This document shows positions 1 to 43,376 of a stretch of 43,376 nucleotides of DNA, piece by piece. The notes under the pieces were generated by a model. It worked only from the letters and a program-made list of their open reading frames with translations. It had not been told where the DNA came from and did not search any database. A program made the position numbers and the translations under genes. The stretch spans positions 1-43,376 of IMG/VR virus record IMGVR_UViG_3300046002_003911. The stretch is one strand, 5' to 3'. Source of the DNA: a virus. How positions within the stretch are numbered: the stretch's first letter is position 1; each line of letters opens with the position of its first letter.

Positions 1-269
1 AGCTTGTTACAGGTGCGACTGGATCTGCTAAAGCATCTTCTAATGATATTGGTAAGGCGCTGTACTTTGGTGACACTTTACCGGTCATGACTTCACCTAT
101 CATGCGCGGTTATCTTGGTGCAAGTGGTGAAGTTGGTGAAGATGAACTCAGTACTTTATTGTTGATGAAAGAACTTTACAATAAACTCCAAAACAAGTTT
201 GGTGATGCAAGTATTGGTAGTAAAACTGAAACAGGGGCTGCTGCAGGAACTGCTAATGAACGTAAATAA
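1..269 (+). CDS. C-terminal end of an unidentified phage protein (5' partial)
   Basis: The frame is open from base 3 to the TAA at 267-269, so about 88 residues of a longer protein are visible. The tail is rich in Gly, Ala and Thr and contains a short amphipathic stretch (LLLMKELYNKLQNKF) that could form a helix. An internal ATG at 87 lies inside the open frame and has no convincing ribosome binding site, so it is not taken as the start. A strong terminator follows 70 bases later, so this is the last gene of its operon. It probably ends a late (virion) operon, judged only from its position before the early region. No family was recognised. Confidence 0.7.
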   Translation, partial: LVTGATGSAKASSNDIGKALYFGDTLPVMTSPIMRGYLGASGEVGEDELSTLLLMKELYNKLQNKFGDASIGSKTETGAAAGTANERK

Positions 270-336
270 CAAGTAGAGCAAAATGCGGTAGGCTAACATA
301 CCTACCCGCTTGCTCAAACCTTGCCAATGGGCTTAG

Positions 337-373
337 AACAGGGTGCAATATAGCTATATTGCACCCTGTTTTT
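337..373 (+). terminator. Rho-independent terminator
   Basis: Perfect inverted repeat: AACAGGGTGCAATATA pairs with TATATTGCACCCTGTT around a GC centre, followed by a T run. It closes the operon ending at 269. A weaker GC-rich hairpin (GCGGTAGG...CCTACCCGC) lies just upstream at 284-309. Confidence 0.9.
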
Positions 374-447
374 GTTATACGCGCGGCAACTTGTATGCTC
401 AAATAATTTTACTGTGCTGTTGCGACTTGTTATATAGGGCGTTTGCT

Positions 448-481
448 TTGTAACTTTAACTTTTATTATTGCCAGCCAAAA
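448..481 (+). repeat. Dispersed direct repeat A, left copy
   Basis: A 34-base block running from TTGTAACTTTAAC to TTGCCAGCCAAAA matches 33241-33274 with a single mismatch. In both copies it is followed by a stem-loop and then by a TTGTTTTTGTTAG word (about 543 and 33340), and preceded by GTTATATAGG (about 430 and 33200). The two copies therefore share a longer degenerate element. Confidence 0.8.
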
Positions 482-660
482 TGTTTGCAAACAAAAAGCT
501 GGCATATAAAACAAAGTTATTTACTAAAGTTGCTTGTAAGTGCTTGTTTTTGTTAGCCTAAACTTTAAACCGAGATCGATCACTTTAAAGTTGGAATACA
601 AGTGGGTTTGACACACCAAAATTGTAATGTTTTTGAGGTTGAAGTGGGTAATGTATACTT

Positions 661-759
661 GTTTCACTGTCACTCAGCCTTTTTAAAATCTTTTTATTTA
701 GGTTTGAAATTAGCTGTTTGAGACGACTATGGTTGGCGTAGAGACGTTGGTTAGAGCAA
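661..759 (+). repeat. Dispersed direct repeat B, copy 1
   Basis: The block starts GTTTCACTGTCACTCAGCCT and ends with CGACTATGGTTGG...TTGGTTAGAGCAA. The same start and end words occur at 33748-33846, and a shorter version occurs at 33924-33990. This copy runs directly into the first early promoter. Confidence 0.75.
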
Positions 760-762
760 CAG

Positions 763-791
763 TTGCTATGACGTTGGTTATGTGGCACAAT
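763..791 (+). promoter_or_regulatory. Sigma70-like promoter of the first early operon
   Basis: TTGCTA (763-768), 17-bp spacer, CACAAT (786-791). The sequence around the -10 (TGTGGCACAATG) is identical to that of the promoter at 23123-23151. It drives the genes from 822 to about 2895. Confidence 0.65.
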
Positions 792-821
792 GGTAGCCTT
801 AATAGGTTAAAGGAGTTGTTT

Positions 822-1040
822 ATGGTTAAGTTCGTACTATTGGTAGTGTTCATTTGGGCATTAGCACTTGCGTCATTTATTGCAGGACGCGAATCAATTG
901 AAGAAGTCAAACAGATTGATAAAGTCTGCCCTGAACAAAAAGAGAAGTTGATAACTTCAAGTCATTCGAGCAACGGTACGATTTGTGTTTACCAAGAATC
1001 GCATCAGCGCAAAGGTAAGATTAAAAGGATTGAATTATGA
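822..1040 (+). CDS. Small membrane-anchored protein, function unknown
   Basis: This is a 72-aa protein. The ATG at 822 is chosen because AAAGGAG sits about 8 bases upstream. The in-frame ATG at 729 lies upstream of the promoter and cannot be on its transcript. Residues 3-21 form a hydrophobic segment (VKFVLLVVFIWALALASFI), either a signal anchor or an uncleaved signal peptide. The rest is polar, with two Cys (VCPEQ and TICVY) that could pair in the periplasm. The stop overlaps the next start (ATGA). No family recognised. Confidence 0.7.
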   Translation: MVKFVLLVVFIWALALASFIAGRESIEEVKQIDKVCPEQKEKLITSSHSSNGTICVYQESHQRKGKIKRIEL

Positions 1041-1267
1041 CCTATATTTATATACATCACGGTATAACACATGATGGTTGGGGTACTTATGGTGTATTCA
1101 ACCAACAAAAATCTTATAAATTATATAAGGATAGTGGTCTACCTATGGTAGATATAAAAGATTTGATTGTTGGGAATGCTCCTGGTTGGGATGATAATAC
1201 AGTTATAGATGAAGATTGGCTTAAACGTGCTTGTGAACTAATTAACAAATATGGGTTGGAGGATTGA
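1037..1267 (+). CDS. Hypothetical protein, 76 aa
   Basis: Its start overlaps the preceding stop (ATGA), which indicates translational coupling. The protein is rich in Tyr, Trp and Gly (YIYIHHGITHDGWGTYG near the N terminus) and looks like a small globular domain. GGAGG at its 3' end is the ribosome binding site of the helicase that follows. No family recognised. Confidence 0.65.
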   Translation: MTYIYIHHGITHDGWGTYGVFNQQKSYKLYKDSGLPMVDIKDLIVGNAPGWDDNTVIDEDWLKRACELINKYGLED

Positions 1268-1270
1268 ATT

Positions 1271-2722
1271 ATGATATTCGCAAGAAAACCGCGTGACTAC
1301 CAACTTGAAGATTTTGAGAAGTCAAAAGACAAGAGATCTTACGCCATTCTATATGAAATGGGATTAGGGAAATCCAAAGTAACGATTGACACTGCTTTGT
1401 ACTTATACGGGCGCGGCAAGATTGATTCATTGGTAATTATTGCCCCTAAAGGTATCCATGCAAAATGGGCCAAGGAAGACTTTCCAAACGATATTCCTTC
1501 TACTTTGGAATACAAAGTCGCTGTATGGCGCAGTGGTAATCAAAAGTCGATAGATGAATGTGAGTCATTGTTTAACCCTGGAGAAAGATTACGTATTCTT
1601 TGTATGAATATTGAATCATTGAGTACTGACAAAAGCCCAGCAGAGAAGTTATTGGTCAGGTTCTTGAATACAACCAATGCGATGTTGGTTGTTGATGAAT
1701 CTGATACCATTAAAAATCCAGATGCCAAGCGAACAAAGCGTCTATTGAAATTGGGTGACAAAGCCTGTTATAAGCGGATATTGACAGGAACTCCGATCAA
1801 TAACTCAGTTTTTGATTTGTATTCGCAATTTACATTTCTTGACACTGATATATTTGGCCAATCTTTTACGAGTTTCAAACATACTTATGCTGAAATCTTA
1901 CCAGAAACGCATCCAACTATCATGGCGATTAAAGCGCGTGGTGCGAGATTTACTCCGACGATTGTTGCTAAAGATAAAGATGGTCGTTCGATATGGAAAA
2001 ATATCAGCAAACTTAAAGAGATTATCTTACCCTTTTCGGTCGTACGTAAGAAGGAAGATTGTTTAGATCTACCTGATAAAGTTTATGAATCTGTTTATTA
2101 CGATTTGGAAAAGAAACAAAGAAAGATCTACGATGAATTGAAATTGAAACTGAAGGTGGCTCTTAATGATGACACGGTTACAGTCGTTCATAAGATGACT
2201 TTGGCAATGCGTTTGCAACAGGTTTTATCAGGTTTCTTACCAGGAGATACAACTGATGGATTGACTTCATTGTTTAATGATCCTAAAGATAATCCGCGAG
2301 TTGAAGCGTTGTTGACAGCCATAGAAAACATCCAAGGACAGTTGATCATCTGGTGTAGATTCGTTGATGAGATTAAACAATTGGAGAAAATACTGGGTGA
2401 GGAATGTATTACCTATTACGGGGCTACCAGCAACCGTGAGGAGCAAATTGCCTTGTTTAAGAGTGGCAAAAGGCGTATTATGGTGGCGAATGCAGTTGTA
2501 GGCGGGGCAGGGTTAAATCTAACAAATAGTAGTACTATGATCTACTATAGTAATGATTTCTCCTACCGAAATAGGGCACAATCTGAAGATAGGCAACATC
2601 GTATCGGTCAAACAGAAACAGTCGTTTGTATTGATTTGATAGCCGAAAATACGATAGATGAACATATTTCAAAAGTCTTGCGTGATAAGAAGGACGTAGC
2701 GGTTGAGGTGATGAAATTATGA
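1271..2722 (+). CDS. SNF2-type SF2 DNA helicase/ATPase
   Basis: This 483-aa protein has the full set of SNF2/SF2 motifs: Walker A MGLGKSK (about 30-36), DEAD-box-like DESD (142-145), motif III LTGTPINN (171-178), a GGAGLNLT motif V near 412 and an arginine-finger motif VI (EDRQHRIGQTE, about 437-447). SNF2-like ATPases translocate on duplex DNA. Small phage versions are usual in replication/recombination modules and have been suggested to remodel forks or strip proteins; the exact role here is inferred. A GGAGG site lies upstream of the ATG. The stop overlaps the next start. The length is typical of compact phage SNF2 proteins that lack accessory domains. Confidence 0.93.
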   Translation: MIFARKPRDYQLEDFEKSKDKRSYAILYEMGLGKSKVTIDTALYLYGRGKIDSLVIIAPKGIHAKWAKEDFPNDIPSTLEYKVAVWRSGNQKSIDECESLFNPGERLRILCMNIESLSTDKSPAEKLLVRFLNTTNAMLVVDESDTIKNPDAKRTKRLLKLGDKACYKRILTGTPINNSVFDLYSQFTFLDTDIFGQSFTSFKHTYAEILPETHPTIMAIKARGARFTPTIVAKDKDGRSIWKNISKLKEIILPFSVVRKKEDCLDLPDKVYESVYYDLEKKQRKIYDELKLKLKVALNDDTVTVVHKMTLAMRLQQVLSGFLPGDTTDGLTSLFNDPKDNPRVEALLTAIENIQGQLIIWCRFVDEIKQLEKILGEECITYYGATSNREEQIALFKSGKRRIMVANAVVGGAGLNLTNSSTMIYYSNDFSYRNRAQSEDRQHRIGQTETVVCIDLIAENTIDEHISKVLRDKKDVAVEVMKL

Positions 2723-2895
2723 CTATCGACGAATTGAGCAAAGAAGGATTGATTAAGATTCTAGAAGCATCACGTGATTTAATAGACTCAGATTTTTATG
2801 AAGACTATGAAATTCATAGACAAACAGGTCTTCCAATGAAAAGATGTAAAGAAATGGAAGAAGCATTTAGAGTGTTAAAAAATCTTAAACTGTAA
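2719..2895 (+). CDS. Small hypothetical protein, 58 aa
   Basis: ATGA overlap with the helicase stop. The product is acidic at the centre and helical, with the pattern MTIDELSKEGLIKILEAS at the N terminus. It is the last gene of the first operon, since a new promoter starts 8 bases after its stop. No family recognised. Confidence 0.65.
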   Translation: MTIDELSKEGLIKILEASRDLIDSDFYEDYEIHRQTGLPMKRCKEMEEAFRVLKNLKL

Positions 2896-2902
2896 TAACC
2901 AC

Positions 2903-2931
2903 TTGCATTGAACCATTACATGTTATATAAT
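2903..2931 (+). promoter_or_regulatory. Sigma70-like promoter
   Basis: TTGCAT (2903-2908), 17-bp spacer, perfect TATAAT (2926-2931). An inverted repeat AACCATTA...TAATGGTT (about 2911-2935) covers the -10 box and could be an operator. The leader ends in AGGGG before the ATG at 2967. Confidence 0.8.
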
Positions 2932-2966
2932 GGTTGCACTTAATAACGTTACACATAGGGGTAAAC

Positions 2967-3314
2967 ATGAACAAAGTTTTCTGCGTTACTGAACCGATTA
3001 CGTTTAAGGACGGTAATCCTGTTCCATTGTTTGACATAACACCTGCAATGGAATATGGTGAAATAGAGATATTGACCAAGCATCAGCAAACGATGCAGTT
3101 TTCAGTACCAATGGTTAGAAGTTTGCGTGAGAAGTTGAAAGACTTCAATGACACGGACTATATCTTACCCGTTGGCGATCCGATAACAATTGGCGCGGTC
3201 TGTTCAATTGCAGCAGATATGAACGGTGGGTATTACAAAATCCTAAAGTGGGACAAAAGGATGAAGAAATATCTATCCATTGAAATAAACGTGTGGGGTA
3301 AAGAGTTAGATTAA
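2967..3314 (+). CDS. Hypothetical protein, 115 aa
   Basis: The start is the ATG at 2967, with AGGGG 5 bases upstream; the upstream in-frame codons lie in the promoter leader. The protein looks like a compact alpha/beta domain without Cys clusters or membrane segments. It is the first gene of an operon that also includes the next gene. No family recognised. Confidence 0.7.
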   Translation: MNKVFCVTEPITFKDGNPVPLFDITPAMEYGEIEILTKHQQTMQFSVPMVRSLREKLKDFNDTDYILPVGDPITIGAVCSIAADMNGGYYKILKWDKRMKKYLSIEINVWGKELD

Positions 3315-3331
3315 TCTTATAGGTGAAAGAA

Positions 3332-3841
3332 ATGGAAACTGAATTTACATTGAAAGACTTGGTTGCTGCTGCAAAGTTACAGCAAGATCTTGAAAAGTCA
3401 ATTGAAGAACGTGAATCAGAACTCAAGGTAATAAAAGAACGTTTGAATTACCAACGGTATGAAATTGTTCCTGGAATGATGCAAGAACTTGGTATTCACT
3501 CATTTGTACTTGATAACGGTTACAAGGTCTCAATCAAGGATGAATATTACGCCAAGATACCTGAAGAATATCAGTACGATTGTTTCAATTGGTTAAGAAA
3601 TAACAATCTTGACGGTATCATAAAAACTGCGGTCAACATGAACTTTGGCAAAGGTGAAGATCAACAAGCTAAAGAACTTGTTGATTGGATGAGTAGGAAT
3701 GGTTTAACACCTAACGTCAAAGAAACTGTTCATCCACAGACCTTACGTGCATTTGTTAAAGAAAGAATGTCGGCAGGGTTGGAACTACCTGTTGACTTTT
3801 TCGGAGCCTCAGTTGTTAAAGCAACTGTGATTTCGAAGTAA
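3332..3841 (+). CDS. Phage protein with N-terminal coiled coil, 169 aa
   Basis: The ATG at 3332 is preferred over the in-frame GTG at 3323 because AGGTGAAAG is then spaced as a ribosome binding site. Residues about 8-45 form a charged coiled coil (QQDLEKSIEERESELKVIKE). The rest looks globular, with a C-terminal helix-rich part (HPQTLRAFVKERM). Similar proteins are common beside replication genes of phages, but I cannot assign a function. It precedes the structured leader of the next gene. Confidence 0.7.
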   Translation: METEFTLKDLVAAAKLQQDLEKSIEERESELKVIKERLNYQRYEIVPGMMQELGIHSFVLDNGYKVSIKDEYYAKIPEEYQYDCFNWLRNNNLDGIIKTAVNMNFGKGEDQQAKELVDWMSRNGLTPNVKETVHPQTLRAFVKERMSAGLELPVDFFGASVVKATVISK

Positions 3842-3988
3842 AGAGCATGACCATATACGATCGGTCAGTCCAGACGTTCTGCGGACCTGGATTTAAATGA
3901 TTCGTATGACAGGCCGCAGAGACGGTCATTCTTCAAACCGTGGCAAGTTTGAAGTCTATCCTAAATGCCAATTTAAATGGAGCCGATC
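3842..3988 (+). promoter_or_regulatory. Structured leader RNA candidate
   Basis: The 147 bases between two genes hold three inverted repeats in a row: TGACC...GGTCA (about 3847-3866), CTGCGGACCTG...CAGGCCGCAG (about 3877-3919, enclosing an AT-rich loop), and CTTCAAAC...GTTTGAAG (about 3932-3955). A GGAG ribosome binding site follows. No poly-T tract is seen, so a terminator is unlikely. It may stabilise or regulate the mRNA of the abundant-looking downstream protein. No known riboswitch class was recognised. Confidence 0.5.
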
Positions 3989-4777
3989 ATGGCAAAAACC
4001 GAAGTCGCTGTAAAAGTTGAAAACACCGCCGTTGCAATCGCTGATGATGTATATTCGCAAGATGCTGGAAGTGGTTTTGAGGAAACGTCGCAAGAAAGTT
4101 ATGCGATTCCGTTCCTGAGTATTCTCCAGTCCGGAAGCCCGCAAGTCAAGAAGTCTGATGGGGCCTATATCAAGGGTGCTGAAGAAGGTATGTTGTTCAA
4201 CTCTGTCACCCAGGAATGTTACGGTGAAGAAGGTGTTGAAGTTATTCCGTGTCATTACACGCAACGCTTTATTGAATGGGGTACACGTGAATCAGGTGGT
4301 GGGTTCTTTGGTGAGCATTTACCTTCTGACCCGATTTGTAGCACTACTGTTCGTGACGAAAAGGGTCGTAATTTGTTACCCAACGGTCATGCTCTCAACG
4401 ACACGCGGAATCACTATGTCTTGATTCGCCGCAATGGACAGTTGTCTCCGGCCATCATGAGCTTGAGTTCTACCCAAATCAAAGCGTCCAAGCAATGGAT
4501 GTCAATGATGCAAGGTATCAAGCAAAAGAATCCGGCAACAGGTATGTTTGAAATTGCTCCGATGTTCAGTCATGCGTACAAAATCAATACCGTTGCTCAG
4601 TCAAATGACAAAGGTTCTTGGTTCGGTTACAAGTTCGCAATGGTCGGTAAGGTAACTGACCAAGCTGAATATGAGGAAGCAAAGCAGTTCAACCATGTTG
4701 TCAAGTCTGGTTTGGCAAAGGTTGAGCGTAAGATGGAAACTGAAGCTGCAAACAACTCTGCAACTGAGAAGTTCTAA
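3989..4777 (+). CDS. Conserved phage protein, possible single-stranded-DNA-binding role
   Basis: The 262-aa product starts at 3989, where GGAG is 6 bases upstream; the in-frame ATG at 3977 lacks this spacing. The N-terminal half has the pattern IPFLSILQSGSPQVK and a GGGFFGEH loop, and the C terminus is acidic and Lys/Glu-rich (METEAANNSATEKF). Proteins of this general type sit next to primase and polymerase genes in many phages and are sometimes proposed to bind ssDNA. That role is an inference from context and from the acidic tail, not from a motif I can prove. Confidence 0.65.
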   Translation: MAKTEVAVKVENTAVAIADDVYSQDAGSGFEETSQESYAIPFLSILQSGSPQVKKSDGAYIKGAEEGMLFNSVTQECYGEEGVEVIPCHYTQRFIEWGTRESGGGFFGEHLPSDPICSTTVRDEKGRNLLPNGHALNDTRNHYVLIRRNGQLSPAIMSLSSTQIKASKQWMSMMQGIKQKNPATGMFEIAPMFSHAYKINTVAQSNDKGSWFGYKFAMVGKVTDQAEYEEAKQFNHVVKSGLAKVERKMETEAANNSATEKF

Positions 4778-4860
4778 GTAGGTAGTACATCGGGCCAGAC
4801 CTTATTAGGTGAGGGTCGCCGTACTCGTAAGCGGCACGAATTTATCATAGGATGATGAAA

Positions 4861-4974
4861 ATGGATTTTTCCGAATTTACACCGTGGCAAATGGGATTAT
4901 TTGTATTACTCGGATCTATAATAGTAGCTTTATTGTTTGTTAGATTTGTAGTAATACCTTACATTGAAGACTAG
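4861..4974 (+). CDS. Tiny single-span membrane protein, 37 aa
   Basis: AGGATG lies just upstream of the ATG. Residues 10-32 form one transmembrane helix (MGLFVLLGSIIVALLFVRFV), flanked by an acidic N terminus and an acidic C terminus (YIED). The 83 bases before it contain small inverted repeats (GACC...GGTC and GCCG...CGGC) that may act as a processing or terminator-like site for the preceding gene. The function is unknown. Confidence 0.6.
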   Translation: MDFSEFTPWQMGLFVLLGSIIVALLFVRFVVIPYIED

Positions 4975-4991
4975 GTTTAGTAATACGAACA

Positions 4992-5021
4992 TTGTAACAC
5001 GTATTATGCGGGGCGTATAAT
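4992..5021 (+). promoter_or_regulatory. Sigma70-like promoter of the replication operon
   Basis: TTGTAA (4992-4997), 18-bp spacer, TATAAT (5016-5021). The inverted repeat GCGGGG...CCCCGC (about 5008-5032) encloses the -10 box, so it could be an operator, a transcript-start hairpin, or both. It precedes the primase gene by about 45 bases. Confidence 0.75.
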
Positions 5022-5067
5022 AGCACCCCCGCCCAAATAGGGTTTCATAGAAAATAAAAGGTACGAT

Positions 5068-6573
5068 ATGAATCTTGCAGAACGATTTTTCAACTTGTAT
5101 GGTGGACTTGATAGGGCAAGAGGTAAAAATAAAACGACTGCGAAGGTTGGTAAGAACGGTAAACGTGATTCATCTAACCAGACATTAAGAGAACTTTATG
5201 ATGTCAGATGCTGGGAAAAGCATTTAATGGGTGAAGAAGGACTTGGTGTTATCCCGATTACTGACAATGCGACGTGCAATTGGGGTGCTATTGATGTTGA
5301 TATCTACCCACTTGATCTAGTTGAACTTGAAGCCAAGGTCAAAGGTCTTGAATTACCTTTTGTAATACTTCGCACTAAGTCTGGTGGTGCTCATTTGACC
5401 GCCTATTTCAAAGATTTTCAACCTTGTGCAGCAGTTCGTGCAAAAATGGCTGAGGCTAGTTTTGCATTAGATTTGGGTGAACGTGAATTTTATCCAAAGC
5501 AAGTGAAGTTAGCCAATTCCAATGACATTGGAAATTGGCTCAACATGCCCTATTTCCAAAACGCATTGACAGAACGTTATGCAGTTATTGATGGAAAACC
5601 TGCAACAGCGGTACAGTTCCTTGATTACGCTGAATCAATACGTCTTAACGATGTTGTTGAGTTCATTGTACCAGAAGTAACCTCTGAATTCTCTGATGGT
5701 CCACCATGTTTACAAGCGATAACAAGTGCTAAAGCAGGTGAAGGTGAGCGAAACAATGTTTTGTTCAACATCGGCGTTTATTGCCGCGCAAAACATGAGT
5801 CCAATTGGGAAGACAAAATTGACGAATATAATCATAGTTTTGTATCACCACCGTTAAATCATCGTGAAGTCAGTGCGATTGTCAAATCATTAGAAAAGAA
5901 GAATTATGCTTACACCTGTAACAATGTTCCTTTGTGCAACAATTGTAATCGTGAAACGTGTAAGAGTAGAGACTACGGAATTCACGCTTTTCAGCATATT
6001 GATGTAGGTATTGCATTAGATAGTATTACCAAGATGAATTCAGAACCACCTATGTGGATTCTATCAATTGAAGGTGTGCGTACTGAAGTTGAAACAGAAG
6101 ATATATTGTCACAAGAAAGATTCAAGATTGTTTGCGTCAACACCATAAACAAAATCCCAGGTAAGATGAAGGCTGAAGAATGGGACAAGTTTATGCGAAA
6201 CAAGTTGTCAGCTATAGAGATTATAGAAGTACCACGAGAAACACGTTTGAGTGATCGTATTACAGATCATTTGACACGTTACTTTGCAACAACTCCACCT
6301 GCAAGAACGCCTAGCGATATTGCAATTGGACGTTGGGTAGAAGAACCAGATGGTTATTACACCCGAGGTTCTGATTTTATGGACTACCTTAAACGGCAGA
6401 ACATTGAATATGACCCTCGTAAAGTATGGGTATTGATGATGGATCTAGGTGTAAAACCTATCTTTTATAGGAAGAGTGAATGTTGGATCGTACCTAAAGA
6501 AATATATGACCCGAATAGTAAAGAAAAGAAGTTACAATTACCGCCAAAGGACATAAAACATGAGAATTTCTGA
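5068..6573 (+). CDS. AEP-family DNA primase
   Basis: A 501-aa archaeo-eukaryotic primase-type protein that makes primers for DNA replication. Visible features are the metal-binding DVD (76-78) in GAIDVDIYP, the SGGAHL motif (105-110) with the family's conserved His, and the third-motif region around KLANSNDIGNWLNMPYF (147-163). A GEGERNN segment (224-230) resembles a PriCT-type C-terminal helical domain. A four-Cys cluster (C284, C290, C293, C298) followed by RDYG probably binds zinc. The gene overlaps the UvrD-like helicase by 14 bases, which fits a primase-helicase pair. No DnaB-like helicase domain is fused. It opens a long operon. Confidence 0.9.
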   Translation: MNLAERFFNLYGGLDRARGKNKTTAKVGKNGKRDSSNQTLRELYDVRCWEKHLMGEEGLGVIPITDNATCNWGAIDVDIYPLDLVELEAKVKGLELPFVILRTKSGGAHLTAYFKDFQPCAAVRAKMAEASFALDLGEREFYPKQVKLANSNDIGNWLNMPYFQNALTERYAVIDGKPATAVQFLDYAESIRLNDVVEFIVPEVTSEFSDGPPCLQAITSAKAGEGERNNVLFNIGVYCRAKHESNWEDKIDEYNHSFVSPPLNHREVSAIVKSLEKKNYAYTCNNVPLCNNCNRETCKSRDYGIHAFQHIDVGIALDSITKMNSEPPMWILSIEGVRTEVETEDILSQERFKIVCVNTINKIPGKMKAEEWDKFMRNKLSAIEIIEVPRETRLSDRITDHLTRYFATTPPARTPSDIAIGRWVEEPDGYYTRGSDFMDYLKRQNIEYDPRKVWVLMMDLGVKPIFYRKSECWIVPKEIYDPNSKEKKLQLPPKDIKHENF

Positions 6574-8092
6574 AAATCAGTCGTTGATCTTGGGTCCGCC
6601 AGGATGCGGCAAAACGACGAAAGTATTGAGCGAGATTGATTCATTATTACAATCTGGTGAATCACCTGACAGAATAGCATTTGTCAGCTTTACAAAGAAA
6701 GCTATTGCTGAAGCAACGGGGCGGGCAGGTGAAAAGTTCGGGTTAAAACCGAGGCAATTACCTATGTTCAAAACAGTTCATGCGATGTGCTTTGCAGGAC
6801 TTGGGATAGGTAAGAGTGATGTTGTTGGTAAAGAACATTATAGGGAACTTGGAGAATGGTTAGGTTATCGGTTTGAAGGTACTTGGGATGAATCTGAAGG
6901 TGTTCCTGTCGGTAGTGAAAAAGGTGACACCTTGTTGTTCTTGGATAACCTTGCGCGGGTAACGCAACGACCTTTAAAAGAAGTGTGGGAAGAGAACTAT
7001 CATGAATGCGAATGGCAAGAACTAGAACGGTTCCAAGAAGGTTATCAAGACTTCAAGTCTAGTAAATATGTCATGGACTTCACTGACATGTTATCGGCTT
7101 ACATTGCAATGTGCGATTCTTCACCAGCACGGCAGGTAATTGTTGATGAAGCACAAGATCTATCTTCATTACAATGGTCTGTTTTGAAACATGCCTACGG
7201 CAATGTTCGGCAAACGATAATAGCGGGTGACGATGATCAAAGTATCTATAAATTTAGTGGCGCGGATGTTAAGGCATTTCTCAACCTAGAAGGTGACAAA
7301 ACAGTTCTTAGCAAGTCGTACCGTTTACCGCGTTCTGTTCATGAAATTGCCAATGGTATTGTTAAGAAAATTGAAAACAGGTTTGACAAGCCGTTTGACC
7401 CGCGTGATTCAGATGGTGAGGTCAATTTTATAACTTCACTTGAAGAAGCTGTTGTCGGTAAAGAAAGTACGTTGTTCCTTGTTCGCAATACATATCTCGC
7501 AAGAAGAGTTCAAGAGTATATGCACCAATTAGGATTACCGTATTTGAACAAGTATGGTTTTTCTTCAGTACGTTCTTCACATATCAAAGCAATTGAAGGT
7601 GTGGAGAAATTGCGTAAGGCTGAAATGGCAACCGGAGCAGAAGTCAAAGCGATGTATGACTGTATGCGAATTGGTGAATATCTTGCTCGCGGATTCAAAG
7701 TAAAGGTCGCCAACATAGGAGACAATGATTTATTTAGCTTTGGCGAATTGCGAAATAATTTTGGCCTATTAGACGTTGCCCCGTGGCATACTTGCTTACA
7801 AGGCATTGGTGACGACTTAATAGGTTATTACCAGCGCCTTGGAGCAAACGGGTACGGGTTAAAGGCTACACCTAATTGCTCAATAAGTACGATTCATGCA
7901 GCGAAAGGTGGTGAAGCAGATCATGTTATTCTTTTGAGTGATATGGCCTACAGATCTCACCAAGATTACATCAAACAACCAGATGATGAACGTAGGGTTG
8001 CTTATGTTGCTGTGACAAGGGCTAAGGAAAAGTTATCCATAGTCATGCCACAAGGTAAATTGTTCTTTGATTTTTATGGGGAATCACAATGA
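6560..8092 (+). CDS. UvrD/Rep-like SF1 DNA helicase
   Basis: A 510-aa SF1A helicase expected to translocate 3'-5' on single-stranded DNA. The motifs in order are Walker A GPPGCGKTT (12-20), SFTKKA motif Ia (about 43-48), DEAQD Walker B (196-200), GDDDQSIY motif III (223-230), SYRLP motif IV (about 253-257), STIHAAKG motif V (about 446) and AVTRAKEKL motif VI (about 485). It is compact compared with cellular UvrD, with a reduced 2B insertion. The start overlaps the primase end, and AAAGGAC lies upstream of the ATG. It probably serves at the phage fork or in recombination. Confidence 0.93.
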   Translation: MRISENQSLILGPPGCGKTTKVLSEIDSLLQSGESPDRIAFVSFTKKAIAEATGRAGEKFGLKPRQLPMFKTVHAMCFAGLGIGKSDVVGKEHYRELGEWLGYRFEGTWDESEGVPVGSEKGDTLLFLDNLARVTQRPLKEVWEENYHECEWQELERFQEGYQDFKSSKYVMDFTDMLSAYIAMCDSSPARQVIVDEAQDLSSLQWSVLKHAYGNVRQTIIAGDDDQSIYKFSGADVKAFLNLEGDKTVLSKSYRLPRSVHEIANGIVKKIENRFDKPFDPRDSDGEVNFITSLEEAVVGKESTLFLVRNTYLARRVQEYMHQLGLPYLNKYGFSSVRSSHIKAIEGVEKLRKAEMATGAEVKAMYDCMRIGEYLARGFKVKVANIGDNDLFSFGELRNNFGLLDVAPWHTCLQGIGDDLIGYYQRLGANGYGLKATPNCSISTIHAAKGGEADHVILLSDMAYRSHQDYIKQPDDERRVAYVAVTRAKEKLSIVMPQGKLFFDFYGESQ

Positions 8093-8208
8093 GTGAAGCT
8101 ATCGATATGTTGAAAGCGGTTTACAATCGTCTTATAGATTTGCGTAGATATGTTGCTGCGGCAGAAGTCAAATTGATTATTGAAAGGTTAGAAAATGAAA
8201 CCATTTAG
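8089..8208 (+). CDS. Tiny helical protein, 39 aa
   Basis: ATGA overlap with the helicase stop. The product is a single amphipathic helix (AVYNRLIDLRRYVAAAEVKL). Its 3' end overlaps the next gene start by 14 bases, and GAAAGG inside it serves that gene. The overlaps at both ends support translation. The function is unknown. Confidence 0.6.
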   Translation: MSEAIDMLKAVYNRLIDLRRYVAAAEVKLIIERLENETI

Positions 8209-8536
8209 TAGTTTGTCATTTAAAGAAGAGTATAGGTTAACAGGAACTTTGTGCAAAGACTCTATTGAACAATTGTTAGATTTGCCTGAAATTGATAAGG
8301 CGGCATTGATATCTTCTGTAAAAGAAGCATCTGTATCCATTGGTGAAGATACATTTACCGAGGTTATCAAATTGTTGAATATTCATAGAACACACAGAAA
8401 GGATTTCTTACTTGAAAATATGGTTGTGGCAAAGAGGAAATTAGAACAGATTGAATCAGAAATAAACAGTGCAATTGAATATCATAACGAATGTTTGAAG
8501 CACGTCATAAAGGTGGTCGAAGATGGCGACAACTGA
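8195..8536 (+). CDS. Hypothetical protein with C-terminal coiled coil, 113 aa
   Basis: The protein is mainly helical. Residues about 70-105 form a coiled coil (VVAKRKLEQIESEINSAIEY). It overlaps both neighbours, so it belongs to a tightly coupled run of small genes after the helicase. No family recognised. Confidence 0.65.
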   Translation: MKPFSSLSFKEEYRLTGTLCKDSIEQLLDLPEIDKAALISSVKEASVSIGEDTFTEVIKLLNIHRTHRKDFLLENMVVAKRKLEQIESEINSAIEYHNECLKHVIKVVEDGDN

Positions 8537-8705
8537 AATGGTCATTATTGAAACTGGTGATATGAAGATATTTTGGCAATGTTCCAATTGCGAAGAGATT
8601 CATAAAGCTACTGCCAAACTTGAGAAATCTAAAACGTGTCCTTCTTGTGATGCAGTCATTACAAAGTGGTACACCCAAGAGGATGAGTATCATGGCGACA
8701 TCTAA
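8523..8705 (+). CDS. Zinc-ribbon protein, 60 aa
   Basis: Two knuckles, CSNC (about 20-23) and CPSC (about 39-42), make a four-Cys zinc ribbon. The gene overlaps the preceding gene by 14 bases and the following one by 14. Zinc ribbons of this size in phages often contact nucleic acid or host polymerase; no partner can be named here. Confidence 0.7.
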   Translation: MATTEMVIIETGDMKIFWQCSNCEEIHKATAKLEKSKTCPSCDAVITKWYTQEDEYHGDI

Positions 8706-9108
8706 GAAACCTCGTAAGAAGTATGTTCGTAAACCTGTGATACGACCGTTTAATATCCGTGACCCTTGGTTGACCGAAGGTGACGCGTTAGCGGCAATGA
8801 TTGCATTGGACGCTGGTGTGTTGGGTCAATCTCATTTGAATATGTTAGTTGCTCATGCTGACATGGTTCGTAGATTTGGTAAGAATGTTGAAGAAGTCAA
8901 GCAAGCTGAGACAATCATAAGAATGTGTCATATCATAAACCAACGTCAAGACAAGCATGTTACCAAGTATGAGGAGTTACCCATTAGAGCAGCAATTAAG
9001 GTAACATTGCAGGCGTTACAAAAAGCAAGCAATAGGGAAGTATTTGATGCAGCAAGAGCCTCTATGCACGATATAGAGAAACACGGTGGTATAATTCTTT
9101 CTATTTAA
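8692..9108 (+). CDS. Conserved phage protein, 138 aa
   Basis: The ATG at 8692 is chosen because AGAGG lies about 9 bases upstream; the longer frame would overlap the zinc-ribbon gene more deeply. The N terminus is very basic (KKPRKKYVRKPVIRP) and the rest is alpha-helical (DALAAMIALDAGVLG). The basic tail suggests nucleic-acid binding. No family recognised with confidence. Confidence 0.65.
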   Translation: MATSKKPRKKYVRKPVIRPFNIRDPWLTEGDALAAMIALDAGVLGQSHLNMLVAHADMVRRFGKNVEEVKQAETIIRMCHIINQRQDKHVTKYEELPIRAAIKVTLQALQKASNREVFDAARASMHDIEKHGGIILSI

Positions 9109-9119
9109 AGGAAACTGAA

Positions 9120-9314
9120 ATGACTGATTTTAACGAAAATGACGAACTGATCGAAGCTAACAATATCACTAATGAAAGTGTTAAGCGTACCAGAAGCAAA
9201 CCTGTTGTCGTTGTCGTAAATGGTAAGGCTCAATGGTACAAAGGGGCGACCATGGAAGACATGAAAAAGGTTGCTGACTTTCTAGGACTTGAGTTCAAGT
9301 TGAGCATAAAATGA
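9120..9314 (+). CDS. Small hypothetical protein, 64 aa
   Basis: AAAGGA precedes the ATG by about 8 bases. It has an acidic N terminus followed by a basic VKRTRSKPVVVVVNGKAQWY stretch and a C-terminal helix. The stop overlaps the start of the next gene (ATGA), so it is coupled to the putative base-modification enzyme. Function unknown. Confidence 0.65.
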   Translation: MTDFNENDELIEANNITNESVKRTRSKPVVVVVNGKAQWYKGATMEDMKKVADFLGLEFKLSIK

Positions 9315-10183
9315 CTGACTTGACTAAAGATCAGCAAACGCTCTTTTATTGGATAAAAGAGCGTGAGTCTATCCGCATTAAGAAAGAAGCGGGTGAACCT
9401 AAACCTTGGACTGAAAATTCAATTTTACAAAAGTTCAAATTCTGCAATGTTCGTAGAGAGGATGACACTGTAAGCAAGTGGATTACTGAGGAATGGATTA
9501 AACCAAACGACCCACATCCAAATATGTGGTTTGCAATGGTCGTTGCGCGTTTGTTCAATTGGCCTCCGACGTTAGAAGAGATTTGCTTTCCTCATTTGGA
9601 CTTCCTTGAATTGAAAGAAAAATGGCGGCGCAATCTCAAAGGTCTGCGTGATGATGCTGGTGCTAAGATCTTCACAGGTGCTTACCTTGTTTCAACCAAT
9701 GGTATAAGTATGGACAAGATTGACTATGTTCTTGACCGTGTATTGACGCCCATTTGGATGAACGGTCTTCCACCTTCACTTGTTGAAAAATACACAAAGA
9801 CTGATGAACCATTGCGTCTTGAAGAATATTGGAAACACTTAACTGAATTCGACGGTCTTGGTAGTTTCATGGCAGGACAAGTTGTTGCCGACCTAAAGTT
9901 CGCATCTGATTTAAAAGATGCACGCGATTGGATGACATGGGCACCTCTTGGCCCTGGGTCAATTCGCGGTTTGAACCGTTTTCATGGAAGAGATGTTAAT
10001 GCGACATTGAAACAGGAAGAAGGTCTCAAAGAAATGTTAGAAGCACAACAGTTGATCGCAGAAAACTTAGGGTTAGTACTACCAGTTCACAATGTGCAAA
10101 ATTGCTTTTGTGAATATGATAAGTATTTGCGTGTTAAGAATGGTGAAGGTCGCCCGCGTTCACTTTACCCAGGAGTCAAATAA
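9311..10183 (+). CDS. Alpha-glutamyl/putrescinyl thymine pyrophosphorylase-family protein (5-hmdU hypermodification)
   Basis: This 290-aa protein looks like the family called aGPT-PPlase or 5-hmdU DNA kinase helical domain. Those enzymes act on 5-hydroxymethyl-deoxyuridine in phage DNA and replace an activated hydroxymethyl group with an amino acid or polyamine. Seen here: the signature FCNVRRE (44-50) after a Lys/Trp-rich N terminus, a helix-hairpin-helix-like DNA-glycosylase-fold segment DGLGSFMAGQVVADL (181-195), WAPLGPGSIRGLNR (210-223) and a C-terminal NCFCEYDKYLR (264-274). The next gene is a thymidylate synthase homologue, the expected source of 5-hmdUMP. No separate P-loop 5-hmdU kinase was seen in this window. 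The family assignment rests on recalled motifs; the chemistry is inferred. Confidence 0.8.
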   Translation: MTDLTKDQQTLFYWIKERESIRIKKEAGEPKPWTENSILQKFKFCNVRREDDTVSKWITEEWIKPNDPHPNMWFAMVVARLFNWPPTLEEICFPHLDFLELKEKWRRNLKGLRDDAGAKIFTGAYLVSTNGISMDKIDYVLDRVLTPIWMNGLPPSLVEKYTKTDEPLRLEEYWKHLTEFDGLGSFMAGQVVADLKFASDLKDARDWMTWAPLGPGSIRGLNRFHGRDVNATLKQEEGLKEMLEAQQLIAENLGLVLPVHNVQNCFCEYDKYLRVKNGEGRPRSLYPGVK

Positions 10184-11154
10184 TGTTAACTATTAATGGA
10201 AACAATGTAAATGATATATTCCCAAGAGGTTTGAAACTCTTGAATGAAGAAGGTGTATTCCGGCCAAGTCGTAACGGCCCGACCATTGAAATAATGGAAC
10301 CAATTAGTGTCCGTTACAATTACCCAGATGAACGGGTTTTATTTGAACCATTGCGAGATTCCAACCCATTCTTCTCTTTGTTTGAATCGTTGTGGATGTT
10401 GGCGGGTAGAAGTGATGTTGCTTTTCTTGATCAATATAATAGTCAAATGAAGCAGTACAGTGATGACGGTAAAAGATTTAATGCCGCTTATGGGCAACGT
10501 CTTCGTTCAGCATTTGGTATTGATCAATTGGAAGCGGTTATACAACGCCTTAGAAAGAATCCTGATGATCGTCAAGCGGTATTGCAAATATGGGACGTTA
10601 ATGACCTTGAAAAAGAAACAAAAGACAGAGCTTGTAACCTTGTAATCACGCCGCGCATCCGCAAAGGTAAGTTAGATTGGACAGTTTTCAATCGTAGCAA
10701 TGATTATATCTACGGTATGTTGGGAGCCAATGCAGTACACATGTCGGTGATTCAAGAATATGTCGCTCGTATGGTTGGTGTGCCGATGGGTAGTTATGAA
10801 CAAATCAGTAATTGTATGCACGTTTACACAAAGTTGACACCACATTGGGAACGGTTGAAAGATCTACCTTTAGAAACCAACTGTCCTTATAAGTCAGCTA
10901 AGGTCACACCTTTTCCATTGATAACCAACAAGGAAAGTTGGATGTCTGATCTGTACACTTGGATGGATCAACCGTGGTCAGGTGTTCAATATGTTGACCC
11001 ATTCTTTGAGCATGTGACGAAGCCGATGGCTATTGCACACAAGGCACACAAGGACAACAATAATGGGTTAAAATACATCGGTGCCATTAAGGCATCCGAT
11101 TGGCGGTTAGCTTGTGAACAATGGTTAGCGAAAAGAGAAAATCATGTTGACTAA
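10183..11154 (+). CDS. Thymidylate synthase homologue (thymidylate synthase or dUMP hydroxymethylase)
   Basis: A 323-aa ThyA-fold protein. The probable catalytic Cys lies in DRACNLV (about 145-151), the NRSNDYIYG segment matches the phosphate/dUMP-binding RS.D region, and an Asn follows in GMLGANAVHMS. In this fold Asn at that position favours dUMP, whereas dCMP hydroxymethylases carry Asp. The family makes dTMP or, in hmU phages, 5-hydroxymethyl-dUMP from dUMP and methylene-tetrahydrofolate. Adjacency to the pyrophosphorylase-family gene favours the hydroxymethylase role. AGGAG lies upstream of the ATG, and the start abuts the previous stop (TAATG). Confidence 0.9.
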   Translation: MLTINGNNVNDIFPRGLKLLNEEGVFRPSRNGPTIEIMEPISVRYNYPDERVLFEPLRDSNPFFSLFESLWMLAGRSDVAFLDQYNSQMKQYSDDGKRFNAAYGQRLRSAFGIDQLEAVIQRLRKNPDDRQAVLQIWDVNDLEKETKDRACNLVITPRIRKGKLDWTVFNRSNDYIYGMLGANAVHMSVIQEYVARMVGVPMGSYEQISNCMHVYTKLTPHWERLKDLPLETNCPYKSAKVTPFPLITNKESWMSDLYTWMDQPWSGVQYVDPFFEHVTKPMAIAHKAHKDNNNGLKYIGAIKASDWRLACEQWLAKRENHVD

Positions 11155-11353
11155 ACAAGAAGTTCGTGATATATTGATAAGCAAGGGTTTTAAGATTCAG
11201 CAAGGACTTTCAGATCTTAAACCGTATGTTTACGATGCGGCAGACGCATTGATGAGAGCACTATTATCAAAAGTAAACCCGAAAGGCGCTTGCAATGGTG
11301 ATTGTGATCAAGGTAGAAAGTGTAATTGTGACTATTCAAAGGAGCAGAAATGA
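11144..11353 (+). CDS. Small Cys-rich C-terminus protein, 69 aa
   Basis: It overlaps the thymidylate synthase homologue by 11 bases and the following gene by 4. The N-terminal part is helical. The end, CNGDCDQGRKCNCD, has four closely spaced Cys that could bind a metal. Small proteins with this tail occur in other phages, but I know no function. Confidence 0.65.
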   Translation: MLTKQEVRDILISKGFKIQQGLSDLKPYVYDAADALMRALLSKVNPKGACNGDCDQGRKCNCDYSKEQK

Positions 11354-11865
11354 GCGAAGAGAATACATTCTGGACAAAATTGGCAAACGTTCAATATCGT
11401 GACAATGTTGTTCTTAAAGAAAAGGAAATGTCTTACGGTGATTCATGGAAAAAGCGCGGAGGTGTTGGTGCGTTTATGATGCTGGCCCGTAAGTGGGATC
11501 GTATTGAACTCCAATGTTCTGAATTGAAATACGACATATTCCAATGTGAACTGAACACAAAGGATGGTTTGTTGGATGACATTCAAGACTTACGTCGTTA
11601 TTTGACCCTTGTTGAAACAGAGATTGAAATGCGATCAACTTTTGTTAAACGATTCAATCGGCAACAAGAGATTGCAGAACAGTTTGAAAAGGTTCGTGAA
11701 GACGCAATGGCTGGAGCTGATCCAACTTCAAAAGGTTATGTCAACCAAGATCAAGGTGATGACCCTGCTGTAATTGAGCGTCAGCATCGTGACCGTAGAG
11801 ATGTGATGTTGAATACGGCTGACTTTTTAAAACGATACCCTTTTGCTAAAATTGCTGGTAATTGA
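11350..11865 (+). CDS. Nucleotide-modification-associated (Nmad1/DUF1599-like) protein, tentative
   Basis: A 171-aa helical protein. Residues about 28-90 carry the pattern YGDSWKKRGGVGAFMMLARKWDRIE followed later by DGLLDDIQDLRRYLTL, which resembles the all-alpha MazG/DUF1599 (Nmad1) group. In that group such acidic helices bind metal and nucleotides. Iyer and colleagues linked Nmad families to phage base modification; that link fits the two genes just upstream. The C-terminal third is charged and rich in Arg, Asp and Gln. The family call is from pattern memory and is not certain. It is the last gene before an intergenic hairpin. Confidence 0.5.
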   Translation: MSEENTFWTKLANVQYRDNVVLKEKEMSYGDSWKKRGGVGAFMMLARKWDRIELQCSELKYDIFQCELNTKDGLLDDIQDLRRYLTLVETEIEMRSTFVKRFNRQQEIAEQFEKVREDAMAGADPTSKGYVNQDQGDDPAVIERQHRDRRDVMLNTADFLKRYPFAKIAGN

Positions 11866-11869
11866 CAAG

Positions 11870-11919
11870 TTGTTGCATTAAACTGTAGGCGTACTGTGGT
11901 TTTACAGTACACCTACCAA
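11870..11919 (+). promoter_or_regulatory. Intergenic hairpin with possible weak promoter
   Basis: Inverted repeat GTAGGCGTACTGT...ACAGTACACCTAC (about 11885-11916) with one mismatch. TTGTTG (11870-11875) and TACTGT (11892-11897), spaced 16 bp, could be a weak promoter whose -10 lies inside the hairpin, as at 4992-5032. There is no T run, so it is not a typical terminator. AGGGTG precedes the ATG at 11933. Confidence 0.45.
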
Positions 11920-11932
11920 TAGGGTGATTAAA

Positions 11933-12115
11933 ATGGTTATTTGGAATAAATTTTCTGCTATAGAAAAACCTGAAATTCCGTTGGAAGAACTTGTTGTTTG
12001 CCCAAAGTGTGGGTCAGATGATACTTCTCATCTTCATACTCACGGCAATGCAAGTGTTCCAGAAACTGATTACGAATATTGCAATGACTGCAATTATCAA
12101 TGGGGGTTCGAATAA
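11933..12115 (+). CDS. Zinc-ribbon protein, 60 aa
   Basis: CPKC (about 23-26) and CNDC (about 50-53) form a zinc ribbon around a His-rich loop (SHLHTHG). The ATG at 11933 has AGGGTG upstream and is preferred over the GTG at 11924. The stop abuts the next start (TAATG). No specific function can be given. Confidence 0.65.
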   Translation: MVIWNKFSAIEKPEIPLEELVVCPKCGSDDTSHLHTHGNASVPETDYEYCNDCNYQWGFE

Positions 12116-12324
12116 TGTCAGACTGTTTCGATCATATGTATGAAGCACTTGACAGTCGTTGGGATGACAGATATGCTGGTGAATACGGCGGTTACGCTCC
12201 GCAACAACTCCGTTGTAAATACTGTAAAGAATTGATATCGTTTCATGGTAAAGTTCCTTGGGACGATAAAAAGAATCAACGTCACGAATGTGACTTTTCT
12301 AAATTATTGGAGACATCAAAATGA
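12115..12324 (+). CDS. Small putative zinc-binding protein, 69 aa
   Basis: Contains CKYC (about 34-37) and a downstream H...C (HECDF), which could complete a zinc site, plus an aromatic, Gly-rich middle (YAGEYGGYAP). Its start overlaps the previous stop, and GGGGG lies upstream of the ATG. Function unknown. Confidence 0.6.
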   Translation: MSDCFDHMYEALDSRWDDRYAGEYGGYAPQQLRCKYCKELISFHGKVPWDDKKNQRHECDFSKLLETSK

Positions 12325-12503
12325 AAGAGAAACGCGGTTTTGAATTCTTAATAGGTAAAACGATTACTTCTGTAAATCAAGAATCAGTCAATGTAGTTGT
12401 TATCAATTGCAAAGATGGTTCAAAATTTCTTATAGAAGCTGAAGATCGTCATTACGACATTGAAATAATAACTTGTAAAAGGCTTCAAAATGATCTGTCC
12501 TAA
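12321..12503 (+). CDS. Small beta-rich hypothetical protein, 60 aa
   Basis: ATGA overlap with the previous gene. The sequence reads as successive beta strands (KTITSVNQESVNVVVINCKDGSKF is the core) with little helix. It overlaps the next gene by 14 bases. No family recognised. Confidence 0.6.
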   Translation: MKEKRGFEFLIGKTITSVNQESVNVVVINCKDGSKFLIEAEDRHYDIEIITCKRLQNDLS

Positions 12504-12711
12504 CTGTCATGCAGATGTACAAGGTACTTGGATTGATGAAGGTATCGGAACTTACGAATACTGGGGTGCAAAATGCGTAGATAAACGCATGGCGTTCGTA
12601 TGCGAAGAGTGTGACGAACCACTTGAGTCAGAGATGACTTATGAAGAAGCGATGAACGAAGATGCGAGTGATTACGCCATTGAAAACTACCGCGATGAAA
12701 TGGGGTACTGA
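12490..12711 (+). CDS. Zinc-ribbon protein, 73 aa
   Basis: CPNC (3-6) and CEEC (about 38-41) form a zinc ribbon. The C terminus is acidic (YEEAMNEDASDYAIEN). It sits 2 bases before the glycosylase gene, so the two are probably co-translated. Function unknown. Confidence 0.65.
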   Translation: MICPNCHADVQGTWIDEGIGTYEYWGAKCVDKRMAFVCEECDEPLESEMTYEEAMNEDASDYAIENYRDEMGY

Positions 12712-12713
12712 AC

Positions 12714-13172
12714 ATGCAAACGTTCTTACCTTACCCGCATTTTGCCGAGTCTGCCAAAGTTCTTGATTACCGCAGACTCGGCAAACAACGTGTTGAAGTG
12801 CTTCAGTTGTTGAGCGCACTTTCTAACGGCCCTGATAAATGGGTTACAACACATTACGGAGCGCCAGTGAAACGTGCGACTCCTTGGTACAATCATCCTG
12901 CTGCAAAAATGTGGCGCGGTTATGAAGACGCTCTAGTTTATTATGGTGCTGTCATGTGTCGTGAGTGGTTGAATCGAGGTTACAAAGACACATGTCTTGA
13001 TAAGATTCAATCATTTGCAACAAAAAGTGTTATCACTGAACCACCTTGGTTAGGTGACAGTGACTTCCATGCCGCGCACCGTTCCAACTTGCTCCGCAAA
13101 GACCCTGTTCATTACGGCCAATTCGGCTGGACTGAACCTAACGATTTACCTTACATCTGGCCGACAATATGA
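12714..13172 (+). CDS. Pyrimidine-dimer DNA glycosylase/endonuclease V-like protein
   Basis: A 152-aa protein that resembles the Pyr_excise/endonuclease V-like group. Members carry the N-terminal pattern MQTFLPYPHFAESAKVLDYR followed by LGKQRVEV and end with a LLRKDPVHYG..GW motif; all are visible here (1-20, 23-30 and about 127-139). T4 endonuclease V removes UV-induced cyclobutane dimers through an N-terminal amine and an active-site Glu. Whether this relative acts on dimers or on another base is not known; beside a base-modification set it could instead process modified bases. It sits just upstream of the polymerase. Confidence 0.75.
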   Translation: MQTFLPYPHFAESAKVLDYRRLGKQRVEVLQLLSALSNGPDKWVTTHYGAPVKRATPWYNHPAAKMWRGYEDALVYYGAVMCREWLNRGYKDTCLDKIQSFATKSVITEPPWLGDSDFHAAHRSNLLRKDPVHYGQFGWTEPNDLPYIWPTI

Positions 13173-13345
13173 CAAAATATGTCTTTTATCTTTCACAACC
13201 TATTTGGATGGAACGCTACAAAAGCAAGCGTGTTGAACTTGTGGCCGAGACATTTGAAAAGGCTAAAGAAATAGTTCTTAACAAATATGACGGCTGGAGA
13301 ATATCAATGTTTTGGTACGTCTGGCCCAATAAGGAAAATGTATGA
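13169..13345 (+). CDS. Small basic hypothetical protein, 58 aa
   Basis: ATGA-type overlaps at both ends tie it to the glycosylase upstream and the polymerase downstream. It is basic and aromatic, with WMERYKSKRVELVAETFEKA in the centre and a C-terminal RISMFWYVWPN. Function unknown; possibly a polymerase accessory factor, on position only. Confidence 0.6.
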   Translation: MTKYVFYLSQPIWMERYKSKRVELVAETFEKAKEIVLNKYDGWRISMFWYVWPNKENV

Positions 13346-15327
13346 CCGATAAACTCTTTCTAGATCTTGAAGTCTATCCGAACTACTTCCTTGCCAAGTT
13401 CATGAACGACGAGGGTCGTTTTCGTGAGTTTGAAATGTATGAAGGGCAAGGATTAGACGTTGCCAAACTTCGCGCACTGCTCAATTCGTACACTGTCGTT
13501 ACTTTCAACGGAAATAACTACGACTGGCCCATTTTGTCACTTGCCCTTAATGGTGCAGATAACGAACAGTTGAAAGAAGCATCCGACGCCATCATTGTCA
13601 ACGACATGAAACCTTGGAACTTCTACAAGCATTTCCGTTGTCAAGCGTTGAGCTATGATCACATTGACATCAAGGAAGTTGCACCTGGAGTCATGGTCAG
13701 TTTGAAGTTGTACGCAGGGCGGCTCCATGCGCCAAAGATGCAAGACCTACCTTACGACCCTGATTCATTGTTGACGCGTGAACAGATGCAAGCGGTCAAC
13801 TTGTATTGCGGTAATGACTTACATGTGACCAAACAACTGTATGATGCAATCAAAGGGCGCGTTACTTTGCGGGAAACTATGTCAGCAGAATACCGCACTG
13901 ACCTCCGCAGCAAGTCTGACGCACAAGTAGCCGAGGCAGTGATTAAGACTGAACTATTCCGGTTAACCAGTAAGAAACTTGCCAAACCTTCTGTAAAAGA
14001 AAAGCAGTTCTTTTACAAGGTTCCGGAGTACATGAAATTTGAATCTGACCAATTGAACAATGTGTTTGAAATGGTCAAGCGTAGCCCATTTACTGCTAAG
14101 ACCAACGGTCAAATTGAAATGACTGAGGAATTGGCTAACACGTTGATTCACATCAATGGTTCAACTTACAAATTGGGTATCGGTGGTTTACACAGTCAGG
14201 AAAGCGAAGTAAGTCATTTGGCTGACGATGAGTATATGATTGTTGACCGTGATGTCACTTCGTATTATCCTAGTATCATTTTAAACCAAGGACTGTACCC
14301 TGAGACCCTTGGCCCGCACCTGTTAGAAGTGTTCAAAGTTCTTGTTGATCGGCGTGTTGCTGCCAAGCGCAAGAATCGTGAGCTTAAGAAGTTAGGGGTA
14401 AAGGGTCACGTTCATAGGTCAAGTATTGAAAAGGCGAACGGTCTTGTGCATTTTAACAGCCTTGCTAAAGAAGAAATTGCAGACGGTGCAAGTTATAAAG
14501 AGGATCTTGTTCGAGTCACTCTAGAACAAGATATCGAATTTGACCGTTCTGTTACTGTTATGGATTCATTACGAATCACAATTAACGGGGCATTCGGCAA
14601 ATTAGGTTCTGTTTACTCTGCTTTGTACGCACCTGACCTTATGATTCAAGTTACCGTCACCGGACAGTTGACTTTGTTGATGTTGATTGAGCGTTTTGAA
14701 ATGGCAGGTATTAAAGTAATCAGTGCGAACACTGATGGTATTGTGACTCGTTACCCGCACTCAAGACATGAAGAAGTTGCTGCAATTGTAAAACAGTTCG
14801 AACAAGAAACAATGTTTGAATTTGAGGACACGCACTATTCTGGACTATATTCACGCGATGTGAACAATTATATCGCTATCAAACCTGATGGTGAGGTCAA
14901 GACCAAAGGTACGTTCAAAGCAGGCGACTTGCAAAAGAATACGCAGAACGATATCTGCAATGAAGCGTTGATTGCTTACTTGAAAAACGGTACGCCAATT
15001 GAAGAAACCATCCGCGCTTGTAAGGACATACGAAAGTTTGTAACGGTGCGGACTGTAAAAGGCGGTGGGGTACATGCTGGCAATTACCTCGGTAAAGTTG
15101 TTCGCTGGTTCTATGGCACAGATTCACTTGGCACAATCAATTATGTCAAATCAGGAAATAAAGTACCACGGACAGACGGGTGTATACCTTTAATGGATCT
15201 ACCTATTGACTTTCCAAATAATGTAGATTACAATTTTTATATTAACGAGGTAAACGATTTGTTGATGGATATTGGTTTAGTTGCTCGCCCACCTGTAGTT
15301 AAGAAAACAAGGAGTAAGAAAGCATGA
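13342..15327 (+). CDS. Family B DNA polymerase
   Basis: A 661-aa replicative polymerase with proofreading exonuclease. Exo I DLE (8-10), Exo II FNGNNYD (55-61) and Exo III YCGND (155-159) are intact. Polymerase motif A is DVTSYYPSI (304-312), motif B RITINGAFGKLGS (411-423) and motif C NTDG (463-466), where the usual DTDS is reduced to NTDG with one catalytic Asp kept. The protein is short compared with T4 gp43 (about 900 aa), as in compact phage PolB. No protein-priming TPR insertion was recognised. The stop overlaps the glycosyltransferase start. Confidence 0.93.
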   Translation: MTDKLFLDLEVYPNYFLAKFMNDEGRFREFEMYEGQGLDVAKLRALLNSYTVVTFNGNNYDWPILSLALNGADNEQLKEASDAIIVNDMKPWNFYKHFRCQALSYDHIDIKEVAPGVMVSLKLYAGRLHAPKMQDLPYDPDSLLTREQMQAVNLYCGNDLHVTKQLYDAIKGRVTLRETMSAEYRTDLRSKSDAQVAEAVIKTELFRLTSKKLAKPSVKEKQFFYKVPEYMKFESDQLNNVFEMVKRSPFTAKTNGQIEMTEELANTLIHINGSTYKLGIGGLHSQESEVSHLADDEYMIVDRDVTSYYPSIILNQGLYPETLGPHLLEVFKVLVDRRVAAKRKNRELKKLGVKGHVHRSSIEKANGLVHFNSLAKEEIADGASYKEDLVRVTLEQDIEFDRSVTVMDSLRITINGAFGKLGSVYSALYAPDLMIQVTVTGQLTLLMLIERFEMAGIKVISANTDGIVTRYPHSRHEEVAAIVKQFEQETMFEFEDTHYSGLYSRDVNNYIAIKPDGEVKTKGTFKAGDLQKNTQNDICNEALIAYLKNGTPIEETIRACKDIRKFVTVRTVKGGGVHAGNYLGKVVRWFYGTDSLGTINYVKSGNKVPRTDGCIPLMDLPIDFPNNVDYNFYINEVNDLLMDIGLVARPPVVKKTRSKKA

Positions 15328-16136
15328 TCAAAGTCTTTATCCCTACCTATAAACGGTTGAACCGCCAGCCCACGTTACAAGCGCTCAATGCTGCGGGGGT
15401 GGCTACGGTATTAATAGTGCGCCCAGAGGAAGCGCAAGGGGCTTTAGATTTGGCCCAGAGGTTAAATTTAGGTAACGCACAGTGTACTGTTTACACGTTA
15501 CCCGAAGGTATCACCAACCTTGCTCAAACGCGGCAAGTTTTGATGGAGAACGTTGAAGATGACGTGGTCTTCATGATGGATGATGACTTATCATTTGCCG
15601 TGCGTGGTAAACGTGCCGATAATCCTTTGTACTTATCGGCTGCTGAAGCAAGTGATGTTCAAGAGATGGTCAAACAAGTTTACTACCATTGTGAAAAGGA
15701 AGGTTTGGCAGGAGTCTCAATGCGTGAAGGTAATAACCGCAAAGAGGAAGAGGTTGAATATTGTTCACGCATGTGCCGCGCATGGGCAGTTCACATGCCG
15801 ACGTTCCGTGCAATCGGCGCAAAGTTTGAACAATACCCTTCCGTTGAAGACTTTGATATTACGTTACAATTCCTTCTAGCCGGTAAGCGTAACGCAGTCT
15901 TGAACAATTTCACAACGAATCAGTTCGGTTCCAATACTGAAGGTGGTTGTTCTGAATACCGCACGATGGATGTGCAAAAAGAAGCTGCTGAAGCATTGGC
16001 AAGGAAGTATCCGTTATTTGTGAAGACTGTTAGTAAAGAAACAAAAACGAAAGTCACTTGGGGTGGTCAAACCCGCATAGATGTTCATGTACAATGGAAG
16101 AAGGCTTATAAGGAAGGATTGAAAAATGTCAAATGA
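15324..16136 (+). CDS. TET-associated-type glycosyltransferase (DNA base glycosylation)
   Basis: A 270-aa GT-A-fold glycosyltransferase. It has the N-terminal nucleotide-sugar strand FIPTYKR (5-11), LPEGITNLAQTRQ (about 59-71), the metal-binding MMDDDLSF (about 88-95) and a C-terminal GGCSEYRT...WGGQTRIDVHVQWKKAY pattern. This is the arrangement I know from TAGT enzymes, predicted to glycosylate hydroxymethylated bases in phage DNA. No TET/JBP dioxygenase was seen here, so the hydroxymethyl base may come from the thymidylate synthase homologue. It overlaps the polymerase and the radical SAM gene, which puts modification and replication in one operon. Confidence 0.85.
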   Translation: MIKVFIPTYKRLNRQPTLQALNAAGVATVLIVRPEEAQGALDLAQRLNLGNAQCTVYTLPEGITNLAQTRQVLMENVEDDVVFMMDDDLSFAVRGKRADNPLYLSAAEASDVQEMVKQVYYHCEKEGLAGVSMREGNNRKEEEVEYCSRMCRAWAVHMPTFRAIGAKFEQYPSVEDFDITLQFLLAGKRNAVLNNFTTNQFGSNTEGGCSEYRTMDVQKEAAEALARKYPLFVKTVSKETKTKVTWGGQTRIDVHVQWKKAYKEGLKNVK

Positions 16137-17109
16137 TTACCAACAAGAACCACCGTTTGCAGTACAAGTAGAATTCACAGAAGGTTGTTCGTTATATTGC
16201 GACTTCTGCGGTCTTCGTGGTATTCGTGAGGGTGTTGGTGATTACAAATTCGCAACACCTGAAACGATTCAACGTATTGCTGATGAAATCAAACGATTAG
16301 ATTGGAATCCGCGTATTGAAATTGCCATGCGAGGTGAACCTTCAATGAATCCAAACTTTATTGAACTAGTTTCAATCCTTCGCAAGACCTTGCCTAAACA
16401 TCAGTTGATGATGACGTCAAATGGTAGTGGTTACATCAAAGCGGGGAATGTACAGAAGGTGTTTCAAGCAGGTCTAAACATTCTTGCGCTTGATAAATAT
16501 GAAGGTGTTGATTTTGTTGACCGTGCGTTGAAGAACTTGACAATCACTACAAATGACGCAGGTTTTAAAAATTGGGAAGGATTGCCGATTTATGATTATC
16601 CTGCGCAACCTGACGGTAATCCACATCGGCGCATCAAAGGTAAGATGATCAGTGTCATGCGCGACATTTCAATTGCTGACAAAGGGACGCATGCCAAGTT
16701 GTCAAATCATTGTGGAGCAGCATCTCCGTTGGACTATAGTAAAGAAGGGAAGAGATGCGCTCGCCCATTCCGCGAACTGTCGATTCACTACAATGGTGAC
16801 ATTGCTATTTGCTGCAACGCGTGGCGTGGGACATACGCTTGTGGTAACATAAACAAATTAGGGCTTGATGAAATTTGGCAGGGTAAGCCGTTTACCTTAG
16901 CTCGGAAGGCGCTGTATAACGGCCAGCGTACGTTCAAACCATGTTTAGGTTGTAATGCTACCAGCTACCGGGCGGGGTTCCTACCTGACAAGAAAGGTAA
17001 AGAATCGCTACCATTACCAACTGAAGCTGAGTGGATTGAGATTCACAAAATTGCCGAGGCACCTGCTTTGACACCGATTGTTTTTAGACCTTGGGAATTA
17101 AAGAAATGA
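16126..17109 (+). CDS. Radical SAM enzyme with SPASM-like C-terminal cysteines
   Basis: A 327-aa radical SAM protein. The 4Fe-4S/SAM motif CSLYCDFC (about 16-23) follows an EFTEGC strand. A GEP-like segment RGEPSMNP (about 69-76) fits the SAM amino-group contact. Further Cys at about 206, 226-227 and 272-275 (CARPF, ICCN, CLGC) are arranged like an auxiliary SPASM/twitch cluster. The substrate is unknown. It overlaps the glycosyltransferase, so it may rearrange or further modify a DNA base; radical SAM enzymes occur in some published phage thymidine-hypermodification pathways. Peptide or RNA modification are alternatives. Confidence 0.88.
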   Translation: MSNDYQQEPPFAVQVEFTEGCSLYCDFCGLRGIREGVGDYKFATPETIQRIADEIKRLDWNPRIEIAMRGEPSMNPNFIELVSILRKTLPKHQLMMTSNGSGYIKAGNVQKVFQAGLNILALDKYEGVDFVDRALKNLTITTNDAGFKNWEGLPIYDYPAQPDGNPHRRIKGKMISVMRDISIADKGTHAKLSNHCGAASPLDYSKEGKRCARPFRELSIHYNGDIAICCNAWRGTYACGNINKLGLDEIWQGKPFTLARKALYNGQRTFKPCLGCNATSYRAGFLPDKKGKESLPLPTEAEWIEIHKIAEAPALTPIVFRPWELKK

Positions 17110-17858
17110 ACAAAATACCACATTACACATGGTCGTTTTCAAGTTTAGGACTCTTCGAATGTCCAAAAAAGTACGAGTTGTTACGCGCCAAACGATTGAT
17201 AGAAAGCCCGAAGTCAGAAGCAGGTAACGAAGGTGCGCGGCTGCATGAACTGATTGAAGCGTATATCAAGGGTGGTGAACTTGACCCTGACATCGCCCGG
17301 TGGAAACGCATTCTTGATGTCTACAAAGAAAAGGATGGAAAGTGCGAAGAGGAGTATGCGTTTAAGTGGATAGATTATAATCTTGACACAGGACAAGATA
17401 TAGGTTTGATCAAGTATGTTGATGATCAAGCGAAACTCCTTGTCCGTTGTAAAGGTGACGACCCTGATAGGTGGTATTTGGGATTCATTGATTGGATGAA
17501 GATCGACGGTAACAAGTGTGAGATTGCCGATTGGAAGACTGGTAAGGTAAAGGTGACCAAACAGTTGCAGCTATACGCATGGGTAGTTATGCTCGCACAC
17601 CCAGAAGTTGATACTGTTAAAGTCACTTTTCATTTCTTGAACTACAATGACCAAGTAAGTGATTGGTTCTACCGTAAAGATATGGGCAAGATGTTCAAAT
17701 ACTTTCAAGACATTCTTGATGATATTGACAATTGTTACCGGACTGATGTTTGGTTTGAAATCCCTGGAGACATTGTCAAGAAGACTGGCCGTGGTGTTCA
17801 TTGTTCGTATTGCCCCGCTGACAAAACACATTGCTCACATGGGAAGGAGACATTTTGA
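17106..17858 (+). CDS. Cas4/RecB-like PD-(D/E)XK exonuclease
   Basis: A 250-aa nuclease. The core is GFIDWMKIDGNKCEIADWKTGK (about 139-160), with the catalytic Asp in GFID, the D-x-K of ADWKTGK, and the QLQLYAW motif (about 165-171) typical of RecB/Cas4 nucleases. An early Cys (FECPKKYE, about 18-25) and the C-terminal C..C/C (HCSYCPADKTHC) probably bind a 4Fe-4S cluster, as in Cas4 and AddB. The ATG at 17106 overlaps the radical SAM stop. It is likely to resect DNA ends in recombination-dependent replication. No Cas genes are near, so CRISPR adaptation is unlikely. Confidence 0.88.
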   Translation: MNKIPHYTWSFSSLGLFECPKKYELLRAKRLIESPKSEAGNEGARLHELIEAYIKGGELDPDIARWKRILDVYKEKDGKCEEEYAFKWIDYNLDTGQDIGLIKYVDDQAKLLVRCKGDDPDRWYLGFIDWMKIDGNKCEIADWKTGKVKVTKQLQLYAWVVMLAHPEVDTVKVTFHFLNYNDQVSDWFYRKDMGKMFKYFQDILDDIDNCYRTDVWFEIPGDIVKKTGRGVHCSYCPADKTHCSHGKETF

Positions 17859-18100
17859 TGAGTGCGCTTTGTTATCATGATAACTCAGCTAATGCAGCAA
17901 GTTTGAAACGATCTCAAAAGAAACGTATGGATTTATTATCATTGTTACCTGATCAATTTACACCAACTCAGGCAGGTATGGCGTGGAATTTAGATGTTAC
18001 TAAAACGAACGCTGTTATACAGAAGATGCGCTTATACAAATTGATCACAGCAAATGAAGGAAAGAATCGAATCTTCACAAAAGCAAAGGAGTCGTTATGA
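17858..18100 (+). CDS. Winged-helix-like DNA-binding protein, 80 aa
   Basis: GGAAGGAGA lies 10 bases before the ATG. The pattern FTPTQAGMAWNLDVTKTNAVIQKM followed by LYKLITAN resembles a winged helix that reads a DNA sequence. The N terminus is basic (LKRSQKKR). It overlaps the nuclease stop by one base. It may be a transcriptional regulator; no family can be named. Confidence 0.6.
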   Translation: MSALCYHDNSANAASLKRSQKKRMDLLSLLPDQFTPTQAGMAWNLDVTKTNAVIQKMRLYKLITANEGKNRIFTKAKESL

Positions 18101-18276
18101 CTGAAGAACAGTTGTTGATGCTAAGGGAATGGGTAAGAGCTGAAACAGTGGCAGGTGTGGCTGATAGAGAAATGGATAGTTGCGGTTACGTGTTGATAGC
18201 TCATGATCAACATAAAGCTGCTGATCATTTGTTTAGTAAATTGTGTGATTTATTGGAGAAGAAACATGGAAATTAA
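18097..18276 (+). CDS. Small helical hypothetical protein, 59 aa
   Basis: AAAGGAG precedes the ATG, and ATGA overlaps the previous stop. The product is helical and His-rich in the second half (LIAHDQHKAADHLFSKL). It overlaps the dUTPase start by 11 bases. Function unknown. Confidence 0.6.
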   Translation: MTEEQLLMLREWVRAETVAGVADREMDSCGYVLIAHDQHKAADHLFSKLCDLLEKKHGN

Positions 18277-18739
18277 ATATTTAGATGAACGGTTGAAAGA
18301 TTTCAAATTCGCACCGTCAACAGACTTATCCGCTGGTTATGACCTGAGGGCTTGTATTCCTGACATCTTGCATATCTACCCAAATGAAACAAAGAAGATA
18401 AAGACAGGTATTTCGTTACACATGGCAGATTTACTTAATGAAACAAAAGATAATGATTACAACGTCTTACCTTGTGCAATAATCATGCCACGTTCTAGCC
18501 TCGGTTGTAAAGGTTTGAAGCCAAGGAACTCACCCGGTTTAATTGACGCTGATTACCAAGGTGAAATTGTGATCTGTATGCACAATTATTCTGATGATCG
18601 TCTTGAGATTAAGCCAATGGAGCGTATCGCACAATTGGTTTTTATGGTAGCAATACACCCTGTGATCAAAGAAGTTTCAGAATTCTCTACTGAAACAGAA
18701 AGAGGTGATTCAGGTTTCGGAAGCACTGGGACACACTGA
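18266..18739 (+). CDS. dut: dUTPase (dUTP nucleotidohydrolase)
   Basis: A 157-aa trimeric-type dUTPase with all five motifs: I DLSAGYDLRA (about 20-29), II PRSSLG (about 76-81), III GLIDADYQGEI (about 91-101), IV PMERIAQLVF (about 118-127) and V RGDSGFGSTG (about 147-156). It converts dUTP to dUMP, lowering uracil incorporation and feeding the thymidylate synthase homologue. In a phage that may use hydroxymethyl-uracil it also keeps plain dU out of the DNA. The start at 18266 (ACATGG) is preferred over earlier in-frame codons because GGAGAAG lies upstream. Confidence 0.95.
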   Translation: MEIKYLDERLKDFKFAPSTDLSAGYDLRACIPDILHIYPNETKKIKTGISLHMADLLNETKDNDYNVLPCAIIMPRSSLGCKGLKPRNSPGLIDADYQGEIVICMHNYSDDRLEIKPMERIAQLVFMVAIHPVIKEVSEFSTETERGDSGFGSTGTH

Positions 18740-18897
18740 TGAAGGATCATGAGATTGCTCAATTAGTAAATGAGTTGACAAAGATTGCAACGCAGTTTCA
18801 TGATCATCAATCGTTACGTCAACGAATCAGTCAAGTTGTCAATAATGCTTTGAAACAGAAAAGCAAAGAAACATTAACGGTTGTAGTGGAGCAGTAG
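18739..18897 (+). CDS. Small helical hypothetical protein, 52 aa
   Basis: TGATG overlap with the dUTPase stop. The product is alpha-helical and rich in Gln and His (TQFHDHQSLRQRISQVVNNA). The next promoter's -35 lies inside its last codons, which marks it as the end of this transcription unit. Function unknown. Confidence 0.55.
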   Translation: MKDHEIAQLVNELTKIATQFHDHQSLRQRISQVVNNALKQKSKETLTVVVEQ

Positions 18898-18909
18898 GTG
18901 TGGTGTAAT
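18881..18909 (+). promoter_or_regulatory. Sigma70-like promoter with 5' leader hairpin
   Basis: TTGTAG (18881-18886), 17-bp spacer, TGTAAT (18904-18909). The predicted transcript starts near 18915 and folds at once (GTGGCAA...TTGCCGC, about 18915-18932). ATAGGG then leads to the ATG at 18952. This is one member of the promoter-hairpin family described in the findings. Confidence 0.75.
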
Positions 18910-18951
18910 GGTGGCGTGGCAACTTTGCCGCGTTACCATATAGGGTTTTAT

Positions 18952-19155
18952 ATGAAAACAGAACAAGTTAAAGAATGGCTTCTAGAAAAACTTGAAGGTC
19001 AGATTGAAAAAGCGCAAATTGCAATGGATAACGTCATACACCATTTGCATAATCGCGATTGGAAAGCCGCTGGTGAAGAACACAGGTCAATAGATTATTG
19101 GCTTAGTCGTTGCAAAAACACACAGCGTTTGATTGATGAGATTGAGGGGTGCTGA
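18952..19155 (+). CDS. Hypothetical helical protein, 67 aa
   Basis: The ATG at 18952 is the first after the promoter leader and has AGGG upstream. The protein is helical (VKEWLLEKLEGQIEKAQIAM), probably a small coiled-coil dimer. First gene of a run of small genes leading to the ligase. Function unknown. Confidence 0.65.
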   Translation: MKTEQVKEWLLEKLEGQIEKAQIAMDNVIHHLHNRDWKAAGEEHRSIDYWLSRCKNTQRLIDEIEGC

Positions 19156-19157
19156 AA

Positions 19158-19364
19158 ATGTATGATTGGCTTTGTGAAGATTGCGTGATGTTCCTCAGTT
19201 CTGGAGAACTTCCAGCAGATTCAACTCCAGAACGTGATAACGAAATTATGAACGGTAGTTACAAAGGTTTTCTTACAGGGGAAGAAGATGAATTTTCTAG
19301 GGAACCTTGTTGTAACTGCGGAACAATGTTAGCCGGAAAAAGATTTGAAATAAAGGAGTGCTGA
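19158..19364 (+). CDS. Small Cys-rich protein, 68 aa
   Basis: CEDC (about 6-9) and CCNC (about 54-57) are spaced as a possible zinc-binding pair. The middle is acidic (GEEDEFSREP). GAGGGGTGC lies upstream of the ATG at 19158, which is preferred over the GTG at 19149. Function unknown. Confidence 0.6.
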   Translation: MYDWLCEDCVMFLSSGELPADSTPERDNEIMNGSYKGFLTGEEDEFSREPCCNCGTMLAGKRFEIKEC

Positions 19365-19365
19365 A

Positions 19366-19554
19366 ATGACATATCAAGTATGCGAACATAAAGAATCCGC
19401 CCGCATTGCATTGTTATCTGATGCTGACGAGCGTAAAGATTGGATTGAAAACGGGCAAGAAATCGAAGCTACCAGTTGGCTTGAAGCCCGTGAAAAGGTT
19501 GACATGTCGAACATCTGGGAATCACCTTACGGAGAATACTACTATGTCAAGTAA
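19366..19554 (+). CDS. Small acidic hypothetical protein, 62 aa
   Basis: AAAGGAG lies about 9 bases upstream of the ATG. The product is acidic and ends with an aromatic tail (SPYGEYYYVK). It overlaps the next gene by 11 bases. No family recognised. Confidence 0.6.
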   Translation: MTYQVCEHKESARIALLSDADERKDWIENGQEIEATSWLEAREKVDMSNIWESPYGEYYYVK

Positions 19555-19714
19555 AGAAATGATGAAGACTTCAGCTAAACCTGGATATTGGTGGGTGAAT
19601 AAGTCACCACTTGGAGAACATCCTGATTGGCAACAGGAAGTTATTCCACACAATACATCAGGTACTTTGTTTGGATACGATGAAAAAGTCTTTCTAAGGA
19701 GACAGTACAAATGA
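19544..19714 (+). CDS. Small basic hypothetical protein, 56 aa
   Basis: GGAG 9 bases upstream selects the ATG at 19544. It has a Trp/Pro-rich core (KPGYWWVNKSPLGEHPDW). The stop overlaps the next start (ATGA). Function unknown. Confidence 0.55.
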   Translation: MSSKEMMKTSAKPGYWWVNKSPLGEHPDWQQEVIPHNTSGTLFGYDEKVFLRRQYK

Positions 19715-19920
19715 CTAAAGAAACAGGTGGGCCAGCATTTCCGCGCGAGTATGCCTACGAAGGGAACGCGGGCATGTCTTTACGCGATTACTTTGCTGCG
19801 AAAGCATTAGAAGGAATTTTGGCAGGAGATCATCCGATAACTCATGAAGCTGACCCACAAGTGATTGCTGAAGCTGCTTATCTTATTGCTGATGAAATGT
19901 TGAAAGTGAGAAAATTATGA
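19711..19920 (+). CDS. Conserved phage/prophage small protein, 69 aa
   Basis: Carries the pattern TGGPAFPREY..GMSLRDYFAAKALEG, which is common among small proteins of phages and prophages of Proteobacteria. The role is unknown. This supports a proteobacterial host. ATGA overlaps at both ends. Confidence 0.7.
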   Translation: MTKETGGPAFPREYAYEGNAGMSLRDYFAAKALEGILAGDHPITHEADPQVIAEAAYLIADEMLKVRKL

Positions 19921-20405
19921 AACAATTGACGCAGTTTGAATTAAAGCATACCTTAGACTACGATCCAAATACAGGGTTGTTTAAAAGAAAAATCTACAGA
20001 TCTCCTAACGCTCGTGTTGGAGACATAGCAGGTACGGTTATGAAACAAGGGCATGTTAGAATAAGTCTAAACGGTAGTCATTACATGGCACATAGATTGG
20101 CGTGGTTATTTGTAACAGGAGATATGCCAAAGTATCAAGTAGATCATATCAACGGGATCAAAACAGATAATCGTTTTGAAAACTTAAGAGATGTTTCTCC
20201 AAAACTAAATAGTCAAAATGCAAGGCGTCCTCATAAAGATAACAAAACAGGTTATCTGGGCGTGTGTTCTAGATACGGAAAGTTTGTTGCACAGTTGTTG
20301 ATAAATGACAAACAGACAGTAATAGGTTATTTTGATACCGCTGAAGAAGCACATCTTGCGTATATAGAAAAGAAAAGAACCTATCACGAAGGGTGTACAT
20401 TATGA
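19917..20405 (+). CDS. HNH homing-type endonuclease with AP2 domain
   Basis: A 162-aa protein. An NUMOD/HNH-type core has His59 in AHRLAW, DH at 76-77 in YQVDHINGIKTDN and the Asn/His-like tail NRFENLR (85-91). An AP2 DNA-binding domain follows (GYLGV...AEEAHLAYIEKK, about 112-153). Such free-standing HNH enzymes nick DNA and spread their own gene by homing. It sits between two small genes and the ligase with overlaps at both ends, so it has been absorbed into the operon without breaking it. Confidence 0.88.
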   Translation: MKQLTQFELKHTLDYDPNTGLFKRKIYRSPNARVGDIAGTVMKQGHVRISLNGSHYMAHRLAWLFVTGDMPKYQVDHINGIKTDNRFENLRDVSPKLNSQNARRPHKDNKTGYLGVCSRYGKFVAQLLINDKQTVIGYFDTAEEAHLAYIEKKRTYHEGCTL

Positions 20406-21319
20406 GCAAAGTTTTCCGCCCTATGCTAGCTAGTCCTGCTGAGATGGATAAGCTACGTTTTCCGTTGTGGCTCAGTCCGAAGTTAGATGGTATCCGTGCC
20501 TTGGTCATTAATGGTGTAGTAATGTCCCGCAGTCTCAAGCCGATACCAAATCAACATGTTCAAGAACTGTTTAGTCATCTTGAAGGATATGACGGTGAGT
20601 TGATTGTTGGTGATCCAACTGATAAGGATTGCTTCCGCAATACAACGTCAGGCGTAATGTCTCGTGACGGTAAACCCGATGTCAATTATCATGTATTTGA
20701 CCGGCACGATTTGACAGCAATTACTTGGGAAGCAAGATATCAGTCTCTTTCGTTTGACGAACGCGGCATTCTTGTCGTTCCTCATTACCGTGTTAATGAT
20801 CTTACAGATATAGAAGAGTACGAAGCATTGTTTCTTCTAAGAGGTTACGAAGGTGTGATGTTGCGTGACCCTGATGGCCCGTACAAGAACGGGCGTTCTA
20901 CCGCTAAGGAAGGTTGGCTGCTGAAAGTCAAGCGGTTTGAGGATGGCGAAGCCCTTGTTATCGGTATGGAAGAGAAGCTACACAATGGTAACGAGGCAAC
21001 GGTCGGTGAACTTGGTCAAACAAAACGCACTTCACACCAAGAAAATCTTGTACCGTTAGATACAATGGGTGCGTTGATTGTTCGTGACTTGAAAACAGGC
21101 GTTTCGTTTAACATTGGTACAGGTTTTACTGATGAAGACCGTGACTATTGGTGGAATCAATTGACTTACGACTTGGAATCTTTGAGTAACCGTGGTAGTA
21201 GGATTCGTGATTGTTTGGAGCCAACGGAGATTATTAAGTATCGTTATTTTCCAAGTGGAAGTAAGGATAAACCAAGGTTCCCAACATTTCTCGGCATACG
21301 CAATAAGGATGATATGTGA
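20402..21319 (+). CDS. ATP-dependent DNA ligase
   Basis: A 305-aa nucleotidyltransferase-type ligase that seals nicks after replication. Motif I KLDGIRA (about 27-33) carries the adenylated Lys. Motif IV EGVMLRDP (about 154-161) and motif V WLLKVKRF (about 175-182) are visible. An OB-like C-terminal part follows, with the pattern IVRDLKTGVSFNIGTGF. The start is taken at 20402 (TATGAGC) because the longer frame runs into the HNH gene. No BRCT or zinc finger is present, as in minimal phage ligases. Confidence 0.93.
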   Translation: MSKVFRPMLASPAEMDKLRFPLWLSPKLDGIRALVINGVVMSRSLKPIPNQHVQELFSHLEGYDGELIVGDPTDKDCFRNTTSGVMSRDGKPDVNYHVFDRHDLTAITWEARYQSLSFDERGILVVPHYRVNDLTDIEEYEALFLLRGYEGVMLRDPDGPYKNGRSTAKEGWLLKVKRFEDGEALVIGMEEKLHNGNEATVGELGQTKRTSHQENLVPLDTMGALIVRDLKTGVSFNIGTGFTDEDRDYWWNQLTYDLESLSNRGSRIRDCLEPTEIIKYRYFPSGSKDKPRFPTFLGIRNKDDM

Positions 21320-21633
21320 TGACAGAAATGAGAACTTGTCCGAAGTGTAAGACAACTCTTCCTAAGGATACCAAACATTTCATGTATTCTGAAAAGAGAG
21401 ATCAATATGGTTATTGTAAACCCTGTATGAAAGCCTACGAAAAAGCCAGATACAAAATGAAGATATCTGGTGCGGAGGAAGACGATGAAAGTGAAAACTT
21501 TAACGGTGTCTCCCGTTCGGTTACCGATAAAGGAACAGTACTTGTTAGATTCGGTAGGAACTACAATAAAGGTATCAACCGACCCAAAAGAATTGACCCT
21601 TGGCACGGTTTCGTTTGTTCAACAATGATTTAA
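21319..21633 (+). CDS. Zinc-ribbon protein, 104 aa
   Basis: The ATG at 21319 overlaps the ligase stop by one base. CPKC (about 7-10) and CKPC (about 33-36) with DQYGYCKPCMKAYEKARYK resemble the N-terminal zinc module that often precedes HNH or endonuclease VII domains, but no HNH His-Asn residues follow. It may be a remnant of such a nuclease or a stand-alone DNA-binding protein. The C-terminal half is basic and has no recognisable domain. Confidence 0.6.
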   Translation: MTEMRTCPKCKTTLPKDTKHFMYSEKRDQYGYCKPCMKAYEKARYKMKISGAEEDDESENFNGVSRSVTDKGTVLVRFGRNYNKGINRPKRIDPWHGFVCSTMI

Positions 21634-21635
21634 TT

Positions 21636-22199
21636 ATGAAACTGAATTGGCCAGATTTGACGTTTGATCCTATTAACCTATGGAACGTTCCTTACACGAG
21701 GATATATGAAATGCGACCTTCAAAACATGAAATGTGGTTGAATATTTGTAAACAGTTAGCGACACAAAGTACCTGTGTTCGTAAAGGAGTAGGGTGTGTC
21801 CTACTTGACAAGTATGGACACGTCTTATCAACGGGTTGGAATGGCGTGGCAGCAGGTAGACCTCACTGTAATGATCAAGTTATTCTTGAATTATATCATT
21901 CCGGGCAACAATCAAGTGAAGAATATTATCCTAATGCCTGCGAAGGTGCCAAATATGATAGCGGTGAAGGTTTGGGTAAATGCCGGGCAGTTCATGCTGA
22001 ACAGAATGCTTTGCTACAATGCCCAGACATAAACGCGGTACATACATGTTACACCACGGCTTCTCCTTGCGCTGAACAATGTACCAAACTTCTTTTGAAT
22101 ACATCATGCCAACGGATTATCTTCCTTGAAGAGTACAGTAAATCAGGTAAAGAAATGTGGTTAGAAGCAGGAAGAGAATGGATTCATTACAATGGCTGA
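21636..22199 (+). CDS. dCMP deaminase (ComE/deoxycytidylate deaminase family)
   Basis: A 187-aa zinc deaminase that converts dCMP to dUMP, the substrate of the thymidylate synthase homologue. It has HAEQNALLQ with the zinc His and catalytic Glu (about 119-127) and PCAEQC (about 143-148) with two zinc Cys. A long insertion of about 40 residues lies between VLLDKYGHVLSTGWNG and the HAE motif, as in T4-type enzymes. The start at 21636 lies 2 bases after the previous stop; an ATG at 21711 with GAGG upstream is an alternative that removes 25 residues. It fits a pathway enriching (hydroxymethyl)dUMP. Confidence 0.9.
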   Translation: MKLNWPDLTFDPINLWNVPYTRIYEMRPSKHEMWLNICKQLATQSTCVRKGVGCVLLDKYGHVLSTGWNGVAAGRPHCNDQVILELYHSGQQSSEEYYPNACEGAKYDSGEGLGKCRAVHAEQNALLQCPDINAVHTCYTTASPCAEQCTKLLLNTSCQRIIFLEEYSKSGKEMWLEAGREWIHYNG

Positions 22200-22383
22200 C
22201 ATAACGATGTGTACGCAAAAATCATGTCCCAATGCTAAAAATTGTTATCGTATTCAAGCGACACCTAATCCTTACTATCAGAGTATGAATACTTTCGGCT
22301 ATACAACATTGATCAATGGTGTTGAAGTATTTAGATGTGATAATTATTGGCCAATTGATTATGAACAAACCACCAAAGACTAA
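22192..22383 (+). CDS. Small Cys-containing protein, 63 aa
   Basis: Four Cys (MCTQKSCPNAKNC, then FRCDNY) could bind zinc or form a small metal site. It overlaps the deaminase end by 8 bases and the next gene by 23. Function unknown. Confidence 0.6.
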   Translation: MADITMCTQKSCPNAKNCYRIQATPNPYYQSMNTFGYTTLINGVEVFRCDNYWPIDYEQTTKD

Positions 22384-22531
22384 GTATTTCAGGTATCATT
22401 CTGAACCTGCTTACAGATTTTGCATCAAATGCAGGCAAAGATGTGATACAAAAGAAGGTATGTATCACATCTACAATACAGGTCTTAATAGAATGTGGAT
22501 ATGTTTCAGTTGCAGACCGGAGGGATTATGA
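22361..22531 (+). CDS. Zinc-ribbon protein, 56 aa
   Basis: CIKC (about 18-21) with a following Cys (RCD), and CFSC (about 49-52), form a zinc ribbon. It overlaps the preceding gene. No strong ribosome binding site is seen, so coupling to the upstream gene is likely. GGAGGG near its end serves the next gene. Confidence 0.6.
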   Translation: MNKPPKTKYFRYHSEPAYRFCIKCRQRCDTKEGMYHIYNTGLNRMWICFSCRPEGL

Positions 22532-22740
22532 GTAAAAAAGTAATGCAACAGACGCGTAAGGCGCTGAAGAAATTAAAACCGTTTGAAGACTGGAATTACG
22601 GACCGCGTGCTTTTAAAACCGAACTAAACAAGTCAGAACCTGAGCCAGTTGCTTGGATGCACCCGATTCATACGTCATTGATCGAACCGCACAAGTTTGA
22701 TCCAGATTGCATACCGCTCTACCGTAAGGAGGATGTATGA
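22528..22740 (+). CDS. Small hypothetical protein, 70 aa
   Basis: GGAGGG lies upstream of the ATG at 22528. The basic N terminus (QQTRKALKKLKPFEDW) is followed by a Pro/His-rich region with the pattern EPVAWMHPIH, which is frequent in small phage proteins. Function unknown. Confidence 0.6.
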   Translation: MSKKVMQQTRKALKKLKPFEDWNYGPRAFKTELNKSEPEPVAWMHPIHTSLIEPHKFDPDCIPLYRKEDV

Positions 22741-23030
22741 AATTAGAAATCTTATTGCAAAGAGGTTTGTCTAAAGACTTCAAAGGTGTTCATACGTTTG
22801 GTAATGAAAGTAATATGATTTACTTGACGGACACGCAAGAGTTAGTCGTTCTTAAGGATAGTGAGATTGTTTATCTAAAAGGTAAGCATTACATGAACTC
22901 TTTTCATTTGAAACTTGGTGAAATCATGTTTGGATTTGGCAAATGTTGTGTCGGTGCAGATGAATTGATCTTAGTATTTGAAGTAGATGTATTTACGAAC
23001 GGATATAAGACCTTGGCTTTGATAAGCTAA
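22737..23030 (+). CDS. Hypothetical beta-rich protein, 97 aa
   Basis: ATGA overlap with the previous gene and GGAGG upstream. It alternates short strands (MIYLTDTQELVVLKDSEIVY). It is the last gene before a hairpin and a new promoter, so it ends this operon. No family recognised. Confidence 0.65.
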   Translation: MKLEILLQRGLSKDFKGVHTFGNESNMIYLTDTQELVVLKDSEIVYLKGKHYMNSFHLKLGEIMFGFGKCCVGADELILVFEVDVFTNGYKTLALIS

Positions 23031-23040
23031 ACAGATCAAT

Positions 23041-23095
23041 GGAGTCGCTAACTTTTTCGAAAGGAAAAGCTAATGCAGGGACGCTCCGCGACTCC
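23041..23095 (+). terminator. Long hairpin at the operon end
   Basis: GGAGTCGC (23041-23048) pairs with GCGACTCC (23088-23095) and encloses a smaller stem (CTTTT...AAAAG). No T run follows, so it is either a factor-dependent or weak terminator or an RNA-processing structure. Confidence 0.45.
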
Positions 23096-23122
23096 ACCCT
23101 TATTTAGTGGTAAAACTTAGCG

Positions 23123-23151
23123 TTGTATTTGAATGTTATTTGTGGCACAAT
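23123..23151 (+). promoter_or_regulatory. Sigma70-like promoter with long leader
   Basis: TTGTAT (23123-23128), 17-bp spacer containing TTGAATG, CACAAT (23146-23151). The leader to the ATG at 23294 is about 135 bases, far longer than in its relatives. It contains a small stem (GACCT...AGGTC, about 23253-23273) before AAGGGG. Confidence 0.75.
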
Positions 23152-23293
23152 GTTTGTGTGCAGTAAGGTTAGCTGAACAGCACCACCTTCTTCGGTTCGT
23201 ATGGTTGGGGCGTTAAAGGAACAAACGGACAAAAATCGTTATTTTCAACCTAAGACCTGTCCAATAGGAAGGTCGAACATAAGGGGTTTCAAT

Positions 23294-23779
23294 ATGAAAT
23301 CCGTTAAAGTGTTATCTGAGCAGTGGTTCAAAGGAGCGCCGTTCCATGAAGTCAAAATGGTCGGCATCAAACATCTCGGTATCCCTGCCGAGAAATTCGC
23401 TAACAAACAACCAGAAGCGTTCAAGCGCGCATTAGTGCGCCAAACCTTTGTCGTTAAGTATGAGTACGGCCAAGAGTTTGAAATCATCGAAGCTGAAAAC
23501 CCATTTGGTTCCCCTAGCAAGCGTAAGACACCTGGAACAACTGCGAGCTACGACTATTCGTTCGTGAAAAACGGTATCCGCGCACCAGAAGGTGACATCC
23601 GCCACGAAATGATGGAAGTCATTGAGCGCAATACCTCAGTTAAAGCAGCAATTGCCGACTGGGAAACTGACCATGTGCCGGGTGAAAAATATCCGAACAC
23701 TGGTAAGAACTTAATAACTTTCGAATGGCAAATCCAATGGTCGCTGTTGCGCGGTTGGATCATTAAAATTGGAGAATGA
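23294..23779 (+). CDS. Hypothetical protein, 161 aa
   Basis: AAGGGG sits about 9 bases before the ATG at 23294, and an upstream frame is open but lies in the leader. The GC content and the use of CGC/GCC codons are slightly higher than in neighbouring small genes, as expected for a well-expressed protein. It is basic, with KRKTPGTTASYDYS in the middle. First gene of its operon. No family recognised. Confidence 0.65.
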   Translation: MKSVKVLSEQWFKGAPFHEVKMVGIKHLGIPAEKFANKQPEAFKRALVRQTFVVKYEYGQEFEIIEAENPFGSPSKRKTPGTTASYDYSFVKNGIRAPEGDIRHEMMEVIERNTSVKAAIADWETDHVPGEKYPNTGKNLITFEWQIQWSLLRGWIIKIGE

Positions 23780-23781
23780 AG

Positions 23782-24006
23782 ATGTCAGTTAAATTCCCTT
23801 ATTGTTGTAGTGCTTTACAAGTAGCCAACGAACTGGATATGGTTGTTTGTGAAGCAGGAGAAATTTCTTGGTACACAGGTAATAGAGACAGCAACGGTAT
23901 CCCTATTGTCATGACCACGGTAAGCTGTCCATTTTGCGACAAATTTGAAGATGACAAAGTAACTCTTACAAACGAAACACAGCACGCACATTGGAGAATG
24001 AAATGA
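23782..24006 (+). CDS. Zinc-ribbon-like protein, 74 aa
   Basis: The ATG at 23782 is chosen over 23776 because GGAG is then 7 bases upstream. CC (8-9) and CPFC (about 48-51) could bind a metal. The middle carries TGNRDSNGIPI. Function unknown. Confidence 0.6.
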   Translation: MSVKFPYCCSALQVANELDMVVCEAGEISWYTGNRDSNGIPIVMTTVSCPFCDKFEDDKVTLTNETQHAHWRMK

Positions 24007-24209
24007 AATATATCGTGTACGAACAGCGTAAGCCTACTGAATTGCATAAGAACGGTAAAGATTTCAATATGAACCTTGTTGAAATTGGAGAAGTTCATGT
24101 AGGTGTAGGCGAGTGTCCTATCTTTGCTGCGAAGAGTAAGTATAAAATCGCAAGGCCAGTTGTTGAAAATACGAACGGTTATTCACCAAGAGAATTAGGA
24201 GTACTATGA
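24003..24209 (+). CDS. Small hypothetical protein, 68 aa
   Basis: The ATG at 24003 overlaps the previous stop and has GGAG upstream. It reads as a small mixed alpha/beta domain (NLVEIGEVHVGVGECPIF). AGGAG near its end serves the following gene. No family recognised. Confidence 0.6.
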   Translation: MKYIVYEQRKPTELHKNGKDFNMNLVEIGEVHVGVGECPIFAAKSKYKIARPVVENTNGYSPRELGVL

Positions 24210-24385
24210 TGCCCGTAAGAACAGTCTATATTACAGATGATGATTCACAATTTGAAACACCTGAAGCTGCTGAATTGTACGAATTCATACAATTGATTCC
24301 TGGATGCTATGCTGACAAGTATCTAACCAGGACAATAGCAGAAGCTGTTTCTGAAAAATATCAAAAGATTAATGAGGAGGTTTAA
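24209..24385 (+). CDS. Small acidic hypothetical protein, 58 aa
   Basis: Two tandem ATGs (24206 and 24209) are possible; AGGAG spacing of 7 bases favours 24209. It is acidic and helical (ETPEAAELYEFIQLIPG). GAGGAGG at its 3' end is the ribosome binding site of the next gene. Function unknown. Confidence 0.6.
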   Translation: MPVRTVYITDDDSQFETPEAAELYEFIQLIPGCYADKYLTRTIAEAVSEKYQKINEEV

Positions 24386-24387
24386 TC

Positions 24388-24573
24388 ATGAACATCGATC
24401 TTGAAGATAGATGTGATCATTGTCACGGGTACGGTGATATTGAAGATGAAGAACATGATTTTGAATTAACCAAGTGTTCGAAATGCGGTGGCAAAGGTGT
24501 GATTCCAACTGAAGTCGGAAAGTCCATTTTAGAATTTGTTAAAAGACACTTAGGAGTTAGTCATGAGTCATGA
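24388..24573 (+). CDS. DnaJ-type zinc-finger protein, 61 aa
   Basis: Two CxxCxGxG repeats, CDHCHGYG (about 9-16) and CSKCGGKG (about 31-38), match the cysteine-rich zinc module of DnaJ without a J domain. Such stand-alone modules may bind peptides or zinc. It overlaps the DUF932 gene by 11 bases. Confidence 0.75.
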   Translation: MNIDLEDRCDHCHGYGDIEDEEHDFELTKCSKCGGKGVIPTEVGKSILEFVKRHLGVSHES

Positions 24574-25603
24574 ATTAGATTTTTCTACAGGTGATGCGGC
24601 GTTTGCCTATGTCAACCAACCGGCGTGGCACGGGTTGGGATTCCAATTGGATGCGGGTGCTACTATTGAAAATTGGGCCAAAGCGGCTCGTATGGAATGG
24701 GAGATTTTTCGTGCTCCTGTGAAGTTTGATGTCTTCCGTGACAAACCTGTTTCTGAAGATGAAAAATTATCAGGAGTATCTGAACTCACGGAGACTTTGA
24801 TTTATCCTGACAAGCATGTGTTGTTCCGTAGTGATACGAATGCACCGTTATCTGTAGTCAGCCCGACTTACAACATCGTACAGCCGGTAGAAGTTCTTGA
24901 ATTCTACCGTGACCTTGTTGGTACAGCAGACATGCAACTTGAAACGGCAGGTGTATTGTTCGGTGGTCGGCGTTTCTGGGCGCTTGCCAATTCCGGACGA
25001 ATGATTGAACTAGCAGGAACAAAGGTTGACGGGGTATCTATACCCGATACGGTCAAAGGTTATCTCTTGTTAACAACAAGTTGTGACGGTACGTTGGCAA
25101 CGACTGCACAATTTACATCTGTTCGCGTTGTTTGTAATAACACTTTATCAATTGCTACAAAGGAAAATAATGGTAAGATCAAAGTTCCTCACAACCGAGT
25201 CTGGAAACCTGAAGAAGTCAAGGTTCAATTGGGCTTTATTGATAACGGTTGGAACCAGTTCGCTGATAACCTTGGTCTTTTGTCTGATCGTGTTGTTCCT
25301 CGTGATAAGGCAATAGAGTACTTGATCACATTGTTTGGTGACATTAACATTCCGGTTGACCAACAAAGTCCTGCAGTAAGCAATAAATGTGCCGAGGCGT
25401 GGGCGTTATTCACAGGGCAAGGGAAAGGCTCAACTTATGCAAGTTCAGATGGGACTTGGTTCGGTTTGATGAATTCAATTACTGAAATGATGGATCATCA
25501 TACAGGACATAGAACAGTAGATACCAAATTGAACTCAAGTTGGTATGGCGCTGGGAATGCTTTTAAAACGAAGGCGTTTGAATTAGCTTTAGAAATGTCT
25601 TAA
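24563..25603 (+). CDS. DUF932 phage/plasmid-like protein
   Basis: A 346-aa protein matching the DUF932 pattern. It begins with the AWHGLG motif (about 21-26), has the TRVRCVCNNTL-like segment here written SVRVVCNNTLSIA (about 181-193) and ends with an HH/T-rich DHHTGHRT stretch. DUF932 proteins are widespread on plasmids and phages and often sit beside RecT-like or ssDNA-binding genes; their biochemical role is unsettled. This copy sits after small zinc proteins and ends its operon, with a new promoter starting 2 bases after the stop. Confidence 0.85.
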   Translation: MSHELDFSTGDAAFAYVNQPAWHGLGFQLDAGATIENWAKAARMEWEIFRAPVKFDVFRDKPVSEDEKLSGVSELTETLIYPDKHVLFRSDTNAPLSVVSPTYNIVQPVEVLEFYRDLVGTADMQLETAGVLFGGRRFWALANSGRMIELAGTKVDGVSIPDTVKGYLLLTTSCDGTLATTAQFTSVRVVCNNTLSIATKENNGKIKVPHNRVWKPEEVKVQLGFIDNGWNQFADNLGLLSDRVVPRDKAIEYLITLFGDINIPVDQQSPAVSNKCAEAWALFTGQGKGSTYASSDGTWFGLMNSITEMMDHHTGHRTVDTKLNSSWYGAGNAFKTKAFELALEMS

Positions 25604-25604
25604 T

Positions 25605-25652
25605 TAGTAAATGAATTTGCCGTATGGCATAATGTTGTACGGCAATTTTACC
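25605..25652 (+). promoter_or_regulatory. Promoter overlapping a palindrome
   Basis: A weak -35 (TAGTAA, 25605-25610), 17-bp spacer, CATAAT (25628-25633). An inverted repeat TTGCCGTA...TACGGCAA (25617-25645) encloses the -10 box, as at 2911-2935 and 5008-5032. It could be an operator or a transcript-start hairpin. Confidence 0.6.
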
Positions 25653-25673
25653 GTTTATGATAAAGGTAAGGAA

Positions 25674-25868
25674 ATGAAAATGACTGATATGGAAGAACTT
25701 CGTAAGTCAATTAACATACTCTGGGTGATGTATGTCCAGGCAAGTGATAGAAATCTTTTAATCAAAGATGAAATTCATGAACATTTGTCACATCTGTTAG
25801 AAGTACATGGGGAAATTGCCAATAAAATTGAGGCCAACACCTTAGTGCTTCGTAACACTTACCAATAA
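25674..25868 (+). CDS. Small helical protein, 64 aa
   Basis: AAAGG spaced 7 bases favours the ATG at 25674; the ATG at 25680 is also possible. The product is a long helix (RNLLIKDEIHEHLSHLLEVH), probably a coiled-coil dimer. First gene of an operon of small acidic helical proteins. Function unknown. Confidence 0.6.
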   Translation: MKMTDMEELRKSINILWVMYVQASDRNLLIKDEIHEHLSHLLEVHGEIANKIEANTLVLRNTYQ

Positions 25869-25878
25869 AGGAGTTATC

Positions 25879-26154
25879 ATGATGATAGAGTTAATCATAA
25901 AAGAGATGATTGCTAAGGCGCTTGAAGAGCGTCATAGCTTGGGCGTTACTTCAGCAGTTGAAGAAGTTATTGAGAACAACTACGATTTTGCTGATAAATC
26001 AGACGTAGCGTCAATAGTTGAAGATGCGATCAGTGACTTTGATTTAGTAACTAAAGATGAAATGCAGCAATTTATTAGGGCTGAGATCAGAAAACAAGTA
26101 CGCGAAACTATTAAAAATGCAATGATAGTTCATTTAGAATTAGGAGGTTTTTAA
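25879..26154 (+). CDS. Acidic helical protein, 91 aa
   Basis: AAAGGAG precedes tandem ATGs at 25879/25882. It is rich in Glu, Asp, Val and Ile (VEEVIENNYDFADKSDVASI), suggesting a helical bundle. It abuts the next gene (TAATG). No family recognised. Confidence 0.6.
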   Translation: MMIELIIKEMIAKALEERHSLGVTSAVEEVIENNYDFADKSDVASIVEDAISDFDLVTKDEMQQFIRAEIRKQVRETIKNAMIVHLELGGF

Positions 26155-26390
26155 TGAATATTGTCAGCTTATTCCCTAACCAAACGGACACTTCTACGCT
26201 AGAGCAACCTTCTGAACTGTTATATGAACTGTTCAACTTTAAATCTTATGATAAGATAGTAGTCATTGGTATCAAAGATATCAACGGGTCGTGGACTACA
26301 GAGTTTCATAAAGCAGGTGCGACCAATGCGGAAGCCAATCTCGCAGTTGATTTAATTAAAGACCACATTCTTAAAGGATTGCTAGCATGA
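26154..26390 (+). CDS. Hypothetical protein, 78 aa
   Basis: TAGGAGG is a near-consensus ribosome binding site upstream. The core YDKIVVIGIKDINGSWTTEF is a strand pair followed by a C-terminal helix (EANLAVDLIKDHIL). Similar small proteins are seen in phages, without known function. Confidence 0.6.
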   Translation: MNIVSLFPNQTDTSTLEQPSELLYELFNFKSYDKIVVIGIKDINGSWTTEFHKAGATNAEANLAVDLIKDHILKGLLA

Positions 26391-26515
26391 AAAAGTTTGA
26401 AAAGATCATGTACAAAGGTGCTGTTCGCAGTATTCGTAAATCGATTATACGGGCAAATCATATCACCAGACAGGCTGAAATTGAAGCAGAAAAACCTGTT
26501 AAGAAAAAGAAATAA
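26387..26515 (+). CDS. Tiny very basic protein, 42 aa
   Basis: ATGA overlap with the previous gene and AAAGGA upstream. The product is strongly basic (SIRKSIIRANHITRQ and a KKKK tail), so it may bind nucleic acid. The terminator lies just after it. Confidence 0.6.
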   Translation: MKKFEKIMYKGAVRSIRKSIIRANHITRQAEIEAEKPVKKKK

Positions 26516-26524
26516 TGACTGCAA

Positions 26525-26548
26525 ACAGGGCGTTAAACGCCCTGTTTT
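26525..26548 (+). terminator. Rho-independent terminator
   Basis: ACAGGGCG pairs with CGCCCTGT around TTAAA, followed by TTTT. It closes the operon starting at 25605. Confidence 0.9.
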
Positions 26549-26606
26549 GCTTTGTGCATGGCGTTACATAGGTTTATTGTTTTGAGCGCATTGTGGGTAG
26601 GTTATA

Positions 26607-26660
26607 TTGTGTTTGAATGGTATTGTGGTTATTATTTGTTTGCCGCGCCATTGCGGTACT
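26607..26660 (+). promoter_or_regulatory. Promoter with 5' leader hairpin
   Basis: TTGTGT (26607-26612), 17-bp spacer starting TTGAATG, TATTAT (26630-26635). The transcript then folds as TGCCGC...GCGGTA (about 26641-26658) before ATAGGGG. Same cassette as 28477-28530, 28939-28990 and 31014-31070. Confidence 0.8.
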
Positions 26661-26676
26661 TTATAGGGGCTACAAA

Positions 26677-26877
26677 ATGAAAACAGTGCAAGATTTACAA
26701 AGTCGTATTCTTAAAGAAGTTTGTTCTGCTGAAGTTTATAAGATTGTTGAAGATGCTATTGAAACAATCAAGTTTCTTGAAGCTCAGGTCGGGTTTCGTA
26801 ATGGTGAAGTTAAACGGTTGACAGAAATGAATAAACGTCAAACCAAAATGCTTGAACAATGTGGGTATGGAGAATAA
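26677..26877 (+). CDS. Small coiled-coil protein, 66 aa
   Basis: AGGGG upstream selects the ATG at 26677; the longer frame lies in the leader hairpin. The second half (FLEAQVGFRNGEVKRLTEMN) is a coiled coil. Function unknown. Confidence 0.65.
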   Translation: MKTVQDLQSRILKEVCSAEVYKIVEDAIETIKFLEAQVGFRNGEVKRLTEMNKRQTKMLEQCGYGE

Positions 26878-26878
26878 A

Positions 26879-27064
26879 ATGAACTACGCAGAATTGTTAC
26901 AGCAGTTTCAAAACGGGTTAATCTCTTTAACTGAGTTTGTTTTCAATATGAAAGAACTTGGTTATGATATTTCCAGCATCAGAAATAGCGAACAAGGTCT
27001 TATTCTTGATTGCTATGACACATCTGATAAATTTTATGTTATCCAAACAACCTATCGTTTGTAA
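26879..27064 (+). CDS. Small hypothetical protein, 61 aa
   Basis: GGAG sits about 9 bases before the ATG at 26879. The protein pairs an N-terminal helix (YAELLQQFQNGLISLTEFV) with a C-terminal strand pair. It follows the previous stop by 1 base. Function unknown. Confidence 0.6.
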   Translation: MNYAELLQQFQNGLISLTEFVFNMKELGYDISSIRNSEQGLILDCYDTSDKFYVIQTTYRL

Positions 27065-27076
27065 GAGGTAAATAAA

Positions 27077-27238
27077 ATGGACTACGAATGCGATGTCTTG
27101 AGTTCTTTAATGGCGAACGGCGAAAGCCGTGCAGAAGCTGAAGAAGAGTTATATGGTCTGCGCTGTGCAGAAATTGAATCTGATTATCTTAGTCAGTACG
27201 AAGAGTCTGACTATAACGGTTACGATTGGGGGTTTTAA
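27077..27238 (+). CDS. Small very acidic protein, 53 aa
   Basis: GAGGT precedes the ATG. The product has many Glu/Asp and Tyr (AEAEEELYG, DYLSQYEESDYNGYDWGF) and a net charge far below zero. It could mimic DNA, a known strategy of phage inhibitors, but this is speculation. The stop overlaps the next start. Confidence 0.55.
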   Translation: MDYECDVLSSLMANGESRAEAEEELYGLRCAEIESDYLSQYEESDYNGYDWGF

Positions 27239-27444
27239 TGATATTACATTTGGTAAATTCTATGCAGGTAGAAGTCAAGGGTTATGATATCTATGAAATG
27301 ACTGAACTTTACGGTGAGATGGAGGGTTACGTTGAAATCAAAACACCTCACGTAGAGTTCTTAGTAATAGATGATATGGAAGAACTTAACACGGCAATCA
27401 AACAAGATGTTGCCGAACTTCAACGCAAACTGAACGGTGGTTAA
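27238..27444 (+). CDS. Small acidic hypothetical protein, 68 aa
   Basis: The ATG at 27238 overlaps the previous stop (TAATG), with GGGGG 6 bases upstream. Strands (VEVKGYDIYEM) alternate with a C-terminal helix (NTAIKQDVAELQRKL). Function unknown. Confidence 0.6.
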   Translation: MILHLVNSMQVEVKGYDIYEMTELYGEMEGYVEIKTPHVEFLVIDDMEELNTAIKQDVAELQRKLNGG

Positions 27445-27445
27445 A

Positions 27446-27625
27446 ATGAAGACTGATCCTTGGAAGGAGGCGTGCAAGCGCCAGTTACAACTCTTGAAGA
27501 TTAAAGGAGATGAGATTTGTGAATTGAATGAAATCATTAGGAACAAGAATGAAGAGATTGAATTGTTTAAGGAACAAATTCTTTATCTACAGGAGTTGAG
27601 AGATGAAATGGAATATGATCGTTAG
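27446..27625 (+). CDS. Small coiled-coil protein, 59 aa
   Basis: The ATG at 27446 follows the previous stop by one base. Nearly the whole protein is a charged coiled coil (LNEIIRNKNEEIELFKEQIL). Last gene before a hairpin and a new promoter. Function unknown. Confidence 0.6.
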   Translation: MKTDPWKEACKRQLQLLKIKGDEICELNEIIRNKNEEIELFKEQILYLQELRDEMEYDR

Positions 27626-27635
27626 TTAAATCTAT

Positions 27636-27666
27636 TTGTCTTGACAGTTCTTAACTGTCAAGACAA
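27636..27666 (+). other. Perfect 14-bp inverted repeat without T run
   Basis: TTGTCTTGACAGTT (27636-27649) and AACTGTCAAGACAA (27653-27666) pair perfectly around CTT. Neither strand has a T run after it, so an operator, an RNase III processing site or a non-canonical terminator are all possible. Confidence 0.7.
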
Positions 27667-27685
27667 CGATGAGCGAAAATAATTG

Positions 27686-27714
27686 TTGTGTTTTCATGTA
27701 ACAGGTAGTAAAAT
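27686..27714 (+). promoter_or_regulatory. Sigma70-like promoter of the structured leader
   Basis: TTGTGT (27686-27691), 17-bp spacer, TAAAAT (27709-27714). The predicted start, near 27721, lies at the base of the four-helix structure that follows. Confidence 0.75.
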
Positions 27715-27723
27715 TCTTGTTGT

Positions 27724-27804
27724 GGTGATAGGCGCTCGGTGAAGTTGGCGGTCGGTGTGATATTAATTCTATCCGACAAAGGGTGAAGACCTTGACCTAT
27801 CACC
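27724..27804 (+). ncRNA. Candidate structured leader RNA (four-helix junction)
   Basis: A perfect 9-bp closing stem (GGTGATAGG 27724-27732 with CCTATCACC 27796-27804) encloses three short helices with almost no unpaired bases between them: CGC/GCG (27733-27735/27748-27750), GTCGG/CCGAC (27751-27755/27773-27777) and AAGG/CCTT (27779-27782/27790-27793). A T-rich stretch follows (27805-27820), then the ribosome binding site of the next gene. It may be a cis-regulatory RNA, an attenuator or a small RNA processed from the leader. No known class recognised. Confidence 0.55.
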
Positions 27805-27847
27805 TTTAATCTTTTTAATTGTTGCCGGAACGGCGTAGGAGAATGAA

Positions 27848-28396
27848 ATGAATGATCAAGTTGAAGTTGTTGAGAATGATGACGTATTGATTGCTGACAA
27901 GGCTGGTTTGCTGGTAGCCAATGGTGAAGACGGTACGGTTGAGATCATCGGTTGGGTTATGAAAGATGAAGAGTACGAGATGAATGAAGGTGAGGCGTTA
28001 ATCACGCATCACAAAACAGCTGAAAAGCTCGGCATTCTTGAAGTGTTCAATCAGATGAAAGCTGAAAACGCCCCGGTCAAAACCAAGAAAGTCAAAGATG
28101 AAAACGGTGAACCTGTTGAGCGTAAGCCTCGCGGTCCTCGGATTGAGCGTACAGGTGAATACACAATCAACAAACCGGAACTGTTGGAAGGTGATGCTTG
28201 TGAACGTACCGACCTGTGTAATTTGATCAAACAATGCACGACTGTTGAACAGTTCAATGAATCTGCCCCGAAAACTTTCAAGCACCCCGGTCGTGATGGA
28301 ACAATGAAAGAATTGACTACCTCTGGTTTCTTAGGTTATCTATTCAAGCGTGAGATCATTGTATCGGTTACTGATGCTGTTACTGATGCTGAGTAA
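27848..28396 (+). CDS. Acidic phage protein, 182 aa, probably highly expressed
   Basis: TAGGAG lies about 8 bases before the ATG. The N-terminal third is acidic (EVVENDDVLIADKAG, MNEGEALITHH). A linker rich in Lys, Pro and Arg (KPRGPRIERTGEY, about 92-104) leads to a helical C-terminal domain (DLCNLIKQCTTVEQF). It has its own promoter, the four-helix leader and its own terminator, so it is separately controlled and likely abundant. No family recognised. A nucleoid-like or host-targeting protein are guesses. Confidence 0.7.
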   Translation: MNDQVEVVENDDVLIADKAGLLVANGEDGTVEIIGWVMKDEEYEMNEGEALITHHKTAEKLGILEVFNQMKAENAPVKTKKVKDENGEPVERKPRGPRIERTGEYTINKPELLEGDACERTDLCNLIKQCTTVEQFNESAPKTFKHPGRDGTMKELTTSGFLGYLFKREIIVSVTDAVTDAE

Positions 28397-28437
28397 TTAA
28401 TTGTCTCCTTGGTGGAAGTGGTGAAAATCCACTCTTT

Positions 28438-28467
28438 GTCCCGTCAGATGTTTTGACGGGACTTTTT
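28438..28467 (+). terminator. Rho-independent terminator
   Basis: GTCCCGTCA (28438-28446) pairs with TGACGGGAC (28454-28462), followed by TTTTT. It ends the single-gene unit at 27848. Confidence 0.93.
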
Positions 28468-28476
28468 ATTTGTGGG

Positions 28477-28530
28477 TTGTGTTTGAATGTGGGGTATGGC
28501 ATTATGTGCTTGCCGTTATGTGGCGGTACT
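28477..28530 (+). promoter_or_regulatory. Promoter with 5' leader hairpin
   Basis: TTGTGT (28477-28482), 17-bp spacer starting TTGAATG, CATTAT (28500-28505). TGCCG...CGGTA (about 28510-28530) forms a leader hairpin; TATAGGTG precedes the ATG at 28547. Confidence 0.78.
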
Positions 28531-28546
28531 TTTATATAGGTGAAAT

Positions 28547-28807
28547 ATGCTCTACGTCAAAGTGAAAAATACGGTAAGACCGTACAGTGGTGAAATTATT
28601 GGCCGTCGTGTAGTTGTCGCGGCAAACAACAATTCAGGTAATCCAAAGTTTGATAAGCAAAACTCATTAGGTAATAGAATGAGTTTCCGCAAGCCTTATC
28701 TAATTGCCGAGTCGTCTGACCTTATGGATGTTGGTGACCCTGAAGCCTATCTTATCTCATTCTTAACAGGTTTGGGAATGGGTGAACAGTTTGAAATGGT
28801 GGGGTAA
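28547..28807 (+). CDS. Hypothetical protein, 86 aa
   Basis: AGGTG is upstream of the ATG. The protein is basic and beta-rich at the N terminus (YVKVKNTVRPYSGEIIGRRV). Function unknown. Confidence 0.6.
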   Translation: MLYVKVKNTVRPYSGEIIGRRVVVAANNNSGNPKFDKQNSLGNRMSFRKPYLIAESSDLMDVGDPEAYLISFLTGLGMGEQFEMVG

Positions 28808-28812
28808 TGAAA

Positions 28813-28935
28813 ATGGGCGTCTGTTATCCAATGGTTGTTAATATCAAGCCGTTGAAGAATGGGTTCTTTCACTGTGGTATGATTCATAAGTGGAAGGTTG
28901 TCTTTGTATTCTCTTACAATTTCAACTATTTATAA
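28813..28935 (+). CDS. Tiny hypothetical protein, 40 aa
   Basis: GGGG spacing favours the ATG at 28813 over 28807. The product has two Cys and an aromatic C terminus (WKVVFVFSYNFNYL). The downstream promoter begins 4 bases after the stop. It could be a short real gene or a chance frame; the good ribosome binding site is the main support. Confidence 0.45.
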   Translation: MGVCYPMVVNIKPLKNGFFHCGMIHKWKVVFVFSYNFNYL

Positions 28936-28938
28936 CAC

Positions 28939-28995
28939 TTGTTAAAGAACAGCGGCAAGCGTAGTATTTGTTTGCCGCAATTTTAGCGGTAATCT
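28939..28995 (+). promoter_or_regulatory. Promoter with 5' leader hairpin
   Basis: TTGTTA (28939-28944), 17-bp spacer (AAGAACAGCG...), TAGTAT (28962-28967). The transcript starts with TTGCCGC...GCGGTAA (about 28971-28992), then ATAGGGG. Most of the -35, spacer and leader match the promoter at 31014-31070. Confidence 0.82.
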
Positions 28996-29011
28996 TATAG
29001 GGGTAATGAAA

Positions 29012-29320
29012 ATGTCTGAACAACTGAAACGTGTACAAGTTGGTAGAAATAAAATGAGTTTTGAACCTACCGAACTCCAGTGGTTTATCATTGATATCTT
29101 TGACTTTCATCAAATTCACGTAGTTGAACGTGCTCAAAAAGAGTTTCTTGAACAATGGGTTGAACCAGAGGATTCTGAAAATATACTAGGAATAATCGCA
29201 ACACTTGATCAAGATCAATTAGATTATTTGGCAGATCCTGACAATCATCAAGAAGTTGAGAGAACAATTCCTGTTCCGTTATTGAAATGGGTTAATGATC
29301 TAGCGGATAGGATGTTTTAA
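29012..29320 (+). CDS. Hypothetical protein, 102 aa
   Basis: AGGGG spaced 8 bases favours the ATG at 29012. The protein is acidic and helical (FIIDIFDFHQIHVVERAQKE; DQDQLDYLADPDNHQEVERT). First gene of an operon running to about 30400. Function unknown. Confidence 0.65.
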   Translation: MSEQLKRVQVGRNKMSFEPTELQWFIIDIFDFHQIHVVERAQKEFLEQWVEPEDSENILGIIATLDQDQLDYLADPDNHQEVERTIPVPLLKWVNDLADRMF

Positions 29321-29361
29321 CCTACATTTATCCACTTGTCGCAACTTTATAGGGGTAAGAA

Positions 29362-29517
29362 ATGTTCAATGTTCAATTAACAACACGTCAACTTGAATTG
29401 ATGAAACTTTGGTTAGATTGTTCAACGTTCAACGAATTCAAACGAAAGTCTGAAGCAGATGCTTCAGAAATTTATCAACTCATCAAACCATTTGAACAAG
29501 CGAAGGAAATAAAATGA
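29362..29517 (+). CDS. Small helical protein, 51 aa
   Basis: AGGGG precedes the ATG by 7 bases. The product is helical (TTRQLELMKLWLDCSTFNEF). ATGA overlap with the next gene. Function unknown. Confidence 0.6.
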   Translation: MFNVQLTTRQLELMKLWLDCSTFNEFKRKSEADASEIYQLIKPFEQAKEIK

Positions 29518-29702
29518 ACTACGAAATCTTATTGTTGATACCGTTCTTTGTCGGTGCAGCGTTCTTAATCAAGATGATTTGGCAGGAGCACGTGTCCATG
29601 TGTTCTTATGCCGAAGAGGTTGAGCACCCGTTGCAATTTCTTGTGTTAGAGAAAGACGGCCTACTGTATGTAGTGCCAAAATCTAAAGGAAACAAATCAT
29701 GA
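29514..29702 (+). CDS. Small single-span membrane protein, 62 aa
   Basis: Residues 4-22 are a transmembrane helix (EILLLIPFFVGAAFLIKMI). The remainder is polar with a C-terminal strand pair (LLYVVPKSKG). It overlaps both neighbours. Function unknown; a membrane-targeted early protein is possible. Confidence 0.65.
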   Translation: MNYEILLLIPFFVGAAFLIKMIWQEHVSMCSYAEEVEHPLQFLVLEKDGLLYVVPKSKGNKS

Positions 29703-29935
29703 TCAAGGTTAACTTTGAAGTTACTGATACCCTTGGCGGTGAGGCCAATTATTCGTGGGTTGAGCGCGGTAGTTTGGAGTTCAAGTTACATCCTACGCAG
29801 CGCCAAATAGTTCAAGCATTGAAGAAGTTTGCAGGGTTGACAGGTATCAAATGTCGTAAGGATGATTATGGTGATCAAATCGCATTGCATCCTGCAAAAA
29901 TGTGTATCGTTGCTTTTGCCAATATGGAGTATTGA
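29699..29935 (+). CDS. Hypothetical protein, 78 aa
   Basis: ATGA overlap with the preceding gene and AAAGGAA upstream. The protein is basic, with LHPTQRQIVQALKKFAGLTG as a helix and a possible C/H pair at the end. Function unknown. Confidence 0.6.
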   Translation: MIKVNFEVTDTLGGEANYSWVERGSLEFKLHPTQRQIVQALKKFAGLTGIKCRKDDYGDQIALHPAKMCIVAFANMEY

Positions 29936-29936
29936 A

Positions 29937-30170
29937 ATGAGAACAATTGAATTAGAAATTGAGATTAACGATACGAAAGTGCCAATGGGCAAGTTATTCA
30001 ACGCCATCGGCTATTTATCTACATGGAATCAAACCTCTTATCCAAAGGTTGTGATTTACAATGATGGTAAGGATGCTGATCTTATGGCACACTACTACAA
30101 GGAGAATGGTTCACACGGCTATACAATCGGTGCAGTCTGGCATGGTGATGATTACGGATTTCATTCTTAA
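29937..30170 (+). CDS. Hypothetical protein, 77 aa
   Basis: The ATG at 29937 has GGAG upstream and follows the previous stop by one base. The C-terminal part contains HGYTIGAVWHGDDYGFH, rich in His and Gly, perhaps a metal site. Function unknown. Confidence 0.6.
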   Translation: MRTIELEIEINDTKVPMGKLFNAIGYLSTWNQTSYPKVVIYNDGKDADLMAHYYKENGSHGYTIGAVWHGDDYGFHS

Positions 30171-30184
30171 TAAGGGGTATTGAA

Positions 30185-30400
30185 ATGTCGCATTCATGGG
30201 AAGAAGCAGTTCGGCGCAGTCAATCTGGTCCTCGGTTTGTTGTAGATCCAAGTGAGAACTACGAGCAAATGTTGGAGCGGTTCAATAAAGAAGTTGCCGC
30301 GTTGTCAGTTCGTAAACCAGAGTCCAATGGTTACTGGACACCGGAACGGATTGCAGATTATAATGCGTATCATAAGCGCAATCCACATGACAATAGTTAA
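30185..30400 (+). CDS. Hypothetical protein, 71 aa
   Basis: AAGGGG lies upstream of the ATG. The product is polar, with a WTPERIADYNAYHKR segment near the C terminus. It is the last gene of the rightward early block and is closed by a strong terminator. Confidence 0.6.
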   Translation: MSHSWEEAVRRSQSGPRFVVDPSENYEQMLERFNKEVAALSVRKPESNGYWTPERIADYNAYHKRNPHDNS

Positions 30401-30421
30401 TCGTTGTCAAACGTAGTTCTA

Positions 30422-30445
30422 ATCCCGCCTTTGAGCGGGATTTTT
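30422..30445 (+). terminator. Rho-independent terminator
   Basis: ATCCCGC (30422-30428) pairs with GCGGGAT (30435-30441), followed by TTTTT. The 140 bases after it (30446-30585) hold no gene. They carry a GGTAG-rich stretch at 30481-30504 that resembles, inverted, 35125-35155. Confidence 0.93.
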
Positions 30446-30585
30446 ATTGCCTGTAATGCCGGTAAGCGTGGCAGAGCAAGGTAGTGGGTAGGGTAGCATA
30501 GGCCAGGGTGTTCAAATGGTAGCAATGGGCGGTATATTGCTCGTATGGGGCATGGTTTTATGGCGCTTTACCTGTTTTATGGCGG

Positions 30586-30993
30586 TTATTTCGGCAACAG
30601 TAGCCAATTATTCAAGGTTAGTATCTTTGGTTCATGCCGTCTTATATGAACATCAAGGCTTGAACAATCAAGCATTCGATCATCGAAATCAAGTAACACA
30701 ATGTCGCTATTGAATTCAGTTACTATCCACGCCTTACCTCCGGTCAATGAATGAACATGTTGCCAATTGATTTGTTCTTTTGAAACCTTATACGCGCGGG
30801 TCTTAGTCTCAAGCCAACATGTGAAATGTTTATTCTCATTAATTTTAGAGCTTGAAGATTGATATGAGAAATAACAATCTGGTACACCTGACCCTGTTGA
30901 TGTTTCAATTCGTTGTAGCATCCATTTACCTTTAGGTAGAAGTTTGTTCAATTCGCGTTTGAGTTTAGCGTGTAGTTTTTGTTCGGGGGTCAT
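30586..30993 (-). CDS. VRR-NUC-type PD-(D/E)XK nuclease
   Basis: A 135-aa nuclease on the leftward strand. The motif GVPDCYF (about 36-42) with Asp39, then CWLETKT (about 59-65) with E62-x-K64, and KEQINW (about 72-77) match the VRR-NUC family. Such enzymes act on structured or free DNA ends, including Holliday junctions in some members. The ribosome binding site is AAAGG about 10 bases upstream. It lies opposite to every neighbour, diverging from the promoter at 31014, so it may be a later insertion. Confidence 0.85.
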   Translation of the reverse strand: MTPEQKLHAKLKRELNKLLPKGKWMLQRIETSTGSGVPDCYFSYQSSSSKINENKHFTCWLETKTRAYKVSKEQINWQHVHSLTGGKAWIVTEFNSDIVLLDFDDRMLDCSSLDVHIRRHEPKILTLNNWLLLPK

Positions 30994-31013
30994 ATAATGT
31001 GCCTTTATTTAGG

Positions 31014-31072
31014 TTGTAAAGAACAGCGTGCAGGTTTACTATTTGTGTGCCGCAATTTTAGCGGTAAATTTT
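31014..31072 (+). promoter_or_regulatory. Promoter with 5' leader hairpin
   Basis: TTGTAA (31014-31019), 17-bp spacer (AGAACAGCG...), TACTAT (31037-31042). The leader folds as GTGCCGC...GCGGTAA (about 31047-31068) before AAAGGTG. Near-copy of 28939-28995. Confidence 0.82.
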
Positions 31073-31087
31073 AAAAAGGTGAACAAA

Positions 31088-31309
31088 ATGTTGAAATTCG
31101 AAAAGGGTATGTACGTCAAGGGTTTCGTTAAAATTTCTTCTAAGGCGTTAGACGCCTTAGCTACTGACAAAGTATTCCCGGACAGAGTTCGGGGTGAGAA
31201 TTACTATGATTCATTCGTAATTCCGCACGGTTCTCCGTGTTTGGAATTGCTGGAGCACATCGGCGGCAATCCGGCGTGTGCCGGTAGATTACGGGTCAAA
31301 GGTGAATAA
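31088..31309 (+). CDS. Hypothetical protein, 73 aa
   Basis: AAAGGTG is upstream of the ATG at 31088; the longer frame lies in the leader. The protein is mixed alpha/beta, with HGSPCLELLEHIGGNPACAG near the end. First gene of a three-gene unit. Function unknown. Confidence 0.65.
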   Translation: MLKFEKGMYVKGFVKISSKALDALATDKVFPDRVRGENYYDSFVIPHGSPCLELLEHIGGNPACAGRLRVKGE

Positions 31310-31310
31310 A

Positions 31311-31499
31311 ATGCCTGGATTTATTTTAGAGTTCACAACAAAAGCCAATGGTTTAGTCGTTCTTGAAGGTGACAATGTCAAGTATTGGGCAAGTACAGGC
31401 TTACCAACGTATGAAGGCGGTACGGAAGGTTTCATAGAACTATTCCCAGAAGTTGTTGCTGAAATGGTTAAAAGAGGAGTCATTAGTCATGTCAAATAA
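31311..31499 (+). CDS. Hypothetical protein, 62 aa
   Basis: AAAGGTG precedes the ATG at 31311, which follows the previous stop by one base. The product is beta-rich at the N terminus (FILEFTTKANGLVVLEG) with a C-terminal helix. It overlaps the next gene by 11 bases. Function unknown. Confidence 0.6.
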   Translation: MPGFILEFTTKANGLVVLEGDNVKYWASTGLPTYEGGTEGFIELFPEVVAEMVKRGVISHVK

Positions 31500-31827
31500 T
31501 ACAGTTGAAGCAGTCGTCACACGTTTTCTTGGTAACAAGCATCGCGATGAATTTATGCTAGCCAATCCTTGGCTAGATCTAACAATGGCTACCATCGTTT
31601 ATTTCAGGCGTCATACGTCGCATAAGACGTGGTACGCGACGTATAAAGATTTGAGTTATAAAGATCCTGAATATTTCAAACAGGCAATGATTGCAGAGAA
31701 AAACAAATGGTGGCAAATTCCGGTGTCAAAAGCGCAGGTGGCCAAAATTAAACCTGAAACGCATTTCAAGTACACGGCGTTAATTGCTGACCAGTTACCT
31801 ATCCCTAATTGGTTGGAAGGTTATTGA
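31489..31827 (+). CDS. Hypothetical protein, 112 aa
   Basis: AGAGGAG sits upstream of the ATG at 31489. The protein is basic and aromatic (TIVYFRRHTSHKTWYATYKD; KNKWWQIPVSKAQVAKIK). The terminator follows within 20 bases. Function unknown. Confidence 0.65.
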   Translation: MSNNTVEAVVTRFLGNKHRDEFMLANPWLDLTMATIVYFRRHTSHKTWYATYKDLSYKDPEYFKQAMIAEKNKWWQIPVSKAQVAKIKPETHFKYTALIADQLPIPNWLEGY

Positions 31828-31845
31828 TTCTTCATTAAGCCGTTA

Positions 31846-31870
31846 AAAAGCCGACAATTGTCGGCTTTTA
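31846..31870. terminator. Bidirectional Rho-independent terminator
   Basis: AAAAGCCGAC (31846-31855) pairs with GTCGGCTTTT (31860-31869) around AATT. The T run on the right serves the rightward unit, and the A run on the left gives a T run for leftward transcription of the 386-aa gene. Confidence 0.9.
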
Positions 31871-31913
31871 TTTTACCTGTAGCGCCTGACTGCCTAAATT
31901 TTAAGCAACATTT

Positions 31914-33074
31914 TCAAACAAGGCCGTTAAAGGCTTTCCAACGGTCAATGGCTTGTAACTCAATGCGGCGCATCCCGTGGAAATTATCATTCTTTTCATA
32001 GTCGAAATAGACGTCTTGTTCATCTTTGGTCATTATGAGCCAGCAACCAAGGTGAGGACTACCCTTACGTTCTATCTCCGCGCGGGTCATAGATTTCAAC
32101 AGTTCATTAAAGGTGCAATGTTGTGTCAACCATTCGGCACGATTGGCATCCTTTTGCGCCTGTATGAAGTCTTCGTAGCTGGTGTCGCGGTACATATCCT
32201 TACATGCTAAAGCAGATTCAAAAGCAATCTTATCTTTGAAGTATGCGCCGTCAACTTCGTACAAGTGGTGAGATACAGTATTATCATTAATTGGATCGGC
32301 GTTGTCATTAGGTATGAGATTTACTTTGTTCTCAGCGGAATGATCAAGTTCAATGATATCGTTCTCAATCAAGGCTTCAATCAAACGTAATCTCACGGCG
32401 CGGGTGTTATCGGTATTAATACCGCGTATCAAACGGAAGTTTGAAAACATCAGCAACATCGCACGCAATATTTCGGATTGACCAAGTGAGGAAGAATACA
32501 GGTCAATATCTACTTTAGAACGGATGTCTTTTAGCGCATCAATAATTGGCGCAATCTGGTTGGTCATGTGTCCAGCGTAATCAATTGGTGATTCGATCAT
32601 TGCAAAAGCCTGAGGAACATGAGCGGTGATTGTTACGTTTGCAGTGTTCAAATCAATTTCAACAGTACTTATGTCAACATCTTTCAAATCGGCAGTGACT
32701 GGGAACTCTTTGTAAAAGACACCTTGATGTTCAATTGATTGAAACAGAGCGCCGAAAGGTATCACAGTGCGACGGCCAATGCGAATGAATCGTTTACCAT
32801 CTGGTTCAACATCTTTATTCACGCCGAACAATAAAACAAAATTGTTAATGGTTTCAAATTGATGAGTGTGCGTACCAGCTCGTTTGAATTCGGGTGTACG
32901 CATGAAACTTGTACCCGTTTCATAGTATTTGAGTTTGTGCTTCAAAATACTTGATTGAGAATATTTCAAATCTTTGCGGGCCAATAGAGGAATCAGTTCG
33001 CGATTCTCATCTAGTGAGAAATGGATCTTGATCTTCTTGTACATACCGAATGAGGCGTTTGGGTCGTAGGTCAT
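31914..33074 (-). CDS. Unidentified leftward protein, 386 aa
   Basis: It has its own promoter (33126-33154), the ribosome binding site CTAAAGGAAAC and a shared bidirectional terminator, so it forms a single-gene unit. The N-terminal half is strand-rich (RFIRIGRRTVIPFGALFQS; VEIDLNTANVTITAHV), followed by a helical part (AIRLRLIEAL-like, DNTRAVRLRLIEALIENDI) and an acidic C terminus. No catalytic motif, membrane segment or known family was recognised. It is the largest gene here without a family. Its isolation beside the hub suggests a regulatory, host-interaction or accessory role, which is inference. Confidence 0.8.
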   Translation of the reverse strand: MTYDPNASFGMYKKIKIHFSLDENRELIPLLARKDLKYSQSSILKHKLKYYETGTSFMRTPEFKRAGTHTHQFETINNFVLLFGVNKDVEPDGKRFIRIGRRTVIPFGALFQSIEHQGVFYKEFPVTADLKDVDISTVEIDLNTANVTITAHVPQAFAMIESPIDYAGHMTNQIAPIIDALKDIRSKVDIDLYSSSLGQSEILRAMLLMFSNFRLIRGINTDNTRAVRLRLIEALIENDIIELDHSAENKVNLIPNDNADPINDNTVSHHLYEVDGAYFKDKIAFESALACKDMYRDTSYEDFIQAQKDANRAEWLTQHCTFNELLKSMTRAEIERKGSPHLGCWLIMTKDEQDVYFDYEKNDNFHGMRRIELQAIDRWKAFNGLV

Positions 33075-33125
33075 ATTGTTTCCTTTAGGTTGAGTTCACG
33101 GCCTTAACATTGACCGTTGCCAGTT

Positions 33126-33154
33126 ATTTTAACAAGGTTTAATAGTTGATGCAA
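33126..33154 (-). promoter_or_regulatory. Leftward sigma70-like promoter
   Basis: On the minus strand: TTGCAT (33149-33154), 17-bp spacer, TAAAAT (33126-33131). A small leader hairpin (ACGG...CCGT) follows before the ribosome binding site. Same architecture as the rightward early promoters. Confidence 0.75.
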
Positions 33155-33240
33155 TGGTTAATTGTTCGCTCGGGTAAGTGGGTAGTGGGGTTTTGAGGTG
33201 TTATATAGGTCTTACTAAGTTTAGGCATTAAACGGTCTAC

Positions 33241-33360
33241 TTGTAAGTTTAACTTTTATTATTGCCAGCCAAAAAGTGCAAAACAAAAAAGTCGGCATAT
33301 ATTAGTAAGGTAAAGTTACAAAGTCGGGGTTATGTGTTTGTTTTTGTTAGGTGGAGTTTT
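33241..33360 (+). repeat. Dispersed direct repeat A, right copy
   Basis: Bases 33241-33274 match 448-481 with one mismatch. The similarity continues loosely through a stem-loop (GCC...GGC) to TTGTTTTTGTTAG near 33340. Confidence 0.8.
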
Positions 33361-33385
33361 AAAGTTTGAATAGTGCGATTTGAGG

Positions 33386-33473
33386 TTTTAAGGACACTTT
33401 GTTACCAAATGGTAACATTGCCTAAAAAATAGGCAAAATGGGCTAATAACCTTATAAGGTGTCGTCCTTAAAA
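33386..33473 (+). other. Multi-hairpin element (closing stem with three internal stems)
   Basis: TTTTAAGGAC (33386-33395) pairs with GTCCTTAAAA (33464-33473). Inside are GTTACC/GGTAAC (33401-33406/33411-33416), TTGCCTA/TAGGCAA (33418-33424/33430-33436) and the palindrome CCTTATAAGG (33450-33459). It could be a structured RNA or a cruciform-forming origin element. The following 230 bases to the terminator at 33736 hold no convincing gene. Confidence 0.6.
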
Positions 33474-33705
33474 ACTACATGTATACCCTCTAATATTAGG
33501 TTTAGAGGATATATTGAATTGACTGTATTAAGGGTAAATGGTACAAAAATGATGCAAGAATGCAACACTTTTGTTGAATATGCTCTACCTTATAAGGGTA
33601 TTTGTTGGTTTTAAGGGGTTGCCCCCATGCAAAAGCGGTCAGTTATATCGAGTTTTTTAGCGAGTACATGATGCACAAAAACAACAGTTTTAAGACTGTT
33701 TTGTT

Positions 33706-33736
33706 GAGTGTTGCGTTGTTGCAACACTCTTTTCTT
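33706..33736 (+). terminator. Rho-independent terminator in the hub
   Basis: GAGTGTTGC (33706-33714) pairs with GCAACACTC (33721-33729), followed by TTTTCTT. No gene lies close upstream, which suggests that it ends an untranslated transcript covering the multi-hairpin element. Confidence 0.8.
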
Positions 33737-33747
33737 ATTTTGATCTT

Positions 33748-33990
33748 GTTTCACTGTCACTCAGCCTTTTAAAATAGTATATATTATTCTTATTTATTGG
33801 ACGATTTGACCGACTATGGTTGGAGTTGTGACATTGGTTAGAGCAAGATTGGATTATACGCGAATTGATATTATGTTGACCCCCCCCTGATCAAAATCGA
33901 TTGGATTATACGCGAGTTGTCCTTGTCACTCAGCCTTTTCAAAATCATTTATTTGACTCTTCAAATCGGTTGATTGAGACGACTATGGTG
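33748..33990 (+). repeat. Dispersed direct repeat B, copies 2 and 3
   Basis: Copy 2 (33748-33846) starts GTTTCACTGTCACTCAGCCT and ends TTGGTTAGAGCAA, like 661-759. Copy 3 (33924-33990) keeps TGTCACTCAGCCTTTT and GAGACGACTATGGTG. The copies alternate with the iteron-like repeats. Confidence 0.75.
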
Positions 33991-34086
33991 AGAGTGTCGT
34001 TATTTGATTATACGCGAATTGATATTATGTTGACCCTGATCACTGCCGATTTGATTATACGCGAATTTGATTATACGTGATTTGAT
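33852..34086 (+). repeat. Iteron-like repeats GATTATACGYGA
   Basis: Five copies of GATTATACG(C/T)GA start at about 33852, 33904, 34005, 34053 and 34069. Two copies extend identically through ATTGATATTATGTTGACC. A related TTATACGCG occurs at about 375. The region may be a replication origin or the binding site of an initiator or regulator; the sequence alone does not decide. Confidence 0.7.
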
Positions 34087-34118
34087 ATGACGTGAGACCA
34101 GATAGAACAGATTTTGGC

Positions 34119-34220
34119 AATAGTACGTTTGTACTATTGTTTGGCTAGCATACATTTACCCGCTTGGCAATAGTACAAACATACTATAGTACGTTTGTAC
34201 CACCAACAAATAGTACAAAA
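34119..34220 (+). promoter_or_regulatory. Operator-like array of TAGTACAAAC/GTTTGTAC sites
   Basis: CAATAGTAC-GTTTG-TACTATTG (about 34119-34140) is an inverted repeat. AATAGTACAAAC (about 34169-34180), TAGTACGTTTGTAC (about 34187-34200) and AATAGTACAAAA (about 34210-34221) repeat its half sites in both orientations. The array lies just upstream of the promoter of the 207-aa gene, so an autoregulator or host factor could bind here. Confidence 0.65.
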
Positions 34221-34247
34221 AACATGCACTAACTTGTTGGTGCAGGT

Positions 34248-34280
34248 TATTATTTGTGTGCCGCAATTGGCGGCGCAACC
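34248..34280 (+). promoter_or_regulatory. Promoter -10 with 5' leader hairpin
   Basis: TATTAT (34248-34253) is followed by GTGTGCCGC...GCGGCGCA (about 34256-34277), as in the other cassettes. No good -35 is found at 17 bp, so the unit may need an activator or use the repeats upstream. Confidence 0.6.
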
Positions 34281-34295
34281 AAACAGGTAAACAAA

Positions 34296-34919
34296 ATGCA
34301 AGCTACTAAAGGCAACACCAAAAGCAAAGCTACGAAACAGGTTGTTACGTTTAACAATGGCTTAACGGCAAATACTGCCGCGCCTATAGGCGTGCAAACA
34401 AATAACGGCTTGCCGGTGCAGTTTACCGCGCCGCAAAATAGCATGGCTGCAATGGCCCAAACTATAATGGCCGAAACAATTAAACCCGTTACAAGTGGGC
34501 GTAACGTAGGTTTTATTAGTTTTATAAACGGTTGGCCTAATGGCGTGCCGGTTGCAAACATGCAACCGCTAACTATTAACGGCGAGTTATTTAATGGCAA
34601 TATTGCGCACACTAACCCAGTGTGCAAAGCATACGTTAGCGGTAAAGCACAATCGGCAAACGTGCCAGCCTTTAAACAAAGCAACCAATTGGTTAAGTTG
34701 GGCAAAAAAGCCCCGCCTAACAATAGCAGTAATGTAACCAATGCTATATTCGGCCAAGCGGTAAATGCAGCATTTACCGCCAATGGCGGTAAGCCAATAA
34801 CATTAGGCGCATTGGCGCAAGCTTGTGCTAACGCAGGCGGTAGCGGCGCAATGCCGAATGTAATACCGTGGTTAGTACAACACGCATACGGCCGCACGCA
34901 TTGGCTAGTAAATGCGTAA
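34296..34919 (+). CDS. Unidentified protein without aspartate, 207 aa
   Basis: The ATG at 34296 follows an ACAGGT ribosome binding site in the standard leader cassette, and a terminator lies 25 bases after the stop. This is the main support for coding, because the absence of TGA and TCA makes long frames less informative here. The protein has no Asp, only two Glu, 12 Lys, 2 Arg and about 26 Asn. All Ser are AGC/AGT and all Phe TTT. The N terminus is basic (QATKGNTKSKATKQ). The C-terminal third (PITLGALAQACANAGG, then VIPWLVQHAYGRTHW) looks like a folded helical domain, possibly helix-turn-helix. The missing acidic residues follow directly from the DNA-level lack of GA. No family recognised. 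Confidence 0.65.
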   Translation: MQATKGNTKSKATKQVVTFNNGLTANTAAPIGVQTNNGLPVQFTAPQNSMAAMAQTIMAETIKPVTSGRNVGFISFINGWPNGVPVANMQPLTINGELFNGNIAHTNPVCKAYVSGKAQSANVPAFKQSNQLVKLGKKAPPNNSSNVTNAIFGQAVNAAFTANGGKPITLGALAQACANAGGSGAMPNVIPWLVQHAYGRTHWLVNA

Positions 34920-35001
34920 ACAATAACCGTTATTGTTTACAACAAAGCGGGCATTGCCCGCTTTTATTTTGCCTTGCAAATAATAATGGTTATTGTTTGC
35001 A
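34919..35001. repeat. Inverted repeats flanking the terminator
   Basis: AACAATAACCGTTATTGTT (34919-34937) is itself a palindrome. AATAATGGTTATTGTTTGC (about 34983-35000) repeats its right half in near-identical form. The pair brackets the terminator and could mark the end of a mobile segment. Confidence 0.55.
34944..34965 (+). terminator. Rho-independent terminator
   Basis: AAAGCGGGC (34944-34952) pairs with GCCCGCTTT (34956-34964), with T-rich sequence after it. It ends the 207-aa gene unit. Confidence 0.92.
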
Positions 35002-35020
35002 ATAGCGTATCGGCACAATG

Positions 35021-35123
35021 CACGCCAGCACGCCAGCACGCCAGCACGCCAGCACGCCAGCACGCCAGCACGCCAGCACGCCAGCACGCCAGCACGCCAG
35101 CACGCCAGCACGCCAGCACGCCA
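35021..35123 (+). repeat. Octamer minisatellite CACGCCAG, about 12.9 copies
   Basis: Twelve perfect copies of CACGCCAG plus seven bases of a thirteenth, without interruption. There is no spacer, so it is not a CRISPR array. Eight is not a multiple of three, so a chance ORF across it cycles through three peptides; it is judged non-coding. DGA/TCH are absent here too. Confidence 0.95.
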
Positions 35124-35386
35124 CGGCCTAGGCTACCCTACATGCTACCCACTTGCGTACACGCATGGCCCATTGTGGTGCGTTACAGCCCTATGTTACA
35201 TATTGCAACGCGTTGTAAGGTGGCATGGCCTATGCTATAGCAAGTACCGTGCCAACTGCTATAGTACATACATACTAGCGAAGGGGCCAAGCAAGTACCG
35301 TGCCAGCCGTGGTGGTACAGGCGTACTAGCGACGGGCATACCACCTGGTTTTAAAAGGCGATGGGTCCCATAGGGTAACTACCTAG

Positions 35387-35509
35387 CTTATACCCTGTCG
35401 ACATTTTATCAGTCTTTGATTGCTTATACCCTGCCAACAATTATCAGTTAAGACATTTATCAGTCTTTTGATTACTTATACCCTGCCGATATTTTTATCA
35501 GTCGCTACG
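35387..35509 (+). repeat. Three imperfect tandem repeats CTTATACCCTG...TTATCAGTC
   Basis: Units begin at 35387, 35423 and 35475 with CTTATACCCTGYC and contain ATTTATCAGTC. The middle unit is longer, with an extra ATTATCAGTTAAGAC. They lie upstream of the terminase operon, so they could be regulatory sites for late transcription or a packaging signal. A shorter direct repeat (GAAGTGTT) follows at about 35519 and 35541. The stretch from 35124 to 35386 holds no convincing gene. Confidence 0.75.
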
Positions 35510-35589
35510 TGTTATTAAGAAGTGTTGACTATCGGTTGAGAAGTGTTACCCCCCGATCATTTGTATATCAAAACACTCATATCAAAAAT

Positions 35590-35618
35590 TTTAAAAATTT
35601 CAAAATTTGTGTTATAAT
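35590..35618 (+). promoter_or_regulatory. Promoter of the packaging operon (weak -35)
   Basis: TATAAT (35613-35618) with only TTTAAA (35590-35595) 17 bp upstream, in an A/T-rich stretch. It may depend on an activator, as late promoters often do. Confidence 0.55.
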
Positions 35619-35662
35619 TGGATAAAAGAAGATTGGTTAATCTTCGTAACAAAGGAATCGAC

Positions 35663-36307
35663 ATGGCACGCTCAAGAAAACCCAAATTCAATAGTAATGA
35701 TAAAGACGCACCGCCGCCATTCGTGCTAGGTGACGACTTTGTACCGAACGTTGTCAAACCGTACAGTGAATACCCTAAACAGTTCGATGCCGAAGGTAAT
35801 CCATTGGCTCAAGTTGAACAAACTGAAATTCAAGGACTTGGTCGCGATCCTTTGGTTGCTCAGTATATGTTGCCAGAATGGTCAAAGAACATAAGCGAAG
35901 CGATGATCAACAACGCGAACATCAAAGGGAGTCCAGGATTTGACCCGGGTTATGAACAAGCCAAGCAAGTAGAACAAATGACCGCATTGGGCCTCAGTGT
36001 CCAAGACATCGCCGCGACATTGAGAATTGAACCTAAGCTACTTGAAAAGTATTATCAGTACGAGATTGACACATCTGCCCAACGTATCAACCAAGCCGTT
36101 GCAAAGATTGCCCTCCAAAGCGCCCTCGGAGGCGATACGGATATGGTGAAGTTCTGGTTGAAAACACGCGCCGGATGGAAAGAGACAAAGGTCACCGAAT
36201 TGACCGGATCCAATGGTGGTCCTGTTTTATTCTCCGAAGTCAAGCAGAACTTCCTTAGTGCAATCGAAGCCGAGATCACCGATGTTGATTATGAGGACTC
36301 GAAATGA
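35663..36307 (+). CDS. terS: Terminase small subunit-like protein
   Basis: A 214-aa protein directly upstream of the large terminase. Residues about 104-125 form a helix-turn-helix (TALGLSVQDIAATLRIEPKL), the DNA-binding part that recognises the packaging site. The region after it (AQRINQAVAKIALQSALGG) is helical, as in the oligomerisation domain. The N terminus is basic and disordered (ARSRKPKFNSNDK). AAAGGA is upstream of the ATG at 35663; the upstream TTG in frame overlaps the promoter. An ATGA overlap leads to the next gene. Confidence 0.8.
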   Translation: MARSRKPKFNSNDKDAPPPFVLGDDFVPNVVKPYSEYPKQFDAEGNPLAQVEQTEIQGLGRDPLVAQYMLPEWSKNISEAMINNANIKGSPGFDPGYEQAKQVEQMTALGLSVQDIAATLRIEPKLLEKYYQYEIDTSAQRINQAVAKIALQSALGGDTDMVKFWLKTRAGWKETKVTELTGSNGGPVLFSEVKQNFLSAIEAEITDVDYEDSK

Positions 36308-36447
36308 CCATCGACGAACTCGAAATGATTATCGACGAACTCATTGTTTCTGTTGATAACTATGTTCCAACAGAATCCGATATCAGAGATATTGAACCAA
36401 CAAAAGAAATAACGAACGATTGGCTTAATATTGAGTACACGATATGA
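36304..36447 (+). CDS. Tiny acidic protein between the terminase genes, 47 aa
   Basis: ATGA overlaps at both ends (with the small and the large terminase) argue for translation. The product is acidic (TIDELEMIIDELIVSVDNY), with an internal direct repeat of ATCGACGAACTC in the DNA. It may be a chaperone-like or regulatory peptide, or only a translational coupler. Confidence 0.6.
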   Translation: MTIDELEMIIDELIVSVDNYVPTESDIRDIEPTKEITNDWLNIEYTI

Positions 36448-39296
36448 GTGACAAATATGTCCTAAAGTCGACTGACAAACCGTCAATCGAATACCTCAGT
36501 GCAAGAGAGAAGTTTGATACGCTTCCTGCGAGAAAACGCGCAGAGATGATTCGTGCAATGTCAGACGAAGACGCTGCCAAACTCCAATATGATTGGGAAT
36601 TCCTTGGTCGACCGAAACAACTTGCTCCAGATCATAAGAAGTCAAAAGCGACATCATATTGCATGTGTCGTTATTTGAAAGCGCAAAGTCAGACAGACAA
36701 AAAATTAAAGATCGAGAGTTTTCCTAGTTGCCACCAACACGAAAAGCTTGAAGGCGAAAAAACTAACGTCATAATCACTTACGAACCTCCATCAGAAGAC
36801 GGATGGAAACCAATCCAGCATCTAAAGCCAGATGTATGGATCAAGGAAGTACCGAATCCTAATGACGAAGTTTGCGAGTTCCGCAAGCAATGGGCAACGT
36901 GGATCTTATTGGCTGGAAGGGGGTTCGGAAAAGCGTCCTTAATTACTACACCTATTCCAACTGTATCCGGCTGGAAAAAACTTGGAGAAATAGTTGACGG
37001 CGACGTTATTTTCGATGAAAAAGGTGAATTGACAACTGTTATCAAAGCTCATGAATCTTATGTAACCGATGATATCTATGAAGTTACTTTTTCAGACAAA
37101 TCCAAACTCACTGTTGATGGGCAACACCTTTGGACTGTTTGGGAACATTTAGATTGCAAACAATATGGTAGATACGACACCTCTGTAGACAGAGGTGTTT
37201 TTCCAAATGACTGGGCGACTTTCTCAGGTGATAAATACGATTGTTATCGAAATATTGTCGGTAGTTATGGAGCAAAAACATTTACGACTGAAGAATTGAA
37301 AACCCGGTTATCAAAGGTTCCAAGGATACCTTTGACCGCACCTTTGAACTTACCCAATATCGAATTACCTATAGATCCGTGGGTTCTAGGTTATTGGTTA
37401 GGTAATGGTGATTCAAAATCTGGAGGAGTTCACACTGGTTCTCACAACGGCGTTACCGATTTTGAATTCGTTAAATCTAAATTCTTAGAAGCAAGCTACG
37501 AAGTGACGAAAGAACGATCTGATTCTAAAAGAGATGACGTCAGAACTTTCTGTGGTCACATATTCAGCAACGATCTAAATGTTCTTTTGAAAGAAAACAA
37601 TCTTTTAGGTGATAAACACGTTCCTTCTGTTTATTTGCGAGCCTCTATATATCAAAGATTGTCGTTGTTAAAAGGTTTGATGGATTCAGACGGATATCCT
37701 GGTAATGACAATAATTTCGTAGGGTTCAGTTCAACAATAAAAGCTCTTTCAGACGCCGTTTTTGAACTTGCTGTTTCTTTAGGTGAAAAACCACTTAGAA
37801 ACGAAGGTTATGGTGTTCTTTATGGCATTGAAAAGAAATATAATTGGGGTGTTTCTTATCGCCCAAACATTATTCCGTTCGATTTACCTAGAAAGCGAAA
37901 TCGTATCACTCTTCCTGAAACAGGTCACCAAGGTCTTCGCCATAAACATCGTATAATAAAGAAGATAGAAAGAACTGCAAAAGGTGAAGTGAGGTGTCTT
38001 ACTGTAGATTCACCTAGTCACCTGTACTTGTTGGGTGAATCAATGATTCCGACACATAACACTCGTGTCGGCGCAGAATGGATCCGTGAAATGGTTGAAA
38101 CGGGTCAATCTAGACGTGCAGCGGTTATTAGTCCTACAGCTTCAGACGCTCGTGATGTAGCTGTTGAAGGTCAGTCTGGACTTGTTAGCGTATGTCCTCC
38201 ATGGAACAGGCCTCTTTATGAATCAACCAAACGTCGCGTAACATGGAGTAATGGGGCGCAGGCGAGTTTGTTTTCTGCTGAAGAACCTGAGCGGTTACGC
38301 GGGCCACAATTTGATGCAGCATGGATAGATGAAATTGCAGGATTTGACGTCAATACGCAGCAAATGGCTTTCGATATGCTTCAATTCTGTTTGCGTTTAG
38401 GTAATAACCCGCGATGCGTCGTAACGACGACGCCGAAACCCACTCCATTGATCCAGCAGTTGGTCAAATTGGCACGGCATCCGATCAATAAGATCATCAT
38501 TACGACAGGTTCTACTTACGAGAATAAGACCAATCTCGCTGCACCATTCATGCGGCAGATTACACAATATGAAGGAACAAACCTTGGTCGTCAAGAGATC
38601 TACGCAGAATTGATTGATATTGAGGAATCTGGTATATTGAAACGCTCTTGGTTCAAACAATGGCCTGCGAAGAAAGCGATGCCGGTCATTGAATTCGTCA
38701 TTCAGTCATACGACACAGCGTTTACTGAAAGCACTGAAAATGACCCGACTGGGTGCGTGACATTTGGCGTATTCCGCCCATCTCCCGATGAACCTCATTG
38801 TGTTATGATTCTCGATTGTTGGACTGATCGTTTGAAATACCCAGAACTCCGTAACAAAGCTATTGAAGAATACAAATGCACTTATGGAGATCAAGAGGCG
38901 CCTGTTGATATGTTATTGATTGAGGACAAGGGTTCTGGTATTCCTTTGATACAAGACTTACAACGGGCAGGCTTACCTATACGCAAATATAATCCAGGGC
39001 GACCAGATAAAACAATGCGCCTCCATGCTGTATCTCACCTTGTTTACAACGGGCGCGTTTATATTCCCGAAAGCAAACAAGTTCCAGGAGAATTTGTCAC
39101 ATGGGCTGAAGATTATTTACGAGAGGTTTGTGCGTTCCCTAACAGTCCTCATGACGAATTCGTTGACGTAACAAGTCAGGCTTTAGCAGTCTTCCGTGAC
39201 CAGGAATGGCTTAGTATAGACCCTGTAGTTAAACGAGATGAAGAAGATACTGATTCGTGGGAAAACAATGTTTACCGTAATCCTTATGACTCGTAA
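36444..39296 (+). CDS. terL: Terminase large subunit with an intein
   Basis: A 950-aa precursor. After removal of a 376-aa intein (164-539) a 574-aa terminase remains. The ATPase has Walker A GRGFGK-T, split by the intein after Lys163, Walker B AWIDE (about 624-628) and the TTTPKPT coupling motif (about 665). The nuclease has Asp in YDTAFTES (about 756), IEDKG (about 832) and Asp in SPHDEFVD (about 901-908). It powers DNA translocation into proheads and cuts the concatemer. Splicing is needed to restore Walker A, so packaging depends on it. Confidence 0.95.
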   Translation: MSDKYVLKSTDKPSIEYLSAREKFDTLPARKRAEMIRAMSDEDAAKLQYDWEFLGRPKQLAPDHKKSKATSYCMCRYLKAQSQTDKKLKIESFPSCHQHEKLEGEKTNVIITYEPPSEDGWKPIQHLKPDVWIKEVPNPNDEVCEFRKQWATWILLAGRGFGKASLITTPIPTVSGWKKLGEIVDGDVIFDEKGELTTVIKAHESYVTDDIYEVTFSDKSKLTVDGQHLWTVWEHLDCKQYGRYDTSVDRGVFPNDWATFSGDKYDCYRNIVGSYGAKTFTTEELKTRLSKVPRIPLTAPLNLPNIELPIDPWVLGYWLGNGDSKSGGVHTGSHNGVTDFEFVKSKFLEASYEVTKERSDSKRDDVRTFCGHIFSNDLNVLLKENNLLGDKHVPSVYLRASIYQRLSLLKGLMDSDGYPGNDNNFVGFSSTIKALSDAVFELAVSLGEKPLRNEGYGVLYGIEKKYNWGVSYRPNIIPFDLPRKRNRITLPETGHQGLRHKHRIIKKIERTAKGEVRCLTVDSPSHLYLLGESMIPTHNTRVGAEWIREMVETGQSRRAAVISPTASDARDVAVEGQSGLVSVCPPWNRPLYESTKRRVTWSNGAQASLFSAEEPERLRGPQFDAAWIDEIAGFDVNTQQMAFDMLQFCLRLGNNPRCVVTTTPKPTPLIQQLVKLARHPINKIIITTGSTYENKTNLAAPFMRQITQYEGTNLGRQEIYAELIDIEESGILKRSWFKQWPAKKAMPVIEFVIQSYDTAFTESTENDPTGCVTFGVFRPSPDEPHCVMILDCWTDRLKYPELRNKAIEEYKCTYGDQEAPVDMLLIEDKGSGIPLIQDLQRAGLPIRKYNPGRPDKTMRLHAVSHLVYNGRVYIPESKQVPGEFVTWAEDYLREVCAFPNSPHDEFVDVTSQALAVFRDQEWLSIDPVVKRDEEDTDSWENNVYRNPYDS
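36933..38060 (+). mobile_element. Ala1-type intein with LAGLIDADG homing endonuclease
   Basis: 376 residues between Lys163 and Thr540 of the terminase precursor. It starts with Ala (ASLITTPIPTVSGWKKLGEI) instead of Cys or Ser and ends in PTHN, followed by Thr at +1. Endonuclease motifs are WVLGYWLGNGD (about 312-322) and LLKGLMDSDGY (about 408-418). Ala1 inteins splice without the first N-S/O shift. The insertion in the P-loop (GK/T) is a favourite intein site in phage terminases. Confidence 0.92.
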
Positions 39297-39325
39297 AAAT
39301 AGTAACGCACGCCTAAAAATTGAGC

Positions 39326-39351
39326 TATACTATACCCAAACATTTGTTTGG
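39326..39351 (+). promoter_or_regulatory. Promoter -10 with transcript-start hairpin
   Basis: TATACT (39326-39331), then CCCAAAC...GTTTGGG (39334-39351) directly at the predicted start. No good -35 is seen. The ATG at 39360 lies 9 bases past the hairpin without a strong ribosome binding site. Confidence 0.5.
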
Positions 39352-39359
39352 GCACGGTT

Positions 39360-40328
39360 ATGAATGATTTTGAAAAGGCGTTACGAAAAGTTCAACAACG
39401 TCAAATGACGCATGAAGATCGCACACCTACGGATAAGCGGGTGCGCGATGCTATTAAAGATATGGGTGATTTGGCTTATGATGTGACTTCTTTACCATTT
39501 CAAATGCTGACGTATAGTCCTGAAGCAGATGCTATGTATTTTGGCCCAAAAGGAGTAAGTCGCCTTGAAAAATTAGGTAAGAACCTAAAAGTATTCCAAT
39601 CACAACTATTTGGACCACGTTCAGAAATAAATATACCAGATGATTTACTCTATTTGAAGAATGTTAGTCCTTTAAAGAATATAAATAAAGCGATGGCTGA
39701 AAGCGGTGAATCTGTATTGAGACTTGATCAAATAATTTCTCCAAAAGAATTTCCAGAACTGGCTTCGGCTTATCCAGAATTATTTAGAACCACTGTTAAG
39801 ATATCAGATTGGCTACCAAATAATGCTGCTGCGACTTATAAACCTAATAAGAACTTCGATTTACCATTTGATATGCAGCATTACGAAGATGTTTCGAGAC
39901 GTATCAATAAAAGGAATATGGTCAATTTCAAAAAGAACAACCCTAATTCTTTTGATTTCCCAGAATACGTAGATACTTTTGATTTGTATGAACGTGCTCT
40001 GCCTAAAAGATTAGAACGTAATCCGGGTAGTATGGAATTAGCTATCGGTAATACTTACGATGGAGACATATTGAAAGGATTACTACATGAATTAGGCCAC
40101 GGTATCCAGCACATTGAAGGTTATGGCGGAGCAGATATGGTTGCGGCCTACACCAAGATAGACGATGATTTAAGAGAGCTAGTTAAACATAGATTCAATA
40201 ACAAGAAAGATTTAGACGATTATGTTTATGATAGAAATCCATTTGAAATAGACACTATAGAAGCAACAGCTCGTGATTTAGATCCAAGTCTTCGTTTAAC
40301 CCCTCGTAAAACAGAATTAACTTATTAA
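39360..40328 (+). CDS. Metallopeptidase-like (HELGH) protein
   Basis: A 322-aa protein. H243-E244-x-x-H247 in LLHELGHGIQHIEG is a zinc-binding HExxH site, with H251 and acidic residues downstream as possible third ligands. The N terminus is helical and charged. Similar HExxH modules occur in polyvalent or virion-injected phage proteins. It lies between terminase and portal, so it may be a morphogenesis protease or an injected effector; no classic prohead-protease motif (Ser/His) is present. The start at 39360 is weakly supported. Confidence 0.65.
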   Translation: MNDFEKALRKVQQRQMTHEDRTPTDKRVRDAIKDMGDLAYDVTSLPFQMLTYSPEADAMYFGPKGVSRLEKLGKNLKVFQSQLFGPRSEINIPDDLLYLKNVSPLKNINKAMAESGESVLRLDQIISPKEFPELASAYPELFRTTVKISDWLPNNAAATYKPNKNFDLPFDMQHYEDVSRRINKRNMVNFKKNNPNSFDFPEYVDTFDLYERALPKRLERNPGSMELAIGNTYDGDILKGLLHELGHGIQHIEGYGGADMVAAYTKIDDDLRELVKHRFNNKKDLDDYVYDRNPFEIDTIEATARDLDPSLRLTPRKTELTY

Positions 40329-40338
40329 GGAGTTTGTC

Positions 40339-40479
40339 ATGCCGTTGAAATCTGGAAAATCTAAGAAAGTAATTTCAGAAAATATCAAAACTGAAGTCAA
40401 AGCAGGTAAACCGAAAGAGCAAGCTGTCGCCATTGCTTTTTCAAAAGCAAAGATGCCAAAGAAATCAAAAGGTTGTTAA
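40339..40479 (+). CDS. DUF6496-like small basic protein, 46 aa
   Basis: AAGGAG precedes the ATG at 40339. The sequence MPLKSGKSKKVISENI...KPKEQAVAIAFSKA fits the small phage family with a PxKQAVAIAxSKA motif, here PKEQAVAIAFSKA. It is found near packaging genes of many phages; the function is unknown. It is separated by one base from the portal gene. Confidence 0.75.
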   Translation: MPLKSGKSKKVISENIKTEVKAGKPKEQAVAIAFSKAKMPKKSKGC

Positions 40480-40480
40480 A

Positions 40481-43105
40481 ATGACGCTAAACGAACAATA
40501 TGAATCGCTAGATGAAGAAGAATCCAATGAAGAATATGTTCAAGACATTTCAGAACTTGAAGATTTGAGTGAAGAACCTATTGAGCAAGCTGACGGTTCT
40601 GCAATAATTCCCATGTTGGAAGAATTACTTCCACCTGAATTTGATGACAATCTTGCTGAGCAGTTGAAAGACAAGTTTCTTGATAATTTGGCGCAAGAAT
40701 TACTTGATAAGATTGAAAACGATCAAAAAGCGCGTAAACGGCGTGATGAACTCTATGAAGAAGGTATCCGTCGTACAGGTTTAGGTGACGATGCTCCTGG
40801 TGGTGCTCAATTTGCAGGTGCGAGTCGTGTTGTTCATCCTGTTATGGCTGAATCTTGTATTGATTTTGCAGCAAGGGCGATTAAAGAATTGTTCCCTGCT
40901 ACAGGTCCTGTCAAAATGGAGACAGAAGGTCTGAATCCGCCAGAACTTGAGATGCAAATCAAGAAATTGGCCCAATGTTTGAACAATCAGTTCGTTCATG
41001 AGATCTCTGAATATCGTTCTGTTCAAGAACAAGTATTGACACAACTACCTTTAGGCGGTAGTCAATACGTTAAATTCTCTGTTAATGATATTGAAGAGAA
41101 AATTGACGTAGAATTTGTTCCAATTGACGATATTTTCATCCCGTTTGACGCACCTAGTTTCTATTCTGCACAACGGGTCACTCATCGTCAATATGTGTCG
41201 CAAGATACTTATGACCAACGGGTTGAAACGGGTGCTTATCGTGATTTACAACTGATCGCTTTGACCCTTGATCCAGAGCGCAGTGCCAGCGCACTTGCAA
41301 ATGACCGTATCGAAGGTAAAGAGTCTTCTGGAACCAACGACGACGGTACTCGTACATTATATGAAGTTTACACCCGCATTGCGATTGAAGAAGATGAATT
41401 TAGCGGCGGAAAACGTTCTCCTTATATCATCACTATTGATGAGTTTGAGAACAAGATTTTGTCAATTCGCCGCAATTGGGAAGAACAAGATCCTATTCGT
41501 AAGGCATTAAATTGGATCGTTGAAGATACTTTCATCCCTTGGCGCGGTGCTCAAGGTATTGGCTTACCCCATTTAATAGGGGGCTTGGCAGGAGCCGCTA
41601 CAGGGAGTCTCCGTGCCCTTCTTGATAGCGCACACATTAACAACGCACCTACATTATTGAAATTAAAAGGTTCAAGAATCAACGGTACGAGTCAATCTGT
41701 TGCAGTGACACAGATTGCAGATATTGAAGGTCCTGTTGGTATTGATGACATTCGCAAATATATCATGCCGATGCCGTTCAATGCGCCTTCCCCAGTTCTA
41801 ATGCAATTACTTGGTTGGTTGACTGATGCTTCCAAAGGTGTTGTCAGTACTGCCAGTGAAAAGATTGCAGAAGCGACTTCAAACACACCTGTTGGAACTG
41901 TTCAGGCGTTGATTGAACAAGGTGCTGTAATTTTCTCAAGTATTCATGCCCGTTTACATTTCAGTCAAGCTAAGAAATTTGAAATCGTTTTACGCCTACT
42001 GAAGAACTATTTCCCTGAGAAATTACAAGCCTACGGCTTAGATCCACAAATCGTTTCAATGCGCGGGATTCATCCTGTAAGTGATCCTCGCGTGTTTAGT
42101 GAAGCGCAACGATTCGCTCAGGCGCAAGGCGTTCTTCAACTAGCTGAAAAAGCACAGCAAGATCCTCGCATCAAGTATGATATGTATGAACTTCACCGTT
42201 CAATACTTTCATTGATGAAGGTTGAGAATATTGAGAAGATCTTACCACCGCCTGCTAAACAAGAACCACTTGACCCCGCTGGCGAATTGCAGTCAATTAT
42301 CGTTGGTAAACCAGTGATAACAATTCCTCAAATGGACCACGCCAGTCATATCATAACACATTTGGCATTCTTAAAGGATCCGATGTGCGGTATGAATCCT
42401 ATTATGGTTCCAATCACAGGAAAGGTTCTGGAACATTTGAAAGACCATATTGCCCATTTCTTTGCTAGCCGTTTACAGATGGCTGCACAACCGCAGCAAC
42501 CACCTGGAGCAATGCAGGGTATGCAACAACAAGGGCAGCAAAGCTCTGTACCGCCTGAAAAGGTAATGGCGCAGGTTTCTGAAGAAATTGTGCAAGCTGA
42601 TATGGACTTTGCAAGTGAAGCCTTAACGGTTATTGAAGAAGTTGATCAATTCATTCGTCAAACCTTAATGCAACAAAATCCTGATATGGCAATGGTCAAA
42701 GTTCAAGCAGATGGGCAGCAACAAGCTCTTGAATTACAGACACAGAAGCAAGCGTCAGACCTTGAAATCAAGATGTTGCAAGAAGAGAATCGTCGCACGC
42801 GCACTGAGTTTGAACAAATGTTGGCGTCTCGTAAACAAGAACATAACGAACTCATTGAGCAGTTGAAATTACAGCAAGATAAAGCATCTGAAAGTTTTGC
42901 TCAGCAAGTCGAATTGCTAAAAAATACGATGGATAATGAGCAAAAGCAAACAACTGAATTGCTCAAGAACCGTGACGACAACAGAACTCAAATTCTTATT
43001 GAACAGATAAAACTTGCGATGGCAGAGATCACAGTACAAAACGCGCCACAAGGTGATAAAGAATATATGAGTTCTGTTAAAGAGATTACTAACACTTCCT
43101 CTTAA
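40481..43105 (+). CDS. Portal protein (P22-like)
   Basis: An 874-aa protein forming the dodecameric ring through which DNA enters and leaves. The start at 40481 follows the DUF6496 stop; the longer frame would run through that gene. Residues 1-60 are strongly acidic. The portal core begins near 88 with RDELYEEGIRRTG and has the pattern AGASRVVHPVMAESCIDFAA (113-132). Residues about 660-690 are rich in Gln, Pro and Met. About 730-870 form a long coiled coil, the likely barrel extension. It is larger than P22 gp1 (725 aa) by the acidic N terminus and the coiled-coil tail. Confidence 0.88.
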   Translation: MTLNEQYESLDEEESNEEYVQDISELEDLSEEPIEQADGSAIIPMLEELLPPEFDDNLAEQLKDKFLDNLAQELLDKIENDQKARKRRDELYEEGIRRTGLGDDAPGGAQFAGASRVVHPVMAESCIDFAARAIKELFPATGPVKMETEGLNPPELEMQIKKLAQCLNNQFVHEISEYRSVQEQVLTQLPLGGSQYVKFSVNDIEEKIDVEFVPIDDIFIPFDAPSFYSAQRVTHRQYVSQDTYDQRVETGAYRDLQLIALTLDPERSASALANDRIEGKESSGTNDDGTRTLYEVYTRIAIEEDEFSGGKRSPYIITIDEFENKILSIRRNWEEQDPIRKALNWIVEDTFIPWRGAQGIGLPHLIGGLAGAATGSLRALLDSAHINNAPTLLKLKGSRINGTSQSVAVTQIADIEGPVGIDDIRKYIMPMPFNAPSPVLMQLLGWLTDASKGVVSTASEKIAEATSNTPVGTVQALIEQGAVIFSSIHARLHFSQAKKFEIVLRLLKNYFPEKLQAYGLDPQIVSMRGIHPVSDPRVFSEAQRFAQAQGVLQLAEKAQQDPRIKYDMYELHRSILSLMKVENIEKILPPPAKQEPLDPAGELQSIIVGKPVITIPQMDHASHIITHLAFLKDPMCGMNPIMVPITGKVLEHLKDHIAHFFASRLQMAAQPQQPPGAMQGMQQQGQQSSVPPEKVMAQVSEEIVQADMDFASEALTVIEEVDQFIRQTLMQQNPDMAMVKVQADGQQQALELQTQKQASDLEIKMLQEENRRTRTEFEQMLASRKQEHNELIEQLKLQQDKASESFAQQVELLKNTMDNEQKQTTELLKNRDDNRTQILIEQIKLAMAEITVQNAPQGDKEYMSSVKEITNTSS

Positions 43106-43122
43106 ATCATGTTGAATTTAAA

Positions 43123-43376
43123 ATGTCTATCTACTTGCGAATCTTACTTATCACATCGGCCATTGGTACAGTATATTTTGGACTCTATAGTCTTTATGGA
43201 TATATTTATGAGAATGGTTATAAAGATGCTAGAGAAGAGGTTCTCTTGGCTAATGCAGAGGTACAGGAGGCAGCGTATCAACAGTATCTTGAGGAGTTCG
43301 AGAGGGGTCAGCAATTATCAATTCAGCTATCTAAATCACAGAAGAGGTTGGCTCATGTGCAGCAATCTTCCTCTTT
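43123..43376 (+). CDS. Inner-membrane spanin (Rz)-like protein, 3' partial
   Basis: The frame runs open from 43123 to the end of the window (84 codons). Residues 4-26 form a hydrophobic segment (YLRILLITSAIGTVYFGLYS), then a charged coiled coil (DAREEVLLANAEVQEAAYQQ) follows. This is the layout of an i-spanin that links the inner membrane to an o-spanin. No good ribosome binding site is visible. A second open frame from the ATG at 43109 also runs to the edge, but its product shows no membrane-coil pattern. Confidence 0.55.
   Translation, partial: MSIYLRILLITSAIGTVYFGLYSLYGYIYENGYKDAREEVLLANAEVQEAAYQQYLEEFERGQQLSIQLSKSQKRLAHVQQSSS

What the first reader, a model, noticed from the sequence alone, without database searches (positions are those of the whole stretch)
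34112..35365. 1.25 kb from which DGA and TCH trinucleotides are completely absent
Reading each base, AGA, GGA, TGA, TCA, TCC and TCT do not occur anywhere in 34112-35365. GA/TC steps are seen only as CGA or TCG, ten times. With near-random composition about 150 GA/TC steps, and about 120 outside CG context, would be expected. The rule covers operators, promoter, coding sequence, terminator, inverted repeats and minisatellite, on both strands, and it ends abruptly on both sides. Codon choice or protein constraint cannot explain it. Possible causes are selection against a short recognition motif (a nuclease, restriction or modification activity on TCH/DGA), strand-symmetric C-to-T mutation at TC outside CG context (a deaminase signature), or import from a replicon with such a rule. 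I know of no described case.
Basis: seen in the sequence. Interest (0 to 1): 0.95.

Follow-up and report, generated by a model that had tools for sequence, protein, structure and literature searches.

The report
Phage gene island purged of TC
A group of bacterial viruses that appear to decorate the T bases of their DNA keeps one gene-sized stretch almost completely free of the two-letter word TC on both strands, probably so that this one control gene and its switches stay undecorated and readable.

Summary
It is not chance, codon choice or protein constraint. It is conserved: at the same locus, just upstream of the small terminase gene, two further phage lineages carry TCH-free islands (1,105 and 721 nt), although the encoded protein has diverged to 28-36% identity. 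Two more lineages have a milder, ORF-centred version that spares TCC (or TCY). The avoided word is therefore TC, with lineage-specific +2 preference. The phages encode a 5-hydroxymethyl-dU DNA kinase, a thymidylate-synthase homologue, and (strict lineages) a glycosyltransferase; published kinases of this family act at TG/TC. Island strictness tracks the glycosyltransferase/Pyr_excise genes rather than overall phage relatedness. Best reading (inferred): selection keeps one regulatory transcription unit free of the dinucleotide at which the phage hypermodifies thymine, a 'modification-exempt island'. Deaminase mutation, restriction-site avoidance, GA-type 7-deazaguanine modification and import are disfavoured. 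Modification chemistry and island function are untested. Seven isolated kinase-bearing phages have no such island, so it is clade-specific and, as far as I could find, undescribed.

The parts
34112..35365 (.). TCH/DGA-free island (strict), both strands, coding and non-coding
34296..34919 (+). 207-aa island ORF; almost no acidic residues (D 0, E 2), Ala/Asn rich, basic N-terminal tail; milder-lineage orthologues end in a MerR/HTH-like stretch
34114..34226 (.). operator-like inverted/direct repeats (TTGGCAATAGTAC...GTACTATTG; GTACNNNNGTAC)
34240..34295 (+). leader with GCCGC-AATT-GGCGGC hairpin; 30 nt are 93% identical to a second copy at 31028-31057
34947..34970 (+). intrinsic-terminator-like hairpin (GCGGGC/GCCCGC) with T-run
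   Evidence: sequence
35020..35123 (.). minisatellite (GCACGCCA)x13; replaced by (CCAG)n or (GCCCGCCA)n in relatives, also TC-free in the strict lineages
35124..35365 (.). conserved non-coding 3' segment with 47-nt direct repeats; alignable with L007 at about 73% identity over 172 nt
33852..34076 (+). five GATTATAC iterons next to the island; a 4-5 copy cluster is present upstream of the island in every lineage, in a GA/TC- and GATC-rich stretch
33755..33934 (+). two copies of the TGTCACTCAGC element (third copy at 668), promoter-like, containing TC
35663..36307 (+). terminase small subunit, the syntenic anchor just downstream of the island in all relatives (listed ORF starts at 35618)
9311..10183 (+). 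5-hmdU DNA kinase homologue (PF18723 HMUDK_hel, E 2.9e-42), proposed TC-reading enzyme
10183..11154 (+). thymidylate-synthase-family protein (candidate dUMP hydroxymethylase)
12714..13172 (+). Pyr_excise (PF03013) protein; present in strict-island phages, not found in the milder-island phage G001
15324..16136 (+). TET-associated glycosyltransferase (PF20691); present in strict-island phages, absent from G001
16126..17109 (+). radical SAM/SPASM protein adjoining the glycosyltransferase

Best explanation
The segment is a modification-exempt island. Shown: purifying selection at the DNA level keeps a gene-sized regulatory unit, immediately upstream of terS, free or nearly free of TC on both strands in three independent strict lineages, and free of a subset of TCN in two milder ones. 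Inferred: TC is the site at which the phage's hypermodification pathway (thymidylate-synthase homologue giving 5hmdU, 5hmdU DNA kinase, then glycosyltransferase/radical-SAM decoration) converts thymine, so purging TC leaves the island's double helix undecorated. Inferred and least certain: the undecorated state is needed because bulky T decoration blocks bacterial RNA polymerase and DNA-binding proteins; the island holds a transcription unit (operators, leader hairpin, ORF for a basic HTH-like protein, terminator, conserved repeats) that must be read or bound when the rest of the virion DNA is decorated, for example at first entry, at a replication origin beside the iterons, or at terminase recognition.
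For: Zero TCH in 1,254 nt. Independent strict islands at the same place: L040 1,105 nt, L047/G010 721 nt, plus contig-truncated copies of the L040 species (L007, L041, L042). TC observed/expected: window 10/156, L040 2/134, L047 0/88. Proteins diverged (36%, 28%, 22%, 20% identity to the window's), yet the strict ones stay TC-free or nearly so; D+E fall to 0-1% from 14%, so the DNA rule overrides protein composition. Milder lineages show a word-specific pattern against a protein-preserving null: L048 TCA 1 vs 9.4, TCT 0 vs 7.8, TCG 1 vs 12.6 but TCC 14 vs 12.5; L046 TCA 2 vs 9.9, TCG 1 vs 13.8, as expected for enzymes with different +2 preference. HMUDK_hel E 2.9e-42, TS, TAGT and radical SAM in the same phage. 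Literature: 5hmdU DNA kinase acts at TG/TC (PMC6449724, PMC7653180); bulky modifications block bacterial RNAP and promoter binding (PMC11550810); phosphorylated 5hmdU lowers E. coli RNAP transcription (PMC7653180). G010 is closer to G001 than to the window in most genes (TerS 89 vs 78%, HMUDK 84 vs 72%), yet shares the strict island together with TAGT, Pyr_excise and dCMP deaminase with the window; G001 lacks these and has a milder island. The ORF is under purifying selection (L048 vs L046 dN 0.052, dS 0.430).
Against: No modification has been measured in any of these phages. Published kinases act at TG as well as TC, and TG is not avoided here (200 observed vs 158 expected), so a TC-only specificity must be assumed. 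HMUDK of G010 and G001 are 84% identical although their islands differ. Seven isolated HMUDK phages (M6, phiW-14, ViI and others) and four IMG/VR kinase phages show no TC-, TG- or TS-free island, so the link to the kinase is not general. Only four kinase-island pairings could be made within one contig or species.
Confidence: 0.55

Rival explanations
1. The island avoids TC because a TC-reading enzyme other than the phage's own hypermodifier attacks it: a phage nuclease/glycosylase that cuts unmodified TC (host DNA degradation, with phage DNA protected by decoration), or a host defence enzyme such as a DarT2-type thymidine ADP-ribosyltransferase or a TC-specific deaminase acting where the island is single-stranded.
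For: Also predicts strand-symmetric, DNA-level, lineage-specific TCN avoidance. A Pyr_excise protein tracks with strict islands. An iteron cluster next to the island could mark an origin with exposed strands.
Against: It does not explain why one segment is purged while the rest carries about 100 TCH per kb. DarT2 needs a four-letter motif (TNTC for one homologue, recalled from the literature), whereas here every NNTCH is gone.
Confidence: 0.22
2. Structural or RNA-level selection: the island, or both of its transcripts, must lack GA/UC steps for some folding, looping or RNA-processing reason unrelated to base modification.
For: Inverted repeats, minisatellite and a hairpin leader are present; the island is one transcription-unit-sized block.
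Against: No RNase or structure known to me needs removal of every TC and GA; the milder lineages show a TCC exemption that structure does not predict.
Confidence: 0.1
3. Mutational footprint of a TC-preferring cytosine deaminase acting on this segment.
For: TC is the preferred context of several deaminases; TCG is partly spared in the window.
Against: Island GC is higher than the genome (0.49-0.57 vs 0.41-0.46); TT is not specially enriched (213/170, versus TA 111/81 and TG 200/158), GC steps are doubled, CC and AC are unchanged. A mutational process would leave constrained TC sites in the ORF; none but TCG is left.
Confidence: 0.03
4. Recent import of a segment from a replicon that has this rule throughout.
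For: Composition changes sharply at the borders.
Against: Homologous flanks, operators and 3' segment sit at the same place in all clade members; no relative of the ORF in phages, plasmids, GTDB genomes or other viral contigs.
Confidence: 0.03

Closest known systems
5hmdU-derived hypermodified-thymine phages (Pseudomonas M6, Salmonella ViI, Delftia phiW-14; HMUDK pathway)
   Same: HMUDK_hel kinase, thymidylate-synthase-family enzyme and candidate decorating enzymes; published site preference TG/TC.
   Different: M6, ViI, phiW-14 and four other isolates have no TC-, TG- or TS-free island (longest TCH-free run 92 nt). The present clade avoids TC only, not TG.
Restriction-site and palindrome avoidance in phage genomes
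   Same: Selection removes a short word.
   Different: Classic avoidance is genome-wide and partial; this is one 0.7-1.25 kb segment, essentially complete. Palindromes inside the island are not more depleted than elsewhere.
7-deazaguanine (DpdA) phages with a GA modification motif
   Same: A GA/TC dinucleotide is the modification word (recalled from the literature, not read here).
   Different: No TGT/DpdA or QueC homologue in G000, G001, G002 or G010.
Non-random distribution of alpha-putrescinylthymine in phiW-14
   Same: PMC5977210 notes unpublished evidence that PutThy is not randomly placed and may matter for packaging; the present island adjoins terS.
   Different: No motif-free island exists in phiW-14.

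Membership tests
HMUDK-type thymine-hypermodifying phages | 5-hmdU DNA kinase (PF18723) | tested here: met
   E 2.9e-42 in the window; also in G001, G002 and G010
HMUDK-type thymine-hypermodifying phages | dUMP hydroxymethylase (thymidylate-synthase family) | tested here: inconclusive
   family match at 10183-11154; hydroxymethylase versus TS activity cannot be told
HMUDK-type thymine-hypermodifying phages | downstream decorating enzymes | tested here: inconclusive
   TAGT glycosyltransferase and radical SAM/SPASM are encoded; that they decorate DNA is inferred
HMUDK-type thymine-hypermodifying phages | modified T in virion DNA, at TG/TC | not testable with these tools
   needs LC-MS or nanopore
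7-deazaguanine (DpdA) GA-motif phages | TGT/DpdA and QueC homologues | tested here: not met
   (the window and G002 are fragments; G001 and G010 are about 70 kb)
TC-deaminase mutational signature | TC replaced by TT, lowered GC | tested here: not met
DarT2-type TNTC avoidance | avoidance restricted to TNTC | tested here: not met
   all NNTCH absent
Restriction-site avoidance | excess palindrome depletion in the island | tested here: not met
   4-mer z -2.2, 0.1, -0.7 versus -2.1 to -3.9 elsewhere in the window; 6-mer z -1.8 to -2.9 versus -2.0 to -2.7

The most novel reading that the evidence does not exclude
Phages can carry a genetically encoded 'modification-exempt' regulatory island: a gene and its control DNA purged of the exact dinucleotide that the phage's own DNA-hypermodifying enzymes recognise, so that the same genome is heavily decorated everywhere except one switch. 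The word avoided evolves with the modification module, so modification specificity can be read from sequence alone.
Probability: 0.5. Interest if true: 0.95.

Novelty: categorically new. Interest (0 to 1): 0.9.

Why it matters
If right, it shows that phages with hypermodified DNA solve the problem of reading their own armour-plated genome by sequence design, identifies the control unit that must remain readable, and gives a purely computational read-out of modification-enzyme specificity. It also supplies a natural series of avoided words (TCH, TCN, TCD, TCR) for dissecting 5hmdU-kinase and glycosyltransferase sequence rules. Even if the enzyme is another one, near-total loss of a dinucleotide over a gene-sized, conserved locus, strong enough to strip Asp and Glu from a protein, is a form of DNA-level selection I found no description of.

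Tried and rejected
(1) Chance: Markov simulations. (2) Codon or protein constraint: protein-preserving resampling. (3) Assembly artefact: independent lineages from different metagenomes. (4) Deaminase mutation: composition evidence. (5) GA-motif 7-deazaguanine modification: no DpdA/TGT or QueC. (6) General property of kinase phages: seven isolates, whole genomes, and four IMG/VR phages have no island. (7) Restriction-palindrome avoidance in the island: no more than elsewhere. (8) AlphaFold of the island protein: low confidence (pLDDT 37 and 40), so no fold search was made. (9) Homologues of the ORF outside the clade: none in phages, plasmids, GTDB genomes or viral contigs. (10) A DNA-pattern scan for more members gave only known ones plus four chance hits without islands. 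(11) terS in GTDB genomes: none, so the host is unknown. (12) A test whether substitutions between close relatives avoid creating TC was uninformative: the close relatives are the same species with almost no differences, and the distant ones align too poorly.

Full report
OBSERVATION. The recount is exact: 34112-35365 contains no TCA, TCC, TCT, TGA, GGA or AGA; GA appears seven times as CGA and TC three times as TCG. From base composition 118 TCH/DGA would be expected, and the window as a whole has about 100 per kb. The run is 1,257 nt, the next longest 174 nt, and the longest in 100 order-2 Markov copies of the window was 106 nt. TCG is also low (10 observed, 38 expected), so the avoided word is TC with partial tolerance of TCG. 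The rule spans operators, leader, ORF, terminator, minisatellite and a 3' non-coding segment.

NOT CODING CONSTRAINT. Holding the 207-aa protein fixed and resampling codons gives 33.8 TCH/DGA (minimum 20 in 2,000 draws) against 0. The protein itself has been bent by the rule: D 0 and E 2 of 207 residues, where this phage's other proteins have 14% D+E; Ala and Asn are raised.

CONSERVATION. The window is an IMG/VR virus record. Anchoring on the small terminase subunit just downstream, relatives were fetched. The same locus carries a TCH-free run of 1,105 nt in L040, at least 821 nt in L007 (the contig starts inside it), at least 250 nt in L041 and L042 (likewise), and 721 nt in L047. L040, L007, L041 and L042 are one species, so the strict islands represent three independent lineages: window, L040/G002 and L047/G010. 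TC observed/expected is 10/156, 2/134 and 0/88. In L047 the start of the ORF (8898-8937) lies just outside the TC-free run and keeps four TC/GA words. The island proteins are only 36%, 28%, 22% and 20% identical to the window's, and the satellite unit differs (GCACGCCA, CCAG, GCCCGCCA), yet the rule holds in the strict lineages. Upstream, a cluster of four to five GATTATAC iterons in a GATC- and GA/TC-rich stretch adjoins the island in every lineage.

LINEAGE-SPECIFIC WORD. In two further lineages the island is milder and confined to the ORF. Against a protein-preserving, GC3-matched null, L048 (G001) has TCA 1 (9.4 expected), TCT 0 (7.8), TCG 1 (12.6), but TCC 14 (12.5); L046 has TCA 2 (9.9), TCG 1 (13.8), TCT 7 (10.8), TCC 15 (13.8). 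A selective exemption of TCC (or TCY) is what one expects if different phages must avoid words of enzymes with different +2 preference; uniform decay of an old island would not give it. L048 and L046 ORFs differ with dN 0.052 and dS 0.430, so the ORF is a real gene under purifying selection; its C-terminus resembles a MerR/HTH stretch, below the curated cut-off.

WHY TC. The phage carries a 5-hmdU DNA kinase (PF18723, E 2.9e-42), a thymidylate-synthase-family protein next to it, a TET-associated glycosyltransferase and a radical-SAM/SPASM protein. Published work on M6, ViI and phiW-14 finds hypermodified T at TG and TC, and 5hmdU DNA kinase acting at TG/TC (PMC6449724; PMC7653180). Bulky base modifications block bacterial RNA polymerase and promoter binding (PMC11550810), and phosphorylation of 5hmdU lowers transcription by E. 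coli RNA polymerase (PMC7653180). Purging TC would therefore keep a stretch undecorated and readable. Comparing near-complete relatives, G010 is closer to G001 than to the window in most genes (TerS 89 versus 78%, HMUDK 84 versus 72%, primase 96 versus 90%; DNA polymerase is an exception, 87 versus 91%), but shares with the window, and not with G001, the strict island, the glycosyltransferase, the Pyr_excise protein and a dCMP deaminase. The G002-type contig L012 also has glycosyltransferase, Pyr_excise and radical SAM. G001 has instead a different post-polymerase cassette, judged by eye as glycosyltransferase-, HAD- and nucleotidyltransferase-like. So island strictness follows the modification cassette rather than overall relatedness. 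This is a correlation over four lineages, not proof.

LIMITS. Nothing here measures a modified base. The proposed enzyme must read TC and not TG, unlike the published average for the family; TG is abundant in the island. Seven isolated kinase phages (M6, phiW-14, ViI, RHph_TM26, Pam3, Sonora, nACB2; longest TCH-free run 92 nt) and four more IMG/VR kinase phages have no such island, so it is special to this clade. The host is unknown. The structure predictions of the island protein are unusable. The literature search was limited to open-licence PMC papers; the primary kinase paper (Lee et al. 2018) was not held.

RIVALS. A different TC-reading enzyme (phage nuclease or glycosylase acting on unmodified TC, or host DarT2-like/deaminase attack on exposed strands) predicts the same pattern and is the main rival; the all-NNTCH loss argues against a TNTC enzyme. 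Deaminase mutation is contradicted by higher GC, by TA, TG and TT rising together, and by doubled GC steps. DpdA-type modification at GA lacks its enzymes. Palindromes are not specially depleted in the island. Import is contradicted by synteny and homology of the flanks.

FUNCTION. The island is a complete-looking transcription unit with operators, hairpin leader, a basic HTH-like product, terminator and a conserved repeat-rich tail, placed between iterons/promoter-like repeats and terS. The most economical role is a control gene that must be transcribed or bound while the surrounding genome is decorated; early expression after entry, origin function and packaging-site function cannot be separated with sequence alone.

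VERDICT. Confirmed, conserved, not explained by any ordinary cause tested, and apparently undescribed; mechanism proposed with moderate confidence.

Noticed in passing
window 36444-39296; L007 1747-4512: The large terminase appears to carry an intein-like insert at the Walker A region in the window, and at a different position in the related L007 terminase (read from the translations).
   Followed up: no
window 30440-30620 and 31028-31057: Fragments resembling island parts: a leader copy 93% identical to 34240-34269, and a TCH-poor stretch (100-nt run at 30512) resembling the reverse complement of the island's GGCCTAGGCTACCC segment.
   Followed up: partly
window 399-573 and 33236-33353: The next-longest TCH-free runs (174 and 117 nt) share an element (CAGCCAAAA, AACTTTTATTATTGCCAGCC) upstream of the TGTCACTCAGC repeats, probably phage promoters.
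   Followed up: no
G001 contig 55267-58063 (L053/L054): The cassette after the DNA polymerase is swapped among relatives: glycosyltransferase-like + HAD-like + cytidylyltransferase-like in G001, TAGT + methyltransferase-like in G010, TAGT + radical SAM in the window (by-eye reading for the non-TAGT genes of the relatives).
   Followed up: partly
L046 1670-1770, L048 4330-4410: Fur-box-like ATAATGATAATGACTATC inverted repeats lie between ORF and satellite in the milder-island lineages; altered in the strict ones, where they would contain GA/TC.
   Followed up: no
L111 (phiW-14 152000-157486) 1299-2672: A 1,373-nt stretch near the end of the phiW-14 record without ATW/WAT words; not checked against local composition.
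   Followed up: no

What the first reader, a model, noticed from the sequence alone, without database searches (positions are those of the whole stretch)
34296..34919. A 207-aa protein with no aspartate, two glutamates and excess asparagine, encoded inside the GA-less DNA
Asp codons and most Glu codons need GA, so the DNA rule forbids them. The product has about 26 Asn and 12 Lys. Loss of D/E with gain of N/K is what GA-to-AA changes would give, which points to a TC/GA-directed mutational process followed by selection. Alternatively the gene encodes a nuclease or toxin that recognises DGA/TCH and is itself protected by lacking the site. It has its own promoter cassette, operator-like array and terminator, so it looks like an active unit.
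Basis: partly seen in the sequence, partly recalled or inferred. Interest (0 to 1): 0.8.

Follow-up and report, generated by a model that had tools for sequence, protein, structure and literature searches.

The report
Phage DNA island lacking GA/TC
A group of uncultured bacterial viruses keeps a stretch of about a thousand bases next to its DNA-packaging genes free of one two-letter DNA word, even giving up amino acids in the gene it holds, probably because that word is where the virus chemically alters its own DNA and this stretch must stay unaltered.

Summary
Window 34110-35365 holds no DGA and no TCH (1,257-bp run; next longest 174). Its 207-aa ORF has 0 Asp, 2 Glu, 26 Asn; lysine is not in excess. 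The rule is essentially 'no GA/TC dinucleotide' (24 seen, 837 expected in eight pooled islands).

It is not one odd gene. The same place, just upstream of the small terminase gene, is a GA/TC-free island of 0.7-1.6 kb in several uncultured relatives; one island holds three ORFs. Four other relatives have relaxed islands; three of their ORFs carry acidic residues. Hence the DNA, not the protein, is constrained. Deamination and toxin readings are not supported.

Best explanation, inferred: these phages encode thymidine-modification enzymes (5-hmdU pathway, TAGT), and published hypermodified T lies in TG/TC. The island would be a modification-exempt zone around a packaging or replication site. 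TAGT is present in the four strict-island phages whose cassette could be read and replaced in the one readable relaxed phage; a partly relaxed phage shares a sample with a TAGT contig. Chemistry and function are untested. I found no published precedent in the limited library.

The parts
34110..35365 (.). GA/TC-free island: no DGA and no TCH; the 10 remaining GA/TC are all CGA/TCG
34114..34200 (.). Inverted-repeat cluster (ATAGTACGTTTGTACTAT type) at the 5' end of the island
   Evidence: I2, I4, D5, D8
34240..34268 (+). Leader of the island gene, repeated at 31028-31057 before another phage gene; just downstream the other copy reads AGGTGAACAAAATG, the island copy AGGTAAACAAAATG
   Evidence: read
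34296..34919 (+). Island ORF, 207 aa, D 0, E 2; low-complexity N-terminal part and a C-terminal helix-turn-helix-like end (low-confidence model)
34944..34964 (+). Intrinsic-terminator-like hairpin after the ORF
35020..35123 (.). 13 perfect copies of an 8-bp tandem repeat (GCACGCCA)
35141..35362 (.). Conserved non-coding 3' half: dyad near CCCTATGTTACATATTGCAAC (35189) and imperfect 51-bp repeats (35239-35336)
35361..35371 (.). Palindrome ATGGGTCCCAT at the right edge of the island; GGGTCCCAT found at this place in several relatives
35663..36307 (+). Terminase small subunit
   Evidence: (phrog_309)
36444..39296 (+). Terminase large subunit (950-aa frame)
9311..10183 (+). HMUDK_hel protein (5-hmdU DNA kinase helical domain; 'aGPT-Pplase1' in Pam3)
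   Evidence: PF18723, 2.9e-42
10183..11154 (+). Thymidylate-synthase family protein, probable dUMP hydroxymethylase (44% to YuA gp17)
15324..16136 (+). TAGT glycosyltransferase
   Evidence: (PF20691, 4e-12)
16126..17109 (+). Radical SAM/SPASM protein next to TAGT
18203..18739 (+). dUTPase
21600..22199 (+). dCMP deaminase
226..575 (.). Second, smaller GA/TC-poor spot (GA o/e 0.24) before the helicase gene at 1271

Best explanation
The island is a modification-exempt zone. The phage puts 5-hydroxymethyl-dU into its DNA in place of thymidine and then adds a larger group (most likely a sugar, by TAGT) to T in a TC context. By purging every TC/GA from 0.7-1.6 kb next to the terminase genes it keeps this stretch free of the bulky group on both strands. 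The stretch carries a conserved non-coding element (short tandem repeats, dyads, ATGGGTCCCAT) and one to three small genes, one for a probable DNA-binding protein. I think it is the packaging-initiation site, or the replication origin, together with its own binding protein, whose DNA contacts the bulky group would block. Shown: the GA/TC exclusion, its conservation, its relaxation in some relatives, the pathway genes. Inferred: that TC is the modified context here, that TAGT makes the relevant step, and the packaging/origin role.
For: Absolute exclusion in coding, intergenic and repeat DNA on both strands. Uncut strict islands at the same place in five lineages: window, L031, L038, L039, L074; clipped by contig ends in L007, L033 and L042, and broken by one or two words in L040 and L043. 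Window gene set HMUDK_hel, dUMP-hydroxymethylase-like, TAGT, dUTPase, dCMP deaminase. Published: in phages M6, ViI and phiW-14 restriction-resistant sites point to hypermodified T in TG/TC dinucleotides and the authors infer kinase specificity (PMC6449724, passages). [quoted passage not shown] Of the window's ORFs of at least 90 aa, TAGT is the only one found in all of G007, G002 (extended by L085, 100% over 5,591 bp) and G009 and absent from G012, the relaxed-island phage, which has a GT1-type glycosyltransferase with APH-like and cytidylyltransferase genes there instead. HMUDK_hel, primase, helicase and polymerase are present in G012 too. The non-coding half is conserved in layout across ten sequences.
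Against: No chemical evidence that this DNA is modified. The published context is TG and TC; here only TC is avoided and TG/CA is enriched (1.29). The P-loop kinase partner and other known pathway genes (YuA gp13, Pam3 aGPT-Pplase2, Nmad5) were not found, so the pathway is not the known one. Cultured phages with HMUDK_hel homologues (YuA, Pam3, Sonora, RHph_TM26) show no comparable island for any dinucleotide in the 41-50 kb examined, nor does phiW-14 (50 of 157 kb) or CAjan (50 of 60 kb). The TAGT link rests on 4 strict phages and 1 relaxed; dCMP deaminase is also missing from G012. L169, with only a partial island, comes from the same sample as the TAGT contig L077/L094, perhaps the same phage. 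The relaxed islands are still GA-poor. The structure models are poor (pLDDT 42 and 40).
Confidence: 0.55

Rival explanations
1. Same modification-exempt zone, different purpose: the island is an immediate-early operon that host RNA polymerase must read from fully modified virion DNA, so the whole transcription unit is kept unmodified.
For: The rule covers whole genes, including three ORFs in L039; the island has its own leader and terminator.
Against: The rule continues about 400 bp past the terminator through a conserved non-coding element. Coding DNA elsewhere has normal GA/TC, and no sigma-70-like promoter was seen before the ORF.
Confidence: 0.2
2. A nuclease or defence system acting at TC/GA (host restriction, CRISPR PAM, or a phage nuclease) selects for site-free DNA here, for instance because this stretch enters the cell first.
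For: Two-strand exclusion of a short word is what avoidance of a cutter would give.
Against: The rest of the phage has GA and TC at normal frequency (o/e 1.05 and 0.97), so it would still be cut. I know of no restriction enzyme that reads two bases (recalled).
Confidence: 0.12
3. Priming-free zone: the phage primase recognises TC, and the island excludes primer sites around an origin or terminus.
For: The window phage has a primase; phage primases recognise short words that can include TC (recalled). GC skew falls at the island in window, G007 and G012.
Against: G012 has a primase 89% identical to the window's but a relaxed island with many GA/TC.
Confidence: 0.07
4. Mutational: a TC-directed deaminase or similar process removed GA/TC by C-to-T changes.
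For: One leader copy differs by GA to AA.
Against: Higher G+C in the island, no AA/TT excess, GC doubled; Glu in L175 maps to Ala, Asn, Gln, Pro or Ile, never Lys.
Confidence: 0.03
5. The ORF encodes a nuclease or toxin that cuts DGA/TCH and protects its own gene by lacking sites.
For: None beyond the exclusion itself.
Against: The exclusion covers non-coding DNA and other ORFs. No family match for the protein. The rest of the phage holds many sites.
Confidence: 0.03

Closest known systems
5-hmdU-derived thymidine hypermodification in phages M6/YuA, ViI, phiW-14 (PMC6449724, PMC5977210)
   Same: Homologous dUMP hydroxymethylase-like and HMUDK_hel proteins (YuA); partial replacement of T with reported TG/TC context.
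   Different: No P-loop kinase, aGPT-Pplase2 or Nmad5 found; TAGT with rSAM or FkbM instead; YuA and phiW-14 show no dinucleotide-free island in what was examined.
TAGT in T6-like phages (PMC13390438, passages)
   Same: Same Pfam family of DNA sugar transferase.
   Different: There the substrate is glucosylated hm-cytosine; here the gene set points to hm-uracil (inference).
dPreQ0 modification at GA in CAjan-type phages (recalled)
   Same: A modification at the very dinucleotide avoided here.
   Different: No deazaguanine gene appeared among the Pfam matches of the window proteins scanned; 50 kb of CAjan has no GA/TC-free island.
Phage P1 pac site regulated by Dam methylation (as cited in PMC6449724); phage 9g pac site mapped near its terminase gene (PMC5567051, passages)
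   Same: A packaging site near the terminase, and for P1 a modification state that matters.
   Different: In P1 modification sites are present in pac and used; here all sites are purged over a kilobase including genes.
Restriction-site avoidance in phage genomes (recalled)
   Same: Loss of a recognition word.
   Different: Usually genome-wide and 4-6 bp; here local, absolute and two bases.

Membership tests
5-hmdU thymidine-hypermodifying phage | dUMP hydroxymethylase homologue | tested here: met
   44% identity over 333 columns to YuA gp17; activity not shown
5-hmdU thymidine-hypermodifying phage | HMUDK_hel protein | tested here: met
   PF18723 2.9e-42; 5 of 14 records searched: G000, G002, G007, G009, G012, the other 9 being contigs of 7-17 kb
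5-hmdU thymidine-hypermodifying phage | P-loop 5-hmdU kinase and aGPT-Pplase2/Nmad5 of the known pathway | tested here: not met
   no tblastn match at 0.01 in the window or the relative pieces searched
5-hmdU thymidine-hypermodifying phage | Modified T detected in virion DNA | not testable with these tools
   uncultured phage
Packaging (pac/cos) site | Next to the terminase genes | tested here: met
   island ends about 300 bp before terS; same in relatives
Packaging (pac/cos) site | Terminase cleavage and genome ends mapped there | not testable with these tools
   needs virion DNA or raw reads
Replication origin with iterons | Direct repeats, dyads, initiator gene nearby | tested here: inconclusive
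   tandem repeats and dyads present, unit differs between relatives; HTH only a low-confidence model; GC skew changes here
Genome-wide restriction-site avoidance | Word depleted throughout the genome | tested here: not met
   GA 1.05, TC 0.97 outside the island
Site-protected nuclease/toxin gene | Nuclease or toxin family | tested here: not met
   no Pfam or PHROG family for the window protein; in the 8-member scan only weak single-member PHROG matches

The most novel reading that the evidence does not exclude
Phages with context-specific DNA hypermodification can maintain kilobase 'modification-exempt islands' by purging every copy of their own modification word, down to recoding genes and giving up Asp and Glu, so that a packaging or replication region stays chemically bare in an otherwise altered genome. 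The avoided word would then reveal the specificity of the modifying enzyme from sequence alone.
Probability: 0.5. Interest if true: 0.9.

Novelty: categorically new. Interest (0 to 1): 0.8.

Why it matters
A contiguous kilobase of functional DNA, coding included, without one dinucleotide on either strand is outside the usual range of sequence bias, and its presence at the same place in diverged relatives indicates selection. If the modification reading is right, it gives a way to predict the sequence specificity of uncharacterised DNA-modifying enzymes from genomes alone. It would mark which cis-acting sites cannot tolerate bulky bases, and it bears on why thymine hypermodification is partial and not randomly placed. 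It also shows how far protein sequence can bend to a DNA-level rule: essentially no acidic residues in a whole gene.

Tried and rejected
Deazaguanine modification at GA was my first lead (recalled from CAjan); no DpdA/Que gene appeared among the window proteins scanned in Pfam, so I dropped it. 50 kb of CAjan shows no GA/TC-free island.

Searches with the island protein: no match in phages, plasmids or viral contigs, Pfam or PHROGs. A DNA search of phages gave nothing; L034's protein gave nothing in phages. Fold search of a pLDDT-42 model gave one meaningless hit; the solved-structure profile search gave only three weak hits that I take as chance. Rfam: nothing at gathering scores in 33000-36500.

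A general depletion of GA in all intergenic DNA of the clade: weak (o/e 0.67-1.03 against 1.04-1.14 in coding; six cultured phages 0.89-1.32 against 0.98-1.35). A substitution test on L031 versus L007 was uninformative: only 4 substitutions in 820 columns, 1.2 new GA/TC expected. A terS search of bacterial genomes found no relative. No dinucleotide-free island in 53 terL relatives outside the clade (longest GA/TC-free run 68 bp; 17 of the 53 reach at least 2.5 kb upstream of the nuclease domain, counted as a domain start at 3500 or later). The 80 polymerase loci showed only short runs; marginal GA/TC runs of 107-211 bp in L115, L120, L127, L156, L157 and L162 and runs of other words were not followed up.

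Clade loci left out of counts: L041, L075, L176 and L177 have too little or no sequence upstream of terS to judge. One search's pool includes both L007 and L031, which are nearly the same phage.

Full report
What is there. The 207-aa ORF at 34296-34919 is as described: D 0, E 2, N 26, K 12. It sits in a stretch, 34110-35365, with no DGA and no TCH. The few GA/TC left are all CGA/TCG. The next longest run without these words in the window is 174 bp. Markov simulations never exceeded 109 bp in 200 runs. The protein's composition is only part of it: synonymous codons avoid GA/TC as well (6 observed against 27-61 in 2,000 recodings), for example serine AGY 9 and TCN 1, isoleucine ATC 0 of 10, glycine GGA 0 of 20.

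The window is a 43-kb record of an uncultured phage with a DNA polymerase (phrog_1252), primase, helicase, small and large terminase subunits and portal.

Relatives. Searches by large terminase, by the edge sequence GGCGATGGGTCCCAT and by small terminase brought in a small clade, all IMG/VR contigs. Strict uncut islands lie just upstream of terS in L031 (1,105 bp), L038 (721), L039 (1,572) and L074 (716 for GA/TC, 766 for DGA/TCH), besides the window. Strict but clipped by the contig end: L007, L032, L033, L042. L040 and L043 are strict apart from one and two DGA/TCH words. Pooled over eight islands (6,702 bp): 24 GA/TC against 837 expected; GC is 1.97, TA 1.50, CA 1.29 and AA 1.23 times expectation. 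By my own arithmetic a ban on GA/TC alone gives about 1.8, 1.8, 1.3 and 1.3, so no directional mutation needs to be added. By part, in six islands split: first ORFs 11 observed against 369 expected, 3' part 5 against 165, the further ORFs of L039 0 against 55.

Relaxed members. L034/L044 (one phage, G012), L035-L037, L169 and L175 hold the gene at the same place with GA at about 0.15-0.7 of expectation. Its four Glu columns read Ala 7, Asn 2, Gln 2, Pro 1, Ile 1 and gap 3 over L038, L169, L074 and L043 (16 cells); none is Lys. High Asn is not universal: N is 26/207 in the window but 9/173 in L038, while Ala is 30 and 45. The replacements look like what base composition allows, not like deamination.

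Why. The window encodes an HMUDK_hel protein, a thymidylate-synthase relative 44% identical to YuA gp17 (annotated there as putative deoxyuridylate hydroxymethyltransferase), a TAGT glycosyltransferase, a radical SAM/SPASM protein, dUTPase and dCMP deaminase. PMC6449724 (passages read) reports for M6, ViI and phiW-14 that resistant restriction sites share TG or TC and proposes that the 5-hmdU kinase sets this. TC/GA is the word missing here. That is the core of my reading; it is an inference from gene content and published context, not a measurement.

A natural comparison. The cassette between polymerase and the PD-(D/E)XK gene differs: TAGT + rSAM in the window and in the G002/L031 phage (L085 matches G002 100% over 5,591 bp and carries TAGT and the start of rSAM), TAGT + FkbM methyltransferase in G007 and G009, GT1-like glycosyltransferase + APH-like + cytidylyltransferase in G012. 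Thus TAGT in 4 of 4 strict-island phages whose cassette could be read and in 0 of 1 relaxed; the other lineages' contigs are too short to tell (4 of 23 records hold TAGT). Among the window's ORFs of at least 90 aa, TAGT alone was found in all of G007, G002 and G009 but not in G012. dCMP deaminase is in window, G007 and G009 (there with one in-frame stop), not in G012, and not in the G002 fragment. HMUDK_hel, primase, helicase and polymerase are in G012 too, which weighs against any of them as the sole cause. Against: L169, with a partial island, comes from the sample that also gave the TAGT contig L077/L094; whether they are one phage is unknown.

Controls. Four cultured phages with HMUDK_hel homologues (Sonora, Pam3, RHph_TM26, YuA; 41-50 kb of each) have no comparable island for any dinucleotide. 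Two phage genomes with related large terminases (ctpbd312, Caulobacter RW) show no island in the 25-28 kb examined and no TAGT. 53 terL relatives outside the clade: longest GA/TC-free run 68 bp. So the island belongs to this clade and its modification set, not to 5-hmdU phages in general.

What the island may do. Its 3' half, past the terminator, is conserved in layout across ten sequences though the ORF is not: tandem repeats of varying unit, a dyad around ATGTTGCA..TGCAAC, GTAC palindromes, GGCATGG..CGTGCC, then GGGTCCCAT at the edge. It lies about 300 bp before terS, where GC skew falls from about 0.1-0.2 to near zero in window, G007 and G012. Packaging sites often lie near terminase genes; 9g is an example (PMC5567051, passages). 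[quoted passage not shown] The protein has a low-complexity N-terminal part and a C-terminal three-helix end with a short hairpin in the models of both the window and L034 proteins, but with low confidence (pLDDT 42 and 40). I read it as a DNA-binding protein for this site; that is a guess.

Novelty. Paper searches with 'hypermodif, phage, dinucleotide, avoidance', 'phage, modified base, unmodified, packaging site, pac site', 'unmodified region, bacteriophage, DNA modification' and 'phage, modification motif, depleted, terminase, 7-deazaguanine' showed no report of such an island in their listings. The library holds only openly licensed papers; two main papers on thymidine hypermodification were not held.

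Noticed in passing
window 226-575; also L058 5851-6300, L063 8626-8925, L062 19201-19475: A second, smaller GA/TC-poor spot lies before the SNF2-type helicase gene in the window and three relatives (o/e 0.24-0.36).
   Followed up: partly
L039 926-2496: This island holds three consecutive ORFs (170, 77 and 59 aa), all without GA/TC; I did not see counterparts of the two extra ones in the window's island.
   Followed up: partly
window 399-573 and 33236-33353: Two intergenic copies of a similar GA-poor element (TTTAACTTTTATTATTGCCAGCC...), read.
   Followed up: no
window 33850-34095: Array of ATTTGATTATACGCGAATT-type repeats just left of the island, containing GA.
   Followed up: no
window 36444-39296: TerL frame is 950 aa; matches to PHROGs and cultured phages cover only parts of it, as if something were inserted.
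   Followed up: no
window 15324-17109; L060 7427-8948; L062 3619-4997; L058 19367 to L059 2263: Swapping of modification genes between the polymerase gene and a PD-(D/E)XK nuclease gene.
   Followed up: partly
window, L038, L044: GC skew changes from clearly positive to near zero at the island.
   Followed up: partly
window 36297-36342: 21-bp tandem repeat across the end of terS.
   Followed up: no
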